From the IMG/VR virus record IMGVR_UViG_3300011114_000961, positions 1 to 64,000 of that record: a stretch of DNA of 64,000 bases. One strand, written 5' to 3'. Positions within the stretch are counted from its first letter, which is position 1. Each line of letters opens with the position of its first letter. The notes beneath the pieces were generated by a model. It was not told the DNA's origin and made no database searches. It worked only from the letters and a program-made list of their open reading frames with translations. A program made the position numbers and the translations under genes. The stretch comes from a virus. Of this stretch, positions 1 to 64,000 are shown in pieces.

Positions 1-50
1 AAATCTCTCATGTGGTATTTAGCGAAGAACAAGTTGCTTTCCAAAATGTC

Positions 51-79
51 TTGCTATTAGATAAAATACACTGTAAAAT
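51..79 (+). promoter_or_regulatory. sigma70-like promoter of clpP
   Basis: A -35 box TTGCTA (51-56) and a -10 box TAAAAT (74-79) are separated by exactly 17 bases. The ClpP start lies 27 bases downstream, with a ribosome site AAGGA at 96-100. This belongs to the weaker TTGC class of promoters seen elsewhere in the window. Confidence 0.55.
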
Positions 80-105
80 AGCACAATCGACCAACAAGGA
101 ACACC

Positions 106-699
106 ATGTCAACTTTAGTACCAATCGTTTTAGAACAAACCAGCAAGGGCGAGCGCAGCTATGATATCTACAGCCGACTGCTACGTGACCGCATTATCAT
201 GCTAGACGGAGAAGTGTCAGAACACAGTGCCAGCTTGATTGTGGCGCAATTGTTGTTTTTAGAAAGTGAAAATTCTGACAAAGACATCAGCTTGTACATC
301 AACAGCCCAGGCGGAAGTGTCACAGCAGGCATGGCCATCTATGATACCATGCAGTTTATCAAATGCGATATTCATACCATTGTGATGGGTCAAGCAGCCA
401 GCATGGGGTCGTTGTTGGCCACAGCCGGTGCAGCAGGCAAGCGACACATCTTGCCACATGCTCGACATATGATTCACCAACCATCAGGTGGTGCAAGAGG
501 CCAGGCCACCGACATTCAAATTCAAGCACAAGAGATACAAAAGATGAAACAGTATCTTACCGAAATTTATGTCCGGCACAACACCGCAGGCAAAACCTAT
601 GAAGAATTGCTACGGGACATGGAACGTGACTTTTTCATGAGTGCTAGCGAATCGGTTGCATACGGACTGGCTGACAAAATCATAGACAAGCGTGGTTGA
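106..699 (+). CDS. clpP: ATP-dependent Clp protease proteolytic subunit ClpP
   Basis: This 197-residue protein is a full-length ClpP serine peptidase, which forms the barrel-shaped proteolytic core fed by a Clp unfoldase in the cytoplasm. The catalytic triad is visible: Ser99 in GQAASMGS, His124 in MIHQP, and an Asp near 175 in ERDFFMSA. The oligomerisation segment INSPGG (about 65-70) is also intact. No propeptide is evident. A ClpA-type unfoldase with a ClpP-docking loop is encoded at 51012-53273 in the same window, so the phage may assemble its own ClpAP. Length and motifs match bacterial ClpP closely, suggesting capture from a host. Confidence 0.96.
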
Positions 700-724
700 C
701 CAGTAATCTATTTCATGCTATAAT
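696..724 (+). promoter_or_regulatory. strong early-type promoter (TTGACC/TATAAT)
   Basis: TTGACC (696-701) and TATAAT (719-724) are 17 bases apart with a TGC extended -10. The -35 box contains the clpP stop codon. The next ATG is only 6 bases past the -10 box, so the transcript should be leaderless. Confidence 0.85.
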
Positions 725-730
725 TACAGC

Positions 731-1159
731 ATGTTATATTTTTCCTATGGTATGAATACCAATCCCGACAGCATGGCCTATCGGTGTCCTGGCGCCCTGA
801 GCCTGGGCCATGCTCGTTTGCTAGAACACTCATTTAGATTTGCACATCATGCAGATGTGGTATCTACCCCGGGCAGTTTTGTGGATGGAGTATTATGGCA
901 AATTACCGCAGAGCATTTGACGGCCCTGGATTATCTGGAAGGTTATCCACATTATTATAATCGCAGCCAACAACGAGTATCTCTGGGCCGCCGTATATTA
1001 TTGGCTGAAGTATATTATATGAATCCTGACCAGGATTATTATCCACCCAGCGAATATTATCTAAATCATATTATCTCAGGATATAATAGTCATGCAGTTC
1101 CTACAGATCAGGTACTAAATGCCCTGGAATACGTGCAACAAATTCTGGTTGACCACTAA
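731..1159 (+). CDS. gamma-glutamylcyclotransferase/AIG2-like protein
   Basis: A 142-residue GGCT-fold protein. The N-terminal substrate-loop motif YFSYGMN (residues 3-9) corresponds to the family's YFAYGSN, and the LDYLEGYPHYY segment (around 66-76) carries the glutamate expected to act as general acid/base. Such enzymes cyclise gamma-glutamyl amines to 5-oxoproline or act on other amide-linked amines; the actual substrate is unknown. The YFSYG motif requires the start at 731, which sits 6 bases after a perfect TATAAT box, so translation is probably leaderless. The 3' end of the gene contains the -35 box of the next promoter. Confidence 0.85.
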   Translation: MLYFSYGMNTNPDSMAYRCPGALSLGHARLLEHSFRFAHHADVVSTPGSFVDGVLWQITAEHLTALDYLEGYPHYYNRSQQRVSLGRRILLAEVYYMNPDQDYYPPSEYYLNHIISGYNSHAVPTDQVLNALEYVQQILVDH

Positions 1160-1177
1160 ACTCAATTGTGCTATAAT
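1149..1177 (+). promoter_or_regulatory. early-type promoter
   Basis: TTGACC (1149-1154), a 17-base spacer ending in TGC, and TATAAT (1172-1177). The -35 box lies inside the last codons of the cyclotransferase gene. A leader with AAAGGAG (1192-1198) precedes the next start. Confidence 0.85.
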
Positions 1178-1203
1178 ATACACTTAGCAACAAAGGAGCC
1201 CGA

Positions 1204-1539
1204 ATGAAAGCCGTTAACTTAGACACTGACAACGCTGGTTTTTATGCTTTTGCCGCAGCCCGTGACGCCAGAATGAGAGCCGCAGCCATGTGGAGCCACT
1301 ACACCAGCACCCAGCGCACTCGTGCCGAGCGCATGAAGCTGGGCCTGGAACTTTGCTACTCCGCCAGTGCCATCTACATCAATCCGCGAAACAAATTCAT
1401 CGCAATCAAAGTGGACCAGCCCACTGTGAGAGATCGCAAGAACCTAGCTCTGCTTGAGAAGGACTACGAAAAATTGGGTGATATTACCAAGGTGTCAACC
1501 AAGCAAGGCATCACTTATCGTATTGCAAAACCTTGTTAA
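1204..1539 (+). CDS. hypothetical early protein
   Basis: 111 residues, not recognised. The N-terminal half is alanine- and arginine-rich and probably helical; the C-terminal half alternates hydrophobic and charged residues as in beta strands (IYINPRNKFIAIKV). It has its own strong early-type promoter and a good AAAGGAG ribosome site, so it is likely highly expressed early in infection. No membrane segment or signal peptide. It leads a short run of genes reaching to about 3390. Confidence 0.75.
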   Translation: MKAVNLDTDNAGFYAFAAARDARMRAAAMWSHYTSTQRTRAERMKLGLELCYSASAIYINPRNKFIAIKVDQPTVRDRKNLALLEKDYEKLGDITKVSTKQGITYRIAKPC

Positions 1540-1553
1540 GTCAGGAGAGTTTG

Positions 1554-1670
1554 ATGACCCTGTACACCATACGTTGGAAACAACCGTACTCAAATTGGCT
1601 TCCTAGTGAGCCTGAGATCCAGGATCTTTCTCAGGCTCGTCAAGTGCTACAAAGGATCATGTCAAGATGA
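1554..1670 (+). CDS. 38-residue hypothetical protein
   Basis: A small gene beginning MTLYTIRWKQPYSNW, with an AGGAG ribosome site at 1543-1547 and its TGA overlapping the next ATG (ATGA at 1667-1670). The good ribosome site and stop/start coupling to the SWIM protein are the reasons to accept it. Function unknown. Confidence 0.6.
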   Translation: MTLYTIRWKQPYSNWLPSEPEIQDLSQARQVLQRIMSR

Positions 1671-2014
1671 AATGGTTTGCTGAAATCACAGACTGGAAAG
1701 GTCAGGCACCTAACCATGTGTATCTCCTGGATGATGCCAAGAGCAAGATGTTTGCCTATGTTCCGTTTGGCACTGGCATACCTACCACTTTCAAGGCACC
1801 CATTCGCCTGGACATGCGCGGCCGCAAATTCACAGTGAATCCTGTGCAGTTTGAGGTAGCTGTCAAGCCGGAAGAACCGCAGGGGCGTGTGTGGGAAGTG
1901 CAAGGCAGCAAGGGTGACGTGTATCGGGTCACTGAAGTCAACGGCACAATGAATTGCACTTGCAGTGGATTTAGATTCCGCGGCGATTGTAAACATGTAA
2001 AAAGTGTGAAGTGA
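1667..2014 (+). CDS. SWIM-type zinc-finger protein
   Basis: 115 residues. The C-terminus carries the SWIM zinc-binding pattern CxCx(n)CxH: Cys-Thr-Cys, then GDCKHVK at the very end. SWIM domains bind DNA or mediate protein contacts. The first 80 residues form a beta-rich domain starting MKWFAEI that I do not recognise. Translationally coupled by ATGA to the 38-residue ORF upstream. Role in infection is unknown; a nucleic-acid-binding role is an inference from the finger. Confidence 0.75.
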   Translation: MKWFAEITDWKGQAPNHVYLLDDAKSKMFAYVPFGTGIPTTFKAPIRLDMRGRKFTVNPVQFEVAVKPEEPQGRVWEVQGSKGDVYRVTEVNGTMNCTCSGFRFRGDCKHVKSVK

Positions 2015-2042
2015 TTGTGTTCGCTGAAGACAAGGAAACAAA

Positions 2043-2546
2043 ATGCAAATAGTAAATGATTTTTATCAAGATAGACAGACGGTGGTCAATGCAGCCATTA
2101 GAGATTGTGTGTTCTTGTACAAAAATCCTGTAGGCAACCGCAGCCAGGTTCCTGCGATTCCCAGCGGGTACGAATCGTGGTCCAGCACAGACCCTGTGCA
2201 TGCTCAAAATGCATACAGGCTGACAGCAGAAATACAGCCCTTGGCCGCAGCAATTGAACAATTGACCGGATTGAGCGTGATGCGGTCCTGGGCCAACCTT
2301 CATAAATCACAGCAATGGATTGGTGCCCATGCACACCGGCATTCAAGTTTGCCAAATACCAGCATGGTTAAATCAGTGGCCACATACTATGCACAAGTGG
2401 GTTCGGGCGAGACACTGATTTTTGAAGATCAAGCAGTGCCCGTAGAACAAAACATGTTGATGGTGTTTGATGCTGACCTGGTGCATGGATTTGACCCCGT
2501 GGATCGAACAGTAGATAGAATCGTAATTACTTTTGAATTGGGATAA
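2043..2546 (+). CDS. putative 2-oxoglutarate/Fe(II) oxygenase-like protein
   Basis: 167 residues. The second half has a double-stranded beta-helix pattern resembling phage 2OG-Fe(II) oxygenases: HAHRH near residue 97-101, GETLIFED around 120-127, then DLVHGFDPV with a distal His and IVITFEL with an upstream Arg. Those could supply two metal-binding histidines and a 2OG-binding arginine, but I cannot place the acidic ligand with certainty. A cupin-type non-enzymatic protein is the alternative. No substrate can be inferred. Confidence 0.55.
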   Translation: MQIVNDFYQDRQTVVNAAIRDCVFLYKNPVGNRSQVPAIPSGYESWSSTDPVHAQNAYRLTAEIQPLAAAIEQLTGLSVMRSWANLHKSQQWIGAHAHRHSSLPNTSMVKSVATYYAQVGSGETLIFEDQAVPVEQNMLMVFDADLVHGFDPVDRTVDRIVITFELG

Positions 2547-2548
2547 AC

Positions 2549-2677
2549 ATGTCTAAATACATTACCAATCGTTATCAATCTGTGTTGTTTCCTTGGGAAC
2601 CCGGCCTGGTTGAATGGTTGCAACAACAGTATCCGCACAGTAAATATCACATTGTAGAAATTTCACAGGAGCAATAA
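2549..2677 (+). CDS. 42-residue hypothetical protein
   Basis: Starts MSKYITNRYQ two bases after the previous stop and ends one base before the next gene. Composition is normal for a soluble peptide, with a W/Q-rich centre. No recognised motif; accepted because it exactly fills the space between two genes and reads in the same direction. Confidence 0.5.
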   Translation: MSKYITNRYQSVLFPWEPGLVEWLQQQYPHSKYHIVEISQEQ

Positions 2678-2678
2678 C

Positions 2679-2906
2679 ATGCCATACGTATACAAAGAAG
2701 TTGAAATAGATGTTGATTTGAGTGACTTTGAAACAGGCGATCTAATTGAAGAGTTAGAAACTCGTGGCGAATTGCCCACAAGTTCAGGCCCATACGGTAG
2801 CAAAGAGTTGGTAGAACAAATCTGGATGAAACGCAGAATGGGCAATCACGATTATCAATCGGAGTTAGATCAATTGATCTACAACGTAACAGGACACATC
2901 ATATGA
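2679..2906 (+). CDS. acidic hypothetical protein
   Basis: 75 residues, acidic, with a DLSDFETGDLIEELETRGEL helix-rich segment and a basic patch (MKRRMG) near residue 50. Preceded by AGGAG at 2667-2671. Its stop overlaps the next start as ATGA. Not recognised; the ELETRG-type helix resembles small regulators, but this is weak. Confidence 0.65.
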   Translation: MPYVYKEVEIDVDLSDFETGDLIEELETRGELPTSSGPYGSKELVEQIWMKRRMGNHDYQSELDQLIYNVTGHII

Positions 2907-3070
2907 CCACAGTGACTTTGATAGAAGATCCCGAAACAGGAGAGTTAATAATGCCATTCCCCGAAGGCATGTGCGACGAGATGGGTTGGGAAATAGGCGA
3001 CACGCTGACCTGGACAGCCAACGAGGATGGGTCATTTACCTTGAGCAAAAAATCCACACAGGAGAAGTAA
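2903..3070 (+). CDS. small AbrB-like hypothetical protein
   Basis: 55 residues beginning MTTVTLIEDPETGELIMPFP and continuing MGWEIGDTLTWTANEDGSFTLSKK. The order 'strand, P-P, helix, GD-L-W, strand' resembles swapped-hairpin AbrB-type antitoxin/regulator domains, and similar tiny proteins occur in T4-like phages. Coupled by ATGA to the gene before it. DNA binding is only a guess. Confidence 0.6.
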   Translation: MTTVTLIEDPETGELIMPFPEGMCDEMGWEIGDTLTWTANEDGSFTLSKKSTQEK

Positions 3071-3072
3071 TC

Positions 3073-3390
3073 ATGAAAGTGTTAGTGGCTTTGTTATTGC
3101 TATTGAGTGCAGCAATCAGTCCAGCAGACACATTGCGAGTGGGCCAAGACGATTTGATCTTTAATGTCAGTCCCGGCCATACTCCCAAGATCATTGAATG
3201 GATCATAGTGGAGGACCTAGACCAGGCCTGCTACGGCAAACCCAAGAATCCCGGCCAAGGTGAACTGCGCGGCTGTGCCAAGTTCAACAAAACCAAATGT
3301 TTTGTGTACACCAAAAAACAAACCACATTGGCCAATCTTGGTCATGAGATGCGACATTGTTTTGAAGGTCAATGGCATGAGCCTGAATAG
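3073..3390 (+). CDS. exported small protein with HExxH motif
   Basis: 105 residues. I start at 3073 because an AGGAG lies upstream and the first 19 residues (MKVLVALLLLLSAAISPA) form a signal peptide with an Ala-type cleavage site; an in-frame start further upstream would bury it. The mature part contains four cysteines and ends in GHEMRHCFEGQWH, an HExxH motif typical of zinc peptidases. At about 86 mature residues it would be a very small metalloprotease, so it could instead be a metal-binding exported protein. Confidence 0.65.
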   Translation: MKVLVALLLLLSAAISPADTLRVGQDDLIFNVSPGHTPKIIEWIIVEDLDQACYGKPKNPGQGELRGCAKFNKTKCFVYTKKQTTLANLGHEMRHCFEGQWHEPE

Positions 3391-3458
3391 TTAACCTAGC
3401 CGTTAATGACAAAACCAACCAAAAATCCTGGGTATTACACAAGATTGCTGTAATAATT

Positions 3459-3466
3459 CTTAAATA
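3459..3466 (+). promoter_or_regulatory. late promoter core (CTTAAATA)
   Basis: TAAATA at 3461-3466 precedes a small membrane-protein gene by 44 bases. It matches the core of the T4 late promoter consensus TATAAATA. Confidence 0.45.
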
Positions 3467-3472
3467 AAATCC

Positions 3473-3495
3473 AGCACACTAAAAATGTGCTTTTT
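3473..3495 (+). other. hairpin with T-run in mRNA leader
   Basis: AGCACA (3473-3478) pairs with TGTGCT (3486-3491), followed by TTTT. It looks like a weak terminator placed directly before the AAAGGAG ribosome site of the next gene, so it may act as an attenuator or a stabilising leader structure. Confidence 0.4.
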
Positions 3496-3510
3496 AAAGG
3501 AGTTTATTTT

Positions 3511-3741
3511 ATGGACAATGTAATGGCAAAGGCTAATGGCCTTTTAAACGGTATCATCGATATTGGTATCAAACTGATCGCTGCTGGCGTGATTCTGCAA
3601 ATCCTATTTGGTGCCGCAGTTCCGTTCCTGGCAATCGATGTGACTGCAAGCCTGATCAAATTTGTAGCTGCCCTGGGCAGCCAAGGACTGGTTGGTTTGG
3701 TTGCAATAGGCGTGATCTATTGGTCCTTCAACAAGAAGTAA
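3511..3741 (+). CDS. small two-helix membrane protein
   Basis: 76 residues. The ATG at 3511 follows AAAGGAG at 3498-3504, which is why I reject the in-frame GTG upstream. Two hydrophobic helices (about 15-45 and 55-71) flank a short polar turn, and the protein ends in basic residues (FNKK). It stands alone with a hairpin leader and a strong terminator, a monocistronic arrangement typical of a highly expressed product. It could be a membrane-perturbing or holin-like protein or a virion membrane component; nothing decides between these. Confidence 0.7.
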   Translation: MDNVMAKANGLLNGIIDIGIKLIAAGVILQILFGAAVPFLAIDVTASLIKFVAALGSQGLVGLVAIGVIYWSFNKK

Positions 3742-3759
3742 ACTCCAGTAGCACAAACT

Positions 3760-3788
3760 AAAAAGCCACCCTTAGGGTGGCTTTTTTT
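3760..3788. terminator. strong bidirectional intrinsic terminator
   Basis: A 12-bp stem AAAAAGCCACCC / GGGTGGCTTTTT with loop TTA, lying between two convergent genes (3741 and 3787). It has A- and T-tracts on both sides and should stop transcription from both directions. Confidence 0.9.
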
Positions 3789-4218
3789 ATTTGTAAATGT
3801 AATTGATGGTGGTGATATTTTCTCTCAGTTCCAACGCACCATTCTTGAGATGGAAACGTCGAGCCATCTCGGTCTTGGGACTCAAGGTCACATAGGTCTG
3901 TATGTCAGGAAATTCAGCCTTGATACTTTTTTGTGCTTCTTGTATCAAGGTTCGGCCTGCGCCGGCAGCATAACTCCAAATGGTATAGAATACAGCGGTT
4001 GTGGCACTCTCGACCAGGTCGGCCATGTCTTCCACAGCAGCAGGCACGTTGGTGAGAAACTTAACACAGGTCACAGCTGATGTACTGTCGCCGGTTTTCA
4101 GCAGATAAATTCTGCTGTTGCTGTTGATTCGATCTTGTATGGGTATCTCAGGACGCACTGGGTCATCCTTGATCAAGAGTTCGAGCTCGTCGGTTATGGT
4201 GGTGATGGTGTGTAACAT
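3787..4218 (-). CDS. GNAT-like acetyltransferase
   Basis: 143 residues. The central and C-terminal parts follow a GNAT pattern: a core strand (AVFYTIWSYAAG), a GAGRTLIQEAQ segment as a diverged acetyl-CoA pyrophosphate loop and helix, and FHLKNGALELR near the end, typical of the last GNAT helix/strand. The N-terminus has KDDPVRPEIP, seen in similar T4-like phage proteins. Substrate unknown. It is convergent with the small membrane gene and has a late-type promoter upstream. Confidence 0.6.
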   Translation of the reverse strand: MLHTITTITDELELLIKDDPVRPEIPIQDRINSNSRIYLLKTGDSTSAVTCVKFLTNVPAAVEDMADLVESATTAVFYTIWSYAAGAGRTLIQEAQKSIKAEFPDIQTYVTLSPKTEMARRFHLKNGALELRENITTINYIYK

Positions 4219-4246
4219 AATGTACGCCGTTATTATTATGCACAGA

Positions 4247-4254
4247 TATTTATC
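4247..4254 (-). promoter_or_regulatory. late promoter core (GATAAATA, minus)
   Basis: The complement of 4247-4254 reads GATAAATA, 28 bases upstream of the acetyltransferase-like start at 4218. It matches the T4-type late promoter core. Confidence 0.5.
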
Positions 4255-4292
4255 AGATTGAGCAAACTACAATATATTTTTGCCAGAAACTG

Positions 4293-4321
4293 TTGCAACT
4301 GTCACAAGATTGTTATACAAT
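4293..4321 (+). promoter_or_regulatory. sigma70-like promoter (TTGCAA/TACAAT)
   Basis: TTGCAA (4293-4298), 17-base spacer, TACAAT (4316-4321). It lies 48 bases before a gene with AAAGG as ribosome site. Confidence 0.6.
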
Positions 4322-4369
4322 AGTCAAATGCTGTACGCAACAGCTATTCACTAATGAAAGGTAAATTAT

Positions 4370-4636
4370 ATGCGTTTTAATCCAGAAACAAAAACATTCA
4401 AGGTATTCAGTGCTTTGTACAACGGCGAGAAGTTGACCCCTGCTGCTGCTGAAAAGCGTTTTGGTGTGAAGAATCTTTCCGCCGAAGCCAGCCGCATCCG
4501 TGCTGCTGGTTATGCTGTGTATGCCAACAGCCGTGTGGCTGGCAACAACACCAAAGTCACCGAGTATGTGATTGGCAAACCTAGCCGCAAGATTGTGGCA
4601 GCTGGCTACAAGGCCATGGCCCTTGGTTTGGTCTAA
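4370..4636 (+). CDS. small helix-turn-helix-like DNA-binding protein
   Basis: 88 basic residues. The stretch from VFSALYNGEKLTPAAAEKRF to AGYAVYANSR looks like a winged helix: three helices, with a recognition-helix-like AEASRIRAAG, then a beta wing. No acidic tail or other domain. It is monocistronic, with its own promoter and a strong terminator, as expected of a regulator made in quantity. DNA binding is inferred from pattern only. Confidence 0.65.
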   Translation: MRFNPETKTFKVFSALYNGEKLTPAAAEKRFGVKNLSAEASRIRAAGYAVYANSRVAGNNTKVTEYVIGKPSRKIVAAGYKAMALGLV

Positions 4637-4658
4637 TCCGTTCGGATAACCAACATGC

Positions 4659-4686
4659 AAAAACCCTGCCTGGTGCAGGGTTTTTT
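4659..4686 (+). terminator. intrinsic terminator
   Basis: Stem AAAAACCCTGC / GCAGGGTTTTT (11 bp) with loop CTGGT, followed directly by the next promoter whose -35 box starts two bases later. Confidence 0.92.
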
Positions 4687-4687
4687 G

Positions 4688-4716
4688 TTGACCAGTAAAT
4701 CACAATCTGCTATAAT
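4688..4716 (+). promoter_or_regulatory. early-type promoter
   Basis: TTGACC (4688-4693), 17 bases ending TGC, TATAAT (4711-4716). A leader with AAAGGA (4725-4730) follows. Confidence 0.87.
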
Positions 4717-4738
4717 AGCTGTGTAAAGGACTCAATGC

Positions 4739-5191
4739 ATGATCAAGCAACTTTTTACCCGACTAGGACGTTATCGCGTTATTCATGACAGGCTGGACAA
4801 TGAACCTTATTTGGAACGTTACTATGTGTTTCTCAAAGACCGCGAACGTTTTCCGTTCAATGTGTTTGTACACAAGTTCCTCAAGAGTGATCCAGACGAT
4901 GTGCATGATCATCCATGGCCCTTTGCCACACTGATATTGAAAGGTGGTTATTGGGAATGGCGCCCCACATTCGATGCTGAAGGACGCAAAATTGGAGAAG
5001 TCGCACGTTGGTGCGGCGCAGGCAGTTTTCGCACTGCTCAGGCCAATACCTATCACAGGATCGAACTGGATCCCAACATCACCTGTTGGACCTTGTTCAT
5101 GCCCGGACGCAAACAGCGTGATTGGGGATTCCTGGTCAAGAACCAGTGGATCCAATGGGAACAATATTTGAAACAAAGGAAAGCAGTATGA
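4739..5191 (+). CDS. cupin-fold protein
   Basis: 150 residues. The cupin pattern is clear: HDHPWPFATLILKGGY (about 56-71) supplies the first metal-binding His pair and conserved Gly, and the second motif has TYHRIEL followed by WTLFMPG. Similar small cupins occur in phages and in bacterial sugar-modification loci. Possible roles include a dioxygenase or isomerase; no substrate is inferable. It starts an operon with the next gene by an ATGA overlap. Confidence 0.7.
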   Translation: MIKQLFTRLGRYRVIHDRLDNEPYLERYYVFLKDRERFPFNVFVHKFLKSDPDDVHDHPWPFATLILKGGYWEWRPTFDAEGRKIGEVARWCGAGSFRTAQANTYHRIELDPNITCWTLFMPGRKQRDWGFLVKNQWIQWEQYLKQRKAV

Positions 5192-5508
5192 AATGGTTTA
5201 AACGTATGATCGCCCGGTGGGTGCGCGAAGATTGGGACAACGCCAGTATACAACTCAATCTGAAAGAATCAAATGCACTGATCCAATCAACTCGCGGCAC
5301 GGTTCGTGTCAACAGTGACACCATCGACGGCCACTCGGGACTGAACATCACTGTGATGCCAGCTATTGGTGGCAAGATCATCACATTCCGACACTACGAC
5401 CGTCGCAAAGATGATACCCAATACCGGCACTATGTGATTCCAGACGACCTGGACTTTGAACGCGAACTGGGCAAGATGATCACTTTGGAATCCATGCGGC
5501 AGGTATAA
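5188..5508 (+). CDS. hypothetical protein
   Basis: 106 residues from the ATG at 5188, which overlaps the cupin stop (ATGA) and follows AAAGGA; an earlier in-frame ATG is inside the cupin gene and was rejected. The N-terminus is basic (MKWFKRMIARWVRED); the rest is predicted beta-rich, ending in an acidic helix. Not recognised. Confidence 0.7.
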   Translation: MKWFKRMIARWVREDWDNASIQLNLKESNALIQSTRGTVRVNSDTIDGHSGLNITVMPAIGGKIITFRHYDRRKDDTQYRHYVIPDDLDFERELGKMITLESMRQV

Positions 5509-5509
5509 T
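5504..5509 (+). promoter_or_regulatory. TATAAT box six bases before an ATG
   Basis: A perfect TATAAT in the last codons of the preceding gene lies 6 bases before the ATG at 5516, the same geometry as the leaderless genes at 731 and 13483. No good -35 box is visible, so the promoter is only tentative. Confidence 0.35.
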
Positions 5510-5515
5510 TACAAT

Positions 5516-5896
5516 ATGACTGAATTTTTAATTCCTGTTGTGCTTGGCATTTTGGTTGGTGCCGCACTGATACATTTTTATCAGGCCTGGCAGACCTGGC
5601 GTGCGTTACAAGAACTAGAAGGCCTGCCGCCGGAAGCATTGAAAACTTTGGAGAAGTTGGAAAACGAAACACTGATTATTTTAGAGGTTGAATCAGTTGA
5701 CAATCAATTTCTATGTTACAATCACTTTACAAAAGACTTTGTGTGTACCGGGCAAAATCTAGTTGAAATTATAAAGAACTTTAATCAACGCTATCCCGAT
5801 AAAAACGCAGCTATAGCCCGCGGTGATCCTGCTGCACTGGCTGTGTTGAAGAAACAATTTGACCAAGAAATAAATGAAAATCGCATTAGCATCTGA
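5516..5896 (+). CDS. N-terminally membrane-anchored hypothetical protein
   Basis: 126 residues. Residues 4-24 form one transmembrane helix (FLIPVVLGILVGAALIHF), followed by a helical linker (LQELEGLPPEALKTLEKLEN) and a soluble domain with two cysteines. The start has no Shine-Dalgarno sequence. It overlaps the metallophosphoesterase gene by 23 bases, so the two may be translationally linked. Confidence 0.7.
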   Translation: MTEFLIPVVLGILVGAALIHFYQAWQTWRALQELEGLPPEALKTLEKLENETLIILEVESVDNQFLCYNHFTKDFVCTGQNLVEIIKNFNQRYPDKNAAIARGDPAALAVLKKQFDQEINENRISI

Positions 5897-6752
5897 CGTC
5901 CACTTGGAGTTTGGACCACTTGAAATCAACAACACCGATCATGCTGATGTACTGATCCTGGGCGGCGATATCTGTGTGGCTTGCGAATTGATGGATCGTG
6001 GCATCCCACATGCTCAGAGCCAAAGATATCACAGCTTCTTCGAACATTGTGCAGAACAATTCGACCAGGTGATATACATTGCAGGCAATCACGAGCACTA
6101 TCGGGGCGACTACGCATTGACTGTGCCTCGCTTGAAAGAAAAGTTATCATACCTGACCAATCTGCATGTGTTGGAAAAGCAAAGCATGACCATCAATGGC
6201 GTGACTTTTTTGTGTGGCACATTGTGGACTGACATGAATCGCAATGACCCGCAGACCCTGCTGGTCATTCGTAACTACATGAATGATTACCGCACCATCG
6301 AAAATAGTCACCGAATGGTATCGTACAAAAGTCGTGTGCCCAGTGGAGACTGGCCTTATGATGCCAGCAAAGACACAGTGACGTTTAAAACCCGAGCCAG
6401 CAAATTCACTCCTGAAGATTCAGTTGAAGACCACAACACCATGTTGGCATTTGTACGTGACGAGATTGCAAAAAATCCTGGCAGCCGATTTGTTGTGGTA
6501 GGGCATCATGCTCCTAGCCCTCTCAGCATTGCACCTCAGTATCAAGGACAATTTGTGATGAATGGTGCATTTGGTTCAGACCTGTCTGAATTTATGTTGG
6601 ACCATCCTGAAATTGTATTGTGGACACATGGCCACATGCATGACGTTTTTGACTACACAATTGGTACCTGTCGAGTGGTATGTAACCCACGTGGTTATGT
6701 TGGCCACGAAGCTCGTGCCCAAAACTGGCAGCTGAAAACAATTGAGATTTGA
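5874..6752 (+). CDS. calcineurin-like metallophosphoesterase
   Basis: 292 residues with the full set of metallophosphoesterase motifs: SDVHLE (7-12), GGDI (about 29-32), GNHEHYRG (about 71-78), VVGHHAPSP (about 209-217) and THGHMHD (about 252-258). These bind two metal ions and hydrolyse phosphate esters; phages carry versions acting on nucleotides, RNA ends or proteins. Nothing indicates a specific substrate. The 40-residue insert between NHEH and the GHH motif is longer than in minimal family members. Confidence 0.9.
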   Translation: MKIALASDVHLEFGPLEINNTDHADVLILGGDICVACELMDRGIPHAQSQRYHSFFEHCAEQFDQVIYIAGNHEHYRGDYALTVPRLKEKLSYLTNLHVLEKQSMTINGVTFLCGTLWTDMNRNDPQTLLVIRNYMNDYRTIENSHRMVSYKSRVPSGDWPYDASKDTVTFKTRASKFTPEDSVEDHNTMLAFVRDEIAKNPGSRFVVVGHHAPSPLSIAPQYQGQFVMNGAFGSDLSEFMLDHPEIVLWTHGHMHDVFDYTIGTCRVVCNPRGYVGHEARAQNWQLKTIEI

Positions 6753-6775
6753 TTTTTTAACTCTGGAAGGTACCG

Positions 6776-7012
6776 ATGTTTGCACGTATGGTTGAAGACT
6801 TGATGAAAGAACCGCAGTCAGAAATTGTAACGATACAACTAAAGGACTATGAAAATTGGCAAAAACAATACACCTGGGACGCATTGCAAAACATACGTTA
6901 CGGGCAGAGTTTCTGTAATCAATACAACATTACAGATTTGAGACTGTACTACTCTCGAGACTGGGTGTTCTGTGATCGATTGATACGCAAAGAATACATC
7001 ACCCGACCCTGA
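6776..7012 (+). CDS. hypothetical protein
   Basis: 78 residues, rich in aromatic and charged residues (YENWQKQYTWDALQ, YYSRDWVF). Preceded by GGAAGG. Its TGA shares one base with the ATG of the next gene. The region resembles neither a known fold nor a membrane protein. Confidence 0.6.
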   Translation: MFARMVEDLMKEPQSEIVTIQLKDYENWQKQYTWDALQNIRYGQSFCNQYNITDLRLYYSRDWVFCDRLIRKEYITRP

Positions 7013-7209
7013 TGCATTCAATCACTTTCAACATGAGTCCACAGCAGGGTCTAGAGCTCAAGACTCAACTGGAGCAGTCGGGACTGATTCAGGGATATGA
7101 TTTCACATGGACATACGTGCCGCCCGATGACATTAACCGTCATCGAACTGTGATATTTCATTTTCGAGATCCTGCACTAGCAACGTTTTATCAATTGAAA
7201 TGGAGTTGA
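7012..7209 (+). CDS. isolated member of the LRW/LKW C-terminal motif family
   Basis: 65 residues ending ATFYQLKWS. The C-terminal block (VIFHFRDPALATFYQLKW) matches the consensus of the tandem family at 16654-18859: a strand, then D-x(3)-A-x-F-x-L-[RK]-W-[ST]. It is some 9.4 kb from that array. The following gene starts three bases after its stop, so here the motif is not overlapped by an ATGA, which argues that the motif is conserved as protein. Function unknown. Confidence 0.7.
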   Translation: MHSITFNMSPQQGLELKTQLEQSGLIQGYDFTWTYVPPDDINRHRTVIFHFRDPALATFYQLKWS

Positions 7210-7211
7210 CC

Positions 7212-7445
7212 ATGAATAACATAAGCATCACCGACCTTACCGTGCGTCAATGCCGATTGTTGGACACCATGTGGCAGTTACAAAGCCAGGAAGAATTTGA
7301 ATCTTGGTTTGAAGAACTCACTGCAAAAGAACGCTACGAAGTGCATGCCCTGAAACAGGTGTTGTTGCACGAACTGATGGAAATTTCACTGCACGAAACT
7401 GGCTTTGAAGAAAGCGGACGAGTGTTGCAGAAATTTTCATTGTGA
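7212..7445 (+). CDS. small helical hypothetical protein
   Basis: 77 residues, entirely helical in appearance, beginning MNNISITDLTVRQCRLLDTM. I prefer the ATG at 7212 over an overlapping ATG at 7200 because the GGAG of the preceding LKWS codons sits at a good distance from 7212. Similar short helical proteins occur in T4-like marine phages. No function known. Confidence 0.65.
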   Translation: MNNISITDLTVRQCRLLDTMWQLQSQEEFESWFEELTAKERYEVHALKQVLLHELMEISLHETGFEESGRVLQKFSL

Positions 7446-7461
7446 CTTTGTCCAAAATCAG

Positions 7462-7490
7462 TTGACCTCCTGCACTAGTTGTGCTATACT
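7462..7490 (+). promoter_or_regulatory. early-type promoter (TTGACC/TATACT)
   Basis: TTGACC (7462-7467), 17 bases ending TGC, TATACT (7485-7490). The leader of about 48 bases contains AAAGGA before the ParB-like gene. Confidence 0.85.
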
Positions 7491-7544
7491 ACGTTTGTCT
7501 TGTTTAAGTTATGAGACATTCTATCAACTTTTAAAGGAAAATTC

Positions 7545-8732
7545 ATGTCAACTATTGTATCAACTCGCACGATCACTCGCGGTGCCAATCCCTATGCACC
7601 CATGATTCGACAACAAAATGTCAGTCTAACACCACAAGGTGCCACCACCATCTACGAGCCAGTTTCGGTACGTGGCAATCGAGCACATGTCAATTCACAT
7701 GTACAACAAAGCCTAACCAATCTTGCACAACGGCTCGGGGGTCAAAAATACAAGCAAGAGCATTTTGGATTTTTAATCTTGGTTCCCATCTCTTTGTTGG
7801 ATATCAACATAGAAATTCAACGCGATGAAGATGCTGAGCACCAGGCCAAGATCATTGACAAATTTGATCCTCGCATTTACATGCCTGTGATGTGTACAAA
7901 ACTAAAAACTGGTCGATACTCAGTGTGGGAGGGGCAACAAACTTCTTGTGTGCTGTACCACTTGTACAAAGCGGGTCTTATCGAAGACGACTTCTTGGTG
8001 CAAGTCAAAGCCTTTGACGAAGACATGGTTGTTCCGGGCACCCAACTACAAGGTGAAGCAGTGGCCAGTTATGGATTCCGCCAAATCAACGGTGGTGGAC
8101 GCAAAGGTATTGATGCATATCACTTGCATCGCAGTCGTGTAAACGGTGTCCGCTTGTACAATTCAAACTTTGACGAAGACGTTCAAAGTGAAGCAATTCA
8201 GTGCATCCTGGAAGATAACCAAATGTTTCCAGCCAAAGCCAGTGACGCACGAGGGCAATTGGCCAGCCCGGGTATGGTCACTTACATTCACGGTCTCAAT
8301 CAGATTGCCGGACACGGTACTGATATGAAATTGTTCAATGTGACCAAAGCAGATTTGGCATGGGCACTGGCCTGGCACGATGAATACTACCCCAACGAAA
8401 AAGGTGTAGATGGTGGTTTTATTCTGGCATTTGGACGATTGGCCCATGCGGCTCGAACTGCTAAAAATCCAGTATCGCTGGGCAATGCCAAGAGTGCAAT
8501 CAGTCAGGATCTGTACAAACAGTTTCAAAGTCTCTACGGTTCGCCCAAGGCCTTTCACAAAGATTGCAAGCAACGGCTGGAGGCCTGGCAAGATGCCAAC
8601 GACGCGCCTGGCGGCTGGACAGACAATTGCTTGACTCCCATGCTGGTGATGGATTACTACAATCCCAACAAGTTTGGTGGCAAATTGGCTTTGCCTCAAG
8701 TGCCAGACATGAAGAAATATGCGGGGTTCTAA
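7545..8732 (+). CDS. ParB/Srx-fold nuclease-like protein
   Basis: 395 residues. The region at about 82-140 resembles a ParB N-terminal domain: IEIQRDEDAEHQAKIIDKFDP, a partner-strand PVMCTKL, then GRYSVWEGQQTSCVLYHL, matching the ParB pattern 'hQR..., h..I...F.p, ...V.DGqhr'. In plasmid ParB this fold binds CTP and DNA; in phages it also appears in nucleases and modification enzymes. The remaining 250 residues are helical and not recognised. Driven by its own early-type promoter and followed by a GIY-YIG-like gene. Confidence 0.6.
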   Translation: MSTIVSTRTITRGANPYAPMIRQQNVSLTPQGATTIYEPVSVRGNRAHVNSHVQQSLTNLAQRLGGQKYKQEHFGFLILVPISLLDINIEIQRDEDAEHQAKIIDKFDPRIYMPVMCTKLKTGRYSVWEGQQTSCVLYHLYKAGLIEDDFLVQVKAFDEDMVVPGTQLQGEAVASYGFRQINGGGRKGIDAYHLHRSRVNGVRLYNSNFDEDVQSEAIQCILEDNQMFPAKASDARGQLASPGMVTYIHGLNQIAGHGTDMKLFNVTKADLAWALAWHDEYYPNEKGVDGGFILAFGRLAHAARTAKNPVSLGNAKSAISQDLYKQFQSLYGSPKAFHKDCKQRLEAWQDANDAPGGWTDNCLTPMLVMDYYNPNKFGGKLALPQVPDMKKYAGF

Positions 8733-8733
8733 A

Positions 8734-9099
8734 ATGACTGAATCTAAAACATATTATTTCTATCTGTGGTGTCATCGCTTTGTGGATGATGCAGACAACA
8801 TAATCGCTCGTACCTGTTTTGGTATTACCAGCAATCCGGTGGGCCGAACACAAGGTTATGAAGGCCATGTTGGACATGTGGTCAAATTTGCAAGGCTGTG
8901 GACCGGCCCTGAACGGCTAATTCGTGAACTTGAATCTCGTGTCAAAGGCGACTTTGCCAATCAAATTGTAACCGGCACCAATGGATTCAGATACGAATGG
9001 ATTGACGAAACTGTGGATTTTGATTCAATCTGCAATTGGGTCAACTGGGAAGTGGAAAATACTTTCATTGGTATAACTGCTGCAGAGGAAATCAAATGA
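8734..9099 (+). CDS. GIY-YIG-like nuclease domain protein
   Basis: 121 residues from the ATG just after the previous stop; the in-frame ATG at 8719 lies inside the previous gene. The order of elements suggests a diverged GIY-YIG fold: YFYLW, then CFGITSNPVGRTQGY (GIT, Arg), LIRELESRVKGDF (catalytic-type Glu) and a final TNGFRYEWID. T5-type and Bro-associated GIY-YIG proteins look like this. The first tyrosine signature is degenerate, so activity is uncertain. Confidence 0.55.
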   Translation: MTESKTYYFYLWCHRFVDDADNIIARTCFGITSNPVGRTQGYEGHVGHVVKFARLWTGPERLIRELESRVKGDFANQIVTGTNGFRYEWIDETVDFDSICNWVNWEVENTFIGITAAEEIK

Positions 9100-9314
9100 G
9101 CAAACTGTCGTTTATTGGTCGCCCTTGGGTGGTATTTGATCCAACTTTGGAATCACATCGACAGTGGTTTGCTGAGTTTCAAGCACGCCGAAGTTGGGGA
9201 CATTGCCCGGTGAGATTCATAGTGGATGATAATGCCGGGGATTTATTAACTATGATCCAGCGCAAATTGATAGATTATTATACCAATCAGGAATTTGGTG
9301 ATATTCTAGCTTAA
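9096..9314 (+). CDS. hypothetical protein
   Basis: 72 residues from the ATGA overlap at 9096. Starts MSKLSFIGRPWVVFDP; includes a basic region (FQARRSWGHCPVRF) and a helical C-terminus. No recognised motif. It ends the ParB-like operon, 20 bases before a strong terminator. Confidence 0.65.
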   Translation: MSKLSFIGRPWVVFDPTLESHRQWFAEFQARRSWGHCPVRFIVDDNAGDLLTMIQRKLIDYYTNQEFGDILA

Positions 9315-9334
9315 TTGTTGCAGAAAAACCACAC

Positions 9335-9363
9335 AAAAACCCTACCAAAAGTAGGGTTTTTTT
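9335..9363 (+). terminator. intrinsic terminator
   Basis: Stem AAAAACCCTAC / GTAGGGTTTTT with loop CAAAA followed by further T residues, closing the ParB-like operon. Confidence 0.93.
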
Positions 9364-9399
9364 GCTGAAAAATGTCGCAAAAAACCCACAATTTTCTGG

Positions 9400-9428
9400 T
9401 TGACCGCTATTGCCCAAACTGCTATAAT
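9400..9428 (+). promoter_or_regulatory. early-type promoter with duplicated leader
   Basis: TTGACC (9400-9405), 17 bases ending TGC, TATAAT (9423-9428). The transcript leader 9431-9451 is identical over 21 bases to the leader of the gene at 10541. Confidence 0.88.
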
Positions 9429-9430
9429 AC

Positions 9431-9451
9431 ACACATGTTCAGCAAAAAGGA
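9431..9451 (+). repeat. direct repeat: duplicated 5' leader, copy 1
   Basis: A 21-base leader containing GTTCAGC and the ribosome site AAAAAGGA recurs exactly at 10513-10533. Both copies lie directly downstream of an early-type promoter, suggesting duplication of a promoter-leader unit or selection for this leader. Confidence 0.8.
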
Positions 9452-9458
9452 AGCCAAA

Positions 9459-9737
9459 ATGAGCTACTACATTATCGCCAAAGGCACTGGTCTTATTGTG
9501 TCTGATGGTCCTAACCGCACTCGTAGTTACAAGACTTTTGGTGCTGCCCGCGCCACTCGCACTCGTCTTTGCCGCAAATCGGGTTGGAGTGCTGGTGAAC
9601 TGAATATCATTGATACACGGTTCTACAAACCCCACATGGTGACTCGCAAGAACCTGATGAGCGGTGTGGAGTTCCAAGAGGACGTGAACACACCTTACTT
9701 CTGCTCGCCTTCCAGCGAAACTTATTGGAGCATGTGA
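9459..9737 (+). CDS. hypothetical early protein
   Basis: 92 residues. The ATG at 9459 follows AAAAAGGA and was chosen over an in-frame ATG that lies upstream of the promoter. Basic centre (GAARATRTRLCRKSG) and three cysteines overall; possibly nucleic-acid-binding, but not recognised. Confidence 0.7.
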   Translation: MSYYIIAKGTGLIVSDGPNRTRSYKTFGAARATRTRLCRKSGWSAGELNIIDTRFYKPHMVTRKNLMSGVEFQEDVNTPYFCSPSSETYWSM

Positions 9738-9738
9738 T

Positions 9739-9942
9739 ATGACTACAGTGACACAACGCGGTGCTACCAGCACCGTCACCGGACCCAACGGTGTGTACAA
9801 AGTACACAAACACACCACCAAACGTAACAAGTGGCAAATATTTCGGTTTGAAGCAAATCGAAAAAAACTGGTTGCAACTGAACATTGGCACGGGCGACCC
9901 GGTGCTATTTGGCAGGCCATTAATTTGGCATCAGGGTATTGA
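9739..9942 (+). CDS. basic hypothetical protein
   Basis: 67 residues, lysine/arginine- and threonine-rich (VHKHTTKRNKWQIFRFEANRK), one base after the previous stop. The beta-rich pattern with W and aromatic residues could bind nucleic acid. No family recognised. Confidence 0.65.
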   Translation: MTTVTQRGATSTVTGPNGVYKVHKHTTKRNKWQIFRFEANRKKLVATEHWHGRPGAIWQAINLASGY

Positions 9943-9955
9943 TCGTTGTCGACGG

Positions 9956-9984
9956 TTGACCAGAAATCACCGTTCTGCTATAAT
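9956..9984 (+). promoter_or_regulatory. early-type promoter
   Basis: TTGACC (9956-9961), 17 bases ending TGC, TATAAT (9979-9984). AAGGAG precedes the start at 10011. Confidence 0.88.
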
Positions 9985-10010
9985 ACATTTATCGCAACAA
10001 GGAGCACCAG

Positions 10011-10232
10011 ATGGGTTATACTGTAGTGGCTGATCGTTCGGAAACAGACCAAATGCGTGTCAAATATGGCCCACGCAAAGGCCTAGAAGGGCCGTTCAAC
10101 TTCTCAGGTCGTGTGCTGTACTACGATGTCAAAGAAGGCGCCTACTACGATCCCGCCACTGACTTCTACGTGAGTCAGGCGGAGATGGACATCATCAACA
10201 CTGCCTTTATGGAAAGGTTTAAGAAAATATGA
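10011..10232 (+). CDS. hypothetical early protein
   Basis: 73 residues, rich in tyrosine and charged residues (GRVLYYDVKEGAYYDPATDFYV). AAGGAG ribosome site. Coupled by ATGA to a small exported or membrane peptide. Not recognised. Confidence 0.7.
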   Translation: MGYTVVADRSETDQMRVKYGPRKGLEGPFNFSGRVLYYDVKEGAYYDPATDFYVSQAEMDIINTAFMERFKKI

Positions 10233-10390
10233 TTTGGGCCATTGCAATCATCGGCGGCATGTACGCCAGCAATGTGAGCTATGTGGGGCAGTTTGAACAA
10301 GAAGCGGCCTGTAACAAAGCAGCTCAAGAACTCAGAACACAGAACTTGAGCAGCATCAAGGTGGTGTGTGTGCAGATGCCCAAAAAATAG
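10229..10390 (+). CDS. 53-residue peptide with hydrophobic N-terminus
   Basis: Begins MIWAIAIIGGMYASN, a short hydrophobic segment that may be a signal or membrane anchor, followed by a helical region with one Cys at 28 and another at 47. Its ATG overlaps the previous stop (ATGA). The two cysteines could form a disulfide if exported. Ends shortly before a terminator. Confidence 0.6.
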   Translation: MIWAIAIIGGMYASNVSYVGQFEQEAACNKAAQELRTQNLSSIKVVCVQMPKK

Positions 10391-10440
10391 TGAAAAATCA
10401 GCCCGGATTTTGTTGCATAAAAACAACAGAAATTGTTGCG

Positions 10441-10468
10441 AAAAACCCACACAAAATCCTGGGTTTTT
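10441..10468 (+). terminator. intrinsic terminator
   Basis: Stem AAAAACCCA / TGGGTTTTT (9 bp) with a 10-base loop. A second, weaker set of CAACA/TGTTG complementary blocks lies just upstream (10411-10438). Confidence 0.75.
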
Positions 10469-10481
10469 GGGACAAAAACGG

Positions 10482-10510
10482 TTGACCAGAATCGCTAGAT
10501 CGGCTATAAT
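10482..10510 (+). promoter_or_regulatory. early-type promoter
   Basis: TTGACC (10482-10487), 17-base spacer ending GGC, TATAAT (10505-10510), directly after a terminator. Confidence 0.85.
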
Positions 10511-10512
10511 AT

Positions 10513-10533
10513 ACACATGTTCAGCAAAAAGGA
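10513..10533 (+). repeat. direct repeat: duplicated 5' leader, copy 2
   Basis: Exact 21-base copy of 9431-9451, again immediately downstream of a TTGACC/TATAAT promoter and carrying the ribosome site AAAAAGGA. Confidence 0.8.
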
Positions 10534-10540
10534 GTCCCAA

Positions 10541-10819
10541 ATGTCCACAGCAACTTACCAAGCACTAACCGAGCAAGAAAAGCGTCAAGTCCGCATGTAC
10601 GGCGTGACCGAAGCAGGCATGCGTGAAGCAGTGGAATCTAGCATCACTTTCCGTTTCAGTGGCCCTGCTATGATGGCTGCAAGCCTCATGAGCGATGCCC
10701 AGGAAATGATCAGTACCGAATACGGCGAAGTTGATAGCATGCGAGCCGAAGATGCCCGTCAATGTCTGAATCGTGCCAAGTGGATCCTGTTTGAATATGT
10801 TATGAAGGACGGAGAATAA
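10541..10819 (+). CDS. helical hypothetical protein
   Basis: 92 residues, nearly all helical with many methionines (GPAMMAASLMSDAQEMI). The start at 10541 follows AAAAAGGAG. The C-terminal part (RAEDARQCLNRAKWILFEYV) is an amphipathic helix. Unknown function; shares its leader sequence with the gene at 9459. Confidence 0.7.
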   Translation: MSTATYQALTEQEKRQVRMYGVTEAGMREAVESSITFRFSGPAMMAASLMSDAQEMISTEYGEVDSMRAEDARQCLNRAKWILFEYVMKDGE

Positions 10820-10821
10820 TC

Positions 10822-11061
10822 ATGCAAGTTTTCCAACTGATCGAACAATTGATGGATCTGGACCCTAATGCCGAAGTGCATTTCAGTTACAACTATGGTG
10901 ATCACTGGCGCACCCGGGTCGCTCCTGCGGCATCCGAAGTGTTCGAAGGTGTGGTCAAGTACAGTGAATATCATCGTGTAGACAAGCTCTTGGACGAGAA
11001 TGACATGTACGAAGATGAAGGCGACTTTGAAGGTACTCGCCGTGTGGTAGTTTTAGGTTGA
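10822..11061 (+). CDS. conserved-type small acidic phage protein
   Basis: 79 acidic residues. The segment LIEQLMDLDPNAEVHFSYNY followed by GDHWRT resembles small proteins found in many tailed phages. The stop TGA is embedded in the -35 box of the next promoter. No biochemical role is known. Confidence 0.7.
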   Translation: MQVFQLIEQLMDLDPNAEVHFSYNYGDHWRTRVAPAASEVFEGVVKYSEYHRVDKLLDENDMYEDEGDFEGTRRVVVLG

Positions 11062-11086
11062 CCGGTATTGTCCGAACTGCTATAAT
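11058..11086 (+). promoter_or_regulatory. early-type promoter
   Basis: TTGACC (11058-11063), containing the preceding gene's TGA, 17 bases ending TGC, TATAAT (11081-11086). CTGGAG lies before the start at 11117. Confidence 0.88.
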
Positions 11087-11116
11087 ACAAACATCACCAA
11101 CTAACTGGAGTAAAAA

Positions 11117-11578
11117 ATGGGTACACGTAGTCGAATTGGCGTTATGCATGGTGAAAAGTGCAAATCAGTTTACTGTCATTGGGACGGATATCTAGCACAC
11201 AACGGCGCTATCTTGCAAGAGCATTATGACAGTGCCAAGGCCAACCATCTTGTGGCCATGGGCAATCTTAGTTCGTTGGGCCGAGTAATTGGTGAAGCAC
11301 ATCCGTTCAGCCCGCACACCAGTGCCGAAGACAAGGCCCTGTACGAACACGCTCAGGATCAAGGTTACTGCACGTTTTACATGCGCGATCGCGGCGAGAA
11401 GGATCAAGAGTTCCAAGTGGCTCACACGTTTGATCAGTTCCTAGCACAGGTATACAACTGCGGCGCTGAGTATTACTACATCATGCGAGACGGTGTTTGG
11501 TATTGTGGTTGTCCCGATAAGGGTAGCCGATTGGTTGAACTGTCAGAAGCATTGGCAGCACAAAAGGAAACAGCATGA
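11117..11578 (+). CDS. conserved phage protein of the 'MGTRSRIGV...YCHWDGY' family
   Basis: 153 residues. The N-terminus, MGTRSRIGVMHG followed by SVYCHWDGYLAHNG, is a signature I recognise from a family widespread in phages and prophages, with no assigned function. Five Cys and several His residues could bind metal. ATGA overlap with the next gene. It is the first gene of a run of small genes ending near 12372. Confidence 0.75.
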   Translation: MGTRSRIGVMHGEKCKSVYCHWDGYLAHNGAILQEHYDSAKANHLVAMGNLSSLGRVIGEAHPFSPHTSAEDKALYEHAQDQGYCTFYMRDRGEKDQEFQVAHTFDQFLAQVYNCGAEYYYIMRDGVWYCGCPDKGSRLVELSEALAAQKETA

Positions 11579-11724
11579 GCAAGATAAAAGATCTAACCTA
11601 CGACATTGAGCAACTGTACATCGAGGGCTACAGTCCACGAAGCATTTCGGTCATGCTGGAGTGCCCCATTGAAGTGGTTTATGGTTGGTTGGAACAACAC
11701 AGCCTTGAAGGAATTGAAGGATAA
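11575..11724 (+). CDS. 49-residue helix-turn-helix-like protein
   Basis: Begins MSKIKDLTYDIEQLYIEGYS and continues PRSISVMLECPIEVVYGWLE, reading as a homeodomain-like HTH in which SISVMLECPIEVVYGWL would be turn plus recognition helix. Similar tiny HTH-like proteins occur in T4-like phages. Coupled by ATGA to the gene before. Confidence 0.65.
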   Translation: MSKIKDLTYDIEQLYIEGYSPRSISVMLECPIEVVYGWLEQHSLEGIEG

Positions 11725-11725
11725 T

Positions 11726-11884
11726 ATGATGAATGCAACACTGGGATTAGTTTTGTTGTTGATTGGTGCAGGCGGAATTGACTCCAGCCCAACTGATGCA
11801 GGACTTTTTACTTCCATAATTGTGAGCATTGTGGGCCTGGTATTTTTCTGGGTGGGTACTAATCAAATGGTGCATGACAAATGA
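11726..11884 (+). CDS. small two-helix membrane protein
   Basis: 52 residues with hydrophobic segments at about 4-17 and 27-45 around a short polar loop (IDSSPTDAG). The start is set by AAGGA at 11717-11721, one base after the previous stop; a longer in-frame reading would run through the preceding gene. Its end overlaps the next gene by ATGA. No homology recognised. Confidence 0.6.
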   Translation: MMNATLGLVLLLIGAGGIDSSPTDAGLFTSIIVSIVGLVFFWVGTNQMVHDK

Positions 11885-12234
11885 GTGGCTGGAATACAAT
11901 TCAAACAATTCGCAAGTTAGAAGAACGTGCTGATCTTCTAGGAATGAAATTCACAGCATATAGGCACGACGATCGGTGGGGAGAAAATGTTGCATTAGTG
12001 CCTAAGGATCCTGATGCATTGCCTATCTACAGCCGTGATGCACAATTGTTTGTTGGTTCATTAGAACATGCCGACAGGTTTATGCAAGGTGTATTATGGG
12101 CACGAGAATACGACCGTATGACCATTGATCGGAACCTTGACAAAAAGCGTGAACGCAAAGAACAGGATGAGCGTAATCAGCAAATGGCAAAAACGCTGAA
12201 AAATGGCAAGATGCCTACCTTGGTAAAAACATAA
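11881..12234 (+). CDS. hypothetical charged protein
   Basis: 117 residues. The N-terminal domain contains ADLLGMKFTAYRHDDRWGENVALVP, a pattern seen in small T4-like phage proteins; the C-terminus is a highly charged helix (RNLDKKRERKEQDERNQQ) with coiled-coil character. Function unknown. Confidence 0.7.
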   Translation: MSGWNTIQTIRKLEERADLLGMKFTAYRHDDRWGENVALVPKDPDALPIYSRDAQLFVGSLEHADRFMQGVLWAREYDRMTIDRNLDKKRERKEQDERNQQMAKTLKNGKMPTLVKT

Positions 12235-12243
12235 GGAATTGAT

Positions 12244-12372
12244 ATGACCAAATTCATCGTGGGATTCGTATTGGGATTGGTGGTGGCTTCGGTTGGTTTT
12301 ACGGGCCTGGCCCGAATGGCTGATCATGGAGTGGAATCCATCAAATCAAATGCTCAGGAATTGAGCAAATAA
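12244..12372 (+). CDS. 42-residue single-pass membrane peptide
   Basis: MTKFIVGFVLGLVVASVGFTGLA is one hydrophobic helix followed by a short charged tail. AAGGA precedes it at 12232-12236. It ends the operon. May be a membrane-targeted host-takeover peptide; not recognised. Confidence 0.55.
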   Translation: MTKFIVGFVLGLVVASVGFTGLARMADHGVESIKSNAQELSK

Positions 12373-12395
12373 AAGATCTAAATAGCACAAAGTGG

Positions 12396-12424
12396 TTGAC
12401 CTCTATTCCACCTTGTGTTATACT
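12396..12424 (+). promoter_or_regulatory. early-type promoter (TTGACC/TATACT)
   Basis: TTGACC (12396-12401), 17-base spacer, TATACT (12419-12424). The transcript starts just before a hairpin at 12431. Confidence 0.82.
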
Positions 12425-12430
12425 TTAGAT

Positions 12431-12455
12431 ATGCTGCAAACACAGCATGATTTTT
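12431..12455 (+). other. leader hairpin with T-run (possible attenuator)
   Basis: ATGCTG (12431-12436) pairs with CAGCAT (12443-12448), followed by GATTTTTT. It is at the very 5' end of the mRNA, before the ribosome site at about 12471. It may stabilise the mRNA or terminate a fraction of transcripts. Confidence 0.45.
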
Positions 12456-12483
12456 TAACAACAGGCAACTAGAAAGGCAACTT

Positions 12484-12852
12484 ATGTCAAATGAAAAAAC
12501 TTTTACCGTAGCAGGTACCGCAACCAACGCTGATGGCACCGCCAAGGCTCGTTTCGCTAACGACCTAGTGGCTCGCGTCAAGATCCTAAACAAGGCAGGA
12601 TGTACCAATATCAACTTGGTTGAATTGCCCCGTGCAATGACCAAGCTGGAAGCTCTGCAACACCTGCAGACCTTGGGCATCACTGATGGTGAGGCCGGCT
12701 TTGCTGTGGCTAACAAGCTGGCAGAGAAAAGCAAGATCGCCAAGAAAGGCGAAGTCAAAGTGCAGGCCAGCGCCGGCGTCAAAGCCAAGAGCTCTGCCAA
12801 AGGCGTGACTGCCAAGCAGATTTTAGATGCAGTGAGCTCTCCTGCAGCCTAA
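12484..12852 (+). CDS. abundant basic Ala/Lys-rich protein
   Basis: 122 residues, no recognised domain. The N-terminal 80 residues appear folded (NKAGCTNINLVELPRAMTKL), and the C-terminal 40 are low-complexity Ala/Lys/Ser/Val with AKGVTAKQILDAV at the end. Own promoter, hairpin leader and strong terminator make it a likely abundant early product. The basic tail suggests nucleic-acid contact. Confidence 0.7.
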   Translation: MSNEKTFTVAGTATNADGTAKARFANDLVARVKILNKAGCTNINLVELPRAMTKLEALQHLQTLGITDGEAGFAVANKLAEKSKIAKKGEVKVQASAGVKAKSSAKGVTAKQILDAVSSPAA

Positions 12853-12874
12853 ACGCAACTTTGCGTCAGTCAGC

Positions 12875-12899
12875 AAGCGGCCTTAATGGCCGCTTTTTC
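12875..12899 (+). terminator. intrinsic terminator
   Basis: Stem AAGCGGCC / GGCCGCTT with loop TTAAT and a T-run. A smaller hairpin (ACGCAA / TTGCGT, 12853-12866) precedes it. Confidence 0.92.
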
Positions 12900-12906
12900 G
12901 TTTTGA

Positions 12907-13170
12907 ATGATAATTAATTGTATGCAAGACCCCGAACAATACAAAGACAAAATCCACGAGACCATGATCAACCTGATGGCAGTGCTGTACGACATTGGCA
13001 TTAGAAAAATACACACAGGTGCCATCATGCGGTTGCTGGGAGTAGAAAATGAAACGGCTGCTGAATACGATGATTCCTTTATTGAATTGGATGAAAGATT
13101 TCCTGTAATATTCAGTCAAGTAAATAACATCGAGCCCACTCCGCCCCCACCGGGAACCACTTTCCACTAA
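12907..13170 (+). CDS. hypothetical protein
   Basis: 87 residues (82 if the ATG at 12922 is used). Neither start has a ribosome site. A GATAAT sequence at 12909-12914 would make 12922 leaderless, but there is no -35 box, so the start is open. The protein is helical (MINLMAVLYDIGIRKIHTGA) with a proline-rich end (EPTPPPPG). Confidence 0.55.
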   Translation: MIINCMQDPEQYKDKIHETMINLMAVLYDIGIRKIHTGAIMRLLGVENETAAEYDDSFIELDERFPVIFSQVNNIEPTPPPPGTTFH

Positions 13171-13419
13171 ATGTCCATAGCCAGTTATCGCGCAGTCGAA
13201 CCACTGTACATTATAATTTTGCACAATCAAAAACAAGCAGAATCAGTATTTCGTTCTTGGATACGTGATAACAAAATTGATCACGCACATGCCACAGGCA
13301 ATAGAATGATGTTGCATGAACAACGTGCGTTTGAACAGTTCAAGCTCACATGGAGTCATGACATATCAAACTTGACCATATGGGATACTTGGCTTCGTCG
13401 ACACATATATCTCGACTGA
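13171..13419 (+). CDS. probable diverged LRW-family relative
   Basis: 82 residues. The segment RMMLHEQRAFEQFKLTWSHD resembles the signature of the tandem family (strand, A-x-x-F-x-L-x-W-S), but here the motif is followed by another 20 residues (LTIWDTWLRRHIYLD), so the protein is extended at its C-terminus. It begins directly after the previous stop. Membership is suggestive, not certain. Confidence 0.55.
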   Translation: MSIASYRAVEPLYIIILHNQKQAESVFRSWIRDNKIDHAHATGNRMMLHEQRAFEQFKLTWSHDISNLTIWDTWLRRHIYLD

Positions 13420-13447
13420 GCAAGAGTGCCAAATCCAGGTGATTTTA

Positions 13448-13476
13448 TTGACAACCCGGCAGCAGGCCAGTATAAT
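13448..13476 (+). promoter_or_regulatory. consensus sigma70 promoter (TTGACA/TATAAT)
   Basis: Perfect TTGACA (13448-13453), 17-base spacer, perfect TATAAT (13471-13476), then 6 bases to an ATG. The mRNA should be leaderless. Confidence 0.85.
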
Positions 13477-13482
13477 TACTGT

Positions 13483-13734
13483 ATGATAATAAACTTCATT
13501 GCACCAGGTAAAGAGATCAAACAATATACTTGGCATGAGGCTTTGTCGGCTGCTGGTGCCACACAAACTGATCATCCAATGATACAAGACCAATTGTTGG
13601 AAGATTGGATTGGCGACCGCCGCAGTCGTGTTATCGAATTTAATGTACACAGCTACAGTGCCGAACTGGAACGGGCTGCTGCTGATAACATAGCCATCGT
13701 CATAATCAAGGAGAACCCAAATGACCAATCATGA
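13483..13734 (+). CDS. leaderless-type hypothetical protein
   Basis: 83 residues. An in-frame codon upstream (13426) would lie upstream of the promoter, so the ATG at 13483, placed exactly 6 bases after a consensus -10 box, is the likely start, and the mRNA would have no 5' leader. The protein is predicted alpha/beta, with WHEALSAAGATQTDHP and a final IVIIKENPNDQS. Overlaps the next gene by 14 bases, with AAGGAG of the next gene inside it. Confidence 0.65.
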   Translation: MIINFIAPGKEIKQYTWHEALSAAGATQTDHPMIQDQLLEDWIGDRRSRVIEFNVHSYSAELERAAADNIAIVIIKENPNDQS

Positions 13735-13909
13735 ACAAATCGTCGCTGCTTACGAATCTTACATTGCCGAAAACGAAAAATTCACAGGCAAAGGTGTCAA
13801 GGCTGCTGCTGCCAGAGCAAGAAAAGCCCTGCAAGAAATGAGCAAAGGCATCAAAGAACGCCGCAAAGAAATCACCGCAGAAAAAGAAGCCCTAGCTGTC
13901 AAGGTGTAA
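13721..13909 (+). CDS. histone H1/Hc1-like basic helical protein
   Basis: 62 residues with an AAGGAG site. The segment KGVKAAAARARKALQEMSK resembles the chlamydial and bacterial Hc1-type histone-like pattern 'KGNKAAAQRVR...'. It is basic, helical and likely to bind DNA or pack in a coiled coil. Similar small proteins occur in T4-like phages. The assignment rests on composition and pattern. Confidence 0.55.
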   Translation: MTNHEQIVAAYESYIAENEKFTGKGVKAAAARARKALQEMSKGIKERRKEITAEKEALAVKV

Positions 13910-13910
13910 T

Positions 13911-14477
13911 ATGACCGTGGCTGTTTCATTAAAAGACCCTTCGACGGAAGAGCTATCTGAAAAGCTAAACATCCAGCTGGAAAAAATGCGTGATTTGGCC
14001 AAACAGGCTGTGGACAATCCTGTGCAAATAAGCTCAATCGATTGGGGCGATGCTAATGTTACCATTAGCGGTGGAACCAGCTCAGCAACTGGTGCAGTAT
14101 GGGATACAAATCCAGTAGTTTCTCTAGCAGGCGGCTCAGGCGCTGGTGCTTATTATAGTAACAATACTATTAACACCATTGGTGTAGCTGGCAGCGGCGG
14201 CACATACACAATTGGCGGCGTTTACGGTAACAAACCCAGTACTATAATTTCTGTAGAAGGTAAAGATGCAGACATCAAGATCAATGGCAAGAGCATGACT
14301 GAGTGGATGGAACGGGTAGAAGAGCGATTGAACATACTCACGCCCAACGCCGAGTTAGAAAAAGATTGGGATGACCTACGCCGACTGGGCGAACGATATA
14401 AGAAACTGGAGAAGAAATGCAAAGAGAAAGCCCTGATGTGGGAAACATTGAAAAAAATGCCAAAAGTAAAAGTATGA
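13911..14477 (+). CDS. glycine-rich protein with coiled C-terminus, likely virion-associated
   Basis: 188 residues in three parts: a helical N-terminus (1-45), a Gly/Ser/Thr-rich low-complexity centre (50-115), and a charged C-terminus with KDADIKINGKSMTEWMERVE then EERLNILTPNAELE ending in a Lys-rich coiled coil. That C-terminal motif is one I recognise from uncharacterised tailed-phage proteins. Its last codon overlaps the nadE start (ATGA). Confidence 0.65.
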   Translation: MTVAVSLKDPSTEELSEKLNIQLEKMRDLAKQAVDNPVQISSIDWGDANVTISGGTSSATGAVWDTNPVVSLAGGSGAGAYYSNNTINTIGVAGSGGTYTIGGVYGNKPSTIISVEGKDADIKINGKSMTEWMERVEERLNILTPNAELEKDWDDLRRLGERYKKLEKKCKEKALMWETLKKMPKVKV

Positions 14478-15253
14478 CACCTAAACAACGTGTTACCACT
14501 ATTGTGAAGTGGATCAAAAGTTATGCCCGGAGTGCCAAAATTAACACGTTGGTAGTGGGAGTATCAGGTGGCATTGATTCTGCTGTGGTCAGTACCTTGT
14601 GTGCAATGACTGGACTGGATGTACATGCAGTCAGCATGCCCATACGCCAAAGTAAAAAAACTCATAGTCTCAGTGTTGCTCACGGCGCCTGGCTGGCGGA
14701 ACGATTCCCCAACAACGTGCTACACAAAACAATTGATCTCACCCCGGCCTTCAAACAGTTTGAAAAAGCCACAGAGGACGGTGTGTACAATGAACTGGCC
14801 TATGCCAACAGTCGTGCTAGACTACGCATGATGACCCTGTATCAGATTGCACAAAGCCAGCGGGGTATTGTGGTGGGCACAGGCAATCGAGTGGAAGACT
14901 TTGGTGTGGGCTTCTTTACCAAATACGGCGATGGTGGTGTGGACATCAGCCCCATTGGCGACTGCATGAAAACAGAGGTGTGGGCCATGGGTCGTGAACT
15001 GGGACTGTTGCAGTCAATCATCGATGCACCGCCCACAGATGGATTGTGGGAGGATGGTCGCACCGATGAGGATCAACTGGGCATGACCTATCCTGAACTG
15101 GAACAGGCCATGCTTCAAGACACCGGTTTTTTTCTCCCCCATATCACTCCTCAAGAGAAAAAAAATCTTCGTCGCTACCGTGAGATTCGCGCAACAAATT
15201 TGCACAAGATGTTGCCAATACCGGTTTGCAAATTCGACCAGTCTGTGTTATAA
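14474..15253 (+). CDS. nadE: NH3-dependent NAD+ synthetase NadE
   Basis: 259 residues. The N-type ATP-pyrophosphatase loop GVSGGIDSA lies at about residues 28-36, and the deamido-NAD/ammonia region GNRVEDFGVGFFTKYGDGGV, then DISPIGD, is well conserved. NadE converts nicotinate adenine dinucleotide to NAD+ in the last step of NAD synthesis. No glutaminase domain is fused, so ammonia is the likely nitrogen donor. The start at 14474 overlaps the preceding stop (ATGA); a longer in-frame reading lies inside that gene. Two nucleotidyltransferase-like genes elsewhere in the window may belong to the same nucleotide economy. Confidence 0.92.
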   Translation: MTPKQRVTTIVKWIKSYARSAKINTLVVGVSGGIDSAVVSTLCAMTGLDVHAVSMPIRQSKKTHSLSVAHGAWLAERFPNNVLHKTIDLTPAFKQFEKATEDGVYNELAYANSRARLRMMTLYQIAQSQRGIVVGTGNRVEDFGVGFFTKYGDGGVDISPIGDCMKTEVWAMGRELGLLQSIIDAPPTDGLWEDGRTDEDQLGMTYPELEQAMLQDTGFFLPHITPQEKKNLRRYREIRATNLHKMLPIPVCKFDQSVL

Positions 15254-15254
15254 T
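15226..15254 (+). promoter_or_regulatory. sigma70-like promoter (TTGCAA/TATAAT)
   Basis: TTGCAA (15226-15231), 17 bases, TATAAT (15249-15254), lying in the last codons of nadE and reading towards the SleB-type gene. Confidence 0.7.
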
Positions 15255-15288
15255 ACACAGTGGATCGGCCGAAACCATACTGTTTTTG

Positions 15289-15302
15289 CCCGATCTTTCG
15301 GG
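15289..15302 (+). other. leader hairpin
   Basis: CCCGA / TCGGG with loop TCTT, followed by TGATTTT, lies in the 80-base leader of the SleB-type gene. Might be a weak attenuator. Confidence 0.35.
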
Positions 15303-15334
15303 TGATTTTGCCCATTTCATTAAGTAACACTACC

Positions 15335-15907
15335 ATGAAAGCAAATCAAATATCCCTTTTGGCACAACGCTACAGTTCATATCTACTCAAAGTCCTAGGA
15401 CTGATTGCAGTGGTCTATGTGGTGTACGTGGTGACCAATAATCGACTCAATGCCCTGCGTGAACAACCAGATGGTCTATCCGCAACTTATATCAGTGCAG
15501 CACAACGCACCCGAGAACTGGAATGCCTCACAAGAAACATCTATTGGGAAGCTGCCAACGAACCGTTTGAAGGCAAGGTGGGTGTGGCGCAGGTCACTCT
15601 GAACCGTGTGGACTCTGGACGTTTTGCCAATTCTGTATGTGCAGTGGTATATCAGAAAAACGTATTCTACGAAAAAGTAGTGTGCCAATTCAGCTGGTTC
15701 TGTGAATCAGGACATCCTGGCAAAGCCATACACCGACCCCTGTGGAGGGAAAGTGAGGAAGTGGCCAAAAAAGTGTTGTTGGAAGGATTCCGCTTGCCGG
15801 GACTGAAAAACGCACTGTACTATCACGCTGACTACGTGAATCCGGGTTGGAACAAACCCAAATTAGAGAAAATTGGACATCATATCTTTTACGGAGAAAA
15901 AACATGA
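15335..15907 (+). CDS. membrane-anchored SleB-type cell-wall hydrolase
   Basis: 190 residues. A transmembrane helix (about 18-37, LLKVLGLIAVVYVVYVV) is followed by a Hydrolase_2/SleB domain: ECLTRNIYWEAANEPFEG (catalytic-type Glu and WEA) and VAQVTLNRV, then VCQFSWFC and a C-terminal ALYYHADYVNPGW. The domain cleaves peptidoglycan; the anchor would place it on the periplasmic side. I start at 15335 (MKANQI) rather than an in-frame GTG at 15260, since the latter adds an atypical tail in front of the anchor. A possible entry or lysis-control enzyme, separate from the GH19 endolysin at 48606. Confidence 0.85.
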   Translation: MKANQISLLAQRYSSYLLKVLGLIAVVYVVYVVTNNRLNALREQPDGLSATYISAAQRTRELECLTRNIYWEAANEPFEGKVGVAQVTLNRVDSGRFANSVCAVVYQKNVFYEKVVCQFSWFCESGHPGKAIHRPLWRESEEVAKKVLLEGFRLPGLKNALYYHADYVNPGWNKPKLEKIGHHIFYGEKT

Positions 15908-16206
15908 TATTTGCATCTCGTTCTATTATTGACTGGTTGGGTGAACACTTGCCCAGATTGAGTGCAGAAACTTTAGGATGGTTATCAGCCATAGTGTTAC
16001 ATGCTGCTACTGTGCCCACTTTGCTGGCTCTGATGACAGGACTCAGTGATCGAACACCTAGTTTGGACGTGATATTGTTCTTGTGGGCTGGACTGGTCTT
16101 GTTGTTCATGCGAGCGGTGGTGCTCAAAGACATGTTGAATATCATCACTGTGGGCTCGGGATTTATTGTGCAAGCCGTTTTGATGGCGCTGATCCTGTTC
16201 AAATAA
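15904..16206 (+). CDS. multi-helix membrane protein
   Basis: 100 residues with three likely transmembrane helices (about 22-44, 54-74 and 78-98). Starts at an ATGA overlap with the SleB-type hydrolase, so the two are made together. It might be a holin-like partner or a membrane tether for the hydrolase; alternatives include an unrelated membrane effector. Confidence 0.65.
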   Translation: MIFASRSIIDWLGEHLPRLSAETLGWLSAIVLHAATVPTLLALMTGLSDRTPSLDVILFLWAGLVLLFMRAVVLKDMLNIITVGSGFIVQAVLMALILFK

Positions 16207-16209
16207 CGG

Positions 16210-16238
16210 TTGACCGGTAATTTGAGCTGTGCTATAAT
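16210..16238 (+). promoter_or_regulatory. early-type promoter of the LRW array
   Basis: TTGACC (16210-16215), 17 bases ending TGC, TATAAT (16233-16238). It is the only recognisable promoter between here and 19305, so it probably drives the following basic protein and the nine tandem paralogues as one operon. Confidence 0.87.
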
Positions 16239-16264
16239 AAGCACATGACTACCAGGAGATCTTT

Positions 16265-16657
16265 ATGACCATGCACATGTGCGGCCCTGCGCTGAGCCTC
16301 AATGGCAAGAAGAAGGGTAAATTCAAATACCGTAATGCTGCTGAAGCTCGCAAGGCTCGTGAACTCGAAGCTGACTGGAAACAACTGCTGAAACGTCAAG
16401 GTGTGGCTGCAGAAGAAAAGAAGCGTCGTCGTGCTCTAGCAGCAGAACCCTTGGTTTACAATTTGACTGGTGCCACAGATCGTGCAGGTACTGCTCACAT
16501 TCCCAGTCTTGGCACCGGCGGTGGTGTGGCAGCGTTGGCACCTGCCAAAGTGTATACAGGCACCAAGGTCAAAGGCATTGCTACCATGCACAAGAGCAAT
16601 GCTGTGCCTGTGTTCAGCGACGAAGAAGCAATTGACATATCCAAGATGCGGCGATGA
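16265..16657 (+). CDS. conserved basic phage protein
   Basis: 130 residues, strongly basic. The start MHMCGPALSLNGKKKGKFKYR and the end MHKSNAVPVFSDEEA with DISKMRR match a family I recognise from tailed phages, function unknown. CAGGAG ribosome site. A nucleic-acid- or ribosome-binding role is possible given the charge. First gene of the operon that contains the LRW array, joined by ATGA. Confidence 0.75.
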   Translation: MTMHMCGPALSLNGKKKGKFKYRNAAEARKARELEADWKQLLKRQGVAAEEKKRRRALAAEPLVYNLTGATDRAGTAHIPSLGTGGGVAALAPAKVYTGTKVKGIATMHKSNAVPVFSDEEAIDISKMRR

Positions 16658-16950
16658 GTAACGCTATATTGACTCCACAACAGATAACCAAAATGGCAAC
16701 ACAATGGATAGATGAAATCAACGTGAAACGCCTTGAAACTGGCTATGCTGAAAATCAACCTAAATGGCCCTATTGGATTCGACCATCAAACTACACTGAG
16801 GCAGAGTGGTGGGGCATGGACCAGTGGGTAATAGATACAATGGGAGAGTCTGATTGGTCAGTAGAACACGCTCGTTGGGTTGGCAGTAATTACAAGTATT
16901 GGTTCCGTGATGAACGGGACCGCACTTTGTTTTTGTTGAAGTGGTCATGA
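16654..16950 (+). CDS. LRW tandem family, member 1
   Basis: 98 residues, ending RTLFLLKWS. It has a longer N-terminal helix (ILTPQQITKMATQWIDEIN) than its siblings, a tryptophan-rich centre (WPYWIRP, AEWWGMDQWVIDTMGE) and the shared C-terminal block (YKYWFRDERDRTLFLLKW). The stop overlaps the next ATG, and the LKWS codons supply AAGTGG just before it. No homologous family of known function is recognised. Confidence 0.75.
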   Translation: MSNAILTPQQITKMATQWIDEINVKRLETGYAENQPKWPYWIRPSNYTEAEWWGMDQWVIDTMGESDWSVEHARWVGSNYKYWFRDERDRTLFLLKWS

Positions 16951-17177
16951 CTTTGCCCAAGATTATACATCGTCCCGAGTTAGATAGATGGGATGTGCAT
17001 TTTAGCCTTACTACTCCGGGCAGTAATATAAAACAAGTGCATGAATGGTGCTGGGATACTTTTGGACCCAATGGATTTATTACACATACGCATGACCGTC
17101 ATTGGGATTATCTCGGTGGCTGGTTATACTTGTATAAAGAAAAGTATGTTACATTGTTTTTGTTGAGGTGGTCATGA
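16947..17177 (+). CDS. LRW tandem family, member 2
   Basis: 76 residues from ATG 16947. The shared helix is VHEWCWDTFGPNG (about 34-46), then a His/Trp-rich loop (HTHDRHWDYLGGW) and the terminal block KEKYVTLFLLRWS. A GTG two codons upstream is in frame but inside the preceding motif; the ATGA overlap with AAGTGG upstream favours 16947. Confidence 0.75.
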   Translation: MTLPKIIHRPELDRWDVHFSLTTPGSNIKQVHEWCWDTFGPNGFITHTHDRHWDYLGGWLYLYKEKYVTLFLLRWS

Positions 17178-17368
17178 CCCTGATTGTTGACTACGGTATC
17201 AAACGAGTCAAGATGCCCTACAAAATTGTCCAAGGCAATAAGTGGCTTGAGGCAGATCGCTGGTGTACTAAGACTTTTAAATTTGGTGAACACCAAAGAG
17301 CCAACGGCTATTTTTACTTTAAAAAGCAAAAGCACCTGATGTTGTTCTTGCTGAAGTGGGGCGCATGA
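17174..17368 (+). CDS. LRW tandem family, member 3
   Basis: 64 residues, the shortest member. Helix WLEADRWCTKTFKFGEHQ, strand GYFYFKKQKH, end LMLFLLKWGA: the final Ser/Thr is replaced by Gly-Ala. The three-base longer tail moves the next ATG but keeps the ATGA overlap. Confidence 0.75.
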   Translation: MTLIVDYGIKRVKMPYKIVQGNKWLEADRWCTKTFKFGEHQRANGYFYFKKQKHLMLFLLKWGA

Positions 17369-17607
17369 ATAGCAAACAGCGTAGAAAAGAAAAACGTGAT
17401 ATTGACAAGAATTATCACAAGGTACATCTTACAGTACGCCCGGGAATGGATTGGACTGATTGGTGTGATCAAGTTGCGGAAATGGTTAGGTGGGTTAGTG
17501 AACATACTAGGCGTGATTGTTGTTTGCAAAAAAATGAGTGGGCCGGTAGTACATTCTATTTCTCGGACGCAAAAGATGCCACACATTTTACATTGAGATG
17601 GTCATGA
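17365..17607 (+). CDS. LRW tandem family, member 4
   Basis: 80 residues with a unique basic N-terminus (MNSKQRRKEKRD). Helix DWTDWCDQVAEMVRWV, two adjacent cysteines (RRDCCLQ), then STFYFSDAKDATHFTLRWS. The middle position of the motif is Thr rather than Leu. Confidence 0.75.
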   Translation: MNSKQRRKEKRDIDKNYHKVHLTVRPGMDWTDWCDQVAEMVRWVSEHTRRDCCLQKNEWAGSTFYFSDAKDATHFTLRWS

Positions 17608-17804
17608 CAAAAGTAGAGAAAACATCATATCCAGGTTGGAACAATCATCCAGTTTACCGTTGTATGAAAACAGAAGATTGGCACGAAATTACTAGTTGGA
17701 TGTATAAAAATGATTGCAATCCTTTTCTATTGAGTTCAGGCAGCACAGGCTATGTGTTTCAAGTTAGAAAGAACCACGATTGGTTTCTGTTGAGGTGGTC
17801 ATGA
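17604..17804 (+). CDS. LRW tandem family, member 5
   Basis: 66 residues. The helix is degenerate (DWHEITSWMYKNDC) but keeps Trp and Cys; the end is GYVFQVRKNHDWFLLRWS, lacking the usual Ala before the aromatic. Confidence 0.72.
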   Translation: MTKVEKTSYPGWNNHPVYRCMKTEDWHEITSWMYKNDCNPFLLSSGSTGYVFQVRKNHDWFLLRWS

Positions 17805-18016
17805 AATACCCGCAGCCAGAATGGCATATAGTCAGTGTGCCGGTACCCAATGATCCCAAAATCGCTTCAAATTATAAAGGATGGAGTCCCTGTATAGATT
17901 GGTGCTTTGAACAATTCGGTGGCCAGTCTGAGGATGGGTGGAGGTATCTTGGCGAAGGTGTGGTCGAGTTCCGCGATGAAAAACATGCTGCATGGTTCTT
18001 GTTGAGGTGGCTATGA
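17801..18016 (+). CDS. LRW tandem family, member 6
   Basis: 71 residues. Helix CIDWCFEQFGGQ, strand GVVEFRDEKH, end AAWFLLRWL. Best match to the derived consensus except that the final residue is Leu (CTA) because a single base change alters the last codon while keeping CTATGA as the start overlap. Confidence 0.75.
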   Translation: MKYPQPEWHIVSVPVPNDPKIASNYKGWSPCIDWCFEQFGGQSEDGWRYLGEGVVEFRDEKHAAWFLLRWL

Positions 18017-18264
18017 TGGATATAGAACACAAATATCTTAATAAACTAACTAAAGATTTAGCTGATAGTATTGATACCGAAATACTATACAATGCTATGG
18101 GTTGGACTATTGTTAAAATACCAGATCCATGGTACATTCCTAGTGTGTCTAGTAATGTGAAAGATTGGTTAAAAGAAACTAAAATTGAATGTCATTGTTG
18201 GGACAGCAAGATTGCTTTCAAAGAAGGTAGTGATGCTACATTCTTTTTATTGAGGTGGACATGA
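18013..18264 (+). CDS. LRW tandem family, member 7
   Basis: 83 residues (82 if the second ATG is used). Extra N-terminal helix (YLNKLTKDLADSIDTE), then VKDWLKETKIECHCWD and KIAFKEGSDATFFLLRWT. AT-richer than its neighbours, which hints at a separate origin or faster drift. Confidence 0.72.
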   Translation: MMDIEHKYLNKLTKDLADSIDTEILYNAMGWTIVKIPDPWYIPSVSSNVKDWLKETKIECHCWDSKIAFKEGSDATFFLLRWT

Positions 18265-18506
18265 GAGTAGAATTTCGTCAAGGTGTGCCCGAAGGGTGTA
18301 CCGAATGGTTAAACAAACATGTGGGCAAAGGCAATATGACTGGCCTTGTTGACAATTACGATTATGCCTGGTTCTACAAGCGTGAGCGTGTTTATCCACA
18401 GCCACACGAAGCGTTTGACCCTCGTGACTTGGGACCAAAATATGTGCCCACTATCACAGTTAAAGATCCTAAGTTGGCAACATGGTTTATATTGAGGTGG
18501 ACATGA
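18261..18506 (+). CDS. LRW tandem family, member 8
   Basis: 81 residues. Helix CTEWLNKHVGKGNMTG, a proline-rich loop (VYPQPHEAFDPRDLGP), strand PTITVKDPKL and end ATWFILRWT. Confidence 0.75.
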   Translation: MRVEFRQGVPEGCTEWLNKHVGKGNMTGLVDNYDYAWFYKRERVYPQPHEAFDPRDLGPKYVPTITVKDPKLATWFILRWT

Positions 18507-18859
18507 GCAAGAGTGAGATTAAAGGTCTTTTCTTCTTTAGACAAAACTATTGGATGCCCTGCGGATTGAATATCAAAGAACATCTCTGGTGGCGATTTAT
18601 GCCCGGAGTTGTAATCAATGTAGCATGGCCCAGGGGGTGGGTAGATATAGATTGGATGCCAGACGGTAGTAAAACATCTGTCGATAGCAGTGACCCAAAC
18701 GATCACTATCGCCCATGGTTAGAAGAACATGTCGGTCGTCAAAAATGGGATTGGGATTGGGGCATGGCTGATCGTGATGCTACTGACAATCGTCTAACCA
18801 TAAAGATTAGTCAAAAGTATGCCAAGTATGCTACAATAGCAGCATTGAGATGGACATGA
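18503..18859 (+). CDS. LRW tandem family, member 9 (longest)
   Basis: 118 residues. An added N-terminal region with several Trp (NIKEHLWWRFMPG, WPRGWVDIDWMPDG) precedes the common part: RPWLEEHVGRQKWDWDWG, RLTIKISQKYAKYATIAALRWT. Here the aromatic before LRW is replaced by Ala. Last member; its stop overlaps an in-frame ATG (18856) of the next gene. Confidence 0.72.
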   Translation: MSKSEIKGLFFFRQNYWMPCGLNIKEHLWWRFMPGVVINVAWPRGWVDIDWMPDGSKTSVDSSDPNDHYRPWLEEHVGRQKWDWDWGMADRDATDNRLTIKISQKYAKYATIAALRWT

Positions 18860-18894
18860 TTAAAAAACGTTTATTAACTTTTAGAGGAGAACTT

Positions 18895-19305
18895 ATGGAT
18901 TTGATGGATTGGGAAAAAGCAGAAGTGTTTCGCTTGCTGAAAAATGCACCTGGAACGCAGTATCAAGAAGCTGACACCGCAGGCCAAGCGGAAATAAGGG
19001 CTTGGGTCAAGGGCCTGTTGACCACCAGCGAAGTCACTGTGCAGTTTGTGAAATCAGATGGCACCACACGTGACATGCGATGCACTCTGGACAGCAGCAG
19101 AATTCCGCCAGCACCTGTAGGCACAATTTTCAAATCCTCTACTGCTAACCCAGATGGACTAGACACACTGGCCGAAAATAAAAAACCGCGCAAAGAACCT
19201 GATCCTGTGACCCAGCGAGTTTACGATTTAGATCAGGCTGCCTGGCGCAGTTTCCGCTATGATCGATTGAAGAAGATCACAACAGAGATCAACTTCACTA
19301 AGTAA
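18895..19305 (+). CDS. SH3-like beta-barrel (WYL_2/DUF2693-type) phage protein
   Basis: 136 residues from ATG 18895, chosen for its strong AGAGGAG site; an in-frame ATG at 18856 overlapping the last LRW gene would add 13 residues. The segment VTVQFVKSDGTTRDMRCTLD and the end YDLDQAAWRSFRYDRLKKI match a family of phage SH3-like barrel proteins with the pattern 'V.F.K.DGT.R.M.CTL ... F/YD....WRSFR'. Function unknown; ligand or nucleic-acid binding is possible. Confidence 0.75.
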   Translation: MDLMDWEKAEVFRLLKNAPGTQYQEADTAGQAEIRAWVKGLLTTSEVTVQFVKSDGTTRDMRCTLDSSRIPPAPVGTIFKSSTANPDGLDTLAENKKPRKEPDPVTQRVYDLDQAAWRSFRYDRLKKITTEINFTK

Positions 19306-19311
19306 TTGCAT

Positions 19312-19530
19312 ATGGCCAAAGAAGAAACTCTCAAAATGGAGGGAACAGTTGAAGACATTTTACCTGCTGCGATGTTCCGCGTCAAAATAGACAATGTTGA
19401 GCATACAGTGCTGGGACATCTCAGTGGGCGAATGCGTACCAACAATATCAAAGTGCTGCTGGGAGATCGGGTAGAAGTGGAATTCACACCATACGATCTC
19501 ACTAGAGGGCGTATTGTTAGAAGAAAATAA
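19312..19530 (+). CDS. infA: translation initiation factor IF-1
   Basis: 72 residues, exactly the length of E. coli IF-1, beginning [13 protein letters not shown] and ending [14 protein letters not shown]. Between them lie PAAMFRV, the Gly-x-Leu-Ser-Gly-Arg-Met-Arg core and GDRVEVE: all the landmark segments of the OB-fold IF-1. IF-1 binds the ribosomal A site with IF-2 and IF-3. The start at 19312 removes two extra codons of an in-frame TTG. No ribosome site is obvious. A phage copy could bias initiation; see findings. Confidence 0.95.
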
Positions 19531-19533
19531 ATA
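19527..19533 (+). promoter_or_regulatory. late promoter core (ATAAATA)
   Basis: ATAAATA at the infA stop, ending 5 bases before the superoxide dismutase ATG. This spacing predicts a leaderless late transcript. Confidence 0.6.
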
Positions 19534-19538
19534 CCTGT

Positions 19539-20081
19539 ATGCGTGAACACATAGACTTACTGGAAGCCAGCACCAGACCGGCCAAACTAGAAACTACTCC
19601 ACTACCTTATGGTCCCAAGGACCTGGCACCGGTGATGAGTGCTGCCACAATTGATTACCATTTTGAACATCTCGCCAAGGGCTATGCCAAGCGATACAAT
19701 GCAGGAGAAGGCAATGCAGATTTTAATCGTGCTGGCAGTTTTTTACACAATAAGTTTTTCCCTCAGCTTAGGGCTCCCAAAGGTGCCAATCGACCACGTG
19801 GTGCAGTACTCGCACTCATAGAAGAACATTTTAAAACCTACGAAGATTTCAAAATAGCATTCAAAGAAACTGCTATGAAAATACAAGGCTCTGGATGGGT
19901 GTATCTCAGCACCAGCGGAGCAATCAAGACCATCGCCAATCATGCCGTACGCACCGACATCTGTGTGCTAGTAGACTGGTGGGAACATGCCTGGGCCCTG
20001 GATTATCAAAGCGACAAAGAAGCATATCTCAACAATATCTGGAAGATCATTGATTGGGATGTGTGCAACGAAAGACTATAA
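19539..20081 (+). CDS. Fe/Mn superoxide dismutase
   Basis: 180 residues. Metal ligands of the Fe/Mn SOD family can be placed: His in [13 protein letters not shown], His in [12 protein letters not shown], and Asp and His in [14 protein letters not shown]. The fold's N-terminal [14 protein letters not shown] and GSGWVYL segments are also present. The usual HH-x-KHH is reduced to YHFEHL, and the second-helix region is shortened relative to about 195-residue bacterial enzymes. It would dismutate superoxide in the infected cell. Late promoter directly upstream; TAATG overlap with the Fe-S carrier. Confidence 0.9.
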
Positions 20082-20401
20082 TGAATCTCAAACCTGCTGC
20101 TGTGAGCAAACTGCGTGAGCTGATCGCAGAAGAAGCCAACCCTGCGCTCATGCTGCGTGTGTTTGTGCAAGGCGGCGGTTGTTCAGGATTCAGTTATGGA
20201 TTCACGTTTGATGAAATTCAAAACGAAGATGATTTTGATTTCAACTACGAAGAAGTGCGAGTGGTAGTAGATGCCATGAGCATGCAATATCTACAAGAAT
20301 CAGACATTGATTACAAAGAAGATGCCATGGGTGCCAGCTTTGTGATAAAAAATCCCAATGCAGTCAGCACCTGCGGCTGCGGCAGTAGTTTTTCAGTTTA
20401 G
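20081..20401 (+). CDS. A-type iron-sulfur carrier (IscA/ErpA/HesB family)
   Basis: 106 residues. The three cluster-binding cysteines are in [11 protein letters not shown] and the C-terminal CGCGSSF, separated by about 64 residues as usual for the family. A-type carriers deliver Fe-S clusters to target enzymes. The radical SAM protein at 36448 is one possible client in this window. It starts on the last base of the SOD stop and its stop overlaps the convergent fibre gene's stop. Confidence 0.92.
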
Positions 20402-21864
20402 TCGCCGCCACCACCGCCAAAGCCGCCACCAGCGACGCCGCTGCTGCCTTCTCCCCTGCCTGGTCCACCACCTCCACTTGGTTGCGGTGGTGGAGAGTAA
20501 ACGTATGGACTGGACCGCGGAACCATACCCCAATCTCCGCTGATAGTTTCAAAATTAGTAGTTTGTTGGCCGGACACCTGGGTCCAGGCCCCATTTTGTT
20601 TGATATAAATTGCATTTGTGATTTTCCAAGTGCCTTGATCATTCACATAAACTTCCTTGGTAGCATAATAGGTACCAGCTTGATTTACAAACACCCCAGG
20701 AACATTCATGTATATCACTGCATATCCATTGCCCCCACGTTCGCCGTTTGATCGCCCACCTTGTCCAACTCCAGCTGGTACTGAGATTCCTGACTGTCCG
20801 CCGGGTGTTCGACCACTGGGATTAAATCCATTTGGATAGGCAAAACTCCAGCTGGCGCCAGGGTTTCCTGCTTGTCCACCAGTATCGCTAGCACCCGGCC
20901 ACCCGCCATATGCTCCACCATTGCCACCTCCGCCAGTGCTGCCATTGTATCCTCCGCCACCACCTCCGCCAGCGCCGCCGTCACCTGGATGACCTGCTCC
21001 TGATTCACCATTGAACCCTGTGGTAGTTTGGCCGTTGGGCCCAGGACTGCTGCCACCTGGGCTAGGATTACCTGCCCCGCCGCCGCCACCGCCGCCGGCA
21101 GCCACGCCCTGCAATAGCCCATTTTGTAATAAAACAGTTGCCCCGCCGCCACCACCACCACTACCGCTAGCACCTCGTGATCCTGAATTGCCGCCCGGAG
21201 CACCTGAAAAACTAGCCCCACTGTTGATCGATACAGCCACTCCAGCGGGTCCTCCACCGGAGTTATAACCTACAATACGTAAAGTATGAGAACCGCTGGT
21301 TATTGTAATATTGTTAATTCTTGAACCGTTATAACTTCCGCTGGAAGATGCCACAGCAATCCCATCTATGTATACTGTGCCATCGTCATCAAATGCTGTC
21401 TGCAAAACAAATACACCAGTGAATGGCACAGAAATAGTGGTAGAGACATCAAGCGTGTAAGCACCATTGGCATTCCATACAGCATAGGCGTTCATGAAAT
21501 TGCTCCAGGCGTAAGGTAAACTCACTGCAATCAATCCATTTGTTCCAGCCAATTGTCTTGTGTTGAATACGCTATACCCAACATAGCTAGATCCTCCTGA
21601 TCCTCCACTTACTCCGCCGCCGCTGAGCCCGCCACCACCGCCGCTGCCCACTGCCAGTGTAATAACATCAGCAGTGTTGCAAGCAATTGTGGCAATCGAA
21701 AACCCGCCACCACCTCCTGCGCCTCCGGGGCCAGAATCGTTCCCGCCGCCACCACCACCACCGCCCCAGAGATGTGCAGTAAGTTGAGCGTCAGGAATCA
21801 ACGGATATACCGTGAGTGTTTGTAATGAATTTGTATACCCTACCGGTCTAGATATTATTGGCAT
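20398..21864 (-). CDS. glycine-rich tail-fibre adhesin
   Basis: 488 residues. N-terminal WGGGGGGGG tract, then a beta-sandwich-like region (about 100-210) with [20 protein letters not shown] resembling PA14-like sugar-binding folds, a long polyglycine region (about 215-350) made of GGGGG loops as in adhesins of T-even phages, two repeats of the type [10 protein letters not shown] (about 380-410), and a Pro/Gly-rich tail. Such adhesins sit at fibre tips and decide host range. It follows the 860-residue fibre gene by 12 bases on the same strand. Confidence 0.82.
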
Positions 21865-21876
21865 TATAGATTTGTA

Positions 21877-24459
21877 TTATACTTGATACCAGATATCACC
21901 ATCGCTGCCGCCTGTGGGTATTGCACTACTAATAGTTCGATTACCGTACCCATTAGAACTGCTTGCTATGGTCAACGTTACGTTGGTACTCAACGCACCT
22001 CCGCCACTGAGTCCAGTACCGGCAATAACCCGAGTAGTAATTCCCACAGCATTGAGATTTACCAAAGCATTGGCATAATCACCAGAACCAGTACCCCCGG
22101 CTGTTACAGCCAATGGAGTAATACCTGTGATGGTTCCGCCAGTGATCACTATATTGGATGTTATTAAATTAGCTTGCACCGTCGAATTGGTCATATTGAT
22201 GTTGGTCATTGACCCGCCACTGATTGATACTGCGCTAGAATCTTGCGTGGCTATGCTGCCCATGCCCAAATTTAATCTGGCCACAGATGCGATATTGGAG
22301 CCAGTTCCTCCAGACAACACCGGCAATGGAGTTATCCCACTGATGATGCCGCCGGTGATGGCAACTGCATTGGCATTTTGTGTGGCAATAGTGCCCAGTC
22401 CGAGATTTGTTCGAGCACTGGCTGCATTGCTGGCTCCGGTTCCTCCAGACAACACTGGCAATGCAGTTATCCCGCTGATACTGCCACCAGTGATGGCAAC
22501 TGCGCTGGCATTTTGTGTGGCAATAGTGCCCAGGCCAAGATTTGTTCGAGCACCAGCTGCATCACTGGCTCCAGTTCCTCCATCGGCCACAGCCAGGTCT
22601 GAGATGTTGTAGATTGACCCACCTGAAATATTTACAGCAGTAGAATTTTGTGTAGAGATGGTGCCCAGGCCCAATCCTGTGCGACCCCCGGCTTGCGACG
22701 ACCCGCCAGTGCCGCCATATTCAACTGATAATGGTGTGATACCAGTTATGGTACCACCAGTGATGGCAACTGCATTGGCATTCTGCTGGCTCATTGTGGG
22801 CAGGGCATTGGTCCAGTTAGTAACAAATCTTGTGGTAGCTATCTGCGTATTACTGACAGTGATGTCAGGTGTGGGTGCCGCTGGTGTTCCAGTAAATACT
22901 GGACTGACCTTTTGTGCCTGCACAAACTCAGTGGTGGCTATTTGTGTACTGCTATCATTAGATGCAGCAGTAGGCGACTGTGGTGTTCCAGTAAATACCG
23001 GACTGACCTTTTGTGCCTGCACAAACTCAGTGGTGGCCATTTTATTATCAGCGGCTGTGTACCCAGGTGTTGGACCTGTGGGCGATACAGCAAAAGCTGG
23101 GCCATTGGTCACAAATGCTGTGGTAGCCAATTGAGTGGTTGCTGTTCCTGCTGCTGCTGTGGGCGCAGTGGGTATGCCAGCAAAAGCTGGACTATTGGTC
23201 ACAAATGCTGTGGTAGCCAATTGAGTGGTTGCTGTTCCTGCTGCTGCTGTGGGCGCAGTGGCAGAAATTATGCCACCGGTGATAGAAACATCACCAGCAC
23301 TCTGTGTGGCGATGCTGCCCAGTCCGAGATTTGTTCGAGCACCAGCTGCATCACTGGCTCCAGTTCCTCCATCAACTACGGCCAGATCTGAAATATTGTA
23401 AATTACTCCGCCCGAAATAGCCACATTATTGGCGTCTTGTGTAGAGATAGTGCCCAGGCCCAACCCTGCAAAAGCAGCGCCTTGAGTTGATCCACCGGTG
23501 CCGCCGTATTCAACTGCTAATGGTGTGATACCAGTTATGGTGCCACCGGTGATGGCAACTGCACTGGCATTTTGCTGGCTCATGGTGGGCATGGCGTTGG
23601 TCCAGTTGGTAACAAACTGTGTGGTAGCTATCTGCGTATTACTGACAGTGATATCAGGTGTGGGTGCTGCCGGTACTCCAGTGAATACTGGACTGATCTT
23701 TTGTGCCTGTACAAATGCTGTGGTGGCCAATTGAGTGGTACTGGTAGACGATGTGGCAGTGGGTGCTGCCGGTACTCCAGTGAATACTGGACTGATCTTT
23801 TGTGCCTGTACAAATGCTGTGGTGGCCATTCGATCATCATCTGTCAAACTGGTCAATGTTGGGCCTGTGGGCGATACAGCAAAAGCTGGGCCATTGGTCA
23901 CAAATGCTGTGGTAGCAATTTGTGTAGAATTGGTTCCTGATGCTGCTGTGGGCGCTGTGGGCGTGCCAGCAAACATGGGACTGTTGGTCACAAATGCCGT
24001 GGTAGCCAATTGAGTGGTCGCTGTTCCTGTGCCAGCAGTGGGTGCAGTGGGCGTGCCGGCAAAAGCTGGACTGTTGGTCACAAATGCCGTGGTAGCCAAT
24101 TGAGTGGTTGCTGTTCCTGTGCCAGCAGTGGGTGCAGTGGGCGTGCCTGTGAATACAGGGCTGATTTTTTGTGCTTCTACATACGCAATGCTGGCAAGAT
24201 CAACAAACACATTGGCACTGTTATAAACTGATAGTATATCTTCAGAATTGTTGTACCATAGCTGACCAGTTATAGGCTGAGTAGGCGGAACGATATTGCA
24301 GAAATTTTCCAGCAAATACACATAATTTTCGTTTTCATAAACACCATATTCTATAACAGCCCGCCCTACCAAGGCAAGATCTGTAGCGGTGGTGTTTACT
24401 GTTCCGTCGGGTATGAATGCTATTTGGTCGCCACGGCTGTTATTGATGATATAACTCAT
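21877..24459 (-). CDS. long tail-fibre protein with PTAPTA/TTQLATTAFV repeats
   Basis: 860 residues. After an N-terminal domain (1-90) come many copies of a unit near 30 residues with SPVFTGTPTAPTA and TTQLATTAFV, interleaved with units of the form AVAITGGTITGITPL and GGTGASDAAGARTNLGLG. These repeats are typical of trimeric phage fibre shafts in marine and freshwater myophages. The C-terminus ends in GGSDGDIWYQV, a collar-like end. Repeats at DNA level (such as 23090-23250) are nearly identical and could recombine. Late promoter upstream and GGAG site. Confidence 0.88.
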   Translation of the reverse strand: MSYIINNSRGDQIAFIPDGTVNTTATDLALVGRAVIEYGVYENENYVYLLENFCNIVPPTQPITGQLWYNNSEDILSVYNSANVFVDLASIAYVEAQKISPVFTGTPTAPTAGTGTATTQLATTAFVTNSPAFAGTPTAPTAGTGTATTQLATTAFVTNSPMFAGTPTAPTAASGTNSTQIATTAFVTNGPAFAVSPTGPTLTSLTDDDRMATTAFVQAQKISPVFTGVPAAPTATSSTSTTQLATTAFVQAQKISPVFTGVPAAPTPDITVSNTQIATTQFVTNWTNAMPTMSQQNASAVAITGGTITGITPLAVEYGGTGGSTQGAAFAGLGLGTISTQDANNVAISGGVIYNISDLAVVDGGTGASDAAGARTNLGLGSIATQSAGDVSITGGIISATAPTAAAGTATTQLATTAFVTNSPAFAGIPTAPTAAAGTATTQLATTAFVTNGPAFAVSPTGPTPGYTAADNKMATTEFVQAQKVSPVFTGTPQSPTAASNDSSTQIATTEFVQAQKVSPVFTGTPAAPTPDITVSNTQIATTRFVTNWTNALPTMSQQNANAVAITGGTITGITPLSVEYGGTGGSSQAGGRTGLGLGTISTQNSTAVNISGGSIYNISDLAVADGGTGASDAAGARTNLGLGTIATQNASAVAITGGSISGITALPVLSGGTGASNAASARTNLGLGTIATQNANAVAITGGIISGITPLPVLSGGTGSNIASVARLNLGMGSIATQDSSAVSISGGSMTNINMTNSTVQANLITSNIVITGGTITGITPLAVTAGGTGSGDYANALVNLNAVGITTRVIAGTGLSGGGALSTNVTLTIASSSNGYGNRTISSAIPTGGSDGDIWYQV

Positions 24460-24478
24460 TTAATACTCCAATTTTATG

Positions 24479-24485
24479 TATTTAG
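24479..24485 (-). promoter_or_regulatory. late promoter core (CTAAATA, minus)
   Basis: The complement of 24479-24485 reads CTAAATA, 19 bases before the minus-strand fibre start. Divergent with the late promoter at 24523. Confidence 0.6.
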
Positions 24486-24522
24486 CATGTAGACACTTGT
24501 ACGGGCAAGCAAAATTTTTTGG

Positions 24523-24528
24523 TAAATA
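24523..24528 (+). promoter_or_regulatory. late promoter core (TAAATA) after A/T tract
   Basis: TAAATA preceded by AAAATTTTTTGG. The same A/T tract and core occur before the TctC gene (43150-43166). The start codon is 21 bases downstream. Confidence 0.6.
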
Positions 24529-24549
24529 CTACACTAGGACACTCTATCT

Positions 24550-26733
24550 ATGACTCAGCAATACATTGACACTGGTAATACCGCCAATGACGGCACCGGT
24601 ACCCCTTTGCGTGACGCTTTTGATATCTGCAACAGTAATTTTACTGAGTTGTACGGTATTGGCGGCGTAACTGGTATTCAAAACGGCAATTCAAACGTAC
24701 AAGTAATTACCAACAGTACTGTAAACATCAGCAGCAGAGGAGTTGCCAATGTGTTTGTGGTGTCTGGAACCGGCGCCACATTAACTGGATTATTCACCGG
24801 CAGCAGTATTATCAGTGCAGTTGGGAATGTTGTAACCAGCGGAAAATTCATAGGCGATGGCAGCGCATTAACTGGAGTTGTATCCAGTCCAGCAGCCAGT
24901 TTGATCACAGGCAGTACATTGAGTTCGAATGTGACTACCAGCAGTTTGACCACAGTGGGTACTCTGGGCAGTTTGACTGTGACCGCCAATGTGCAAGGCG
25001 GTAATTTGCGAACAGCCGGGCAAATCACATCAACAGGCAATGTCACTGGAGGTAATTTAATTGCAACCAGCGCATTGATTGCCACTGGCAATGCATCTGG
25101 CGGTAATTTGCAAACAGCTGGACAAGTTTCAGCCACCGGTAATATTACCAGTGCTGCCAATGTCACAGCAGCGTATTTTGTAGGGAATGGCAGCGCATTA
25201 ACTGGAGTGAGTGCTACCACCTCTGCTGCTTTATTAACTGGCGCTACTTTGAGTTCAAATGTGACTACCAGCAGTTTGACCAGTGTGGGGACACTAAATT
25301 CTCTTGCAGTAAGCAATGCGTTAGGCGGAACAGGAAATGTCACTGCCAACAATGTCAATGCCACCATTGCTGTGTCGGCTACTGGAAATATTCAAGGTGG
25401 CAATTTAATAACGCTAGGAGTGATATCTGGCGCAAGTGCTGTTCTTACTGGTGATGTTTCGGGTGCCAATGTCACTGCCAATCTCACAGGCGGCAATGTT
25501 GCTGGCAACAATGTCAATGCCACAACATTGGTAACAGGTGCAAGACTCAGTGCCACAGGCAACATCACCGGCGGCAATTTACTCACTGCTGGATTGATCA
25601 GCGCCACGGGCAACATTGCTGGCGGCAATTTAACTGGAACAATTGTTACGGCAGCACAACCCAATATTACCTCAGTAGGTACATTGAGCAGTTTGACAGT
25701 CACTGCCAATGTTACTGGCGGCAACGTACTCACTGCCGGCGTGATATCTGCTGCCGGCAACATCACTGGCGGCAATATCACTATCGGTAATGTAACCAGT
25801 GGCAATGTTATTAACACTGGACTGGTACAAGCTGCAATTTTATCAGCCAGTGGTAATACTACAGGTGGCAACTTGATCACACCAGGCGTAATTTCGGCTG
25901 TGGCCAACATCACTGGCGGTAATTTAGTCACAGGTGGTGCATTATCAGTTTCAACCACCATCAGCGCCGGGGGCAACATCACAGGTGGTGGTAATCTCAG
26001 CATAACTGGTAATATCATTTCCAGCGGTACAAGTACTGCAACCAGTTACAGCACCACAGGCAACATCACAGGTGGCAATGTATTAGGCGGAGCCAATGTC
26101 AACGCTACCACTCACACAGGTACCACTGTGTCAGTAACTGGCAACATCACTGGTGGCAATGTGCTGGGCGGAGCCAATGTCAACGCTACCACTCACACAG
26201 GTACCACTGTGAGTGTGACAGGCAACATCACAGGTGGCAATGTATTAGGTGGAGCCAATGTCAATGCTACCACTCACACAGGTACCACTGTGAGTGTAAG
26301 TGCTAACGTAACAGGTGGCAACATCTTGACAGGTGGATTAATCTCAGCCGCTGGCAACATCACAGGTGGTAATCTTATTGTTGCTGGAATTTCAGGAGCA
26401 CTAACCACAGCATCACAGACCAATATTACCGCAGTTGGTACATTGGGGACATTGAGTGTTACCGGCAACATCACAGGTGGCAATGTGTTGGGCGGAGTCA
26501 ATGTAAATGCAACTTCATTGACAGGTACTACAGTTAGTATAACAGGTAATGTAATCAGCAATAACATTCAAGCCAGTAATAGTATAACCGCACTAAATGC
26601 CACAGTGTCAACTCAACTGGTGATACCGTTTTTCTCATCTGATCCAATCAGTGCAGAATCGGGTAGTTTATATTACAGTACTGCACTGGGTGTACTAAGA
26701 TTTTACAATGGCGTTGCCTGGGTAACTGTTTAA
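24550..26733 (+). CDS. tail-fibre protein with TGNITGGN repeats
   Basis: 727 residues. The N-terminus QYIDTGNTANDGTGTPLRDA with FTELYG is a common attachment domain of myophage fibre proteins. Residues 75-680 are repeats built on [ST]-x-TGN-[IV]-TGGN-[LV], suggesting a beta-helical or trimeric shaft. The C-terminus has FSSDPISAESGSLYYST and LRFYNGVAWVTV, the typical trimer-end motif. Three near-identical 81-base units lie at 26056-26298. Late promoter upstream. Confidence 0.88.
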   Translation: MTQQYIDTGNTANDGTGTPLRDAFDICNSNFTELYGIGGVTGIQNGNSNVQVITNSTVNISSRGVANVFVVSGTGATLTGLFTGSSIISAVGNVVTSGKFIGDGSALTGVVSSPAASLITGSTLSSNVTTSSLTTVGTLGSLTVTANVQGGNLRTAGQITSTGNVTGGNLIATSALIATGNASGGNLQTAGQVSATGNITSAANVTAAYFVGNGSALTGVSATTSAALLTGATLSSNVTTSSLTSVGTLNSLAVSNALGGTGNVTANNVNATIAVSATGNIQGGNLITLGVISGASAVLTGDVSGANVTANLTGGNVAGNNVNATTLVTGARLSATGNITGGNLLTAGLISATGNIAGGNLTGTIVTAAQPNITSVGTLSSLTVTANVTGGNVLTAGVISAAGNITGGNITIGNVTSGNVINTGLVQAAILSASGNTTGGNLITPGVISAVANITGGNLVTGGALSVSTTISAGGNITGGGNLSITGNIISSGTSTATSYSTTGNITGGNVLGGANVNATTHTGTTVSVTGNITGGNVLGGANVNATTHTGTTVSVTGNITGGNVLGGANVNATTHTGTTVSVSANVTGGNILTGGLISAAGNITGGNLIVAGISGALTTASQTNITAVGTLGTLSVTGNITGGNVLGGVNVNATSLTGTTVSITGNVISNNIQASNSITALNATVSTQLVIPFFSSDPISAESGSLYYSTALGVLRFYNGVAWVTV
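26056..26298 (+). repeat. three tandem 81-base repeats in fibre gene
   Basis: Each unit encodes 27 residues with TGNITGGNVLGGANVNATTH and TGTTVSV. The copies differ at a few silent sites. Copy number could change by slippage and alter fibre length. Confidence 0.85.
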
Positions 26734-26737
26734 TATT

Positions 26738-29700
26738 ATGGCACAACCAGTTTGGATTTCTGAAGCAGGTCTTTTGGGAGTTATTCCCGAAGGAGTATTT
26801 TATCAGTCTACTTTGGTTGCAGCCACTGATGCATTGCCATTGAACGTCACATGCACTGCCACAGATGCAGTGACCAATACCATAACTTGCAACAGTACCG
26901 AAGGACTGTATCAAGATATCAATGTGATGTTTGAAGGTGCAGTATTCGGCGGTTTAGATCCTTATGTAAGATATTTTGTGTTGGATGTGATCAGCAGCAC
27001 AAAATTTAGAATTACCACAACAGAATTTAGCAATGTTCCATTACAATTGACCACAGCAACAGGAGTCATGACTCCGGTGTTTAGGCAACATGTTTATTTT
27101 GCTCTCATAGCCGGAAATTTGCCGTTGGGTATTCAATGTGCAGACAATGGGTTGATTGTTGGAGTACCACAGGCTGTGGCCAGTTTGCAAGGTGTGCCAT
27201 TTCAGGTCAACAGAGATGTGGTCAGCAAATTTGCCATTCGAGCATATACCAAACTTGCCAACGGTTCAACTGATCGTATAAAAGATCGAACATTTGAATT
27301 GGTAGTCACTGGCAACAATGTACCTGATTTTATTACACCACCTGGATCCATTGGTACATTTTATGACAGCGATCGTGTGGAGTTTCAGTTTGAAATTTTA
27401 GGGACTGACCCTGGCGATACCAACATAGTCACGTTGGTATCGGGTGAATTGCCCGGTGGACTTTCTATCTCGCCCTTGGGGCTATTGTCAGGCTATATTG
27501 CACCCAGTGTCAATGTTGATAAACCGCCAGGATATGATCTCACACCAGATTTCACTGTGCCATACGATTTTATATTCAGTGCTATCAACAAAAATTTTGA
27601 ATTTACATTGCAGGTGTCTGACGGCAAGAGCCAGAGCCAACGTACTTTTTACATGTATGTGTATGATCGAGCCAGTCTCACTGGCGATGACACTATATTT
27701 ACAGCTGATACTACCAGTATTACCAGTGATGAAACGCCATATCGCCGACCTTTCTTGATCAATACGTTACCTAGCGATCTTGGCAAGGTTCGAAGTGACA
27801 ACTATTATGCTCATCAATTCAGGGCCAATGATTATGACACTAGTGATTTAACTTATACCATAGCTGTAAATCAAGGATCAGGATTTGCACCTGGACTGGG
27901 ATTGGATCCAACATCTGGATGGTACTATGGTTATATTCCCAATCAAGGTGTTACAGAAGTAACATACAGTTTTAATATCTATGCTCGGCAAACTGACACA
28001 ATAGGAACGGCCATCACTTGTACTGCTACCACAGCAGGTACCAATGTGATAACTTGTACAAGCCCTACACAACTAGGTCCAGGCACAGCTATTGTATTTT
28101 CAGGTACGGTATTTGGTGGCGTGAGTTCTTCTTCAACCACAATGTATTTTGTAAACACAGTGGTCAGCGTCAATGAATTTATCACTGAATTTACAGTGAC
28201 CGCAAACATGATGCTCAATCCCAACTATCCAGGAGAGCTACCAGTTTACATACCTGATGGCAACCCTGTGATTTTGACAACAGCATCGGGCTCAATGACT
28301 GCCAGCCTGGTGGTGCCCAGTGATCCATATCCGTTTACCATCACAGTAGTGGGCGAAGTTGATACTGAAGTTACCTGGAATACACCTGCTGATTTGGGCG
28401 TGATTGAAAATGGATCTACCAGTATACTCAAAATTGAAGCGGTCAATCGCGGTGGTAGAGAATTATCTTACAGGTTGAAAAGTGGAGCCTATAATTTGTT
28501 ACCGCAAGGACTTGAACTACTTCCCTCTGGAGACATAGTAGGCAGAACCACTTTTAATACATTTGCTATAGATTTAGGAAATACTACATTTGATAAAAAT
28601 CAGGCATCTTTACTAAACACCTCCATTGGCGAAACTGTGTTTGATACCAAATTTACCTTTACTGTCAATGCCTATGCTGTGGACACAGGTCAACCCACAT
28701 ATGACGTGGTGGGGGTCACAGTGGCCGACGGCGGATCTGGATACAGCAATGTAAACCCACCTGTATTGCAATTTAACTCACCAATTGGTGCTACGGCACA
28801 ACCGGCTGTGGCTGGTGTTGTGACACTGGATGGTGGCGTGATTACTGCGGTAGCAATAGATGATTTCGGGGCTGGATACACCGAACCAGCTACGTTGACA
28901 ATAACAGCTGGTTACGGTGGATCTGGTGCTGTGTTAACTCCGGTCATGCGGTTGACTGGAGCAGTGGATGTGGTCAGTGTGTTCAAAACATTCACAGTCA
29001 CAGTAAATAGAGTATACAACAAACCTTATCAAAATCTCAGTGTGCAGGCCATGCCACCGTTGAATGACCGAGTATTGATAGACAGTTTACTAAGCAACGA
29101 CACTATTTTTGTTCCTGATTACATTTACAGGCCCGATGATCCAAATTTTGGCAAGAGCCGTCGAGTGATTTATCAACATGCATTTGGCCTGGCGCCAGAC
29201 TCTTTGGATACCTATGTCGGCAGCTTGTACGAAAATCACTATTGGAAAAATTTAGTACTGGGCGAAATTGCAACTGCACAGGCAACTGATGAACTTGGCA
29301 ACGTAATATACGAAGTGGTCTATTCACGCATAATTGACGATCTTACCAATGCAGCCGGACAAAGTGTAAGCAAGATTGTGGCGTTGCCTTATGCAATTAC
29401 AGATCCTGCAGATGGCAGCAGTCAAATCAATGTGGTCTACCCCAACAGTTTGCAAAACATGCGAGATCAAGTGATTGATGTGGTAGGACAAATTTCCAAT
29501 AAATTGCCATTATGGATGACCAGCAAACAAGCCAATGGTCGAGTGTTGGGATTTACGCCAGCTTGGGTAATATGCTATACACAGCCCAATCGTTCTAAAC
29601 AAATTGCCTATTACATACAAACACAATTTGGAGTGCAACTGAATCAAGTAGATTTCAAAGTAGATCGATACGTACTTGATTCTACCTTGAGTAAAAACTG

Positions 29701-30643
29701 GGATACCGCCACACAAGATTGGACGCCAAAGCCCAGCTTGACCACATTCGATCGTTACGCCAGTATAGATCTTCAAGCGTTGGGACCGGTCACTTACGCC
29801 ACTCGCCTGGCATTTACCGATGTCAATGCCAGATCAATTGATTATATCAATAATTTAGGTGGCATCGACGGGCTAATTAACGCTGCACTTATTGATGGTG
29901 CCACATTGATTTTTGCCAAACAAGAAGCATTTGATGATTATGCTACCACAGATGATGCCTGGCAATATTATACTGCCACCTACAGCAGCGGACCATATGC
30001 TCCAGAAACTCCGGGCACAGGATACGATGCCTCAACCACAGTGGCCGGCGGCAGCACAGTATCATGTACAGCCACTGTGGCAGCAACTGATCGTGTGACT
30101 TGTGTTAGCACAGTTGGCATGACTGCTGGAGACGCAATATGGTTTACCGGCGATGATCTGTCAGGCTTGGTGTCAGGCACTACCGATGCCTTAACTGGAA
30201 TAATTACTGCATTCAATATTTTAACTGTAGACGATCTTACACATTTTACGTTAGAAGATCCGGCCAATCCAGGAACTGCGTATGCATTGTCAAATGCCAG
30301 TGGATCAATGACTGCTGGGTTTAATAATCAACGCATGGGAATTTGGCTGGTATCTGTGAGTTCTGAAGGCATAGTGACATTGACTCTAAGTCAACAAACT
30401 GGGCAAAATCAATATGTGACTGTTGACCAAGGAGTGCAATATCATGGCACTCAATTGTACTTTGCTGGTAGTCCTCCGCCGGGACTGACTCGTGTGACAT
30501 GGACCACAGTGACGGAAAGTTCTAGCACACAAACTATATTTGACGAAGGCAGCGTGGCCTGGATTGAACCCGTGGATATGTATGATCCAACAGATACCTA
30601 TGATAAATATCTGGTATTTCCCAAGGCTAATATCTTGGTTTAA
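26738..30643 (+). CDS. large virion structural protein with Ig-like domains
   Basis: 1301 residues. The opening AQPVWISEAGLLGVIPEG and repeated segments such as FALIAGNLPLGIQCADNGLI and GELPGGLSISPLGLLSG match the 'putative Ig' type of domain (PPGL...GL..G.P) used in phage baseplate and fibre proteins. Two similar cassettes, near residues 30-115 and 425-530 and again near 1120-1200, contain ITCTATTAGTNVITCTS-like strands. The C-terminus ends in YLVFPKANILV. Probably a baseplate-to-fibre connector; four bases separate it from the fibre gene before it. Confidence 0.8.
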   Translation: MAQPVWISEAGLLGVIPEGVFYQSTLVAATDALPLNVTCTATDAVTNTITCNSTEGLYQDINVMFEGAVFGGLDPYVRYFVLDVISSTKFRITTTEFSNVPLQLTTATGVMTPVFRQHVYFALIAGNLPLGIQCADNGLIVGVPQAVASLQGVPFQVNRDVVSKFAIRAYTKLANGSTDRIKDRTFELVVTGNNVPDFITPPGSIGTFYDSDRVEFQFEILGTDPGDTNIVTLVSGELPGGLSISPLGLLSGYIAPSVNVDKPPGYDLTPDFTVPYDFIFSAINKNFEFTLQVSDGKSQSQRTFYMYVYDRASLTGDDTIFTADTTSITSDETPYRRPFLINTLPSDLGKVRSDNYYAHQFRANDYDTSDLTYTIAVNQGSGFAPGLGLDPTSGWYYGYIPNQGVTEVTYSFNIYARQTDTIGTAITCTATTAGTNVITCTSPTQLGPGTAIVFSGTVFGGVSSSSTTMYFVNTVVSVNEFITEFTVTANMMLNPNYPGELPVYIPDGNPVILTTASGSMTASLVVPSDPYPFTITVVGEVDTEVTWNTPADLGVIENGSTSILKIEAVNRGGRELSYRLKSGAYNLLPQGLELLPSGDIVGRTTFNTFAIDLGNTTFDKNQASLLNTSIGETVFDTKFTFTVNAYAVDTGQPTYDVVGVTVADGGSGYSNVNPPVLQFNSPIGATAQPAVAGVVTLDGGVITAVAIDDFGAGYTEPATLTITAGYGGSGAVLTPVMRLTGAVDVVSVFKTFTVTVNRVYNKPYQNLSVQAMPPLNDRVLIDSLLSNDTIFVPDYIYRPDDPNFGKSRRVIYQHAFGLAPDSLDTYVGSLYENHYWKNLVLGEIATAQATDELGNVIYEVVYSRIIDDLTNAAGQSVSKIVALPYAITDPADGSSQINVVYPNSLQNMRDQVIDVVGQISNKLPLWMTSKQANGRVLGFTPAWVICYTQPNRSKQIAYYIQTQFGVQLNQVDFKVDRYVLDSTLSKNWDTATQDWTPKPSLTTFDRYASIDLQALGPVTYATRLAFTDVNARSIDYINNLGGIDGLINAALIDGATLIFAKQEAFDDYATTDDAWQYYTATYSSGPYAPETPGTGYDASTTVAGGSTVSCTATVAATDRVTCVSTVGMTAGDAIWFTGDDLSGLVSGTTDALTGIITAFNILTVDDLTHFTLEDPANPGTAYALSNASGSMTAGFNNQRMGIWLVSVSSEGIVTLTLSQQTGQNQYVTVDQGVQYHGTQLYFAGSPPPGLTRVTWTTVTESSSTQTIFDEGSVAWIEPVDMYDPTDTYDKYLVFPKANILV

Positions 30644-30655
30644 CCTGCAAACAAT

Positions 30656-31555
30656 ATGACAAGTAGCATCAACCCAAACCTCATCAATGGATCGTATCCG
30701 GTAGCTGGACAAGACAACAGCACCAAAGGCATGCGCGATAATTTTACCAATATCAAAACTAATTTTGAGTATGCTGCGTCCGAAATTACTGCATTACAAT
30801 CCAACACAGTGACCACTGGTGCCGGAGTTACCAATAATTTTGCCGGAGCATTGTTGATAGATGGTCAGATGCGAGATTTCTCTGCCACACGCTATGCTAT
30901 TGGTACCACAAGTGGCACAGTCACAATCGATTATGCCAATGGGCATTATCAGACATTGACCACATCAGGGTCGGTTACGTTGGCATTCAACAACTTTCCA
31001 GCAGCAGCACAGCAAGGTTGGCTCATAGTGCGTGTGACCGTGGCCAGCACTGCACACACTTTGACACTGCCAAGTGCAGTAGGCACTGGCGCCAGCGCCG
31101 CATCTGTGCTGGGCATACAGGGCATTGCTAGCAATGTGATCACATTTGCAGAAACCGGCACATATGAATTTCAATTCCACACAGATGATGGTGGCACAAC
31201 CATTTATCTCAGCGAACTCACTAGACCACGCAACAGATTTATCAATCCACTGTTCTTGACTGGCAGTGAAGATCTTGCAGCTAGTGCTGCTGCCAGTTTG
31301 ACAAAAACTACCAGTTATTTTACCACAGCCGCTGCCGAAACAGCCACATTGGCAGCAGGTACAACAGGGCAAATCAAAGTATTCAGCGCAGTGGCCATTG
31401 CGTCAGGCAACATGGTCATCACAGTGGCCAATGCTGGCTGGAAAGCCAGTGGCACAGGAACCATCACATTTGCCACACTTGGTTGTGGCTGCACATTACA
31501 ATATACCAATTCCAAATGGTTTTGCATTGGTAACAATGGCTGCACGTTTGCGTAA
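30656..31555 (+). CDS. tail structural protein, paralogue of the next gene
   Basis: 299 residues. The first 50 residues (SINPNLINGSYPVAGQDNST followed by GMRDNFTNIKTNFEYA) are shared with the gene at 31573, as is a beta-rich domain near 100-185. The second half is alanine/threonine-rich with a terminal Cys-containing domain (LGCGCTLQYTNSKWFCIGNN). A fibre or baseplate component by context. Confidence 0.75.
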   Translation: MTSSINPNLINGSYPVAGQDNSTKGMRDNFTNIKTNFEYAASEITALQSNTVTTGAGVTNNFAGALLIDGQMRDFSATRYAIGTTSGTVTIDYANGHYQTLTTSGSVTLAFNNFPAAAQQGWLIVRVTVASTAHTLTLPSAVGTGASAASVLGIQGIASNVITFAETGTYEFQFHTDDGGTTIYLSELTRPRNRFINPLFLTGSEDLAASAAASLTKTTSYFTTAAAETATLAAGTTGQIKVFSAVAIASGNMVITVANAGWKASGTGTITFATLGCGCTLQYTNSKWFCIGNNGCTFA

Positions 31556-31572
31556 TTGCACAAGGATCTAGA

Positions 31573-32973
31573 ATGTCAAGTAACATCAACCCAAATATCA
31601 TCGACGGAGCATACCCGGTGGCCGGACAGGACAACAACAGTCAAGGCTTCCGTGATAATTTTACCAATACCAAAACCAATTTCCAATATGCAGAAAATGA
31701 AATCAATGACCTTCAATCCAAAGTCATACTCAAAGCTGCATTGACTGGCACCACCTTGGACAACAACATGAATGATGCGCTGTTGGTGGGTGCTCAATTG
31801 CAAGATATCAGTGAAGTAAAAACAGCACTCACTACCACCAGCGGAACAGTCACTGTTGATTACACTACTGCGCCTTATCAAACTGTCAGTACCACAGGTA
31901 ACATCACGTTAGCATTTAGTAATTTTCCGCCCACTGGACAATACGGCTATGTGAAAGTGCAAATAAACATAACTGATATAACGCACACAGTAACATTGCC
32001 GGCTGCTGTCACGCTGGGCACTGGCGGTATTCAAGGATATTCTGCAGGAGTAATTACTTTCAGTAGTACTGGCTATTATGAGTTTGCTTTTGGCACCTAT
32101 GACGCCGGCACCACTATTACTATATTTGATTTGAATCGTGCATTGACCAATTTCACATCATTCTCTGTGGTTTCTTTTACTGCAACAGGTAACATTGCTG
32201 GCGGCAACGTATCAACTGGCGGAATTGTCAGCGCCACAGGTAACATTGCTGGCGGCAACGTATCAACTGGCGGAATTGTCAGCGCCACAGGCAATGTCAC
32301 AGGCGGCAACGTAACAGGGTTGATTCGTCCCGTGGCTGGTACAGTGACCAATGCGCCGATTGTGTACACTTCTGGTGTCAACCTCACTTCGGCCATTGCA
32401 GGTGCCCAAGAATATGATGGACAAGTGTTCTACGGAACTGCACAATCAAGTCAACGTGGGGTGATGCCCACTGAGCATTTTATTGTGTTGACCACCGACT
32501 ATGTTGGCAGTGACGTGAGCACTGCTCAATCAGTGTTTAATTCGCCAGCCAGCGGAACAATCACTTTGCCAGGCAGCACCAGTTACTTTTTGGAAGCAGT
32601 GTACTATATCACTAGAGCAGCCGGCACTACCAGTCATACATTAAGTACACTATTTGCGTTGGGCGGCACATTGACCAGCATTGCATACACAGCCGATACC
32701 ACATCAACCACCGGCAATGCATTAGGAACCGTAAGCCGAATCTACGCCACAGGTGCCACTGCAACTGCGGTCACAGCAGCTTCTACCACAGCCACAGAAA
32801 ATATCACAGTGACCATCAGAGGCGTGGTTCGTACCAACACAGCCGGCTCATTCACTCCGCAAATAAAATACAGTGCAGCACCCGGTGGCGCTCCTACCAT
32901 ATTGGCCAACAGTTATTTAAAATTAACTCCAATTGGTACTAATACAGTTGCATCTGTGGGCAACTGGAGTTAA
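31573..32973 (+). CDS. tail structural protein with shared N-domain and fibre repeats
   Basis: 466 residues. N-terminal domain duplicated from the preceding gene; a middle section (about 205-255) of the same TGN-[IV]-[AT]GGNV repeats as the 24550 fibre gene; and a C-terminal beta domain with a serine/threonine-rich surface ending ASVGNWS. Contains two exact 51-base repeats at 32185-32286. The mix of modules shows exchange between fibre genes. Confidence 0.78.
   Translation: MSSNINPNIIDGAYPVAGQDNNSQGFRDNFTNTKTNFQYAENEINDLQSKVILKAALTGTTLDNNMNDALLVGAQLQDISEVKTALTTTSGTVTVDYTTAPYQTVSTTGNITLAFSNFPPTGQYGYVKVQINITDITHTVTLPAAVTLGTGGIQGYSAGVITFSSTGYYEFAFGTYDAGTTITIFDLNRALTNFTSFSVVSFTATGNIAGGNVSTGGIVSATGNIAGGNVSTGGIVSATGNVTGGNVTGLIRPVAGTVTNAPIVYTSGVNLTSAIAGAQEYDGQVFYGTAQSSQRGVMPTEHFIVLTTDYVGSDVSTAQSVFNSPASGTITLPGSTSYFLEAVYYITRAAGTTSHTLSTLFALGGTLTSIAYTADTTSTTGNALGTVSRIYATGATATAVTAASTTATENITVTIRGVVRTNTAGSFTPQIKYSAAPGGAPTILANSYLKLTPIGTNTVASVGNWS
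32185..32286 (+). repeat. two exact tandem 51-base repeats
   Basis: Identical 51-base units, each encoding 17 residues including TGNIAGGNVSTGGIVSA. A partial diverged third unit follows. Confidence 0.9.
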
Positions 32974-32982
32974 CCTTAACGG

Positions 32983-33011
32983 TTGACTTCAAGTGCATTT
33001 TGTAGTAAACT
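32983..33011 (+). promoter_or_regulatory. sigma70-like promoter (TTGACT/TAAACT)
   Basis: TTGACT (32983-32988), 17 bases, TAAACT (33006-33011), then 6 bases to an ATG. Reads into the replication block; likely a leaderless transcript. Confidence 0.65.
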
Positions 33012-33017
33012 TGCACA

Positions 33018-33254
33018 ATGGAACATCCTTTAATTGGTAATCTCGACTCACTGACTGTTGAAGATCTCAGCAAAAAGATCACTGACCTCAATAACAAATT
33101 GAGCATTGCCATGCGAACTGGCAACGGGCATCTGTGCAACCAAATCAGGATGGCAGTTGAAAGTTACCAAACCAAGTATCAAGAAAAAGTTCAAGAAACT
33201 TATCGTAAGCAAATTGAAGACAGCAATTTTAACAGCAAGATTGATATCAAATGA
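33018..33254 (+). CDS. coiled-coil T4-like phage protein
   Basis: 78 residues, helical, with HPLIGNLDSLTVEDLSKKIT and a charged coiled-coil C-terminus. This resembles a small protein common in T4-like cyanophages. No Shine-Dalgarno sequence; the ATG is 6 bases after a -10 box. ATGA overlap with the next gene. Confidence 0.68.
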   Translation: MEHPLIGNLDSLTVEDLSKKITDLNNKLSIAMRTGNGHLCNQIRMAVESYQTKYQEKVQETYRKQIEDSNFNSKIDIK

Positions 33255-33847
33255 ACGTGCGACTCTACTATGAAACTGCCTTTTTAGCAGGTGTGTATTT
33301 TGATGATCGATTACAGATGAATTCTTATAACGTGGGTATGAATCTACTCACACGTACATTGGACTCTGCCAACAGCAACATAGCCCTGGAAAGAGTCAAA
33401 ACGTTCGTAGACGGACTCAACAGCACAGTTTTTATAAATTCTTGCTGGCCCGACCATGAAGAAATAATGAACCAAATGGGTATTGATGTTACCACACTAC
33501 CTGAAGAACCAGTTGATCAGATTGTTGGTATGATGTTATACTACAAACTCAATGCTATCATGGAAGGGCGTATGGAAATAACACAATTGGAACTGAGTTC
33601 AAGCCTTGGTGACAATGTGTGCTATCTGCATGACGAAGAAGATCCCATTGGGCCATTTCATCAAACGGGTTGGTGGAACGATTCCACGGCCATCCGCACA
33701 AAAAATGTGCCATCTGATACCAAAACCAACATAGTCAAAATCAAACATAAAAATTGGAGAGAGTTTGGACTTGACTGGCCAGATACAGAATCCAAAGATG
33801 TTGCCAACACCGTGGTGTACGCCAACTTTACCAAAAATGAAAACTAA
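33251..33847 (+). CDS. conserved-type T4-like hypothetical protein
   Basis: 198 residues, mixed alpha/beta, with acidic loops; LELSSSLGDNVCYLHDEEDP and GPFHQTGWWND form a distinctive His/Asp-rich centre that could bind metal. Overlaps the following gene by 11 bases. I do not recognise a function. Confidence 0.65.
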   Translation: MNVRLYYETAFLAGVYFDDRLQMNSYNVGMNLLTRTLDSANSNIALERVKTFVDGLNSTVFINSCWPDHEEIMNQMGIDVTTLPEEPVDQIVGMMLYYKLNAIMEGRMEITQLELSSSLGDNVCYLHDEEDPIGPFHQTGWWNDSTAIRTKNVPSDTKTNIVKIKHKNWREFGLDWPDTESKDVANTVVYANFTKNEN

Positions 33848-34349
33848 CTGTCACGGGCAAATGATTTTTGATCAAACTGATCTTGTGAATCAGCTGATGC
33901 AGGGCAATCAGCAGTTTGCTGGATACACAGTTGACGATTCGGTGAATTTGTCAGCAGCGGCAGATATATTACAAAATATCCCAGCTTTTGAAATCTATAA
34001 TAAAGATGTGGAATCTATATCCACAGAACAATTTGATCAACAGTGCCAGCAAAATTGGCACATGCCTGCAGAATACAAAACGTTGGATATTGCAGAGTTG
34101 GTGTTGAGCTGCTGCAACAACAACGATGAATTGCAACGATGTGGGCAAGAATTGTTGTTGTATCAAGAACGCAACTTGTTTGACCTATTGCGTTACTTGA
34201 AATACCTAGTGGACACAATGACTCAGAATCAAGTGATCTGGGGTGTGGGCCGAGGCAGTAGTGTGGCCAGTTATGTGTTGTACAAATTGGGAGTGCATCG
34301 CATTGACAGTTTGCATTATAATTTAGACGTCGCTGAATTTTTGCGTTAA
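33837..34349 (+). CDS. protein with C-terminal DnaE-like GRGSSVASY motif
   Basis: 170 residues. The C-terminal stretch IWGVGRGSSVASYVLYKLGV then HRIDSLHYNLDVAEFLR closely follows the bacterial Pol III alpha segment GRGSAAGSLVAY...IDPL...L.FERFL that precedes its catalytic PDID. The protein stops right after this segment, so the catalytic aspartates are missing. T4-like phages carry similar proteins. It could be a remnant or a repurposed nucleotide-binding module. The N-terminus MKTNCHGQMIFDQTD supports the start at 33837. Confidence 0.7.
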   Translation: MKTNCHGQMIFDQTDLVNQLMQGNQQFAGYTVDDSVNLSAAADILQNIPAFEIYNKDVESISTEQFDQQCQQNWHMPAEYKTLDIAELVLSCCNNNDELQRCGQELLLYQERNLFDLLRYLKYLVDTMTQNQVIWGVGRGSSVASYVLYKLGVHRIDSLHYNLDVAEFLR

Positions 34350-34352
34350 ATA
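34347..34352 (+). promoter_or_regulatory. late promoter core (TTAAATA)
   Basis: TAAATA overlaps the stop codon of the DnaE-motif gene, 19 bases before the next ATG; a strong AGGAGG lies at 34360-34365. Confidence 0.5.
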
Positions 34353-34371
34353 TTGTTTTAGGAGGTACACA

Positions 34372-34584
34372 ATGTCAAAAGATATATACAAAAGCGCCAA
34401 TGGCAAAGCAGTAGACATGGGTGCATTGCGTCAACGAAATGAAAAGGTTCGTGCTGTGGGCAATATGAAAGTGAATGCTCGCGGAGATCTGGTCAATGAT
34501 GACAATGAAATAATTCAAGCACGAAATCAACAAATCAACAATCAATACAACAAGCAAGTTCAAAACACCAGAGGACATCAATGA
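34372..34584 (+). CDS. conserved T4-like phage small protein
   Basis: 70 residues, basic and Gln/Asn-rich. The segment VDMGALRQRNEKVRAVGNMKV followed by NARGD is a signature I recognise from T4-like cyanophage proteins of unknown function, usually close to replication or structural genes. AGGAGG site; overlaps the next gene by ATGA. Confidence 0.78.
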   Translation: MSKDIYKSANGKAVDMGALRQRNEKVRAVGNMKVNARGDLVNDDNEIIQARNQQINNQYNKQVQNTRGHQ

Positions 34585-34982
34585 TCAAAGCAGCATACGC
34601 ACCACATGAAATAAAACGCAGTCAACTTCGCCCATTGGGAGAATCTGTGATTGTGAGCGAAATGGTATTTGATGTGCGTCTCAGTACTGGTGGTATTATT
34701 ATTCCCAGCGACAATGGCAAAAGCACCGGAATTCGTCCGCGGTGGGGTCGAGTGTATGCTGTGGGCCCTGAACAAAAAGACGTTGTTGAAGGTCAATGGG
34801 TGTGCGTAGAGCACGGCCGCTGGACCCGAGGCATTGACATAGAAGATGAATCGGGCAAGGTCACTTTGCGAAGAGTGGATCCCAAAGACATCATGATGGT
34901 GTCTGACGAGGCGCCAGCCGACGACACATTCTCTACTGCTATACATGTAGAGGCCAAACCCACATACATGCAACACAACTGA
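34581..34982 (+). CDS. GroES-like co-chaperonin (T4 gp31-like role)
   Basis: 133 residues with a GroES-like fold: RPLGESVIVSEM as first strand, a mobile loop followed by STGGIIIPSD (the GroEL-binding hydrophobic tripeptide), WGRVYAVGPEQ, and VKD-IMMV near the end. An extra C-terminal tail of about 25 residues follows. T4 gp31 replaces GroES so that GroEL can fold the major capsid protein; a like role is inferred. Confidence 0.8.
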   Translation: MIKAAYAPHEIKRSQLRPLGESVIVSEMVFDVRLSTGGIIIPSDNGKSTGIRPRWGRVYAVGPEQKDVVEGQWVCVEHGRWTRGIDIEDESGKVTLRRVDPKDIMMVSDEAPADDTFSTAIHVEAKPTYMQHN

Positions 34983-35245
34983 TGATAAAGAATTGGAATG
35001 CTGATGAGATCATTGGCAAACTACAAAGAATTTATTTTGCCACTTCGGATCCTAACATGGACGGTTTTACCACTTGGGGTTGCAAACAAGATTTATATCG
35101 TATACAATTTGCACTAGAAGACATGTTGAAGCGGTGTCCAACTTATGCTCCTGAGCAAGAATGGTTGGAACAGCAACAGTTGGAGCGCGACCAAACGCAA
35201 ATGTGGTCAATTTTAAATTCAAAAAATCTAGGTAACAATCAATGA
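34982..35245 (+). CDS. small T4-like hypothetical protein
   Basis: 87 helical residues; DGFTTWGCKQDLYRIQFALE resembles proteins next to the clamp loader in T4-like cyanophages. Shares a base with the previous stop (TGATG) and overlaps the clamp loader start (ATGA). No function known. Confidence 0.68.
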   Translation: MIKNWNADEIIGKLQRIYFATSDPNMDGFTTWGCKQDLYRIQFALEDMLKRCPTYAPEQEWLEQQQLERDQTQMWSILNSKNLGNNQ

Positions 35246-36165
35246 AACAACTCTGGGTAGAACAGTATCGTCCCGACACCATGGACGGCTATGTGTTTGT
35301 GGATGATCAACAACGCGATCAAGTGAAACAATGGATACAAGATGGCAGCATTCCGCATCTCATGCTGAGTGGGTCAGCAGGCACAGGTAAAACTACTCTG
35401 GCCAAGCTGCTGATCAATGAATTAGGTGTTGACGAATATGATGTGATGTACGCCAATGGATCTAAAGAAGCTAGAAAAGTTGAATGGGTGGATCGACTGA
35501 TCAGCTTTTGTCAGACCATGCCATTTGGCAAATTCAAAGTGGTGTTGATTGACGAAGCAGACTACATGAATCCCAATAGTGTGCAACCTGCATTGCGTAA
35601 TCTCATGGAAGATTACAGTCAGACTGTGCGTTTTGTGTTGACTTGCAATTTCCCACACAAGATCATTGCTCCGCTGCACAGTCGGTGCCAAGGATTCCAT
35701 ATTGTCAAAACAGACCATGTGGAATTCACTGCCAGGGTTGCCACTGTGTTGGTCACAGAAAATGTGGAATTTGACATTGATACCTTAGACAGTTATGTCA
35801 AAGCCACTTACCCAGACATGCGTAAATGCCTGAATCTGCTGCAGATGAATTCACAGTCGGGCACGTTGTCAGCGCCAGGCGCAGGCGATCGCAGTGCAAG
35901 AGATTGGAAACTGGACTGTGTACACATGTTCAAGCAAGGGCAAATACGCGAAGCAAGGTCGTTGTTGTGCCAAAGTTCCAGCCCAGAGGATGTTGAAGAA
36001 ATATTTCGTTGGATGTACGACAATCTTGAATTGTGGGGCAATACTGTCGAAAAGCAAGATCAAGCCATAGTGATCATCCGTGACGGCCTGGTCAAACACA
36101 ATGCTGTGGCAGATGCCGAAATCAATTTATCGGCCACACTGATTGAATTAAGTAACATCGCATGA
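35242..36165 (+). CDS. 44: sliding-clamp loader ATPase subunit (T4 gp44 type)
   Basis: 307 residues, AAA+ family. Walker A GSAGTGKTT (about 44-52), Walker B VVLIDEAD (about 100-107), sensor 1 in FVLTCNF, and the SRC arginine-finger motif in HSRCQGF. The C-terminal helical collar domain follows from about 215. It would load the ring-shaped polymerase clamp onto primer ends using ATP. Length is near that of T4 gp44 (319). Confidence 0.95.
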   Translation: MKQLWVEQYRPDTMDGYVFVDDQQRDQVKQWIQDGSIPHLMLSGSAGTGKTTLAKLLINELGVDEYDVMYANGSKEARKVEWVDRLISFCQTMPFGKFKVVLIDEADYMNPNSVQPALRNLMEDYSQTVRFVLTCNFPHKIIAPLHSRCQGFHIVKTDHVEFTARVATVLVTENVEFDIDTLDSYVKATYPDMRKCLNLLQMNSQSGTLSAPGAGDRSARDWKLDCVHMFKQGQIREARSLLCQSSSPEDVEEIFRWMYDNLELWGNTVEKQDQAIVIIRDGLVKHNAVADAEINLSATLIELSNIA

Positions 36166-36464
36166 GATATCTAATACTGACTTACTACGCCAAAGCTGAT
36201 GGCAAAATGGACGAGAGCATGGCTGTGTCCAGCAGTATTAGAGCTCGAGACATTCAAACAGCCAGTGTGATATTGGATTTCAAAAAACTACAAGTGGTAA
36301 AAGCACATCTAAATGGTACCACTGTGCCAAAGGATTTCAACCGGATTGTTGAATATTATCTGCAGCATTACAAAAGTACCATTGAGCGATTGTTCAAAGA
36401 AAATGGCTATGAGATTGACTACAAAGAGACTTCTCTCAAAGCAGCGAATGATCCCGCAAGTTAA
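36162..36464 (+). CDS. conserved T4-like hypothetical protein downstream of clamp loader
   Basis: 100 residues. YLILTYYAKADGKMDESMAV, VILDFKKLQVVKA and TTVPKDFNRIVEYYLQHY form a pattern familiar from T4-like cyanophages at this locus. Its position after gp44 invites the label gp62, but it is half the size of gp62 and I see no similarity to it. ATGA overlap with gp44 and a 17-base overlap with the radical SAM gene. Confidence 0.68.
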   Translation: MRYLILTYYAKADGKMDESMAVSSSIRARDIQTASVILDFKKLQVVKAHLNGTTVPKDFNRIVEYYLQHYKSTIERLFKENGYEIDYKETSLKAANDPAS

Positions 36465-37347
36465 AGGTATCCATCTTGAGCCGACCAATATATGCACATT
36501 AAAATGTCCCGGTTGTGCCAGAACTAGATTTATCGATCAATGGCCGAAACATTGGAAAAATCACAGTCTAGATAGATCAGTGTTAATGCAGTTTCTAGAT
36601 CTTGATTTAGAGAATGTAGAAATAAACATGTGTGGTAATTATGGTGATCCAATCTATCACCAGGACCTGGCAGGAATGGTGCAGGATCTTAAAGCCCGCG
36701 GCGCAGTCATATCAATCACTACAAATGGCAGTCACCGAAAACAAAGTTGGTGGGAAAATCTGGTGAATGAGCTTTCGGCAGCTGATTGTGTGACATTCTC
36801 TATAGATGGTATTCCAGAAAATTTTACACAATACAGGATAAATGGTGATTGGGAAACAATCCAGGCGGCTGTTGAAATCTGTGCAGCAGCATCTTGCCAA
36901 ACCAAATGGAAATACATTCCTTTTTCCTTTAACGAACACAATATAGAACAGGCAAAACAACTAAGCCGAGACTTGGGAATAGATCAATTCCAAATTTCCA
37001 ACAGCGATCGATTTGATGAAGTCACCATGCATCTGAAACCTGCAGAGAACCAAATTGGAATAAGATGGCACAATCAACAAAATTGGAAACAGTCTCAAAC
37101 AATAAACAAATTAACCCCCAAATGTCATAATGGGCATGCACATTATGTTTCAGCTGATGGCCATTACACGCCATGCTGTTATGTAGGGGATCACCGATTT
37201 TATTATAAAACACAATTTGGTAAGAATAAAAAACAGTATGCCATTGAAGATACTACATTAAGTAAGATACTAGAAAAATCCGCAGTGGTTGGATTTTATA
37301 ATAACTTGATTGAGCAGTCAGCTTGTCAATACAATTGTGGAGAATAA
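36448..37347 (+). CDS. radical SAM protein with SPASM-like C-terminus
   Basis: 299 residues. The radical SAM cluster motif CTLKCPGC (CxxxCxxC) is at about residues 16-23. GDPIYHQDL and ISITTNGS fit the SAM-binding strands. The C-terminus has CHNGHAHYVSADGHYTPCCYVGDH and CQYNCG, a twitch/SPASM-like second cluster site. Such enzymes modify peptides or proteins. I start at 36448 (MIPQVKGIHLEPTN), inside the end of the previous gene. Lower GC than neighbours and an unusual place between clamp loader and phosphatase suggest acquisition. It may rely on the phage Fe-S carrier at 20081. Confidence 0.88.
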   Translation: MIPQVKGIHLEPTNICTLKCPGCARTRFIDQWPKHWKNHSLDRSVLMQFLDLDLENVEINMCGNYGDPIYHQDLAGMVQDLKARGAVISITTNGSHRKQSWWENLVNELSAADCVTFSIDGIPENFTQYRINGDWETIQAAVEICAAASCQTKWKYIPFSFNEHNIEQAKQLSRDLGIDQFQISNSDRFDEVTMHLKPAENQIGIRWHNQQNWKQSQTINKLTPKCHNGHAHYVSADGHYTPCCYVGDHRFYYKTQFGKNKKQYAIEDTTLSKILEKSAVVGFYNNLIEQSACQYNCGE

Positions 37348-37348
37348 A

Positions 37349-37948
37349 TTGAATTCAAACCTGAACAAACACAACTTGATCCTGGTTGACGCCGACGGCG
37401 TGCTGTTGGACTGGGCTGCAAGATTTGACCAATGGATGATTGTTAATGGTCATCGATTATTAAATATTGACGCATATCTAATAGACGAACGTTTTGATGT
37501 GAGTTTCAATCATGGCCGTGCTTGTATCAAGCAATTCAATGAATCCGCAGCCATTGGCTACCTAGATCCATTGCGTGATGCTCAACAATATGTACAGCAA
37601 TTGCATGAACAACATGGATATACATTTCACTTGATCACCAGTTTGAGCCAAGATGTTTATGCCGGCCGTGCTAGAGAATACAACATGCAAAATCTGTTTG
37701 GCCACACAGCATTCAGTCGTTTTGTGTTCTTGGGCACAGGTGCAGACAAACACGAAGCTTTGGTAGAATATCAAAACTCAGGCTGTTGGTGGTTTGAGGA
37801 CAAGGCCGAAAATGCCGAAGTTGGATTGACGTTTGGATTGAATTCAGTACTGATGTACCACGGATACAACAAGAATTATCACAATCCCCGCATACCCGTG
37901 GTACAAAACTGGCAAGAATTTTACCAGTTGGTCACTGGCGGTGCTTGA
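37349..37948 (+). CDS. HAD-family phosphatase
   Basis: 199 residues from a TTG start at 37349, chosen because GGAG lies 6-9 bases upstream. Motif I DADGVLLDW (about 11-19), motif II LITSL (about 103-107), the Lys of motif III in DKHEAL, and motif IV WWFEDKAEN place it in the HAD superfamily, closest in style to 5'(3')-deoxyribonucleotidases. It could dephosphorylate nucleotides during DNA turnover. Its last 17 bases overlap the minus-strand broken gene. Confidence 0.82.
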   Translation: MNSNLNKHNLILVDADGVLLDWAARFDQWMIVNGHRLLNIDAYLIDERFDVSFNHGRACIKQFNESAAIGYLDPLRDAQQYVQQLHEQHGYTFHLITSLSQDVYAGRAREYNMQNLFGHTAFSRFVFLGTGADKHEALVEYQNSGCWWFEDKAENAEVGLTFGLNSVLMYHGYNKNYHNPRIPVVQNWQEFYQLVTGGA

Positions 37949-38185
37949 TGCATTCAGAAATATCAACGCTGTTTTGAAATTTTCTAAATGGTTCCGTGGC
38001 CATTTGCATTGCCGGTTGATAGACTTCAATTGCTTTCTTTACTTCATCGTAGTTTTTAATTAATTCTGAATTGGAAACATTGGGTGTGTATCTAGTGCAA
38101 GCCCAATTTTTTCACTCAACAGGGCAGATCCAGATCTTCCCCAGGAGGCCACAACAATTCTAGGAAATGAAGCAAGTAAATTCAT
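37932..38185 (-). pseudogene. frame-disrupted late gene (GRSGS-type P-loop protein)
   Basis: On the minus strand an ATG at 38185 opens MNLLASFPRIVVASWGRSGS, which stops at 38060. Slipping to the -1 frame at the A6 run (38107-38112) instead continues through NWACTRYTPNVSNSELIK and KKAIEVYQPAMQMATEPFRKF to a stop at 37932, giving about 84 residues. GRSGS resembles the phosphosulfate loop of sulfotransferases. A late promoter 6 bases before the ATG indicates a once-functional gene. Sequencing error in the homopolymer or programmed slippage are alternatives. Confidence 0.6.
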
Positions 38186-38191
38186 AATGAC

Positions 38192-38197
38192 TATTTA
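38192..38197 (-). promoter_or_regulatory. late promoter core (GTAAATA, minus)
   Basis: The complement reads TAAATA, ending 6 bases before the ATG of the broken gene at 38185, the same spacing as other leaderless late genes. Confidence 0.55.
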
Positions 38198-38236
38198 CTT
38201 GCCCCATTTTGATTGCAAAATATCTAAAGATGCCTA

Positions 38237-38974
38237 CTAATTTGTGTATAATTTTAGTACCGACCCTATGATCTTGTGACGTTGAACGTCACGAGCTTCT
38301 AAGGCACACACAGCTATTCCCTCCACTGGTCGTTTTTGCAATCGTTCACACAGGTCCAATAGACCGTTGTCTCCAGTTGCTCGATCAGCTTGTTCTACAT
38401 CGCCGGTTATGACGATTTTGGAATTTTGTCCAATGCGGGTCATCAACATCTTCACCTGGGCAGGAGTTGCATTTTGCATTTCGTCTGCTATTATCCACGA
38501 GTTTTTAAAGGTGCGGCCGCGCATGAATGCCAGAGGCGCAATTTCCACAACCTGATCTTCTATCATGGCTACGATGTCCTGGGCGCGATAATATTCACGC
38601 ATGACGTCTAACAAAGGACGGGTCCATGGTTCCATTTTGGCCACTAGGTTGCCGGGGAGGAAACCGTGTTGTTCCCCTTCTACTCCCACTGCTGGGCGAG
38701 TCATTACCAATCGATCACATGCTCCTTCTCTAAGTGCTTTTACTGCTGCCTGCATGGCCAAGTATGTTTTACCTGTGCCTGCAGGTCCTGCAGTGACCAC
38801 AATATGTTGATCGTTATCTTGTAGTGCCAACACCAAGCGTTCTTGATTTCGTGTGCGAGGGATCAAGTCTATGCGACGTGGTGTCGCCTTAGATACTGGG
38901 TTAAAACTGATGGTGTTTTCTACAGATTGAATCATACGTTTGTTTTGTGCTTTGACGGCGCGGTTTCTACTCAA
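38237..38974 (-). CDS. phoH: PhoH-like ATPase
   Basis: 245 residues. Walker A GPAGTGKTYLA (about 61-71), RPAVGVEGEQHGFLPG, and Walker B-type WIIADEMQNATPAQVKMLMT with GDVEQ afterwards are all standard PhoH motifs. PhoH is a common phage gene, linked to phosphate stress and possibly RNA metabolism as a helicase/ribonuclease partner. The start is a TTG with CTAGGAG upstream. A late promoter core lies at 39012-39017. Confidence 0.93.
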   Translation of the reverse strand: MSRNRAVKAQNKRMIQSVENTISFNPVSKATPRRIDLIPRTRNQERLVLALQDNDQHIVVTAGPAGTGKTYLAMQAAVKALREGACDRLVMTRPAVGVEGEQHGFLPGNLVAKMEPWTRPLLDVMREYYRAQDIVAMIEDQVVEIAPLAFMRGRTFKNSWIIADEMQNATPAQVKMLMTRIGQNSKIVITGDVEQADRATGDNGLLDLCERLQKRPVEGIAVCALEARDVQRHKIIGSVLKLYTN

Positions 38975-39011
38975 ATCAAATTCTCCTAGTAAATGTCCTC
39001 TCGGACCAACC

Positions 39012-39017
39012 TATTTA
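39012..39017 (-). promoter_or_regulatory. late promoter core (GTAAATA, minus)
   Basis: The complement of 39011-39018 is GTAAATAG, 37 bases upstream of the PhoH TTG start. Confidence 0.5.
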
Positions 39018-39122
39018 CGGCCGCAAATTTTAATAAATGTGCTGAGTGATATTGGAAATATGGGCACTAAATACAGACCAGGCTACTGTTTCTAGAGATC
39101 ACAAGCTATGATCCTAATCACA

Positions 39123-39128
39123 TAAATA
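39123..39128 (+). promoter_or_regulatory. late promoter core (ATAAATA)
   Basis: CATAAATA ends 5 bases before the ATG at 39134. A second core (CTAAATA) lies at 39067-39073. The 38975-39133 gap between divergent genes otherwise shows nothing. Confidence 0.62.
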
Positions 39129-39133
39129 ATCAC

Positions 39134-39712
39134 ATGGACAAAGAACTCTTCAAAGACCACACCGACTACTGGCAAGTGGCCGACAACATCCGCGACATCT
39201 ACATGAGCGACGGCAGTTTGACCACACTGTTGGACTTTGAGCGTGTGCTGGACGAAGTGGATTTGTACGCATTCAAAAACTGGGAAATCGGCGAACTTGT
39301 GGCTGGTCCAGAAATTGGCAAATATCGTGTGGAATGCACATTCATGTGGCCCGAAAAACTCATGCCTGATCCACGTGGTGCCAGGCGGCTGCTGCCGTTT
39401 GATTGCAAAGTGGAATATCAACGCAAAGAAATAAAGATCCCGGTGAAGATCACTGATCCTTCAGATTACATTCCAGGCACACACAAAGCCAAACTAATGA
39501 CCAAAGATGTATGGCTGGTGTCAATCACCATGCCCAAGGCCTTGATGAATGACATACGCACTGGCTCAATTGAAATGGAAGATCAGGACATTGATCTGGA
39601 CGAACTGGATGCTGCTTATGACGAGGATCTAGACAAAGATGCTGTACAAAGTGACCAGGAAAGTCAGAAAGCACAAGATGAACTCAACTCCAATGAACCA
39701 CAACCACAATAA
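39134..39712 (+). CDS. conserved T4-like phage protein
   Basis: 192 residues. The stretch DGSLTTLLDFERVLDEVDLY and AFKNWEIGELVAGPEIGKY, VECTFMWPEKLMPDPRGARR is familiar from T4-like marine phages. The C-terminal 45 residues are extremely acidic (EMEDQDIDLDELDAAYDEDL), suggesting a scaffold- or DNA-mimic-like tail. Late promoter directly upstream with no ribosome site; overlaps the next gene by 20 bases. Confidence 0.75.
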   Translation: MDKELFKDHTDYWQVADNIRDIYMSDGSLTTLLDFERVLDEVDLYAFKNWEIGELVAGPEIGKYRVECTFMWPEKLMPDPRGARRLLPFDCKVEYQRKEIKIPVKITDPSDYIPGTHKAKLMTKDVWLVSITMPKALMNDIRTGSIEMEDQDIDLDELDAAYDEDLDKDAVQSDQESQKAQDELNSNEPQPQ

Positions 39713-40244
39713 AATGCTGGCTGAAGGCCTGCAATACAAAGACCTAGACGGCATCATGAAGCCCACCATGCATGTGGACGAATTTTCCAGCAAAATGGGC
39801 GACGATGAAGACATCATTGTGCTCAGCTTCTTTGTGCGTGATCTACAAGCTGCCAAGGACCTGATGGGTTGGTTTGAAAAGGGCTACGACTTTGTGATTG
39901 ACGCTGACCGCAGCCCCGGCGAAATCAAACCGTCACGCTATTTGGTGTATGTGGAAATACGCAGACGCAGCACAGCAGCACAGAACATACAGATCTTGTT
40001 GGACGATCTCAGCACCTTAACAGAATTTGATCCTGAAGACTGGACAGTACACTACAAAAATCGTCACTGGCCTTGGTCAGAAGAAGCTTTTGCAAAAACA
40101 GTGCCAATGACGCCAAATGAATATCGTCGCACTACCAATGGCGACCTTAACGAATGGCGTATTGCTGCTGGGATTTCTCCCAAGCGCATACACGAAGTGC
40201 AGGATGATGTTCGTGCATTACAATCTATTGCGGGGTTGATATGA
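39693..40244 (+). CDS. conserved T4-like phage protein
   Basis: 183 residues. The core VDEFSSKMGDDEDIIVLSFF, GWFEKGYDFVIDADRSPGEI and YLVYVEIRRRS is recognisable from T4-like phages, where it is a neighbour of the preceding gene; function unknown. The start is ambiguous among 39678, 39693 and 39714, none with a ribosome site, implying coupling to the upstream gene. ATGA overlap with the mosaic protein. Confidence 0.75.
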   Translation: MNHNHNKMLAEGLQYKDLDGIMKPTMHVDEFSSKMGDDEDIIVLSFFVRDLQAAKDLMGWFEKGYDFVIDADRSPGEIKPSRYLVYVEIRRRSTAAQNIQILLDDLSTLTEFDPEDWTVHYKNRHWPWSEEAFAKTVPMTPNEYRRTTNGDLNEWRIAAGISPKRIHEVQDDVRALQSIAGLI

Positions 40245-41614
40245 GACTACGAGAATTTGATGAAAAAGAACGGCTATTAAAAGCCAACGAAAAATTAACA
40301 AAATACAAAACTGACGCAGGTGCCGACGCCGCAGCAGCAGACGCAGCGGGCAATTTTGCTCGCGGTCACAAACGTTTTAAAGGCATAAATGCTGCTACCA
40401 TAAAACAGTTTGATAATGATGCCAAACTAGCTAAATTGAAAGATCTAAACAAGCAAGGTGTGGCGGAGAACGCAGAACTCAAGAAACGAAAACGTGCCTA
40501 CAACCAGGCTGCTAAAGATGCCAATGCTGACCAAGTGGGTGCAGGCAAGAAGATTGACACAATGAAAAACAGTCTGCGTCAAAAAGATATCAACAAACAA
40601 AGTGTGGCGGAAGGCATGCGAAAGTGGCTGGTGATTCATAGTGGATCACATGGTGAAGGTGGCAAGATGACTATTGACGCTCCTGACTTTGAAGCAGCAT
40701 GGAAATTGGCCAACGAATATGATCTAGACATCATTGACATCAAACCAGTCAAAGGTGTGGCGGAGGAGTGGAGTCAAAAGTACAAGAATTCAATCAATTG
40801 CAGCCACCCCAAAGGTTTCAGCCAAAAGGCGCACTGTGCCGGTAAACAGAAGCACAATGAATCAATTGAAATGGAAATGGTGTGTGAAGACTGTGGCATG
40901 TGTCAAACACACGGCAGTCTAAACGAAATTAAAAAGGGCGAGAAAGACAGCAATGGCTACACTCGTTGCTGGCCAGGCAAGCATGCCGAAGGCACCAAAA
41001 CAGGCAAAAATGGTGGGCAAGTTCGCAACTGTGTGCCCAACGAAAGCATAGAGGAAAGCGAAGAAAACCGCTGTCGCCAATGTGGCATGATCAACTGCAA
41101 GTGCCCTGGTGATAGTTGCAAGTGCAAGCCCATTGCAGGATGGATTCCCAACAAAGGATTCAGAAAAGCTGCAGAGCAAGTGGATGAAGATCAACTGGAC
41201 GAACTTTCAAAAGACACATTAAGAAATTACGTTCGAGCACAACCCGCTAGAATAAAAGGCCCTGCTGGATTGGCCACAACCAATAACAAAAAAGCCGCGC
41301 GAATAGTTAACCGTGATATACCTCGAGCCCTGGACAAATACAAAGATCCTGCATACGGACAACAGGGCATGGCGGAATCCAATGTATTCACTGATGCTAG
41401 AATGAATGCTATCAAAGCCGACCAAGACACATTTGTAGTACATGGAAAAACATATCAGGTCACCGGCGACACCACAGACGAGAGACAAGCAGGATTAGCA
41501 GAAGATTCACTTGCGGCCATGCGTCGACTGGCCGGTGTCACAACGCCGCCTGCAGCCGCACCTAATGGTCCACGTCAGTATCGTCACATGCCCACAGCGG
41601 TGCAACCACGATGA
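40241..41614 (+). CDS. mosaic cassette protein with VAE-type linkers, likely internal virion protein
   Basis: 457 residues, starting MRLREFDEKE. Short unrelated cassettes are separated by near-identical linkers: KQGVAENAEL (about 72), KQSVAEGMRK (about 122), VKGVAEEWSQ (about 171), QGMAESNVF (about 383). Several cassettes are Cys-rich (NCSHPKGFSQKAHCAGK, VCEDCGMCQTHG, RCRQCGMINCKCPGDSCKCK) and may bind zinc. V-A-E fits the [ILV]-x-E consensus of T4-type prohead protease, so this may be a packaged precursor cut into pieces. Inference only. Confidence 0.7.
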   Translation: MRLREFDEKERLLKANEKLTKYKTDAGADAAAADAAGNFARGHKRFKGINAATIKQFDNDAKLAKLKDLNKQGVAENAELKKRKRAYNQAAKDANADQVGAGKKIDTMKNSLRQKDINKQSVAEGMRKWLVIHSGSHGEGGKMTIDAPDFEAAWKLANEYDLDIIDIKPVKGVAEEWSQKYKNSINCSHPKGFSQKAHCAGKQKHNESIEMEMVCEDCGMCQTHGSLNEIKKGEKDSNGYTRCWPGKHAEGTKTGKNGGQVRNCVPNESIEESEENRCRQCGMINCKCPGDSCKCKPIAGWIPNKGFRKAAEQVDEDQLDELSKDTLRNYVRAQPARIKGPAGLATTNNKKAARIVNRDIPRALDKYKDPAYGQQGMAESNVFTDARMNAIKADQDTFVVHGKTYQVTGDTTDERQAGLAEDSLAAMRRLAGVTTPPAAAPNGPRQYRHMPTAVQPR

Positions 41615-41778
41615 AACGCACTGCCAATGGCCGCCCTATACGTCCACTGCCCGGTGCGCCCATCCGACTTGATGCACCAGCAGGTCCTGAAACGCCGCAA
41701 ACATCTGAACGTCAACAACGCAAAGTGCGTAGATCCACCAGAATGATCCCTATCAGTATGTCATTTCGAATGCAATGA
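41611..41778 (+). CDS. 55-residue basic Pro/Arg-rich peptide
   Basis: Begins MKRTANGRPIRPLPGAPIRL and ends with several Met/Arg (STRMIPISMSFRMQ). Joined by ATGA overlaps at both ends, which supports translation. Likely disordered; could bind nucleic acid inside the virion. Confidence 0.65.
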   Translation: MKRTANGRPIRPLPGAPIRLDAPAGPETPQTSERQQRKVRRSTRMIPISMSFRMQ

Positions 41779-42410
41779 GAGCTGAAGATTTCCAAATACA
41801 CGACCACGACAAACTAGATCGCATACTTGCACAGTTATGCGAAATGGTCATTCGCGGCCAACAACAGAATCCTGATCTGGGCATGGTGGCTGCTGCGGTG
41901 CTGGATCCTGACAATCAATGCATAGCCAGCATCAATCATCCCAGTGACACTGGTCATCGTGTGCATGCTGAACGTGCTGCTATCAATGCTTACACTCAGC
42001 AGTTTGGCGCTGTGCCCAGGGGCAGCATAGTGATCACCACGCTGAGTCCTTGCAGCGAACACATGGACGAACGTGACGGCGCTCCTTGTACCGATCTCTT
42101 GCATGAACACGGCATACACAAAGTGTACTGCGGCTATCAAGATCCCACACAACGAGTCGGCCACAAGCGATTTCACACCGAATGCACAAGAAATCGCAAA
42201 CTGCATGAACTGTGCCATCAGTTTGCTGCCACATTCTTGGAGCCCACACAGCAACTGGATGAATTGAGTTTCTTAGGAAGCCCTTGCACCAAAGATTGTT
42301 CGGGACACAGAGCCGGATATCGTTGGTCCAAGGCCCGCGGCAACGTTCATGCTGCCAGCTGGTCTGACAGTTTCAACCGCGGTGCAGCGTTGGCTGCGGC
42401 CGGCAGATAA
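41775..42410 (+). CDS. cytidine deaminase-fold protein fused to a Cys-rich cassette
   Basis: 211 residues. HAERAAI (about 65-71) and TLSPCSEHMDERDGAPC (about 90-106) give the zinc-binding HAE and PC...C of the deaminase superfamily, closest to RibD or dCMP-type members. The C-terminal 50 residues (LGSPCTKDCSGHRAGYRW and GNVHAASWSDSFNRGAAL) form a separate cassette I also associate with phage virion-protein modules, after an IPTQQLDEL-like linker. Might deaminate a nucleotide; the fusion suggests packaging. Confidence 0.75.
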   Translation: MRAEDFQIHDHDKLDRILAQLCEMVIRGQQQNPDLGMVAAAVLDPDNQCIASINHPSDTGHRVHAERAAINAYTQQFGAVPRGSIVITTLSPCSEHMDERDGAPCTDLLHEHGIHKVYCGYQDPTQRVGHKRFHTECTRNRKLHELCHQFAATFLEPTQQLDELSFLGSPCTKDCSGHRAGYRWSKARGNVHAASWSDSFNRGAALAAAGR

Positions 42411-42412
42411 CG

Positions 42413-43147
42413 TTACTTTTTGGTATACACAAAATAAAGACGCCCCAGTTCGGTGGGTTCTTTCTTAAAGGTATCTAGACTTAGATTGTACTTTTCGGCA
42501 AATTCATTTACTATTTCGAATGTCCAAGGAAATATATCCACATAAGGACCTGTTTTGTGCAGCAGTCCAGGATTGGCCCGCAAAAAGAATCGACCACCGG
42601 GCTTTAACAAACTCACGCAGTGTGCAAACCGCTGTTCAATTTCGTCCTTGGAGTTGAAGTTGATCGAACCCAGTGCAATGATCACGTCGTGACTTTCGGG
42701 TTTGACTCGATAGTCCAGGATATCCACTTCATAATCAGCTGCATCGTTGTACGGATCAATGCCGACGATGTTGTGTATGCGACCCTTAAACGGATGATAT
42801 CCACAGCCCACGTCCAGGACCTTTTGTGGATTTAACTGATTGATTTCGTCTACCAAGGCCCAGCCTGAATGATCATATTCGCCTGTGCGCGGCCGCCAAA
42901 TTTCAGCAAAGAATCTGTGTGTGTAACGTTCTGACAAGTCTGCTACAATTTCTTTCAAGGTGCCGCGATATTCACAACTCAAGCCCAGTTCAGCTTCCAC
43001 AGCATCTTTGAACTTGCTGTAGCGTGCTGGTGTCCAGGGCAACTGATCTACCACTGTATGTTCAGTAATAGAAATTTTGCTATACTTGGGCAAAATAAAC
43101 GCACTCTGCAAATTTTTTGTGATTAAGGAGAAAATTTTTGTGTTCAT
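42413..43147 (-). CDS. SAM-dependent methyltransferase
   Basis: 244 residues from the ATG at 43147. The class I motif KVLDVGCGYHPF (motif I), VGIDPYND (acidic end of strand 2), VIIALGSINF (motif IV) and LLKPGGRFFLRANPG (motif VI) are clear. The substrate is probably a small molecule or sugar since no target-recognition domain exists. Convergent with the deaminase gene, two bases away, and divergent from TctC, with which it shares the promoter region. Confidence 0.85.
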   Translation of the reverse strand: MNTKIFSLITKNLQSAFILPKYSKISITEHTVVDQLPWTPARYSKFKDAVEAELGLSCEYRGTLKEIVADLSERYTHRFFAEIWRPRTGEYDHSGWALVDEINQLNPQKVLDVGCGYHPFKGRIHNIVGIDPYNDAADYEVDILDYRVKPESHDVIIALGSINFNSKDEIEQRFAHCVSLLKPGGRFFLRANPGLLHKTGPYVDIFPWTFEIVNEFAEKYNLSLDTFKKEPTELGRLYFVYTKK

Positions 43148-43160
43148 ATAAAATTTTTGG

Positions 43161-43166
43161 TAAATA
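43161..43166 (+). promoter_or_regulatory. late promoter core (GTAAATA) after A/T tract
   Basis: TAAATA preceded by AAAATTTTTGG, as at 24511-24528. A leader of about 25 bases with AAGGAG (43189-43194) leads to the TctC start. Confidence 0.6.
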
Positions 43167-43198
43167 ACTTTGATTTCAAACATATTTAAGGAGAAGTT

Positions 43199-44158
43199 AT
43201 GCACATCAAAAAAATACTGGCTGTTTTGATTTTGTTACCAGCAATGGCATTGGCCTGGGAACCCACTAAACAAATTACTGTGATATATCCAAACGGTCCG
43301 GGTGCGGGCAATGAAATAAGTTTTAAAATTGCAGCAGATATCGTGGAACGCAACACCGGCGCAAAATTTGTATCTGACTATCGGCCAGGTGCTGACGGTA
43401 ATCTCGCCACTAATTATTTCAACACAGTGGCCAATGACGGGCACACTGTGTCGGTGCCTGCTTGTAACAGTCAATGGGTCACAGCCGAAATATGGTATCC
43501 ACAGCTGATCAAATACAATATTTTTGAATTTGAACCAATTGCTAACATTGCCAAAAGCCCGCTGGCGTTCTGGGCTCATCCCAGTAGCCGAGTAAACACA
43601 CCTGAAGAATTGATAAATGAAATTCGATCCAAACAAAGACCTATCAATTTTGCCATTGGTGGCGGCGGACACAAACTAGCAGTAGAATACTTGACCAGCA
43701 AATTGAATGTGTCAGGAGATCGAGTAGAAACTGTGATGTACAAAGGTCCGGCACAAGCACTATTAGATGTAATGGGCGGGCATGTGGAGTTTGGAGTGAC
43801 TCCGGTGGCAGTGGGATATCCTTATGTACCGGCGGGCAAATTGAAGTTGATTGGACTAGCAAGTGAAGTACCTATTCACGGATTGGAAAAAACACCATTG
43901 ATGAAAGATTACGCACCGGGACTAAACATTTATGGTTGTTGGAATCTTATACTGCCAAAAGGCACGCCAAAAGACATACAAGACTGGTATCGCGCCAACT
44001 TCATACCTGCCATCAACAGTCGAGAAGCCAAACAAAAGTTTGATGAAAACATGATGTTCACAAATCCCAAAGAGCACACAGCTGAGGGATTAAATAACAG
44101 TATGATTAAATTACGCAAAGAATGGCAACCCATAGCACAACGATTCAAACCTGAATGA
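43199..44158 (+). CDS. tctC: TctC/Bug-family periplasmic solute-binding protein
   Basis: 319 residues. An N-terminal signal peptide (MHIKKILAVLILLPAMALA) targets it to the periplasm. The mature part follows the tripartite tricarboxylate receptor pattern: PTKQITVIYPNGPGAGNE at the start, GADGNLATNYFNTVANDGHT, FEPIANIAKSPLAFWAHP, GGGGHKLAVEYL, MGGHVEFGVTPV and NLILPKGTP. In bacteria this receptor binds carboxylates such as citrate and feeds TctAB. No transporter genes are nearby, so it would act with the host system or serve another role. AAGGAG site and late promoter. Confidence 0.92.
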   Translation: MHIKKILAVLILLPAMALAWEPTKQITVIYPNGPGAGNEISFKIAADIVERNTGAKFVSDYRPGADGNLATNYFNTVANDGHTVSVPACNSQWVTAEIWYPQLIKYNIFEFEPIANIAKSPLAFWAHPSSRVNTPEELINEIRSKQRPINFAIGGGGHKLAVEYLTSKLNVSGDRVETVMYKGPAQALLDVMGGHVEFGVTPVAVGYPYVPAGKLKLIGLASEVPIHGLEKTPLMKDYAPGLNIYGCWNLILPKGTPKDIQDWYRANFIPAINSREAKQKFDENMMFTNPKEHTAEGLNNSMIKLRKEWQPIAQRFKPE

Positions 44159-44772
44159 AATATATCTTTGTAGCCGGCGCTCCTGGCTCAAAATGGAGCA
44201 GCGTAGTTAAGAACATCTATTACAGCCCCAGCCTGGATCACAGTGATTACAGTGATGCCAGGACTTATCATCACGATGCCAGTGGGCAGACGGAGTTAAT
44301 GCACTTGGGTGCATACTTTGATCCTGGCATGGAGTTTGATTTGCCTCCTGACTTGTTTGCACTGAGTAAAGATGCACTGGAGGATATATTCAACAGTGCA
44401 TTCACTGGTACTGGTGTGCGTATTATCAAAAGTCATATATTTGCCAACAACATTGATTTTTTACGGGCATGTTGGCCTGATTGTCCTGTTGTACTGGTAC
44501 ATCGACCCGACGATGCGTGTTTGGGCTGGTGGGTCAAGTGCGGGCATTTTGACATCACTTATCCACTGTATCACGGCCACTACAAAAATTTAAAAACAAT
44601 GGCCACCATCATCAAACAACAGAATAGCGGCATAGTCAATGCTGCAATGAAATATCCCGGGCGCAATCCATTGGACAATATCATGCTGTGCAACATGCTA
44701 AATCTACAACCGCCGCCAGCAGAATATAAACAAAATTACGCAATGTCAGACGTAAGGGTAACAGTGATATGA
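44155..44772 (+). CDS. sulfotransferase-like P-loop protein
   Basis: 205 residues. YIFVAGAPGSKWSSVVKNIY is a P-loop-like start seen in T4-like phage proteins of the sulfotransferase superfamily; VRIIKSHIFANNIDFL and CPVVLVHRPDD correspond to the later PAPS-contact strand and helix. HLGAYFDPGMEF is also typical of the phage group. PAPS could come from the kinase domain encoded at 46994. ATGA overlaps on both sides tie it to TctC and the oxygenase-like gene. Confidence 0.72.
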   Translation: MKYIFVAGAPGSKWSSVVKNIYYSPSLDHSDYSDARTYHHDASGQTELMHLGAYFDPGMEFDLPPDLFALSKDALEDIFNSAFTGTGVRIIKSHIFANNIDFLRACWPDCPVVLVHRPDDACLGWWVKCGHFDITYPLYHGHYKNLKTMATIIKQQNSGIVNAAMKYPGRNPLDNIMLCNMLNLQPPPAEYKQNYAMSDVRVTVI

Positions 44773-45428
44773 ACTCAAATTGGGAATTGACAAAACAACG
44801 CAGTCAATATCATTTTGACACAGAACGCTGGAATCCCAAATGGGACAGAGTTGAACGCCTGGGACACATAACACCCAACTGGGATCAAGAACTGGCCACA
44901 GCAATAGAAACCAGTCGACCTGTGACATGGCGCACAAGAGGCCAGCCCAATGATGCCAAGGTTCGCAGCAGCGAAGAACACGACCGTGAAGAATACGATT
45001 TAGAATCATACGGCATGAGCAAAGATTATGTTGTGAGCAATTTGAACTATGAGCTTGCTCCGGTGTTTCAGCAAATTGCAAATCAATTTGCATTGGACTC
45101 GGTCATGGCCCGTATACATGTACAGCACCCCGGGCAAGTGTGGAATTTACACCTGGACAAATTGGAAAAATGGATGCCTGCTGATCCCAGTCAAGTGGTG
45201 CGTTATTTTGTACAACTCACAGACTGGCAGCAGGGTCATTTTTGGAGTTACGGCAACTACATGTGGTCTGGCTGGTCAGCCGGAAGTGTGACCACATTTG
45301 ACTGGATCAATGTGCCACATGCCACAGCCAATGCTGGTCATGTGCCCAGAGCCACACTGCAAATCACTGGAATTCGCACTGCTCAAACTGAACAATTCCT
45401 ACAGCAAATTAAATTGGGAAGAATCTAA
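44769..45428 (+). CDS. 2OG-Fe(II) oxygenase-like protein
   Basis: 219 residues. WNLHLDKLE (about 124-132) provides an HxD pair, and VPHATANAGHVPRATLQITG (about 180-199) provides the distal His and the 2OG-binding Arg; VRYFVQLTDWQQGHFW between them fits the jelly roll. This resembles aspartyl/prolyl hydroxylase-type folds used in phage and surface-polymer modification. Substrate unknown. Confidence 0.72.
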   Translation: MNSNWELTKQRSQYHFDTERWNPKWDRVERLGHITPNWDQELATAIETSRPVTWRTRGQPNDAKVRSSEEHDREEYDLESYGMSKDYVVSNLNYELAPVFQQIANQFALDSVMARIHVQHPGQVWNLHLDKLEKWMPADPSQVVRYFVQLTDWQQGHFWSYGNYMWSGWSAGSVTTFDWINVPHATANAGHVPRATLQITGIRTAQTEQFLQQIKLGRI

Positions 45429-45431
45429 GTT

Positions 45432-46049
45432 ATGTCTGACAAACTTTTGATCTGCGGCGATAGTTTTGCCGCAGATTGGACAGTTAAATATCCTGGGTGG
45501 GGTTGGCCTAATAAATTGGCCGAATGTTTTGATGTAACTAATCTTGCACAGCCCGGCTGCGGCGAATACAAAATATATCAGCAGTTGCTATCTGTTGACA
45601 TAAACAAATTTAATACAATCTTGGTATCACATACCAGCCCCAATCGTATATATGTTCGAACTCATCCTGTGCATCACAACGATGTACTGCATAAAAATAG
45701 TGATTTAATTTACACAGACATCCTGGCACACGCAAAAAATGATAAATCATTGAGTTCTATAGTTGATTATTATGAAAACTATTTTGATTTAGAATATGCA
45801 AAATTTGTGCATTCAATGACCTGTGAAAAAATACAAAATTTATTGACCACTGCGACGGGAAAAATTTTGCATGTTGTACACTCTCCCTGGGACAATTTAC
45901 ATCAATTTGATAATATGATGAACTTTGAATGGGTATTTAAAAAACACAACGGCTTTATGAATCACTATACTGACCGTGGCAACAAGATAATTTACGATTT
46001 GATTGTGGAAAAGATTCAAAGAAATGGCCATGGCAAAGATATTACCTAA
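45432..46049 (+). CDS. SGNH/GDSL-type hydrolase 1
   Basis: 205 residues. GDSFAADW at residues 9-16 holds the nucleophile Ser of block I; GCGEYKIYQQL (block II Gly) and HTSPNR (block III Asn) follow. The expected D-x-x-H near the end appears as HYTDRGNK, with its order changed, so catalysis is uncertain. These enzymes remove acyl groups from sugars or lipids. AT-rich compared with its neighbours. Confidence 0.72.
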   Translation: MSDKLLICGDSFAADWTVKYPGWGWPNKLAECFDVTNLAQPGCGEYKIYQQLLSVDINKFNTILVSHTSPNRIYVRTHPVHHNDVLHKNSDLIYTDILAHAKNDKSLSSIVDYYENYFDLEYAKFVHSMTCEKIQNLLTTATGKILHVVHSPWDNLHQFDNMMNFEWVFKKHNGFMNHYTDRGNKIIYDLIVEKIQRNGHGKDIT

Positions 46050-46944
46050 TTTTCTCTGGTGGAGTTTACGCAATGCACGATCAACAGAACTTCAAATTGA
46101 TTCGCCAACAAAGTGCCATGACATTGATCATTACAATGCGTTCTTGTACCCAATTACCTACCATCACAACAGCAGAGGATTCAGAGATCACGAATGGCCT
46201 GACACTGTTGAACAATTGCAGCAGTGCGTTTGGTGCTTTGGCGACAGTCAGACTGTGGGCATTGGTAACCCAATATCACACAACTGGGTTTATCTACTAG
46301 AACAAGCACTAGATCAACGTTGTATCAACGTAAGTATGGCCGGGCAAAGCAATGAATGGATCACTAGAAAAATTCAAAATCTGTTGACTGAAATTACCCC
46401 TCCTACTATTGTAATACACTGGAGTTACACGCACCGTCGAGAAAAACCAGATTCCATTTTAATCGATTTAATTAATTCTGATTGGAAAAAATTCTACAAG
46501 AATATCAAAGATGCAACCTGGCCAAGTGACGTAAAATTTGAGGATTTTCACACCCTGCCCCTGCATGTGCAAAAAGAAATAAAAGAAATACATTATGATG
46601 CTGAGAAAGAAAGATTTAACTTTGATTGCACCAATGGTATGTACGACGAGGAACGGTTTCTTCATTATTCAGAAAACGCCACAACACAAGATGACACACA
46701 AAATACAATTGACTGTATTAATTGCGTTGAACAACTGGCACAGCAACACAATATCACTGTGATACACAGTTTTGTTCCTGAGTTTGCTCCCGGGGATCAA
46801 ATACCGGTAATTGAAAAACATCTAGTGCAAATAGGTGCTAAATTTGTGCCGGCATTTGCGACTATGGATTGGGGTCGTGACATGAGTCATTATGGTGTTA
46901 AAACTGCTGGTTATTTTGTGAGCAAAATTACACAGTTAGTATAA
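46024..46944 (+). CDS. SGNH/GDSL-type hydrolase 2
   Basis: 306 residues. CFGDSQTVGIGNP (block I), NVSMAGQSNEW (block II), VIHWSYTHRRE (block III-like) and DMSHYGVKTAGYF (Asp-x-x-His of block V) give a fuller catalytic set than the preceding gene. The start is 46024 or 46030. It overlaps the previous gene by 26 bases. Tandem SGNH genes suggest stepwise or dual deacylation of a surface sugar. Confidence 0.75.
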   Translation: MAMAKILPNFLWWSLRNARSTELQIDSPTKCHDIDHYNAFLYPITYHHNSRGFRDHEWPDTVEQLQQCVWCFGDSQTVGIGNPISHNWVYLLEQALDQRCINVSMAGQSNEWITRKIQNLLTEITPPTIVIHWSYTHRREKPDSILIDLINSDWKKFYKNIKDATWPSDVKFEDFHTLPLHVQKEIKEIHYDAEKERFNFDCTNGMYDEERFLHYSENATTQDDTQNTIDCINCVEQLAQQHNITVIHSFVPEFAPGDQIPVIEKHLVQIGAKFVPAFATMDWGRDMSHYGVKTAGYFVSKITQLV

Positions 46945-46953
46945 CATGCTCGG

Positions 46954-46959
46954 TAAATA
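46954..46959 (+). promoter_or_regulatory. late promoter core (GTAAATA)
   Basis: TAAATA after the SGNH gene stop, 34 bases before the kinase-nucleotidyltransferase start. Confidence 0.5.
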
Positions 46960-46993
46960 ATAGCACACCACACTTCAAACAAATAGAAATAAC

Positions 46994-47851
46994 ATGAGTC
47001 CACAAAAAATCTTGATCATGGGCCTGCCCGGCTCAGGCAAAACTTATCTGGCCACAGCACTAAAAAAATACCTGGAAGATAACAGCAGCATAAAGACCAT
47101 GCCCATGTATAGAACCGTGAACATGGAATCCGTGCCCACAGCATATCATTCTCAAGTGGATTGGTTCAATGCCGACGAGATACGCAAACGTTACAACGAC
47201 TGGGATTTCAGTCGGGAAGGCCGTATCCGTCAAAGTTTACGCATGGCTGAATTTGCATTAAAATGTTCAGGCGACTATGTGATCTGCGACTTTGTGGCAC
47301 CATTAACAGAACAACGCAACAACTTCAAGGCAGACTGGACCATTTGGATGGACACAATTGATCGTGGACGCTTTGAAGATACCAACCAAGCGTTTGTGCC
47401 ACCTGAAGTATACGACTTCCGTATCACAGAGCAAAACGCCGACAAGTGGGCTGAGTTTGTTGGGCAACACATCCTGGACAATCGCCGACGCCCTGTGTTT
47501 GATTGGCAAAAAGAAACTGTGCAGATGCTGGGTCGCTGGCAACCATGGCATGCAGGACATCGTGCCTTGTTTGACCGTGCCATAGCCAAAACTGGGCAGG
47601 TTGTAATCCAGGTGAGAGATTGTCAAGGCTGGCAAGGGTCCAATCCTTTTGCAATTGATCAAGTGAAGAATAATATACGCAGAGATCTAGACCCTGTGTA
47701 TCAAGGGCAATACGAAATACAAGTTGTGCCCAACATTGTAAATATCACTTACGGACGTGATGTAGGTTACCGCATTGAGCAAGAAACATTTGACGAAAAA
47801 ACACACAGTATCAGTGCCACAAACATACGCAAAAGCATGGGGTTAGAATAA
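46994..47851 (+). CDS. fusion of APS-kinase-like and nucleotidyltransferase-like domains
   Basis: 285 residues. Residues 1-165 resemble adenylylsulfate kinase: Walker A GLPGSGKTYLA, NADEIRKRYNDWDFS, a GRIRQSLRMAEFA helix, CDFVAPLTEQR and WMDTIDRGRFEDTN. Residues 175-285 resemble cytidylyltransferase/NMNAT enzymes: GRWQPWHAGHRALF (HxGH) and ISATNIRKSM. A plain sulfate assimilation role would need ATP sulfurylase; instead the second domain looks NMNAT- or CTP-transferase-like. Late promoter upstream, no ribosome site. Confidence 0.8.
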   Translation: MSPQKILIMGLPGSGKTYLATALKKYLEDNSSIKTMPMYRTVNMESVPTAYHSQVDWFNADEIRKRYNDWDFSREGRIRQSLRMAEFALKCSGDYVICDFVAPLTEQRNNFKADWTIWMDTIDRGRFEDTNQAFVPPEVYDFRITEQNADKWAEFVGQHILDNRRRPVFDWQKETVQMLGRWQPWHAGHRALFDRAIAKTGQVVIQVRDCQGWQGSNPFAIDQVKNNIRRDLDPVYQGQYEIQVVPNIVNITYGRDVGYRIEQETFDEKTHSISATNIRKSMGLE

Positions 47852-47864
47852 TAATACTAGTAGA

Positions 47865-47870
47865 TAAATA
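47865..47870 (+). promoter_or_regulatory. late promoter core (GATAAATA) of lysis cassette
   Basis: TAAATA ends 5 bases before the first lysis gene's ATG at 47876. Confidence 0.62.
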
Positions 47871-47875
47871 TCTAC

Positions 47876-48349
47876 ATGTGGATATTACATTTATTGCCCG
47901 ACACTTTGATCTTATGGATCTGTAACAGTTTACTAGCAGCAGGCTTCTTGCTCACCGTGGCTGCTTTTTTTATACAAACCGTACCGCTACTGAACCAATA
48001 TCGGTTGCCTGCACAGGTCCTGGGCATCGCTCTGCTGGTGATCGGGGTATACTGGCGCGGCGGTTATGCTGTGGAATCAGAATGGCGCGAGCGAGTGGCT
48101 GAACTAGAACTCAAATTGGCCGAGGCTGAAAAACAAAGTGCCCAAGTCAACACTGAAATTGTGACCAAAATAGTTACCAAGACCAAGGTAATTAAAGAAC
48201 GCGGCAATGACATTGTGCAGTACCTGGACCGCGAAGTTGTTAAAAATCAAGAAGTGATCCGGTTTGTAGAAAACTGTCCCATTCCCGAAGTCATTGTGAA
48301 CACACACAATGCCGCAGCGGCCAATCGGCCCGTGGGAGAAAAGAAATGA
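47876..48349 (+). CDS. Rz: i-spanin-like protein (Rz type)
   Basis: 157 residues with two N-terminal hydrophobic helices (about 5-34 and 43-58), then a long periplasmic coiled coil (WRERVAELELKLAEAEKQSA and KTKVIKERGND) ending VNTHNAAAANRP. The layout, and the lipoprotein gene that follows with an ATGA overlap, identify an inner-membrane spanin subunit that disrupts the outer membrane in the last lysis step. Confidence 0.8.
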   Translation: MWILHLLPDTLILWICNSLLAAGFLLTVAAFFIQTVPLLNQYRLPAQVLGIALLVIGVYWRGGYAVESEWRERVAELELKLAEAEKQSAQVNTEIVTKIVTKTKVIKERGNDIVQYLDREVVKNQEVIRFVENCPIPEVIVNTHNAAAANRPVGEKK

Positions 48350-48609
48350 AATATCTAATCTTTGTATTTGTATTGTTTCTGTCAGCCTGTACCACAGTAC
48401 CTGTCACAACAGCATTTCCCGCAGCACCTGATGTATTAATGGTCAAGTGTCCTGAATTAAAAACCATCACAGGTGACCGGGTCACGATTGTGGATTTCAC
48501 CCGAACTGTGACACAAAATTACACCACATACCATGAATGTGCAGCACAAACAGAAGCCTGGCAAGAATGGTACACACGACAAAAACAAATATGGGAGGAA
48601 GTAAAATGA
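48346..48609 (+). CDS. Rz1: o-spanin lipoprotein (Rz1 type)
   Basis: 87 residues. Signal sequence with lipobox LSAC (Cys about 15), then TTVPVTTAFPAAPDVLM, a proline-containing periplasmic stretch with two further cysteines, and a charged helical end. An outer-membrane lipoprotein directly after an Rz-like gene is the usual spanin pair. Implies a Gram-negative host. Confidence 0.8.
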   Translation: MKYLIFVFVLFLSACTTVPVTTAFPAAPDVLMVKCPELKTITGDRVTIVDFTRTVTQNYTTYHECAAQTEAWQEWYTRQKQIWEEVK

Positions 48610-49226
48610 GCAATTCAATACTGCAATTGAATCAACTAAAACAAATGGTTCGTAATCCGCACATTGACCACTGGTACGAAGCCATTGATCAATTGTTGCC
48701 TGATTATGAAATCAACACACCTGCACGAGTGGCAGCATTCGTTGCACAGTGCGCTCACGAGTCGGGCAGTTTTGTGTTCATCAAGGAAAATCTCAACTAC
48801 CGGGCTGCCAGCCTGATGAAAACATTTGGCAAGTATTTCCCCACAATGGAATTGGCCCAGCAATATGCCAATCGTCCAGAAAAGATTGCCAACAGAGTAT
48901 ATGCCAGCAGAATGGGCAACGGCGACGAAGCGTCAGGTGATGGTTATCGTTTTTGTGGCCGCGGACTGATACAACTCACAGGGCGTGACAACTACACATT
49001 CTTTGCCGGCAGTTTGGGTATTGATGTAGAAGAAGCCAGCGATTACTTGAGCACATTTGAAGGTGCAGCACAAAGCGCCTGCTGGTTTTGGGAAACCAAC
49101 AACTTGAATCGTTATGCTGATTCAGGAGACATCAAAGGGCTGACTCGGGCCATCAACGGTGGCTACATTGGCCTGGAAGACCGTATCAGCCATTATGAAC
49201 ATGCATTACATGTGATGGGAGTTTGA
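48606..49226 (+). CDS. GH19-type (chitinase-like) endolysin
   Basis: 206 residues from the ATGA overlap at 48606. AAFVAQCAHESGSFVF includes the catalytic-type Glu of HESG; NLNYRAASLMKTFGKYFPT, IANRVYASRMGNG and FCGRGLIQLTGRDNY are strong GH19 phage-lysozyme markers. It cleaves peptidoglycan glycan strands. No signal sequence, so it relies on the holin encoded just downstream. Confidence 0.93.
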   Translation: MSNSILQLNQLKQMVRNPHIDHWYEAIDQLLPDYEINTPARVAAFVAQCAHESGSFVFIKENLNYRAASLMKTFGKYFPTMELAQQYANRPEKIANRVYASRMGNGDEASGDGYRFCGRGLIQLTGRDNYTFFAGSLGIDVEEASDYLSTFEGAAQSACWFWETNNLNRYADSGDIKGLTRAINGGYIGLEDRISHYEHALHVMGV

Positions 49227-49227
49227 T

Positions 49228-49356
49228 ATGTTAGACACACTGATCTGGATCGCACTGGGGGCATTCGTAGGGTGGAATTTTCCACAACCATTTTGGGCTA
49301 AAATTGTTCAAGAAAAAATACAAGCGGCATTTGCCAAAAAACAAAAAGGAGAATAA
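49228..49356 (+). CDS. 42-residue single-pass membrane peptide in lysis cassette
   Basis: MLDTLIWIALGAFVGWNFPQ is a short hydrophobic helix followed by an amphipathic basic tail (AAFAKKQKGE). It lies one base after the endolysin stop and two bases before the holin. A pinholin-like, antiholin or small accessory role is possible. Confidence 0.65.
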   Translation: MLDTLIWIALGAFVGWNFPQPFWAKIVQEKIQAAFAKKQKGE

Positions 49357-49358
49357 TC

Positions 49359-49901
49359 ATGGCTGATCAAAATTGGCAAGAACCGGTCGCAAGTGAGAGC
49401 GAAAAGAAAAAAGAAGATTGGATGAATTCAAAATGGCGCCCAATGATGGGTTGGATGTACATGGCTGTTTGCACATGTGATTTCATGCTGTTTCCTGTAC
49501 TATGGAGTCTGTTGCAAAGTCTCAGTCACGGCGCAATCAATAGCCAATGGCAACCACTCACACTGCAAGGTGCAGGACTGTTCCATATTGCCATGGGTGC
49601 TGTGTTGGGCATTGCTGCATATGGCCGCACACAGGAAAAACTAGGCGGAGCCAACAATGGTGGCATACAACTGCCGGCCAATGCAGGTACCACATACGTA
49701 CCGCCAGGCGCACAAAATACAGTTAATGTGAGTAACCAACCCAACTTAGTTGGAGGAGGATTTGGAGGAAATGCATATGGCAACACAACAACACCAGCAC
49801 CAACAGGCTTTGGTGGCAATCCAGGCTTTGGAGCAGGAACGGTTACCACAGGATGGGGAGGAAAAAAAGCACCCCCACAACCTGACTTCCCAGAAATTTA
49901 A
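49359..49901 (+). CDS. holin (GTA/3TM-holin-like) with Gly-rich tail
   Basis: 180 residues. WRPMMGWMYMAVCTCDFMLFP is a signature of the holin-3TM family, followed by a second hydrophobic segment (LQGAGLFHIAMGAVLGIAAYG) and RTQEKL. The last 80 residues are Gly/Pro/Thr-rich (GGGFGGNAYGN, GFGGNPGFGAG), unusual for a holin. Good ribosome site AAAGGAG. It would permeabilise the inner membrane for the endolysin. Confidence 0.78.
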   Translation: MADQNWQEPVASESEKKKEDWMNSKWRPMMGWMYMAVCTCDFMLFPVLWSLLQSLSHGAINSQWQPLTLQGAGLFHIAMGAVLGIAAYGRTQEKLGGANNGGIQLPANAGTTYVPPGAQNTVNVSNQPNLVGGGFGGNAYGNTTTPAPTGFGGNPGFGAGTVTTGWGGKKAPPQPDFPEI

Positions 49902-49910
49902 GGACAATAT

Positions 49911-50105
49911 ATGAAAAAACCATTTGTACTAATTGCACTCACTATATTCGGTCTGGTTCACGCCGAAACCACGCAGGTGTGCGTGGATGTCAAAGACAAA
50001 GCAGGTGTGCCAGTCAAAGACAAAACAGGCAAGGTCAGACAAAACTGCCGAACCATAAAGAAGCACAAGAAACTCGAAGGCACCCCAGTTCCTGAAAAGA
50101 AATGA
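49911..50105 (+). CDS. small exported basic protein
   Basis: 64 residues: signal peptide MKKPFVLIALTIFGLVHA then ETTQVCVDVKDKAGVPV and KDKTGKVRQNC with two cysteines and a lysine-rich tail. AAGGA site. Follows the holin; perhaps a periplasmic lysis accessory or unrelated. Confidence 0.65.
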   Translation: MKKPFVLIALTIFGLVHAETTQVCVDVKDKAGVPVKDKTGKVRQNCRTIKKHKKLEGTPVPEKK

Positions 50106-50116
50106 GTCAACATTAA

Positions 50117-50145
50117 TTGCTCAACTGTTCAAGAGTGTGTATAAT
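50117..50145 (+). promoter_or_regulatory. sigma70-like promoter (TTGCTC/TATAAT)
   Basis: TTGCTC (50117-50122), 17 bases, TATAAT (50140-50145), then 8 bases to the DnaJ ATG, so the leader is at most a base or two. Confidence 0.7.
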
Positions 50146-50153
50146 TACATACT

Positions 50154-50939
50154 ATGAGTGATTATTATGACACCCTGGGTGTACCGCGCACAGCATCTGC
50201 TGATGACATAAAAAAGGCCTATCGTCGGTTGGCCAGTCAGCATCATCCTGACAAAGGTGGTGACACTGCCAAATTCCAACAAATCCAAGCTGCTTACGAA
50301 ACACTCAGCGACGATCAAAAGCGAGCAGCCTACAACAATCCGCAGCAACACACACAGCATTTTGGTGGTGGATTTCCGGGCAATCCGTTTGATCTCAACA
50401 ACATATTCAGCCAAATGTTTGGCCAGCAGATGCATGCCCAACAACAGCAACAGCGCCGTCAGGTCACCATGAACTTGTGGATATCGCTAGCCGATGCCAT
50501 ACGCGGTGGTGCAAAAACTGTGAGCGTGAGCACTGCTGTGGGCACTACCACTGTGCAGATTGACATTCCTCGATCCATTCAAGACGGCGACAATGTGCAA
50601 TACGGTGGCATAGCACCTGGCGGTATGGATCTGATTGTGCAGTTTAGAATCAATCCTGATCCAGTTTGGCATAGAGATGGATTCAACCTGCATTGCGAAC
50701 GCAAAGTGGACATTTGGAAACTGATCCTGGGCTCAGATGTTGAAATACACACACCCACTGGCAGTACACTGAGCATGACTGTGCCACCGCGCACACAACC
50801 AGGTTCGATCATGCGATTGAAAGGTCAGGGCTTGGTCAGCAAAGATGGACCGCCTGGCGACATTTTGGTACGCATGCAGGCTCGAATTCCTGATGCCATT
50901 CCCGATGCATTGTTAGATGCCATCCAACAACACCAATAA
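50154..50939 (+). CDS. dnaJ: DnaJ/CbpA-like J-domain co-chaperone
   Basis: 261 residues. The J domain is complete: [20 protein letters not shown], then HHPDKGGD with the HPD motif at about residues 33-35 and [14 protein letters not shown] Gly/Phe/Asn-rich linker and a C-terminal substrate-binding domain (about 105-255, with [10 protein letters not shown] and [14 protein letters not shown]) follow. The zinc finger is missing, so it is of CbpA type. It would stimulate host DnaK, possibly in concert with the ClpA next door. No Shine-Dalgarno sequence. Confidence 0.92.
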
Positions 50940-50953
50940 TACTACCAGAATGA

Positions 50954-50982
50954 TTGCGTCAATTCAAGTTAAGTAGTATAAT
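50954..50982 (+). promoter_or_regulatory. sigma70-like promoter (TTGCGT/TATAAT) of clpA
   Basis: TTGCGT (50954-50959), 17 bases, TATAAT (50977-50982). AAGGA precedes the clpA ATG at 51012. Confidence 0.72.
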
Positions 50983-51011
50983 ACAAACTGTTATCCACAC
51001 AAGGACCATTA

Positions 51012-53273
51012 ATGGCACACGAAATCGAAAGCATTGTTGACAACGCTGTAAAAATAGCTAAAGAAAAAAGTCACGAATATGTGATGACCGAACACTTGTT
51101 ATTGGCCATGCTGCGCCAAGGACACTTCCGTAGACTGGTTGAACAGTTTGGCGTGGAAATAGACATGCTGGATCAAGAGCTGGATGCATACTTGAACAGT
51201 CTGATGAACCTGGTCAAGACAGGTGATGTACAGCCCAAAAAAACACAAAGCCTGGAACGTGTGTTCAATCGAGCCAACGTGCAGGTCATGTTCACTGGCC
51301 GCAGAGCCATGAACCTGTTGGATGTGTATCTCAGCATCATGGCCGAAACCAACAGCCATGCACACTACTTTTTGCTCAAGTACGGGATGAAGAAGTCTGA
51401 GTTTGTGGAATTCTATCAGAAAAATCACACACAGGTAGACAGCAAAATGACATCCAATCAAGCAGACGAAGTACTGACCGAATACTGTACCAGTCTCACT
51501 GCACAGGCCGCTGCCAATCAATTGGAACCGCTGATTGGTCGTGCAACTGAACTGGAAGAAATGATTGCTGTGCTGGCACGTCGTTTCAAAGCCAACGTGC
51601 TCATGGTAGGCGATCCTGGTGTGGGCAAGACCTGCATTGTGGAAGGACTAGCACAGGAAATCAATGCAGGGCGTGTGCCCGAGTTTCTCAAAGGCTACGA
51701 AGTATGGAGTTTGGAAATTGGTAGTTTGCTGGCCGGAAGCAAATACCGCGGCGAGTTTGAAGAAAAACTCAAGGTGGTACTGGCAGCCTTGGAAGCCAAA
51801 AAGAACTGCATCTTGTTTGTGGACGAAGCACACACCATGAAAGGTGCAGGTGCAGGCAGTTCGGGAAGCAGTCTAGACTTTGCCAACATGCTGAAACCAG
51901 CCATCACACGTGGCACACTCAAGGTTGTGGCCAGTACCACCTGGGAAGAATTTTACGAGAGCTTCGAAAAGGATCGTGCTCTCATGCGCCGTTTCTACAG
52001 GTTGTCGATTGACGAACCGGACACTGCGACCACTGAAAAGATCCTGATCGGGCTCTCACCCAGACTGGAAGCATTCCACAATGTCATGATCGACACAGCG
52101 GCAATGACCACTGCTGTGGAACTGGGCAATCGATACATTCACGATCGAAAGAATCCTGACAAGTGTATTGATCTGTTGGATGCAGCCTGTGCCCGAGAAC
52201 GTGTTCGAGATGCAGGCACCGCGACCATCACTAAAGAATTGATTGAAGCACAAGTGGCCCGTGTGACAGGTGTGCCCACAGATCGATTGCAGAATGAGCG
52301 ATCAGCCAAGATTGTGGATCTTGAAAGCAATATCAAACAACATCTCTACGGGCAAGACGCTGCGGTGGATGCTGTGTTGGATCGTGTGTACATCAACTTC
52401 TCAGGTATTGGCAACGAACGACGGCCCATGGCCAGTTTCTTGTTTACGGGGCCCACTGGCACAGGCAAAACTGAATTGGCCAGACTGTTGAGCCAGCACC
52501 TGGACATGCCATTGTTGAAATACGACATGAGTGAGTATCAAGAACGTCACAGTGTGTCAGGCTTGATTGGTGCACCTCCAGGCTATGTGGGATTTGAGGA
52601 CGGCAACATAGGCGGCGGCAAGTTGATCGCCGACATCAGCAAGAATCCCTTTTCTGTGATCTTGTTTGACGAAATTGAAAAGGCACATCCAGATGTCAGC
52701 AACATCTTGCTGCAGATGCTGGACGAAGGTGTGTTGACCAGCAGCAATGGCAAAAAGGCCAATGTGAAGAACTGCATCATTATCATGACTTCAAATCTGG
52801 GTTCCAGGGACAGCGAAAGCAATGCCATCGGCTTTGGCTCACAAGAAAAGACCGGAGAAGAAGACCGTGCCATGAAAGAGTTCTTCAAGCCCGAAATGCG
52901 TAATCGTATTGATCAAGTGTGTAAGTTTGTGAAACTGGATACTTTGGCCATTAAAAAGATTGTGCTTAAATTTGTGGATGAGCTCAAGACCAGTTTGGAA
53001 AGCAAACGCATACGCTTGGTGTTGACAGAGCCCGTGATTGATTACCTGGCTGAAAAAGGCTATGATAACAAAATGGGTGCAAGACCCCTAAGCCGCAAGA
53101 TTGATCAGTTGATCCGTGTGCCATTGAGCAAGCGGATCCTGTTTGATCGACTGACCGATTGTGATATCACTGCAACACTAGTGGATGATCAAGTGCATTT
53201 TGAAACTCAAGCACATGTGATTCCTGTGGTAGATGTAGATGGCATCATTAGATTCCCAGCAGCAGGCACTTGA
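51012..53273 (+). CDS. clpA: ClpA-type AAA+ unfoldase
   Basis: 753 residues, close to E. coli ClpA (758). Order: Clp N-domain (about 1-140, YVMTEHLLLAMLRQ), AAA-1 with Walker A GDPGVGKTC near 200 and LFVDEAHTMKGAG, AAA-2 with Walker A GPTGTGKTE near 480 and LFDEIEKAHPDV. A tripeptide Ile-Gly-Phe near residue 605 (AIGFGSQ), at the position of the ClpP-docking loop of ClpA/ClpX/ClpC, is present; ClpB lacks it. No long M-domain coiled coil. The partner protease is probably the ClpP at 106-699. Confidence 0.95.
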   Translation: MAHEIESIVDNAVKIAKEKSHEYVMTEHLLLAMLRQGHFRRLVEQFGVEIDMLDQELDAYLNSLMNLVKTGDVQPKKTQSLERVFNRANVQVMFTGRRAMNLLDVYLSIMAETNSHAHYFLLKYGMKKSEFVEFYQKNHTQVDSKMTSNQADEVLTEYCTSLTAQAAANQLEPLIGRATELEEMIAVLARRFKANVLMVGDPGVGKTCIVEGLAQEINAGRVPEFLKGYEVWSLEIGSLLAGSKYRGEFEEKLKVVLAALEAKKNCILFVDEAHTMKGAGAGSSGSSLDFANMLKPAITRGTLKVVASTTWEEFYESFEKDRALMRRFYRLSIDEPDTATTEKILIGLSPRLEAFHNVMIDTAAMTTAVELGNRYIHDRKNPDKCIDLLDAACARERVRDAGTATITKELIEAQVARVTGVPTDRLQNERSAKIVDLESNIKQHLYGQDAAVDAVLDRVYINFSGIGNERRPMASFLFTGPTGTGKTELARLLSQHLDMPLLKYDMSEYQERHSVSGLIGAPPGYVGFEDGNIGGGKLIADISKNPFSVILFDEIEKAHPDVSNILLQMLDEGVLTSSNGKKANVKNCIIIMTSNLGSRDSESNAIGFGSQEKTGEEDRAMKEFFKPEMRNRIDQVCKFVKLDTLAIKKIVLKFVDELKTSLESKRIRLVLTEPVIDYLAEKGYDNKMGARPLSRKIDQLIRVPLSKRILFDRLTDCDITATLVDDQVHFETQAHVIPVVDVDGIIRFPAAGT

Positions 53274-53911
53274 TGATTGACTTCAAATACGTGTCCCGAG
53301 GCAGTTTGTACTATGATCAGTACGAGTATGCCATAGATTTTAGATTGGAAGAAGTTGGCAGATGGCGTAGATTATTCAAATATTCCAATACAAAAGATAT
53401 AAAAGACTTTGTGGAGCGTATGCCCGAGTATTCTGATGTGGGCGAAGTGGCCATGCTGTTGGCAGCCGACAAAGATGCACATAAATCTATCATCTACGGC
53501 AGTTGGGTATATGTTTACACCAATAATTTAACACTGTTAAAAGACTTGGCGGCCTTGTCCTACATAACAAGAACAGCCAAGTACAATCAATGTGTGGTTG
53601 ATCGAGCAAAGGATGTGGTTGTGCTTGAAAAAACACAACATCAATACAGAACTTATCTCAGAGGCAAATATTTCAACGACATTGAGCGCGATAGATTTAT
53701 ACAATTTTTTGCCAACCGCCCGGACTATTTTAGGATCACGCCGGGCTTGCAGTCTCGATTGATTGGCGATGACGGGCGGATGTTTCATTACAAGCATTTT
53801 TACACCAATGACTGGAATTTTATCGATCATCATGACATCAATGATGCGCTGATGTTGAATCTCGTTCTGCCGGGAATTGTTCGCAAGACTGTGCCAATAC
53901 AGGCTAAATAA
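53273..53911 (+). CDS. hypothetical protein after clpA
   Basis: 212 residues, basic, alternating strands and helices, with many Tyr/Phe residues (GSLYYDQYEYAIDF, IIYGSWVYVYTNN). The ATG at 53273 shares one base with the clpA stop (TGATG). No domain recognised. Could be a ClpA-linked factor through coupling, but position alone is weak evidence. Confidence 0.65.
   Translation: MIDFKYVSRGSLYYDQYEYAIDFRLEEVGRWRRLFKYSNTKDIKDFVERMPEYSDVGEVAMLLAADKDAHKSIIYGSWVYVYTNNLTLLKDLAALSYITRTAKYNQCVVDRAKDVVVLEKTQHQYRTYLRGKYFNDIERDRFIQFFANRPDYFRITPGLQSRLIGDDGRMFHYKHFYTNDWNFIDHHDINDALMLNLVLPGIVRKTVPIQAK
53905..53910 (+). promoter_or_regulatory. late promoter core (CTAAATA)
   Basis: CTAAATA at the end of the preceding gene, 7 bases before the ATG at 53918. 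Confidence 0.6.
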
Positions 53912-53917
53912 TACACC

Positions 53918-54082
53918 ATGGCAAAAATACACGAAGAAATAGTTGTGATCAAACTATCAAAATTGATCCGAGAAGACGCCGCAGCAGAACCCATTGCCAG
54001 CGACGACATTATCACTGCGCTACAGCAAGTGGCTGAAGAACTGGCTGGCGCAGGCGTGGTAGTGGAAGCGGAACGAGCATAA
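53918..54082 (+). CDS. 54-residue small protein
   Basis: MAKIHEEIVVIKLSKLIRED then an acidic helix (DIITALQQVAEELAGAG). No Shine-Dalgarno sequence but a late promoter core immediately upstream and a TAATG overlap with the next gene. Typical of small late proteins; function unknown. Confidence 0.65.
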   Translation: MAKIHEEIVVIKLSKLIREDAAAEPIASDDIITALQQVAEELAGAGVVVEAERA

Positions 54083-54444
54083 TGGCCACCGCGGTACTCT
54101 TACCAGCCACAACTTACGGTACACCATCGGGCAACTATGATGGGTCCAGTCAAGATTGGGCAGGAGATGCAGTACAAGCTGCCAATTACTATCGCGGGCG
54201 CGGCAGTGTACAAACCATACAGTTCAGCGTGGACGCATTTGAAGGTGTCATGCACCTGGATGCTACTTTGGACACAGATCCCGAATCAGCTGCTTGGTTT
54301 GAAACGCTGGTGTACGGCGATGGATCTTCAGTTCCGCTGACCGACTACTATCCAGCAACTGTGACTGGAAATTTCACCTGGATGCGTATACGTGTGGTGG
54401 GGTTCAGCGGCGGCACTATCAACAACATCACAATCACTTATTAA
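54082..54444 (+). CDS. beta-rich probable virion protein
   Basis: 120 residues: TTYGTPSGNYDGSSQDWAGD, IQFSVDAFEGVMHLDATLDT, and repeated Thr/Asn strands at the end (GGTINNITITY), as in tail tube- or head-decoration-type beta barrels. Late transcription and neighbours support a structural role. Confidence 0.65.
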   Translation: MATAVLLPATTYGTPSGNYDGSSQDWAGDAVQAANYYRGRGSVQTIQFSVDAFEGVMHLDATLDTDPESAAWFETLVYGDGSSVPLTDYYPATVTGNFTWMRIRVVGFSGGTINNITITY

Positions 54445-54447
54445 CAC

Positions 54448-54885
54448 ATGAACCTTTTACCCATTGAATTTGAAATCAGCTCAACTGATACTGCTGCCAA
54501 ATTAGGAATCCAAGTATGGGTTGATGATCTTTGTATACATCAACACAGCCATGTGGCTGAGACTTATCAATTTCGACACGAAATTGACGATGATGAAGAG
54601 AAATCACATCGATTAAAGATTGTGCTGACCGGAAAAACTGAAAAACATACACAACTGGATGATGATGGAAATATTACAAAAGATGCCATGTTGAACATAC
54701 GTGGCATTGCACTAGGCGGCATAAACATTGACAACATAGTTCATACACTTGCAACGTACCAACATGACTTCAATGGCACCCAACCCCAGTTTTTGGATAA
54801 ATTTTTTGGAAACATGGGCTGCAATGGTTCGGTAGTACTTGAATTTACCACTCCCAGTTACCTGTGGCTGCTGGAGCATACGTAA
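54448..54885 (+). CDS. beta-rich hypothetical protein
   Basis: 145 residues. LGIQVWVDDLCIHQHSHVAE and FRHEIDDDEEKSHRLKIVLT look like a carbohydrate-binding-type jelly roll, and LNIRGIALGGINIDNIV fits the same. Probably a virion component by context, not recognised. Confidence 0.62.
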   Translation: MNLLPIEFEISSTDTAAKLGIQVWVDDLCIHQHSHVAETYQFRHEIDDDEEKSHRLKIVLTGKTEKHTQLDDDGNITKDAMLNIRGIALGGINIDNIVHTLATYQHDFNGTQPQFLDKFFGNMGCNGSVVLEFTTPSYLWLLEHT

Positions 54886-54887
54886 AC

Positions 54888-54893
54888 TAAATA
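54888..54893 (+). promoter_or_regulatory. late promoter core (CTAAATA)
   Basis: TAAATA ends 6 bases before the nucleotidyltransferase ATG at 54900. Confidence 0.6.
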
Positions 54894-54899
54894 CTAGCT

Positions 54900-55652
54900 A
54901 TGAAACAGTTAGTACTAATTTCTGGCGGCTTCCACCCTTTTCACCCAGGGCACTTATCACTTTATCAAGCCGCAAAGGCAACATTCCCTGGTGCCGATGT
55001 GGTTGTGGCAGCTACCAACGACACCAGTTCAAGACCGTTTCCATTCAAAATAAAACAAAAATTAGCACAAGTATCTGGAGTGCCACCTAGAGATTTTGTC
55101 GAAGTGTCTAGACAATTCAATGCTATGGAACCGGCAATTGCCAGAAGGATTAAAAATCCCAATGATACTGTGTTGATTTTTGTCAGAAGCGACAAGGATC
55201 AGAATCAACCGCCATTGCCTGCTGCACTGGATCCTGCCACAGGACAATTGCCCAGGGCCAAACGTGGCCCAAACAAAGGCCAGCCAGTGAGTGATTATCT
55301 GCAATATCTTGCTGGCAACGAGGACAACATACAGCCCATGACCCAACATGCTTACATGGCCTACTTGCCCACTGAGGAATTTGGGCCAGGCATGCAATCT
55401 GCCACTGAAATACGCACAGCGTGGCCGCAATTGAACGAAAAACGTAAGGTAGCTCTGGTTATGAGTTTGTATCCTGCTACACAGACCAACCCGGCCTTGG
55501 CTAAAAATGTAGCCGGGATGCTGAACACCGCAATGGGAACCATAGCCGAAACTGCCGCACAGAATTTTGTAGGCGGCATGACGGCCAGTTACCAAGCCCG
55601 TGAAAATCAACCTGTCAACGAAGACTACGTTCAGGAAAAGACATCTGTCTAA
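54900..55652 (+). CDS. nucleotidyltransferase (HxGH superfamily)
   Basis: 250 residues. The signature SGGFHPFHPGHLSLYQAAK at residues 8-26 carries HPGH; FVRSDKD and MQSATEIRTAWPQL (the ISATEIR-like second motif) follow. These motifs are shared by NMN/NaMN adenylyltransferases, PPAT and cytidylyltransferases. A long insert (about 95-150) and C-terminal tail (about 190-250) are phage-specific. Might supply NaAD for the phage NadE, but expression appears late while nadE looks early. Confidence 0.82.
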   Translation: MKQLVLISGGFHPFHPGHLSLYQAAKATFPGADVVVAATNDTSSRPFPFKIKQKLAQVSGVPPRDFVEVSRQFNAMEPAIARRIKNPNDTVLIFVRSDKDQNQPPLPAALDPATGQLPRAKRGPNKGQPVSDYLQYLAGNEDNIQPMTQHAYMAYLPTEEFGPGMQSATEIRTAWPQLNEKRKVALVMSLYPATQTNPALAKNVAGMLNTAMGTIAETAAQNFVGGMTASYQARENQPVNEDYVQEKTSV

Positions 55653-55657
55653 ACTGG

Positions 55658-55695
55658 TTGCAAAAAATCTGCTGACCTGTTATACTCTGTAAATA
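55658..55695 (+). promoter_or_regulatory. tandem sigma70-like and late promoters
   Basis: TTGCAA (55658-55663), 17 bases, TATACT (55681-55686), followed by a late core TAAATA (55690-55695). The gene downstream could thus be made both before and after late switching. Confidence 0.6.
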
Positions 55696-55721
55696 ACAGC
55701 ATACTTTTAATGGAGAACCCA

Positions 55722-56636
55722 ATGGCTGACGCCCAACCCACCACAACCCCACCTAGCGATCCCGCTGCAACTGCACAACAAACTGTTCAAGTCAACATAG
55801 ATTATCTGCGTACCACAAGAGTACACATCATGATGCCTTGCTATGGCGGTCAGTTGACCGAAAGCACATTCATGAGTTATATCAAATGGGCCAACACCGC
55901 AAGACAATTGGGTCTTGAATGGACTGTGGAAACCATGACCAATGAGAGCTTGATCAGCAGAGCCAGAAACACACTCACTGCCAAGTTCTTGCACACAAAA
56001 GAATCCACCCACTTGATGTTTATTGACGCCGACATTGGCTGGGAACCTTGGCACCTGTTGGTGTTGCTAGACAGCCAGAAAGATGTGATTGGCGGTTTGT
56101 ACCCAATGAAAAGCCTGCCTGTGAAATGGTGTGTCAACGGTATTCCTGGAATGGAACCAGTGGGTCATCTTACCGAAGTTAGCAAAACTGGCACAGGATT
56201 CATGCTGATCAAGCGCGATGTGTTTGACAAGCTGAATGCACATCCTGCGGTACGTAACTTTGCCAACGACATTGGCATGCCTGCTGAACTGGATCCTTAC
56301 ATGAAAACCTACTTTGACACAGCAGTTCGCGAAGGTCGCTACTACTCCGAAGACTGGACATTCTGTGAAAACTGGCGCGATCTAGGCGGTCAGATCTTTG
56401 TAGACAATCGTGTGTTGCTCAAGCACACAGGCACATACACATTTGATTTTACCACACAGGACAAGTTGTATCAGGATCTCAAAGCTATTCAACCAGCACC
56501 TGCTGCGGAACCTGCACCGTCGCTGGCACATGCAGTCACTCCTGAGCTGATGGCAGCAGAACCCGTGGCTGAAATCATGGCGTCTAGCGAGCCTGTGGAA
56601 GCTGTAGTTGAAGAAGCAGCAGAAACTCAAGCCTAA
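55722..56636 (+). CDS. glycosyltransferase
   Basis: 304 residues, start at 55722 after TGGAGA. VHIMMPCYGGQLTESTFMSY, ISRARNTLTAKFL and LMFIDADIGWEP (D-x-D-like metal site at about 102-104) show a GT-A-type transferase common in phages. The C-terminal 55 residues are Ala/Pro/Glu-rich and disordered. Targets could be phage DNA bases, capsid or surface sugars. Confidence 0.82.
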   Translation: MADAQPTTTPPSDPAATAQQTVQVNIDYLRTTRVHIMMPCYGGQLTESTFMSYIKWANTARQLGLEWTVETMTNESLISRARNTLTAKFLHTKESTHLMFIDADIGWEPWHLLVLLDSQKDVIGGLYPMKSLPVKWCVNGIPGMEPVGHLTEVSKTGTGFMLIKRDVFDKLNAHPAVRNFANDIGMPAELDPYMKTYFDTAVREGRYYSEDWTFCENWRDLGGQIFVDNRVLLKHTGTYTFDFTTQDKLYQDLKAIQPAPAAEPAPSLAHAVTPELMAAEPVAEIMASSEPVEAVVEEAAETQA

Positions 56637-56646
56637 AGGTTTGCGG

Positions 56647-56652
56647 TAAATA
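56647..56652 (+). promoter_or_regulatory. late promoter core (GTAAATA)
   Basis: GTAAATATAG, ending 8 bases before the 1462-residue gene's ATG. Confidence 0.58.
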
Positions 56653-56660
56653 TAGTTCGT

Positions 56661-59600
56661 ATGAACTTCAATGAACTAGATCAATTCCGCCTGAGCGACA
56701 CTGTAAAATACCATAATCGACTTAACCGTCGGTTGTGGGGTTCAAATGAACATCTGCTGCCAGATGTTCGTGACAAACTGCTGGCAATTGCAGAAGACTT
56801 CCGTGAATTCTTGGGAGTGGACAATCTCCGAGTGCAAGACATCACACTGTCGGGGTCAAATGCAGCATACAACTATACTGACCACAGCGACATTGATCTA
56901 CATTTGATAGTGGACATGCCTGATGATCCTGTGTATCAGGAACTGTTCAACGCTAAAAAATACCAATACAACGACGAACACAATTTGACCATTGGCGGTG
57001 CTGATGTGGAATTGTATGTGCAACCTGCAGGCCAGCCGCATGTGAGTCAGGGCATTTATTCAGTCAAGGATGGCAAATGGATACAAGTGCCGCGCCGCCG
57101 ACGAGCACAGATTGATGACTCATGTGTGCGTGACAAAGCAGCTGATCTAGACGCTAGAATACACGCTGCTGTTGAGTCTGGCAATGCTGATATGATGTCC
57201 ACCCTGTGGAACAAGATCAAAGCCATGCGCCAAATTGGGCTGGAACAGCATGGGGAATTTGGTTGCGAAAACATCACGTTCAAAGTGCTGCGCGATCAAG
57301 GCTGCATCCGACTGCTGAAAGATGCTCACGTGGCAGCACAAGATCATGCCATGAGTCTAGTGGAAAAGAACAGAGAAAAAGGTCGTGTGACCTATGGGTT
57401 TGGCCATCGCATCGCAGAAGATGTCACAATAACTCCAGATGGGGTCAGTGCCAGTACCCGAATGTTCTTGAGTGAAAAAGGCGACGAGGACAATCAGGCA
57501 GTGAATGATTTTATCCAGCATGTGGTCACGGAACTGGGCATTGATCCTGCTCCCAAAATAGTCATACACACAGATCCTGAATGGAGTGAAGGCAATCACA
57601 GCTTTGGACGTTATGAGCCAGAATCAAACACTCTCAATGTGAGCTTGCCCAATCGCCATATCCTGGATGTGTTCCGCACCATAGCACATGAACTGGTGCA
57701 TTGTGATCAACATCAGACGCAAGGTGGCCTGCCACTGGATGCTGGAGAAACTGGCAGTGAATACGAAAATGATGCCAATGCCAGAGCTGGCATCATCATG
57801 CGAGATTTTGCTGCGTCACATCCTGAATACTTTGCCGCAGAATCCCTGGGCGAAGGTGCGTCAGGATACATTCCCAAGAACAAAAAGGAAGCGGCCATGC
57901 CACAGTATGCCATGGCCTTGAGTGTGGATGTGCGTCCGGGACAAACAGGCCGAGAAGCCAACAAGATGGCATTGCAAACAGGGCCCAACGGAGAGCCCAA
58001 GTTGTTGATCAAGTCTGTGAATCTACGTGAAAGTTCTATGCCGCAACCGTCGCAGGGTCAGGGCAAGTATCGTGACCTCAATGAGCCATTGGGGCCTGAA
58101 TTCAAACCCACCATGCCCAAAGGCACAGTACGAGTAGATGTGAGTGACGTGTATGACTGGTACAAGTTGGGCAAGCACATTGCCAATCTGGATCGTGCTG
58201 ATCCCAGCGAATTTGGCAAAGGGCCACCCAGCACTATTGTGAGCTTTGGTGACGAAGATACTGAACACAAGTACATCAATAAGTTAGAAAAATTAGGGTT
58301 ATCAACCACTGACATTGATCCTGTTGATCCTAACCAGCCCAAAGGCATGAAGCGTCAAAAAACTGACCCTACCTACAATGTGGCTGAAAATAAATTGGTA
58401 GCAAGCCTGCGACAAGAATTGAGATTGTTTGAAGATCAGGATCTGTTTGAAATCAACATGGGTGGCAAGAATCTGCGTCGAGAAGCAGCCAAGACAGGTG
58501 CCCTGGCTGGTATGGAATTTGAAATGATTGTGCCCAACACTTCATCCGAAGATGATGAACTAGAACCCGACTTTGATTCTGATGAACGTGCCAGCAGCCC
58601 TAGAGATATTCAAGATTTTTTCTATGATGGTGACTACAACGGTCGCAGAAATGCCCAGGAGTTGGTTGATCGCATGCTGGATGATTACGGCGACTGGCAA
58701 GTGGAACAGTTTGATACTCGCTGGGATTCAGATGCTAAAACATTCATCTACGATTACATCCGAGAAAATGTTGACGAAGATAGCATCAGAGAGTTGTTGG
58801 ATCTAGAATCAGAGGACGAGCTTGGTAAAAAAGAATATCAACTGGCTGCGGACATGATTGTTACTGAACAACTACAACCTTTCTATGATGATGCATTGGA
58901 ACAGTCCCGCGATGAGTTCTACGAAAATGACAATTTTGAAGAATGGTTGGGTGACTCTGGCCTGGGCCACATGAGTGATATCTATCATCGTTATAATGGA
59001 ATTATACATTGGCCACACTATACCAGCAGTCTTGCTGGTGGCACCAGCGTTGAAGATATAGCAGACGATTTCAGTCGGGCGGTGGGTCGTCCTGTAAAGG
59101 CATCTTCAGGGTATCATTCCAGCAGTGTGGAGAGTCCTGCGCCGGGCAAAAACTTCTATGTGGTAGAACCCGATGGCAGTTTGGAACCGGATGACCCACA
59201 AGATTCAGGCCTGGAGTTTGTGAGCCCACCATTGCCTATAGATGACATCATGAGTGACTTGAACAAGGTCAAAGCCTGGGCCAATCGCATGGGCTGCTAC
59301 ACCAATGATTCTACTGGGCTACACATCAATATCTCAGTGCCCAATTACAGCCAGAATCGACTGGATTTTGTAAAGCTGGCCCTGCTGATGGGCGACGAAT
59401 ATGTGTTAGAGCAGTTTGGGCGGGCAGGTAACTCCTACGCCAAGAGTGCCATGGGCAAAGTGCGTGATCATGTGCGTCAACGGCCTTATGAAGCAAAATA
59501 TTTGTTGGACAAGATGAAAGGGCACATGGGTGCTTTGGCTAGTAAAGCCATACACTCGGGCTCAACAGAAAAATACACCAGTATCAACACCAAGGATGGG

Positions 59601-61049
59601 CACATTGAGTTTCGTAGCCCCGGCGGAGACTGGTTGGACGACAACTTTGACAAGATTGAAAACACTCTCATGAGATTCACAGTGGCCATGAGTGCTGCAT
59701 TAGATCCTGAAGCGTATAGACAAGAGTATCTGAAAAAACTATACAAGATATTGGCACCCAAAGATGAAAAAGATCCCCTGGCTGTATTTGCCAAGTATGC
59801 CGCAGGCGAACTACCTGCTGCTGCGCTAAAGAGTTTTGTGCGGCAAGCACAAGCCGACCGCAAGGCCAAGAAGTCTGGTGAGGACATTGTGAATGGTCAT
59901 CGATGGAGAGTGTCATTGAAGCCTGAATTGGGTGGCGGCGTGGTAGAAGTGATTGCCGCTGACCCTGTAGATGCCAAGAAGCAGGCCATAAAACAGCAGC
60001 CCAACTGGAGATTTCATGATGATGCACTGACTGTGACCAGACTGGATGAGCCCGCAGCAGGAGCCAGTACCACAGCATCACATCCCCAAGGCCGTGGCAG
60101 ACCCAATGACCCCAACGGTCAACTGGCCATAGTGCGACGTGATGATCCTCGAGTCTACAGCTACGGCAGCGGAACATCAGGACCTGCACCAGACTACTTG
60201 TTTAGATTTACCCTAGGGGACGGCTATAGCCAAGCCCAACTTCGTTCTGTGATGTCGGCCTGGGCTGCTCGAGAAAATGCAAATGCTGCTGATTACATGA
60301 TTGTGGATACCACGCAGTTTGCAGCACCTGCATCAGCACCCGAAGCCGGTAGTGTGCAATGGAACATTGTTGCCGACGACGGAGATGTTGTGCATACTTT
60401 CTGGAATAGAAATGTGCAAGCAGATGCCAACGCAGCAGCACTAGCATGGGTGCAAGCCCATTGGCTACCGCCACTTAATATGGCTGCTCGCGGACCGTTT
60501 GAAGTGGTTCCTGTGCCTGCTGAAGTACCCGCTGATGCAGACACAGTCACTTACGAGATTTACGACCGAGAGGACAGCAGCCCCTTAGAAACATTCCAAG
60601 CGGCCAATGATGCAGCAGCTTTAGAATTCTTGAATCAATATAGAAGCATGGGTCCGCATACATTAAATTCGCAGCAGGCCACAGCAGCGTTTGGTGTTCG
60701 TCGAGCACCCATCCCAGGCAGCACCTTGGATCTAGCTCGTCAACGCTATAATGCAATAGCAGCAGCCAGCATGGCCGCTGATGCAGAACATGCTGCTAAC
60801 CGTCGGACACCTACTCCAATTCCTGGAGTGCAAGACATTGAGCCAGATGTTGCACAGTATACATCGCAGCCAGCAGCCGCGCCCCAGTGGGAAGTGTATC
60901 GACGTAGTGATGGAGTGAGCATGTTCCCGTTGGATGCTGCCACACAAGCTGCGGCCTGGGCAGAAGGTCGTCAATGGGTACAACAAACCAGCAACGACAC
61001 TGGCATAACACTCAACCCTGCTGACTACAGTGTGCGTCAAGCCCAGTAA
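56661..61049 (+). CDS. giant multi-enzyme 'polyvalent-like' protein
   Basis: 1462 residues. (1) A nucleotidyltransferase with GSNAAYNYTDHSDIDLHL (Ser66, Asp77, Asp79). (2) A zinc peptidase with HELVH at 343-347 and an acidic EYENDANARAG third-ligand region. (3) A cassette starting GASGYIPKNKKEA (about 399). (4) An amidoligase-like domain, about 610-1020: GMEFEMIVP, LEFVSPPLP, STGLHINISVP, HIEFRSPGGDW. (5) From about 1085, four or five degenerate repeats of 60-80 residues with a W-x-[VI] strand and an AAA-W helix. Possible prohead-protease sites I251-A-E253, L396-G-E398 and V574-A-E576 separate the modules. Likely packaged and injected; inferred. Confidence 0.78.
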   Translation: MNFNELDQFRLSDTVKYHNRLNRRLWGSNEHLLPDVRDKLLAIAEDFREFLGVDNLRVQDITLSGSNAAYNYTDHSDIDLHLIVDMPDDPVYQELFNAKKYQYNDEHNLTIGGADVELYVQPAGQPHVSQGIYSVKDGKWIQVPRRRRAQIDDSCVRDKAADLDARIHAAVESGNADMMSTLWNKIKAMRQIGLEQHGEFGCENITFKVLRDQGCIRLLKDAHVAAQDHAMSLVEKNREKGRVTYGFGHRIAEDVTITPDGVSASTRMFLSEKGDEDNQAVNDFIQHVVTELGIDPAPKIVIHTDPEWSEGNHSFGRYEPESNTLNVSLPNRHILDVFRTIAHELVHCDQHQTQGGLPLDAGETGSEYENDANARAGIIMRDFAASHPEYFAAESLGEGASGYIPKNKKEAAMPQYAMALSVDVRPGQTGREANKMALQTGPNGEPKLLIKSVNLRESSMPQPSQGQGKYRDLNEPLGPEFKPTMPKGTVRVDVSDVYDWYKLGKHIANLDRADPSEFGKGPPSTIVSFGDEDTEHKYINKLEKLGLSTTDIDPVDPNQPKGMKRQKTDPTYNVAENKLVASLRQELRLFEDQDLFEINMGGKNLRREAAKTGALAGMEFEMIVPNTSSEDDELEPDFDSDERASSPRDIQDFFYDGDYNGRRNAQELVDRMLDDYGDWQVEQFDTRWDSDAKTFIYDYIRENVDEDSIRELLDLESEDELGKKEYQLAADMIVTEQLQPFYDDALEQSRDEFYENDNFEEWLGDSGLGHMSDIYHRYNGIIHWPHYTSSLAGGTSVEDIADDFSRAVGRPVKASSGYHSSSVESPAPGKNFYVVEPDGSLEPDDPQDSGLEFVSPPLPIDDIMSDLNKVKAWANRMGCYTNDSTGLHINISVPNYSQNRLDFVKLALLMGDEYVLEQFGRAGNSYAKSAMGKVRDHVRQRPYEAKYLLDKMKGHMGALASKAIHSGSTEKYTSINTKDGHIEFRSPGGDWLDDNFDKIENTLMRFTVAMSAALDPEAYRQEYLKKLYKILAPKDEKDPLAVFAKYAAGELPAAALKSFVRQAQADRKAKKSGEDIVNGHRWRVSLKPELGGGVVEVIAADPVDAKKQAIKQQPNWRFHDDALTVTRLDEPAAGASTTASHPQGRGRPNDPNGQLAIVRRDDPRVYSYGSGTSGPAPDYLFRFTLGDGYSQAQLRSVMSAWAARENANAADYMIVDTTQFAAPASAPEAGSVQWNIVADDGDVVHTFWNRNVQADANAAALAWVQAHWLPPLNMAARGPFEVVPVPAEVPADADTVTYEIYDREDSSPLETFQAANDAAALEFLNQYRSMGPHTLNSQQATAAFGVRRAPIPGSTLDLARQRYNAIAAASMAADAEHAANRRTPTPIPGVQDIEPDVAQYTSQPAAAPQWEVYRRSDGVSMFPLDAATQAAAWAEGRQWVQQTSNDTGITLNPADYSVRQAQ

Positions 61050-61081
61050 AATAGCTCTAATTCGGCTGATTGACCACACGC

Positions 61082-61087
61082 TAAATA
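61082..61087 (+). promoter_or_regulatory. late promoter core (CTAAATA)
   Basis: TAAATA ends 5 bases before the ATG at 61093. Confidence 0.6.
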
Positions 61088-61092
61088 CCCAT

Positions 61093-61599
61093 ATGCGAGC
61101 AAGAGAATTTATTACCGAAAACTTTGCTGATGGTCGACATCCTGAAGACAAAGGTGATTCAAAACGCCATCATGTGCCCACTAAATCCAGTGTGAGCAAC
61201 TTACGCAAATTTGCTAAAAATCACTCGGGCAGGGCAGCACAACTAGCCCACTGGATGGCCAACATGAAAAGTGGCAAGCGCAAAAAGACCAACGAAACCA
61301 TAATTGGCAATCTACACTTTCCTCAGCTGACTGTGGCAATAGACGATCATGCTGTGGATCGCACACGCACACGTGGTATCAATCCACATGCCATAGATCA
61401 AAGTCTAAAGAAATTAAACGGCATTGCTGATCAGCTGGCACAGGTAGAACCCAACACACAAGTATGGGCTTATGATCCCGAAACACAACTGGGCTTGGGC
61501 ATGCGACGTATCAGCAGCCAGAACATGTTGTTCAAACTCAAAACTGTGGTAAACAGTAGGCCATTTGACGGCCCAATTCCTATCATTGACCTATCATGA
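61093..61599 (+). CDS. probable internal (packaged) virion protein with capsid-targeting-like N-terminus
   Basis: 168 residues, start set by the late promoter 5 bases upstream. The N-terminus MRAREFITENF resembles the capsid-targeting peptide of T4 internal proteins (MKTYQEFI-x-E), with F-I-T-E a possible prohead-protease site. The rest is basic (SGKRKKTNETIIGN) and has HAVDRTRTRGINPHAIDQSL, similar to toxin-like or nuclease-like small folds. Function after injection unknown. Confidence 0.7.
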   Translation: MRAREFITENFADGRHPEDKGDSKRHHVPTKSSVSNLRKFAKNHSGRAAQLAHWMANMKSGKRKKTNETIIGNLHFPQLTVAIDDHAVDRTRTRGINPHAIDQSLKKLNGIADQLAQVEPNTQVWAYDPETQLGLGMRRISSQNMLFKLKTVVNSRPFDGPIPIIDLS

Positions 61600-62255
61600 C
61601 AGTCCGCAAAACCATAGCACTTTTTGTAGCCGATCCCAAATGTTCAGTGCAAAGTGTCAATGGTATGATGCAGGCGTTGTCACCACAGTATAACTTCAAG
61701 ATGTTTGGAAAAAATGTCTTGGAAGATTGTTTCTTTGATGACGTGGACATCGTGGCGTTTCCTGGCGGCATAGGAGACTCAGACAGCTTCTATCGCTTGT
61801 TCCGCAACAATGGCGATCGAGTGATAGACTTCGTGCAAAAAGGCGGTTACTATCTGGGCATCTGCATGGGTGCTTACTGGGCCGGCAGTCATTACTTTGA
61901 TATACTTGACGGTGTGGATGCCGCACAATACATCCGGCGTCCCGGCACAGACACTCGACGGCCGCATGCCAAAGGACTTGATGTGACCTGGCGCGGCCGC
62001 GAAGAAAAGATGTTTTTTTATGACGGGTGTGCGTTGGTAGGCAATCCAAAACGATTCAAAACTGTTGCCACATACGCCAATGGCGATGCCATGGCCATCA
62101 TGCAGGGCCGCATAGGCCTGATAGGCTGTCACCCCGAAAGTGAAAAGTTCTGGTACAACGGCTGGAGTTGGATGAAACCGCACTGGCATGAACGGCGCCA
62201 TCATCAATTGCTGCTGAGCTTTGTGAATCAACTGGTCAAACAACCTGTGTATTGA
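61596..62255 (+). CDS. class I glutamine amidotransferase-like protein (BPL_N type)
   Basis: 219 residues. VAFPGGIGDSDSF, YLGICMGAYWAGS (nucleophile Cys about 90) and GLIGCHPESEKFWY (His about 178 and Glu about 180) form a Cys-His-Glu triad of the GATase fold, in the version found N-terminal to biotin ligases. It could release ammonia or modify an amide. It lies two genes from the amidoligase-like protein, a neighbour pattern seen for amide-forming systems. ATGA overlap with the internal-protein gene. Confidence 0.8.
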   Translation: MTVRKTIALFVADPKCSVQSVNGMMQALSPQYNFKMFGKNVLEDCFFDDVDIVAFPGGIGDSDSFYRLFRNNGDRVIDFVQKGGYYLGICMGAYWAGSHYFDILDGVDAAQYIRRPGTDTRRPHAKGLDVTWRGREEKMFFYDGCALVGNPKRFKTVATYANGDAMAIMQGRIGLIGCHPESEKFWYNGWSWMKPHWHERRHHQLLLSFVNQLVKQPVY

Positions 62256-62286
62256 TACTGTAATGCTGTTGTAACAATCATCTTTG

Positions 62287-62292
62287 TAAATA
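62287..62292 (+). promoter_or_regulatory. late promoter core (GTAAATA)
   Basis: TAAATA ends 4 bases before the LpxH-like ATG at 62297. Confidence 0.58.
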
Positions 62293-62296
62293 CAGC

Positions 62297-63061
62297 ATGG
62301 AGAAAACATATCGCAGTATCTTTATCTCCGATGTGCATCTTGGCACAAGGGATTGTCAAGCAGACCGACTCAACAATTTCCTCAAACACAACACCTGTGA
62401 CACTTTATACCTTGTGGGAGATATAATTGATGCCTGGAGAATCCAACAAAACAAATGGCGCTGGAAACAAAGCCACACTAATGTGGTCCGTCGTGTTCTC
62501 GGTCATGCTAAACGCGGCACTCGTGTTGTTTATATTGCAGGTAATCACGACGAATTTTTAAGACCCATGATTCCATATGGGTTCAGTTTTGGCCTGGTTG
62601 AGATACACAATCAAACGGAACATATAGGTGCAGACGGTCGACATTATCTTGTGGTACACGGAGACTTGTTTGACGGTATAACTAGATTGGCACCTTGGAT
62701 AAGTTTTTTAGGAGACAAAGCATATGATGTCATTTTATCAGTTAATAGCAAATTCAATTGGCTACGCCATCGCATGGGTTTTGGGTACTTTAGTCTTAGT
62801 CAATATCTCAAAGCAAGAGTAAAGAAAGCAGTAGATTTTATATTCCACTTTGAAAAGAATCTTGCCGCTTACTGTAAGAAACGCGGATATGATGGGGTTA
62901 TCTGCGGCCACATACACCATGCCGAGATCAAAGATATAGATGGTGTTCGATACATGAACGACGGCGACTGGGTGGAATCATGCACAGCACTGGTTGAACA
63001 TCACGACGGTCGTTGGGAAATCATCACATGGACCCGGGAGAAGGACAATGAAATTAAGTGA
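62297..63061 (+). CDS. lpxH: LpxH-like UDP-2,3-diacylglucosamine diphosphatase
   Basis: 254 residues. Metallophosphoesterase motifs in LpxH-type context: SDVHLGTRDCQADRL, LVGDIIDAWRI, IAGNHDEFLRP, LVVHGDLFD, GHIHHAEIKDIDG and NDGDWVESC. LpxH hydrolyses UDP-diacylglucosamine to lipid X in lipid A synthesis; the W-rich WRWKQSH and tail are typical of LpxH2-like proteins. It would act at the inner membrane and alter lipopolysaccharide late in infection. No Shine-Dalgarno sequence. Confidence 0.85.
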   Translation: MEKTYRSIFISDVHLGTRDCQADRLNNFLKHNTCDTLYLVGDIIDAWRIQQNKWRWKQSHTNVVRRVLGHAKRGTRVVYIAGNHDEFLRPMIPYGFSFGLVEIHNQTEHIGADGRHYLVVHGDLFDGITRLAPWISFLGDKAYDVILSVNSKFNWLRHRMGFGYFSLSQYLKARVKKAVDFIFHFEKNLAAYCKKRGYDGVICGHIHHAEIKDIDGVRYMNDGDWVESCTALVEHHDGRWEIITWTREKDNEIK

Positions 63062-63758
63062 TAAAATTACCATAGTTGTGCCTTGCAAGAATGAAGAAAA
63101 TTATATTCATCATTTGTTAGATTCATTACGCTCACAAAACATAGGTGATACTAGAGTCATTATTGCTGATTGTTCTACGGATAACACCAGACAAGTTATA
63201 CGTGATAACAGTTGGGAATTGAATGTTGAGATCATTGAGGGAGGACCTGTTTCAGTGGCCAAGAACAATGGGGCAAGATTAGTTACTACTCCCTACATCT
63301 TATTCATTGACGCTGATGTTCGTTTTTTTAAATACGATGTGATCCATGATGCTGTCAATAAAATTGAATCAATGAACCTTGATCTTGTTGGATTGAACAT
63401 CAAGTGCTATGACAATGACATAAGAGCAAAGTTTGGGTTTACTATTTTTAACACTATAAATCACACATTGAAATATTTCTCACCATTTGCCGTTGGTGCT
63501 TTTATGCTCACACGTAGGGATCGATTTGAAGAATATGGCGGATTTCCCGAACAGCTGACCACAAGCGAAGACTACTTTTTGTCTAGAAAGTACAGTCCAA
63601 GAAAGTTTAGAATTGTCCGACATCATCTTGGCCAAGATTCACGCAGGTTTAAAAAAATGGGCTACATGGGCATGGCCCGATACTTGGTTAAGAATTTTAT
63701 CAATCGCAATAATAAAACATACTGGGACAGTTTAGATAATAGCAAATATTGGACGTAA
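63048..63758 (+). CDS. family 2 glycosyltransferase
   Basis: 236 residues from ATG 63048, preceded by GAGAAGGA and overlapping lpxH by 14 bases. ITIVVPCKNEENYIHHLLDS, IIADCSTDNTRQVI and LFIDADVRFF (DxD) are classic GT2 motifs, with TSEDYFLSRK as the acceptor-side ED. Hydrophobic stretch near 160 (YFSPFAVGAFML) suggests membrane proximity. With LpxH it suggests lipid or LPS modification. Confidence 0.87.
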   Translation: MKLSDKITIVVPCKNEENYIHHLLDSLRSQNIGDTRVIIADCSTDNTRQVIRDNSWELNVEIIEGGPVSVAKNNGARLVTTPYILFIDADVRFFKYDVIHDAVNKIESMNLDLVGLNIKCYDNDIRAKFGFTIFNTINHTLKYFSPFAVGAFMLTRRDRFEEYGGFPEQLTTSEDYFLSRKYSPRKFRIVRHHLGQDSRRFKKMGYMGMARYLVKNFINRNNKTYWDSLDNSKYWT

Positions 63759-63781
63759 TATTAGTGTAACGGTAATGTCTT

Positions 63782-63787
63782 TAAATA
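63782..63787 (+). promoter_or_regulatory. late promoter core (TTAAATA)
   Basis: TAAATA 48 bases before the last gene's start, followed by a hairpin at 63792. Confidence 0.52.
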
Positions 63788-63791
63788 CTTG

Positions 63792-63808
63792 TGTGCCATG
63801 GTGGCACA
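63792..63808 (+). other. leader hairpin
   Basis: TGTGCCA / TGGCACA with loop TGG lies at the predicted 5' end of the late transcript. No T-run follows, so it is probably a stabilising leader element rather than a terminator. Confidence 0.55.
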
Positions 63809-63834
63809 AACCCAATAACCCAAAGGAGCAACCC

Positions 63835-64000
63835 ATGAGATTTGAAGACCTAGCCTTACGCCTGCAAGCAGTTGAAGCCAAATTGGCCACACTGACCGGC
63901 ACCACAATTGACACAGTAGCACCTGCTACCATTGACCAACTTGACATGAGATTGACTGCTGTTGAATCCCAGGTCAACCAAATGATTGCTGAAAAGACTC
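63835..64000 (+). CDS. coiled-coil protein, partial at window end
   Basis: The first 55 codons begin MRFEDLALRLQAVEAKLATL and continue as heptad-like helices (LDMRLTAVESQVNQMIAEK). AAAGGAG precedes it. The gene runs off the window. Probably structural because of its late promoter and hairpin leader. Confidence 0.7.
   Translation, partial: MRFEDLALRLQAVEAKLATLTGTTIDTVAPATIDQLDMRLTAVESQVNQMIAEKT

Follow-up and report, generated by a model that had tools for sequence, protein, structure and literature searches.

The nine small genes that stand in a row in one freshwater virus of bacteria (IMGVR_UViG_3300011114_000961), and whose members are readily exchanged, raise the question of what kind of protein they encode and what a phage might gain from carrying them. 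The window analyzed here is a stretch of 64,000 nucleotides, positions 1 to 64,000 of that record. An earlier note on this DNA had described nine diverged paralogues with a common C-terminal block, and this layout was confirmed: nine small ORFs lie on the + strand at 16654-18859 and encode proteins of 98, 76, 64, 80, 66, 71, 83, 81, and 118 aa. Each begins in an ATGA overlap with the preceding stop codon, and the ninth overlaps the gene downstream. Eight of the nine end exactly in L-[RK]-W-x, and the third ends in L-K-W-G-A. The features referred to below are as follows.

7012..7209, + strand: tenth family member, solitary, 65 aa, C-terminus YQLKWS, found by profile searches
16210..16238, + strand: sigma-70-like promoter, TTGACC-17-TATAAT with extended -10, 11 of 12 consensus positions, upstream of the anchor gene
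16265..16657, + strand: anchor gene, a 130-aa conserved phage protein of unassigned function, upstream of the array
16654..16950, + strand: cassette 1, 98 aa, C-terminus FLLKWS; its orthologues are cassette 1 of loci L011, L012, and L013
16930..16951, + strand: example of the junction repeat, TTTTTGTTGAAGTGGTCATGAC, uniting C-terminal codons, Shine-Dalgarno sequence, stop/start overlap, and breakpoint
16947..17177, + strand: cassette 2, 76 aa, C-terminus FLLRWS, missing from L011
17174..17368, + strand: cassette 3, 64 aa, C-terminus FLLKWGA, 94% identical to its L011 counterpart
17365..17607, + strand: cassette 4, 80 aa, starts MNSKQRRK, C-terminus FTLRWS, recovered by the C-terminal HMM
17604..17804, + strand: cassette 5, 66 aa, C-terminus FLLRWS, recovered by the C-terminal HMM
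17801..18016, + strand: cassette 6, 71 aa, C-terminus FLLRWL, recovered by the C-terminal HMM and modeled with AlphaFold2
18013..18264, + strand: cassette 7, 83 aa, C-terminus FLLRWT, N-terminal part with a probable gp23 spine-helix remnant
18037..18114, + strand: gp23-helix-like segment LNKLTKDLADSIDTEILYNAMGWTIV inside cassette 7, found with an HMM from family members only
18261..18506, + strand: cassette 8, 81 aa, C-terminus FILRWT, of a subtype also present in L103 and L189
18503..18859, + strand: cassette 9, 118 aa, C-terminus AALRWT; its orthologue is cassette 7 of L013 (59% identity)
18856..19305, + strand: conserved gene closing the array, with a WYL_2 domain (PF10902, E=9.6e-10)

The anchor gene has 267 relatives in IMG/VR and a DNA match to gene 114 of Delftia phage PhiW-14, with no match in Pfam. 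The promoter upstream of it is a candidate for driving the entire coupled operon, a call made by consensus match only, in a region where such counts do not exceed those of shuffles.

The nine proteins belong to a real family. An HMM of the C-terminal 24 aa found eight of the nine array ORFs, as well as the solitary ORF at 7012-7209, at E values from 1e-10 to 1e-5; cassette 9 was not listed by this model and reached E=3e-18 when scored with a full-length profile that had cassette 9 itself among its members. Judged by these profiles, the relatedness of the array members is statistical and goes beyond visual likeness. The tryptophan said to be kept upstream of the block occupies a column that is at least 90% conserved. 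Two further ORFs had been proposed as possible members, and they fared differently: 7012-7209 belongs to the family, while 13171-13419 was not recovered and is rejected, its motif being internal and followed by about 20 more residues. From the phage contigs of IMG/VR the motif HMM also recovered 517 distinct members, with at most 17 per locus, which supports a family that has diversified while its C-terminal core stayed constant. That no characterized family fits the description also held, for the family is absent from Pfam and NCBIfam. The constant C-terminal domain gave no above-cut-off match in Pfam, PHROGs, or NCBIfam, and the sole Pfam or NCBIfam matches of members are either weak or located on N-terminal pieces of core proteins. 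Searches of cultured phages by tblastn returned no match for three subtypes of members lacking a gp23 piece and none for a chimera with a P-loop segment. Weak Brevundimonas matches of 7012-7209 were set aside as proteins lacking the domain. Irrespective of function, the members form a large uncharacterized protein family in aquatic phages.

What stays constant is a small domain with a predicted order of strand, helix, two strands, and helix, ending in L-[RK]-W. In the AlphaFold2 model of cassette 6 (pLDDT 77.9) these elements are E9-12, H30-39, E47-51, E54-57, and H60-70. A PDB fold search with two models yielded no match with E<=0.001. Uncultured Caudovirales phage proteins in BFVD (A0A6J7WFP6, A0A6J5LU01, A0A6J5LU99, and others) are of like size and share the predicted fold; the best Foldseek match had E=1.5e-4, a TM score of 0.71, and 43% identity, and several had a probability of 1.00. 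For these proteins, neither a function nor a family name nor an array context has been described.

A version of the junction repeat, 22-24 nt long, stands at the end of every cassette, and the corresponding DNA pattern TTYNTNYTNARRTGGDSATGA has five matches in the window vs. none in 100 dinucleotide shuffles. The DNA that encodes the domain also carries the Shine-Dalgarno sequence and ATGA start of the next gene. The arginine of L-R-W is always encoded by AGG or AGA at overlaps because the same bases form the next Shine-Dalgarno sequence: this was so at 27 of 27 overlapping junctions vs. 88 of 323 arginine codons (27%) elsewhere in these genes, counted only in loci not selected by the motif since the exact 15-mer scan used for collection biases codon counts. 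This codon usage invites the reading that L-[RK]-W is a translational signal and nothing else, shared by otherwise unrelated proteins, which is very improbable. About 13 residues ahead of the Shine-Dalgarno sequence are conserved too, as is the tryptophan further upstream; L-[RK]-W is retained in members that no next gene overlaps, in some cases through CGN codons (at 7012-7209 the start codon of the next gene lies outside the stop); and the predicted structure is common to other phage proteins. Moreover, genes at the remaining ATGA overlaps detected in the window do not end in L-[RK]-W, indicating that translational coupling does not in general bring the motif with it. A purely translational origin is thus refuted as a complete explanation and right as a partial one. 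The protein core that had been claimed is real and conserved; it is not purely a protein feature, as its codons double as a Shine-Dalgarno sequence.

The same repeat is where relatives differ. Ends of homology blocks fall within 30 nt of a junction in 62% of cases vs. 19% expected, and the homology blocks shared with L011 overlap inside the junction repeat. One junction therefore serves as protein domain end, ribosome-binding site, and breakpoint. Since the last codons of a cassette carry the next ribosome-binding site and start, any cassette joined at the ~22-nt junction is in frame, complete, and translated. Copy number was expected to vary between related phages, and it does: between the same two flanking genes 0, 1, 3, 6, 7, 8, or 9 members are found. 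Empty sites, at some of which the WYL_2 gene follows only 27 bp after the anchor gene, are common, and gain or loss of cassettes has occurred between phages whose flanking protein is 98% identical. Arrays gain and lose cassettes at the junctions, and domain subtypes trade N-terminal modules with one another. The suggestion that the array arose by duplication and divergence holds for a diversified family and has to be amended for its mode, as whole cassettes are exchanged and modules are swapped. In those window/L011 pairs, and the pair of P-loop chimeras, that have a dS large enough to judge, dN is lower than dS; in one pair of gp23 chimeras, in which the changes are very few, dN of the N-terminal part slightly exceeds dS.

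The array resembles an integron array in that its single-gene cassettes can be exchanged and are linked through a short repeat. Integrons, however, use attC sites and a tyrosine integrase, whereas the site here consists of coding sequence and a Shine-Dalgarno sequence; PF00589 has no match in the 126-kb record, and the 4-nt ATGA overlaps leave no room for attC, so the integron reading is rejected. A diversity-generating retroelement is likewise rejected, as reverse transcriptase PF00078 has no match in the 126-kb record, which is possibly incomplete.

The least expected result concerns the variable N-termini. Those of at least 10 other contigs contain conserved stretches, short in length, from T4-type core proteins. 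The parentage is clearly gp23, judging from homology, for segments from three regions: residues 94-132 in T4 numbering, the E-loop/spine-helix region, and the FYxPYIP region. Pfam Gp23 (PF07068; phrog_138) matches array ORFs of 113-157 aa down to E=7.7e-17, and several in other phages exceed the curated cut-off of 24.4 bits; no window ORF does, and the window's 126-kb record contains no full-length gp23. Because the array ORFs cover only about 15-95 of the 376 model positions, in phages that have a true, separate full-length gp23 gene elsewhere, they are rejected as full-length HK97-type capsid proteins. They are short pieces fused to an unrelated domain. The gp23 pieces matched 422 cultured-phage records (best E=3e-8), and among the matches listed the annotated ones were gp23 or major head genes. 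When 256 large ORFs of one phage were compared, gp23 and the gp41-type helicase were the sole hits at E<1e-3, and shuffles gave none. Other members share isolated motifs only: a P-loop segment, GG..xGE(L/M)xxxAGRQTGKS, probably from a T4-type gp41/DnaB-like helicase (phrog_19), and a cysteine-motif segment, SNLC(Q/K)EIxLP, probably from the ribonucleotide reductase NrdA (phrog_84). Both assignments come from matches that are short and weak (best E values 2.5e-4 for gp41 and 0.04 for NrdA), and helicase parentage is favored over terminase (phrog_2, 0.005 for L091). Since homology detects only conserved segments, this pattern of signature motifs is partly detection bias.

Module A aligns to T4 gp23 94-132, where the core P..IA....GVQPM is retained. 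Residues invariant in gp23 are kept in 82 of 96 cells of this core vs. 15 of 57 just downstream, a count affected by an HMM that picks sequences retaining the core. The same gp23 segments recur across many contigs and several domain subtypes, and they are no closer to the gp23 of their own phage than to other gp23s, so recent copying of the phage's own gene is rejected. Module A is in no window protein. In cassette 7, the HMM built from family members only finds LNKLTKDLADSIDTEILYNAMGWTIV with E=0.0065 in a set of 1177 window ORFs (the next one scores 1.4), and the same HMM places gp23 first among 256 large ORFs of phage G007 (E=5e-4, next 0.89), which makes a weak remnant of the gp23 spine helix probable in cassette 7. 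The other eight of the nine window N-termini have no detectable source, and it is only in other phages that pieces of core proteins are certain.

While the anatomy of the array is well supported, its function has to be read from sequence patterns. Our preferred reading, to which we give a probability of roughly 0.4, is that the array is a recombining library of mimic, decoy, or target-binding proteins, most likely for counter-defense; the anti-defense role proposed earlier remains plausible. The array would be an operon of interchangeable cassettes in which the C-terminal domain may act as a scaffold and each N-terminal part as a bait or mimic, occupying a host factor that otherwise senses or uses the phage protein. 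New decoys would arrive ready for translation, as the end of each cassette supplies the domain, the ribosome-binding site of the following gene, and the recombination junction, and counter-defense selection would maintain the diversity of this replaceable set of decoys or inhibitors. A more specific form can be put forward only tentatively: small chimeric decoys of aquatic T4-type phages might present peptides of capsid, helicase, and ribonucleotide reductase, among other baits, on a constant display domain and be swapped against changing host sensors. For the gp23 parts, the natural suspects would be EF-Tu with Lit-like proteases and other capsid sensors, and segment 94-132 presumably overlaps the EF-Tu-binding Gol region. 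The Gol region of gp23 binds EF-Tu, and the Gol peptide is an activator of Lit (PMC3014915). As free Gol peptide activates Lit, a Gol mimic would need to bind without triggering, which counts against a mimic. In the literature on capsid-fragment decoys, tandem arrays, and dominant-negative capsid fragments, of which subscription papers fell mostly outside the coverage, nothing matching was found.

The same features could arise with little or no selection on the N-termini. A junction that restores frame and translation would let recombination add and lose cassettes and stray coding fragments, with selection acting mainly on the domain or on nothing. The dual use of the junctions and the many empty sites suit such non-adaptive gene birth, and, as only conserved parents are recognizable, which parents appear may be a matter of detection. 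We nevertheless consider it unlikely, given the recurrence of the same gp23 segments in many contigs and several subtypes, the retention of gp23 core residues while neighboring invariant ones decay, dN below dS in pairs with enough changes, and the failure of shuffles to match core proteins. Another reading is interference with competing phages. Fragments of gp23, helicase, and NrdA could act as dominant-negative subunits and so disrupt capsid assembly or replication in co-infecting relatives, the array being an arsenal against competitors. Some parents are multimeric, the gp23 pieces match the N-terminal arm and the E-loop/spine-helix region, and the fragments resemble foreign gp23 as much as their own. 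However, pieces of ~20-60 aa would also meet the carrier's own proteins, its gp23 gives no sign of diverging to avoid them, and most cassettes have no detectable core-protein piece, all of which makes such interference improbable. It is equally improbable that the N-terminal pieces are address labels that take the C-terminal domain to EF-Tu, the capsid, the replisome, or ribonucleotide reductase, where it would modulate the phage's own processes or be packaged like the T4 internal proteins. The modules do match regions that make protein contacts, and in the model of a gp23 chimera the C-terminal domain comes out as ordered (pLDDT 92-96) and the gp23 piece as a poorly ordered helical appendage, but a housekeeping role does not predict empty sites or gain and loss beside a 98% identical flanking protein.

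If the decoy library were real, exchangeable small protein mimics would counter host sensing of conserved viral proteins as a new layer of counter-defense, and the set of mimics would point to the regions of phage proteins that bacteria recognize. Function aside, the large family, the triple role of the cassette junction, and the recurrent uptake of fragments of core genes are relevant to the origin of new genes in phages. Changes in the copy number of accessory loci as a route of immunity evasion have a parallel in T-even phages, in which segmental amplification of anti-defense loci is reported to be promoted by a homing endonuclease (PMC13096335). There, a segment is amplified, whereas the array here consists of distinct, chimeric cassettes.

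The window covers bases 1-64000 of an IMG/VR virus record 125,970 bases long. The array and the elements belonging to it in the window are as follows:

7012-7209, solitary tenth family member
16210-16238, promoter-like sequence 5' of the anchor gene at 16265-16657 (11/12 match with an extended -10; consensus match only)
16654-18859, + strand, array of nine consecutive ORFs with head-to-tail ATGA overlaps

What the array proteins (64-118 aa) have in common is a helix with Trp, upstream of a short F-x-F strand, the sequence D-x-x-D-A-x-x-F and, terminally, L-[RK]-W. The ORF at 13171-13419, put forward in the earlier note as a further member, was not recovered. Because a promoter-like sequence precedes the anchor gene, the anchor, the array and the following gene probably form one operon. 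Directly 3' of the array (19306-20401), Pfam identifies a phage-borne translation initiation factor IF-1, an Fe/Mn superoxide dismutase and an Fe-S cluster assembly protein.

The DNA at the cassette ends resembles TTxNTxTTGAGGTGGTCATGA, which encodes Leu-Arg-Trp-Ser-stop and includes both a Shine-Dalgarno sequence (GAGGTGG) and the next start (ATGA). The cassette end thus serves two purposes at once, as a protein motif and as the translation signal for the next gene. Loci retrieved by way of the anchor gene were not selected by motif; at their overlapping junctions the Arg codons are AGG or AGA without exception (27 of 27), and AGR accounts for 88 of 323 Arg codons in the remainder of those genes. 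CGN codons occur in the motif of members that lack an overlapping next gene (contigs L073, 3803-3931, and L085, 2529-2705), so translation determines which codon is used. This signal does not account for the amino-acid motif, since members without an overlapping partner retain it, conservation reaches well upstream, and other ATGA overlaps in the window lack it.

In relatives, the stretch between the anchor and the closing gene (18856-19305) varies in length.

Anchor-to-closing distance and family members (counts combine HMM and motif)
L017, L019, L022, L024, L025: 27 bp, empty sites
L018: 260 bp, one member
L011: 723 bp, three members
L015: 1392 bp, six members
L012: 1488 bp, six members
L013: 1877 bp, seven members
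Window: 2202 bp, nine members
L030: 3601 bp, about eight members

The anchor protein of L011 is 98% identical to that of the window, and only cassettes 1, 3 and 4 are present there; the three homology blocks overlap by 24 and 22 nt, inside the junction repeat. Across 97 locus pairs, which are not independent and whose alignments the conserved junction itself lengthens slightly, 62% of the ends of homology blocks fall 30 nt or less from a junction, versus 19% for random positions. Cassettes are gained and lost at the coding junction, and the array is a translationally coupled, recombining set of one domain family.

Screening with a C-terminal HMM of 80 contigs with the anchor gene and 120 with the exact 15-mer TTGAGGTGGTCATGA recovered 517 distinct members, which form 350 clusters when those shorter than 40 aa are set aside. 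A single locus holds up to 17, and the 364-kb phage G007 (L240) has two arrays. The AlphaFold2 model of cassette 6 is strand-helix-strand-strand-helix (pLDDT 78), and the same domain in a chimera reaches 92-96. Predicted structures matched no PDB entry; the same fold occurs in many uncharacterised uncultured-phage proteins in a predicted-structure library of viral proteins. By tblastn, several members had no counterpart in 50,697 cultured phage records. One member, of 260 aa (L210, + strand, 4681-5463), far exceeds the others in length and has a long N-terminal part. The cultured jumbo phage Brevundimonas phage vB_BpoS-Papperlapapp (122191-128271) carries a long series of small, closely coupled hypothetical genes similar in layout, but these lie outside the family.

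In phages other than that of the window, a number of N-termini are recognisable, and these modules come from phage core proteins. Module A is the gp23 arm (L109, ...IIGVQPMTGPVDEIF; L205, ...IIGVQPMTGPTGQIH); it aligns to T4 gp23 94-132 and matches 422 cultured-phage records, the annotated ones among the matches listed being gp23 or major head genes. In L205, an MNSHQRR/MNSKQRRK-type start directly precedes a gp23 piece. Module B (EAKSRKLSAKWTIE...EIDxxIL) is from the gp23 region that corresponds to the E-loop and spine helix in HK97-fold terms, and a third gp23 piece is from the FYAPYIP region. The Pfam Gp23 model matches such small ORFs in 12 contigs, and complete gp23 genes occur elsewhere in the same contigs where these are long enough to hold them. 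Recent self-copying was rejected, since the phage's own gp23 is no closer to the pieces than that of other phages.

For module C, a P-loop, the best candidate parent is a gp41-type helicase. A short cysteine segment, probably of NrdA (SNLCKEILLP), occurs in the same protein as module C or a gp23 piece. Against 256 large G007 ORFs, N-termini gave 12 matches at E<1e-3 (11 gp23, one helicase); shuffled N-termini gave none. Modules recur on more than one domain subtype, such as FSRAKWY... and VDGxTWYTV...FDIHEKLY...LRWS. L012 cassette 3 and L013 cassette 4, both at the locus that the array occupies in the window, have a subtype in common and differ in their N-termini, the P-loop piece being present only in the latter. 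Other recurrent N-termini are a longer module, HGC..W..Y...YDPD.N.RA..V.DYYHGYPYVY, found in 130-160-aa members and common to many arrays (L091, L097, L104, L114, L131, L159, L174, L177, L240), MNSKQRRK/MNSHQRR (window 17365-17607, L011, L012, L015, L205) and MTGFxSKKAMS (L173, L203, L240).

Among the window's own cassettes, eight of nine N-termini have no recognisable source. Cassette 7 contains LNKLTKDLADSIDTEILYNAMGWTIV. An HMM of degenerate family helices only, including neither gp23 nor window sequence, picked this segment out of 1177 window ORFs (E=0.0065; next 1.4) and ranked gp23 first among the 256 large G007 ORFs (E=5e-4; next 0.89). The segment is probably a remnant of module B.

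Module A retains the core P..IA....GVQPM: at gp23-invariant positions of this core 82 of 96 cells are conserved, compared with 15 of 57 at equally invariant positions immediately downstream. This core presumably corresponds to the Gol region. The C-terminal domain may be a scaffold and the N-terminus a bait or mimic, with counter-defence as the possible selective force. Gol, which PMC3014915 describes as the most conserved stretch of gp23, is an EF-Tu binder that licenses Lit protease cleavage. Capsid proteins are sensed by CapRel (PMC9712102) and by a TIR system (PMC11312562). The simplest form of the decoy idea meets a difficulty, in that Gol activates Lit by itself; a chimera acting as decoy would have to bind and yet not license cleavage. 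Instead of counter-defence, the proteins may serve to poison competing phages, or to dock or be packaged, and the arrays may also be products of non-adaptive gene birth. Where dS is large enough for a judgement, dN is below dS in window/L011 pairs and in a P-loop chimera pair, which indicates purifying selection; one gp23-chimera pair was uninformative.

A literature search, mostly of papers outside subscription, found no description of the family, the triple-use junction or core-protein chimeras in such arrays. Elsewhere in the window, host-like genes (106-699, 14417-15253, 38237-38974, 50154-53273) encode a ClpP-like protease, NAD synthase, a PhoH-like ATPase, and DnaJ-like and ClpB-type chaperones, with a Pfam basis for NAD synthase and the ClpB-type ATPase only. 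The large glycine-rich, repeat-rich ORFs at 20398-30643 are probably tail fibre or adhesin proteins.

Follow-up and report, generated by a model that had tools for sequence, protein, structure and literature searches.

The gene at 40241-41614 on the forward strand raises the question of why one short linker, almost unchanged, should return between protein segments of unrelated composition, and whether it has been kept as peptide, as DNA or as both. The gene was assessed within a window of 64,000 nucleotides, the whole stretch of DNA analysed here, which is part of a fragmentary virus record of 125,970 bases. We consider it probable that the product is a packaged internal head protein of the T4 type which has turned into a polyprotein, with gp21-type cleavage at the linkers and with cassettes swapped in the linker element.

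Cassettes and linkers of the window protein

The ORF encodes 457 amino acids and was identified, from the ORF call and its relatives, as a cassette-mosaic polyprotein of a T4-like phage. It begins with a putative capsid-targeting leader, MRLREFDE (40241-40264), which loosely matches the leaders of T4 internal proteins. Cassette 1 (40265-40468; KYKTDAGADA...RGHKRFKGI...KQFDNDAK), with homologues at other positions in many loci, ends in linker 1, QGVAE (40454-40468), whose DNA CAAGGTGTGGCGGAG is an exact copy of the linker element. Cassette 2 (40469-40612; AELKKRKRAYNQAAKDANADQVGAGKKIDTMKNSLRQKD), 68-81% identical in loci L068-L073, closes with linker 2, QSVAE (40598-40612; CAAAGTGTGGCGGAA then GGC), and cassette 3 (40613-40765; MRKWLVIHSGSHGEGGK...) spans the distance from there through linker 3, KGVAE (40751-40765; AAAGGTGTGGCGGAG).

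Cassette 4 (40766-40927; WSQKYKNSINCSHPKGFSQKAHC...CEDCGMC) ends in LNE and is delimited by alignment and by 59 distinct upstream contexts, all with Glu, while cassette 4b (40928-41056; NGYTRCWPGKHAEGTK...VRNCVPNESIEE) is placed by alignment. The Cys-rich cassette 5 (41057-41203; RCRQCGMINCKCPGDSCKCKPIAGW) ends in VDE/LDE and occurs separately in L022, L043 and L064. Cassette 6 (41204-41377; LSKDTLRNYVRAQPARIKG...), defined by the ORF and the linker position, ends in linker 4, QGMAE (41363-41377; CAGGGCATGGCGGAA), and cassette 7 (41378-41503; SNVFTDARMNAIKADQDTFVVHGKTY...) ends in LAE and is found after four different contexts, each Glu-ending. The tail (DSLAAMRRLAGV...; 41504-41611) completes the ORF. 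All these features lie on the forward strand.

The four linkers fit the pattern [QK][GS][VM]AE, and their DNA is near-identical. None of 100,000 residue shuffles of the ORF reached four [GS][VM]AE motifs, the maximum being two. With up to two mismatches allowed, the window contains five copies of CAAGGTGTGGCGGA, where 0.47 would be expected; all three that differ at no more than one base are inside this ORF. Further boundaries of the hydrophobic-x-Glu type are LNE, IEE, VDE/LDE and LAE.

Pfam and PHROGs gave almost no matches to the window protein; among the relatives' proteins they returned DUF6321, DUF192, a weak DUF5872 and ASCH. A single-sequence AlphaFold model of the whole protein had a pLDDT of 45, too poor for use.

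Two genes immediately upstream of the ORF have matches among PHROG virion structural proteins, and a deaminase follows downstream. Neither Gp23 nor the S77 prohead protease had a match in the window's own 125,970-base fragment. Among the relatives' records, Gp23 was present in 13 of 20 and Peptidase_S77 in 13 of 20, about 2 kb apart, which indicates that these are T4-like phages; several of them are on contigs longer than 300 kb.

Other genes of the window include superoxide-dismutase-like, ClpB-like ATPase (phrog_4871) and DnaJ-like genes (19539-20081, 51012-53273 and 50154-50939). The phage genome also encodes a substrate-binding protein of the TctC type with what looks like a signal peptide (43199-44158). 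Long low-complexity proteins with Gly-rich and TAPTAG/GNITGGN-type repeats (20398-24459, reverse strand; 24550-32973, forward strand) are probably tail fibres. Elsewhere in the same record, at 83943-102590 (L002), GTP cyclohydrolase, 6-pyruvoyl-tetrahydropterin-synthase-like and radical-SAM QueE-like genes accompany a TGT-like ORF at 83943, a set that by eye looks like deazaguanine DNA modification.

Cassette shuffling and the junction between cassettes

The same cassettes recur in 80 related loci in varied order and number. In a homology-block analysis, an all-against-all comparison of 191 cassette proteins, blocks of at least 85% identity ended on the right within 6 aa of [LIVMF]xE in 72 of 86 cases (84%) and on the left in 60 of 74 (81%), versus 26% for random positions; 40 of the 86 right ends fell exactly on Glu. 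The WSxKYK cassette was found behind 59 distinct upstream contexts, and in all 59 a Glu precedes it with a spacer of one residue, with a hydrophobic P3 (V, L, I, M or F, two before Glu) in 56. Other cassettes follow the same Glu-preceded pattern, with a small number of exceptions among the contexts of FNGEYDD and DWQK.

The modular gain, loss and shuffling that the earlier note had read from the window alone is thus strongly supported, as cassettes stand in new orders across relatives, and the comparison excludes a fixed order in homologues. Its four near-identical linkers hold by coordinates and by the shuffles. It overlooked their conservation as DNA and their role as junctions, along with the boundaries LNE, IEE, VDE/LDE and LAE. 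The segments between linkers, which it took to be unrelated, have no evident mutual similarity; several are Cys-rich, as it had seen, and the majority turn up on their own in other phages. The Cys-rich cassette that it saw attached to the deaminase (ORF 41775-42410) is a C-terminal tail following LDE (42264-42407, forward strand), which is found in other phages on its own after a leader, or attached to different deaminase-like ORFs.

The exact 20-mer AGCAAGGTGTGGCGGAAGGC is present in at least 120 IMG/VR stretches, often several times per stretch. It is in frame at 95 of 95 sites of newly fetched loci, and the element is in frame at 164 of 169 sites in a separate count. Across 363 distinct element sites, comparison between different loci gave 126 pairs with homology confined to one side (at least 80% identity over 60 nt there, the other side being unrelated) and one pair with homology on both. 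At test points displaced by 90-300 nt there were 5-20 one-sided and 16-42 both-sided pairs. With identical windows retained, the counts were 307 one-sided and 209 both-sided at the element versus 10-56 and 241-329 at shifted points, the 209 both-sided pairs coming from near-identical contigs. The linker sequence is therefore a recombination junction.

The switch in identity falls inside the element: its first base goes with the cassette upstream and its last bases with the one downstream, which places the crossovers within it. This pattern supports ordinary crossovers at short identity as the probable route, by which the roughly 20 nt of shared AGCAAGGTGTGGCGGAAGGC would allow cassettes to be exchanged in frame. 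Cassettes also swap at boundaries without the element, which therefore aids or records exchange and is not required for it.

That phages trade packaged effector modules by a dedicated, DNA-directed exchange, with a phage enzyme recognising a 20-nt in-frame element that at the same time encodes the protease site, has in our view a modest chance of being right. A mobile-cassette system would have a phage recombinase or endonuclease recognising the element, like an integron operating in frame, and would account for an element that is short and sharply limited, keeps the reading frame at almost every cassette junction and coincides exactly with the breaks. We regard this as unlikely, as no candidate enzyme was identified, neither dyad nor stable hairpin or fold was found in the 20-mer, the end bases match whichever cassette they adjoin, the result expected of ordinary crossovers, and cassettes also move at hydrophobic-x-Glu boundaries lacking the element. 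Homologous rather than site-specific recombination is the reading we prefer.

Leaders, and probable packaging and cleavage

In T4, gp21 cleaves after Glu at L/I-x-E, and in the ten-residue leader residues 4 and 7 matter in targeting and residues 8 and 10 in processing (PMC9026906). The N-termini of T4 IPII and IPIII read MKTYQEFIAE. The window protein's MRLREFDE is only a loose fit to this type and was not matched by a strict leader DNA pattern; relatives sharing its first cassette start with MKPSDFLTE or MRTNEFLAE. The strict pattern gave 61 matches in 16 records versus none for the reversed pattern, and MRAREFITE, MKAYEFITE and MKTYQFITE are common leaders in these phages. Four matches are in the window's record (at 61093, 72384, 73502 and 73978), the one within the window being a protein of the same style with the leader MRAREFITE followed by an NFADG... 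cassette (61093-61599, forward strand). A looser protein-level motif was found in 31 of 142 linker proteins versus 100 of 984 neighbouring ORFs, about a twofold difference, many of the neighbours having leaders themselves.

Outside the window, three consecutive genes of the same record (72384-73502, 73502-73981 and 73978-74202; L001) carry a leader MRxxEF[IV]xE, and the first of them has QGVAENN as well as a DUF6321/phrog_4689-type cassette at its C-terminus.

Homologues in cyanophages, with the leaders MKSFKQFQE, MKTLKQFLKE and MKSFNQFLSE, are located between the terminase subunit genes or just past the major capsid protein (MCP) gene. For the S-SCSM1 homologue, from a phage whose virion was studied by mass spectrometry, the annotation reads "virion protein", and the record of the S-B43 member bears the note "T4-like structural protein ... 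GC0119". These homologues, from which the virion evidence comes, are distant and lack the DNA element.

The hydrophobic-x-Glu motif is found both at cassette ends and after leaders. P3 is often Val or Met in these phages, the published T4 P3 being Leu or Ile. In the relatives' MCPs, YLKE|NAS, LLAE|SS, YLSE|SA and LAE|TA stand where the T4 site aligns by inspection. The cassette boundaries thus fit the published T4 prohead-protease motif and the MCP cleavage sites predicted in this way.

Packaging and cleavage of the window polyprotein are likely, given the T4-type gp23, protease and leaders of the relatives, the match in motif and the virion-annotated cyanophage homologue. The earlier note's proposal of packaged peptides released by a maturation protease is in this respect well supported by the leaders, the hydrophobic-x-Glu boundaries, the MCP sites, the relatives' T4-type protease and the annotated homologue, with cleavage itself being what these features predict. 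The putative leader, loosely similar to T4 capsid-targeting sequences, would bring the polyprotein into the prohead, where the phage's gp21-type protease would cut past Glu at hydrophobic-x-Glu sites, GVAE linkers included. The small cassettes so freed would stay in the head and probably accompany the DNA into the host. T4 internal proteins are injected and block host restriction (PMC9026906, PMC12373910), and by analogy we infer that the cassettes may be injected as well.

A nucleotidyltransferase-like ORF at 54900-55652 may also be packaged cargo, since L175 encodes a longer relative (540 aa) with a linker of the GVAE type, and cyanophage virion proteomes repeatedly include NMNAT/cytidylyltransferases (PMC10665884, PMC9602691).

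Some cyanophage neighbours are annotated as tail fibre, which would suit a window protein acting outside the head, as a tail or fibre component or as a cytoplasmic polyprotein of host takeover. This appears rather improbable given the leaders resembling those of T4 internal proteins, the prohead-protease motif, and cyanophage homologues that adjoin terminase or MCP genes and include one with virion annotation. An internal head protein is the assignment that we retain.

The linker as conserved DNA, and known systems

If the linkers were preserved solely for cleavage by a protease or as flexible spacers in the protein, their likeness in DNA would have to come from ancestry and codon bias. Hydrophobic-x-Glu is indeed kept even where the DNA differs. 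Codon statistics were taken from 61 protein-selected relatives, with 46 linkers having unrelated flanks; as loci L115-L234 had been gathered via the exact 15-mer, only the protein-selected set was used here, the junction test drawing on both sets. The rarest Ala codon, GCG, occupies 36 of the 46 linkers (78%) versus 6.6% elsewhere in genes (p = 1e-32), the Val codon GTG 32 of 40 versus 19% (p = 4e-16) and the Gly codon GGT 34 of 39 versus 44%. Two synonymous versions of the 20-mer were found in 0 and 9 IMG/VR stretches.

Bases flanking exact 15-mers, although not selected for, are conserved too (-2 A 84%, -1 G 72%, +1 G 90%, +2 G 61%, +3 C 55%), so that conservation reaches 2-3 nt past the 15-mer before falling to background; a synonymous control was flat. 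In the relatives' MCP genes, fourfold third-base identity is mostly 0.4-0.6 and GCG makes up 15 of 602 Ala codons. Because synonymous sites have diverged so widely in the same phages and GCG is rare there, the identity of the linker DNA goes beyond shared ancestry alone. As a complete explanation the protein-only reading is contradicted, and we consider it very improbable. Selection may nevertheless act on the linker DNA for reasons unrelated to recombination.

The element is present in 0-9 copies per phage record, and the copies checked are all in linker-type genes. A 19-mer search of 257 Gb of bacterial and archaeal genomes gave 10 single matches, none in a recognisable cassette protein. A genome-wide or bacterial repeat was rejected on this copy number, location and scarcity. 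In one contig of 524,565 bases (G013), copies at 176507 and 176888 recur with identical spacing at 524060 and 524441, which may reflect a large repeat or a duplication made in assembly. A short selfish repeat like the Rickettsia palindromic elements, inserting in frame and suiting linkers by chance, would explain one sequence in many unrelated contexts but is scarcely credible for an element that is not palindromic, clusters in linker-type cargo genes, is in frame at almost every site and marks where homology breaks rather than being surrounded by it.

Cassettes are shuffled, homology breaks exactly at linkers, the linkers are conserved at the DNA level, and in relatives T4-type gp23 and prohead protease co-occur with them. 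Together with the protease motif, the breaks and the DNA conservation make a single short sequence both the exchange point and the probable cleavage site. In this group of environmental T4-like phages the packaged modules seem to form an exchangeable string, and the gene bears on the question of how phages assemble arsenals of injected anti-restriction proteins. The linker offers a simple sequence tag with which candidates for injected proteins can be found in large numbers, and a case in which the keeping of coding DNA as a recombination junction can be tested directly. No description of it was found in the open-access literature that was searched, where the papers listed for the linker peptide dealt with synuclein and other unrelated subjects.

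T4 IPI, IPII and IPIII resemble the window protein as proposed here in having a short N-terminal leader that ends in a Glu cleavage site, a hydrophobic-x-Glu motif and small cargo. They carry one cargo each, whereas the window type has several cassettes, repeated internal sites and a linker conserved as DNA. The cyanophage head-cluster proteins (GC 119/S-SM2_108-109, Bellamy 122-123) share cassettes with it (WSxKYK, DUF6321, KDACYHKVKSRY), as well as leaders and hydrophobic-x-Glu boundaries, but the GVAE DNA element is absent from those read. In the heads of phiKZ and SPN3US many proteins are cut past Glu at short motifs (PMC5694885, PMC9026906); there the propeptides are long, the motifs are S/A-x-E and A-x-E, and repeated cassette linkers are not described.

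In the PeSL cassettes of T4-like phages, to judge from their citation in PMC4503421, short conserved DNA between modules also mediates shuffling; a PeSL consists of a promoter and a stem-loop and therefore lies between genes, whereas the window element is part of the coding sequence of a single gene, in frame, and has no hairpin. Integrons similarly have interchangeable cassettes with a common DNA element between them, but no attC-like folded site was seen in the 20-mer, and the window cassettes are protein segments joined in frame. Databases already list the wider cyanophage family as unnamed structural proteins; what sets the present case apart is a many-cassette polyprotein in which repeated cleavage motifs are combined with a coding DNA element.
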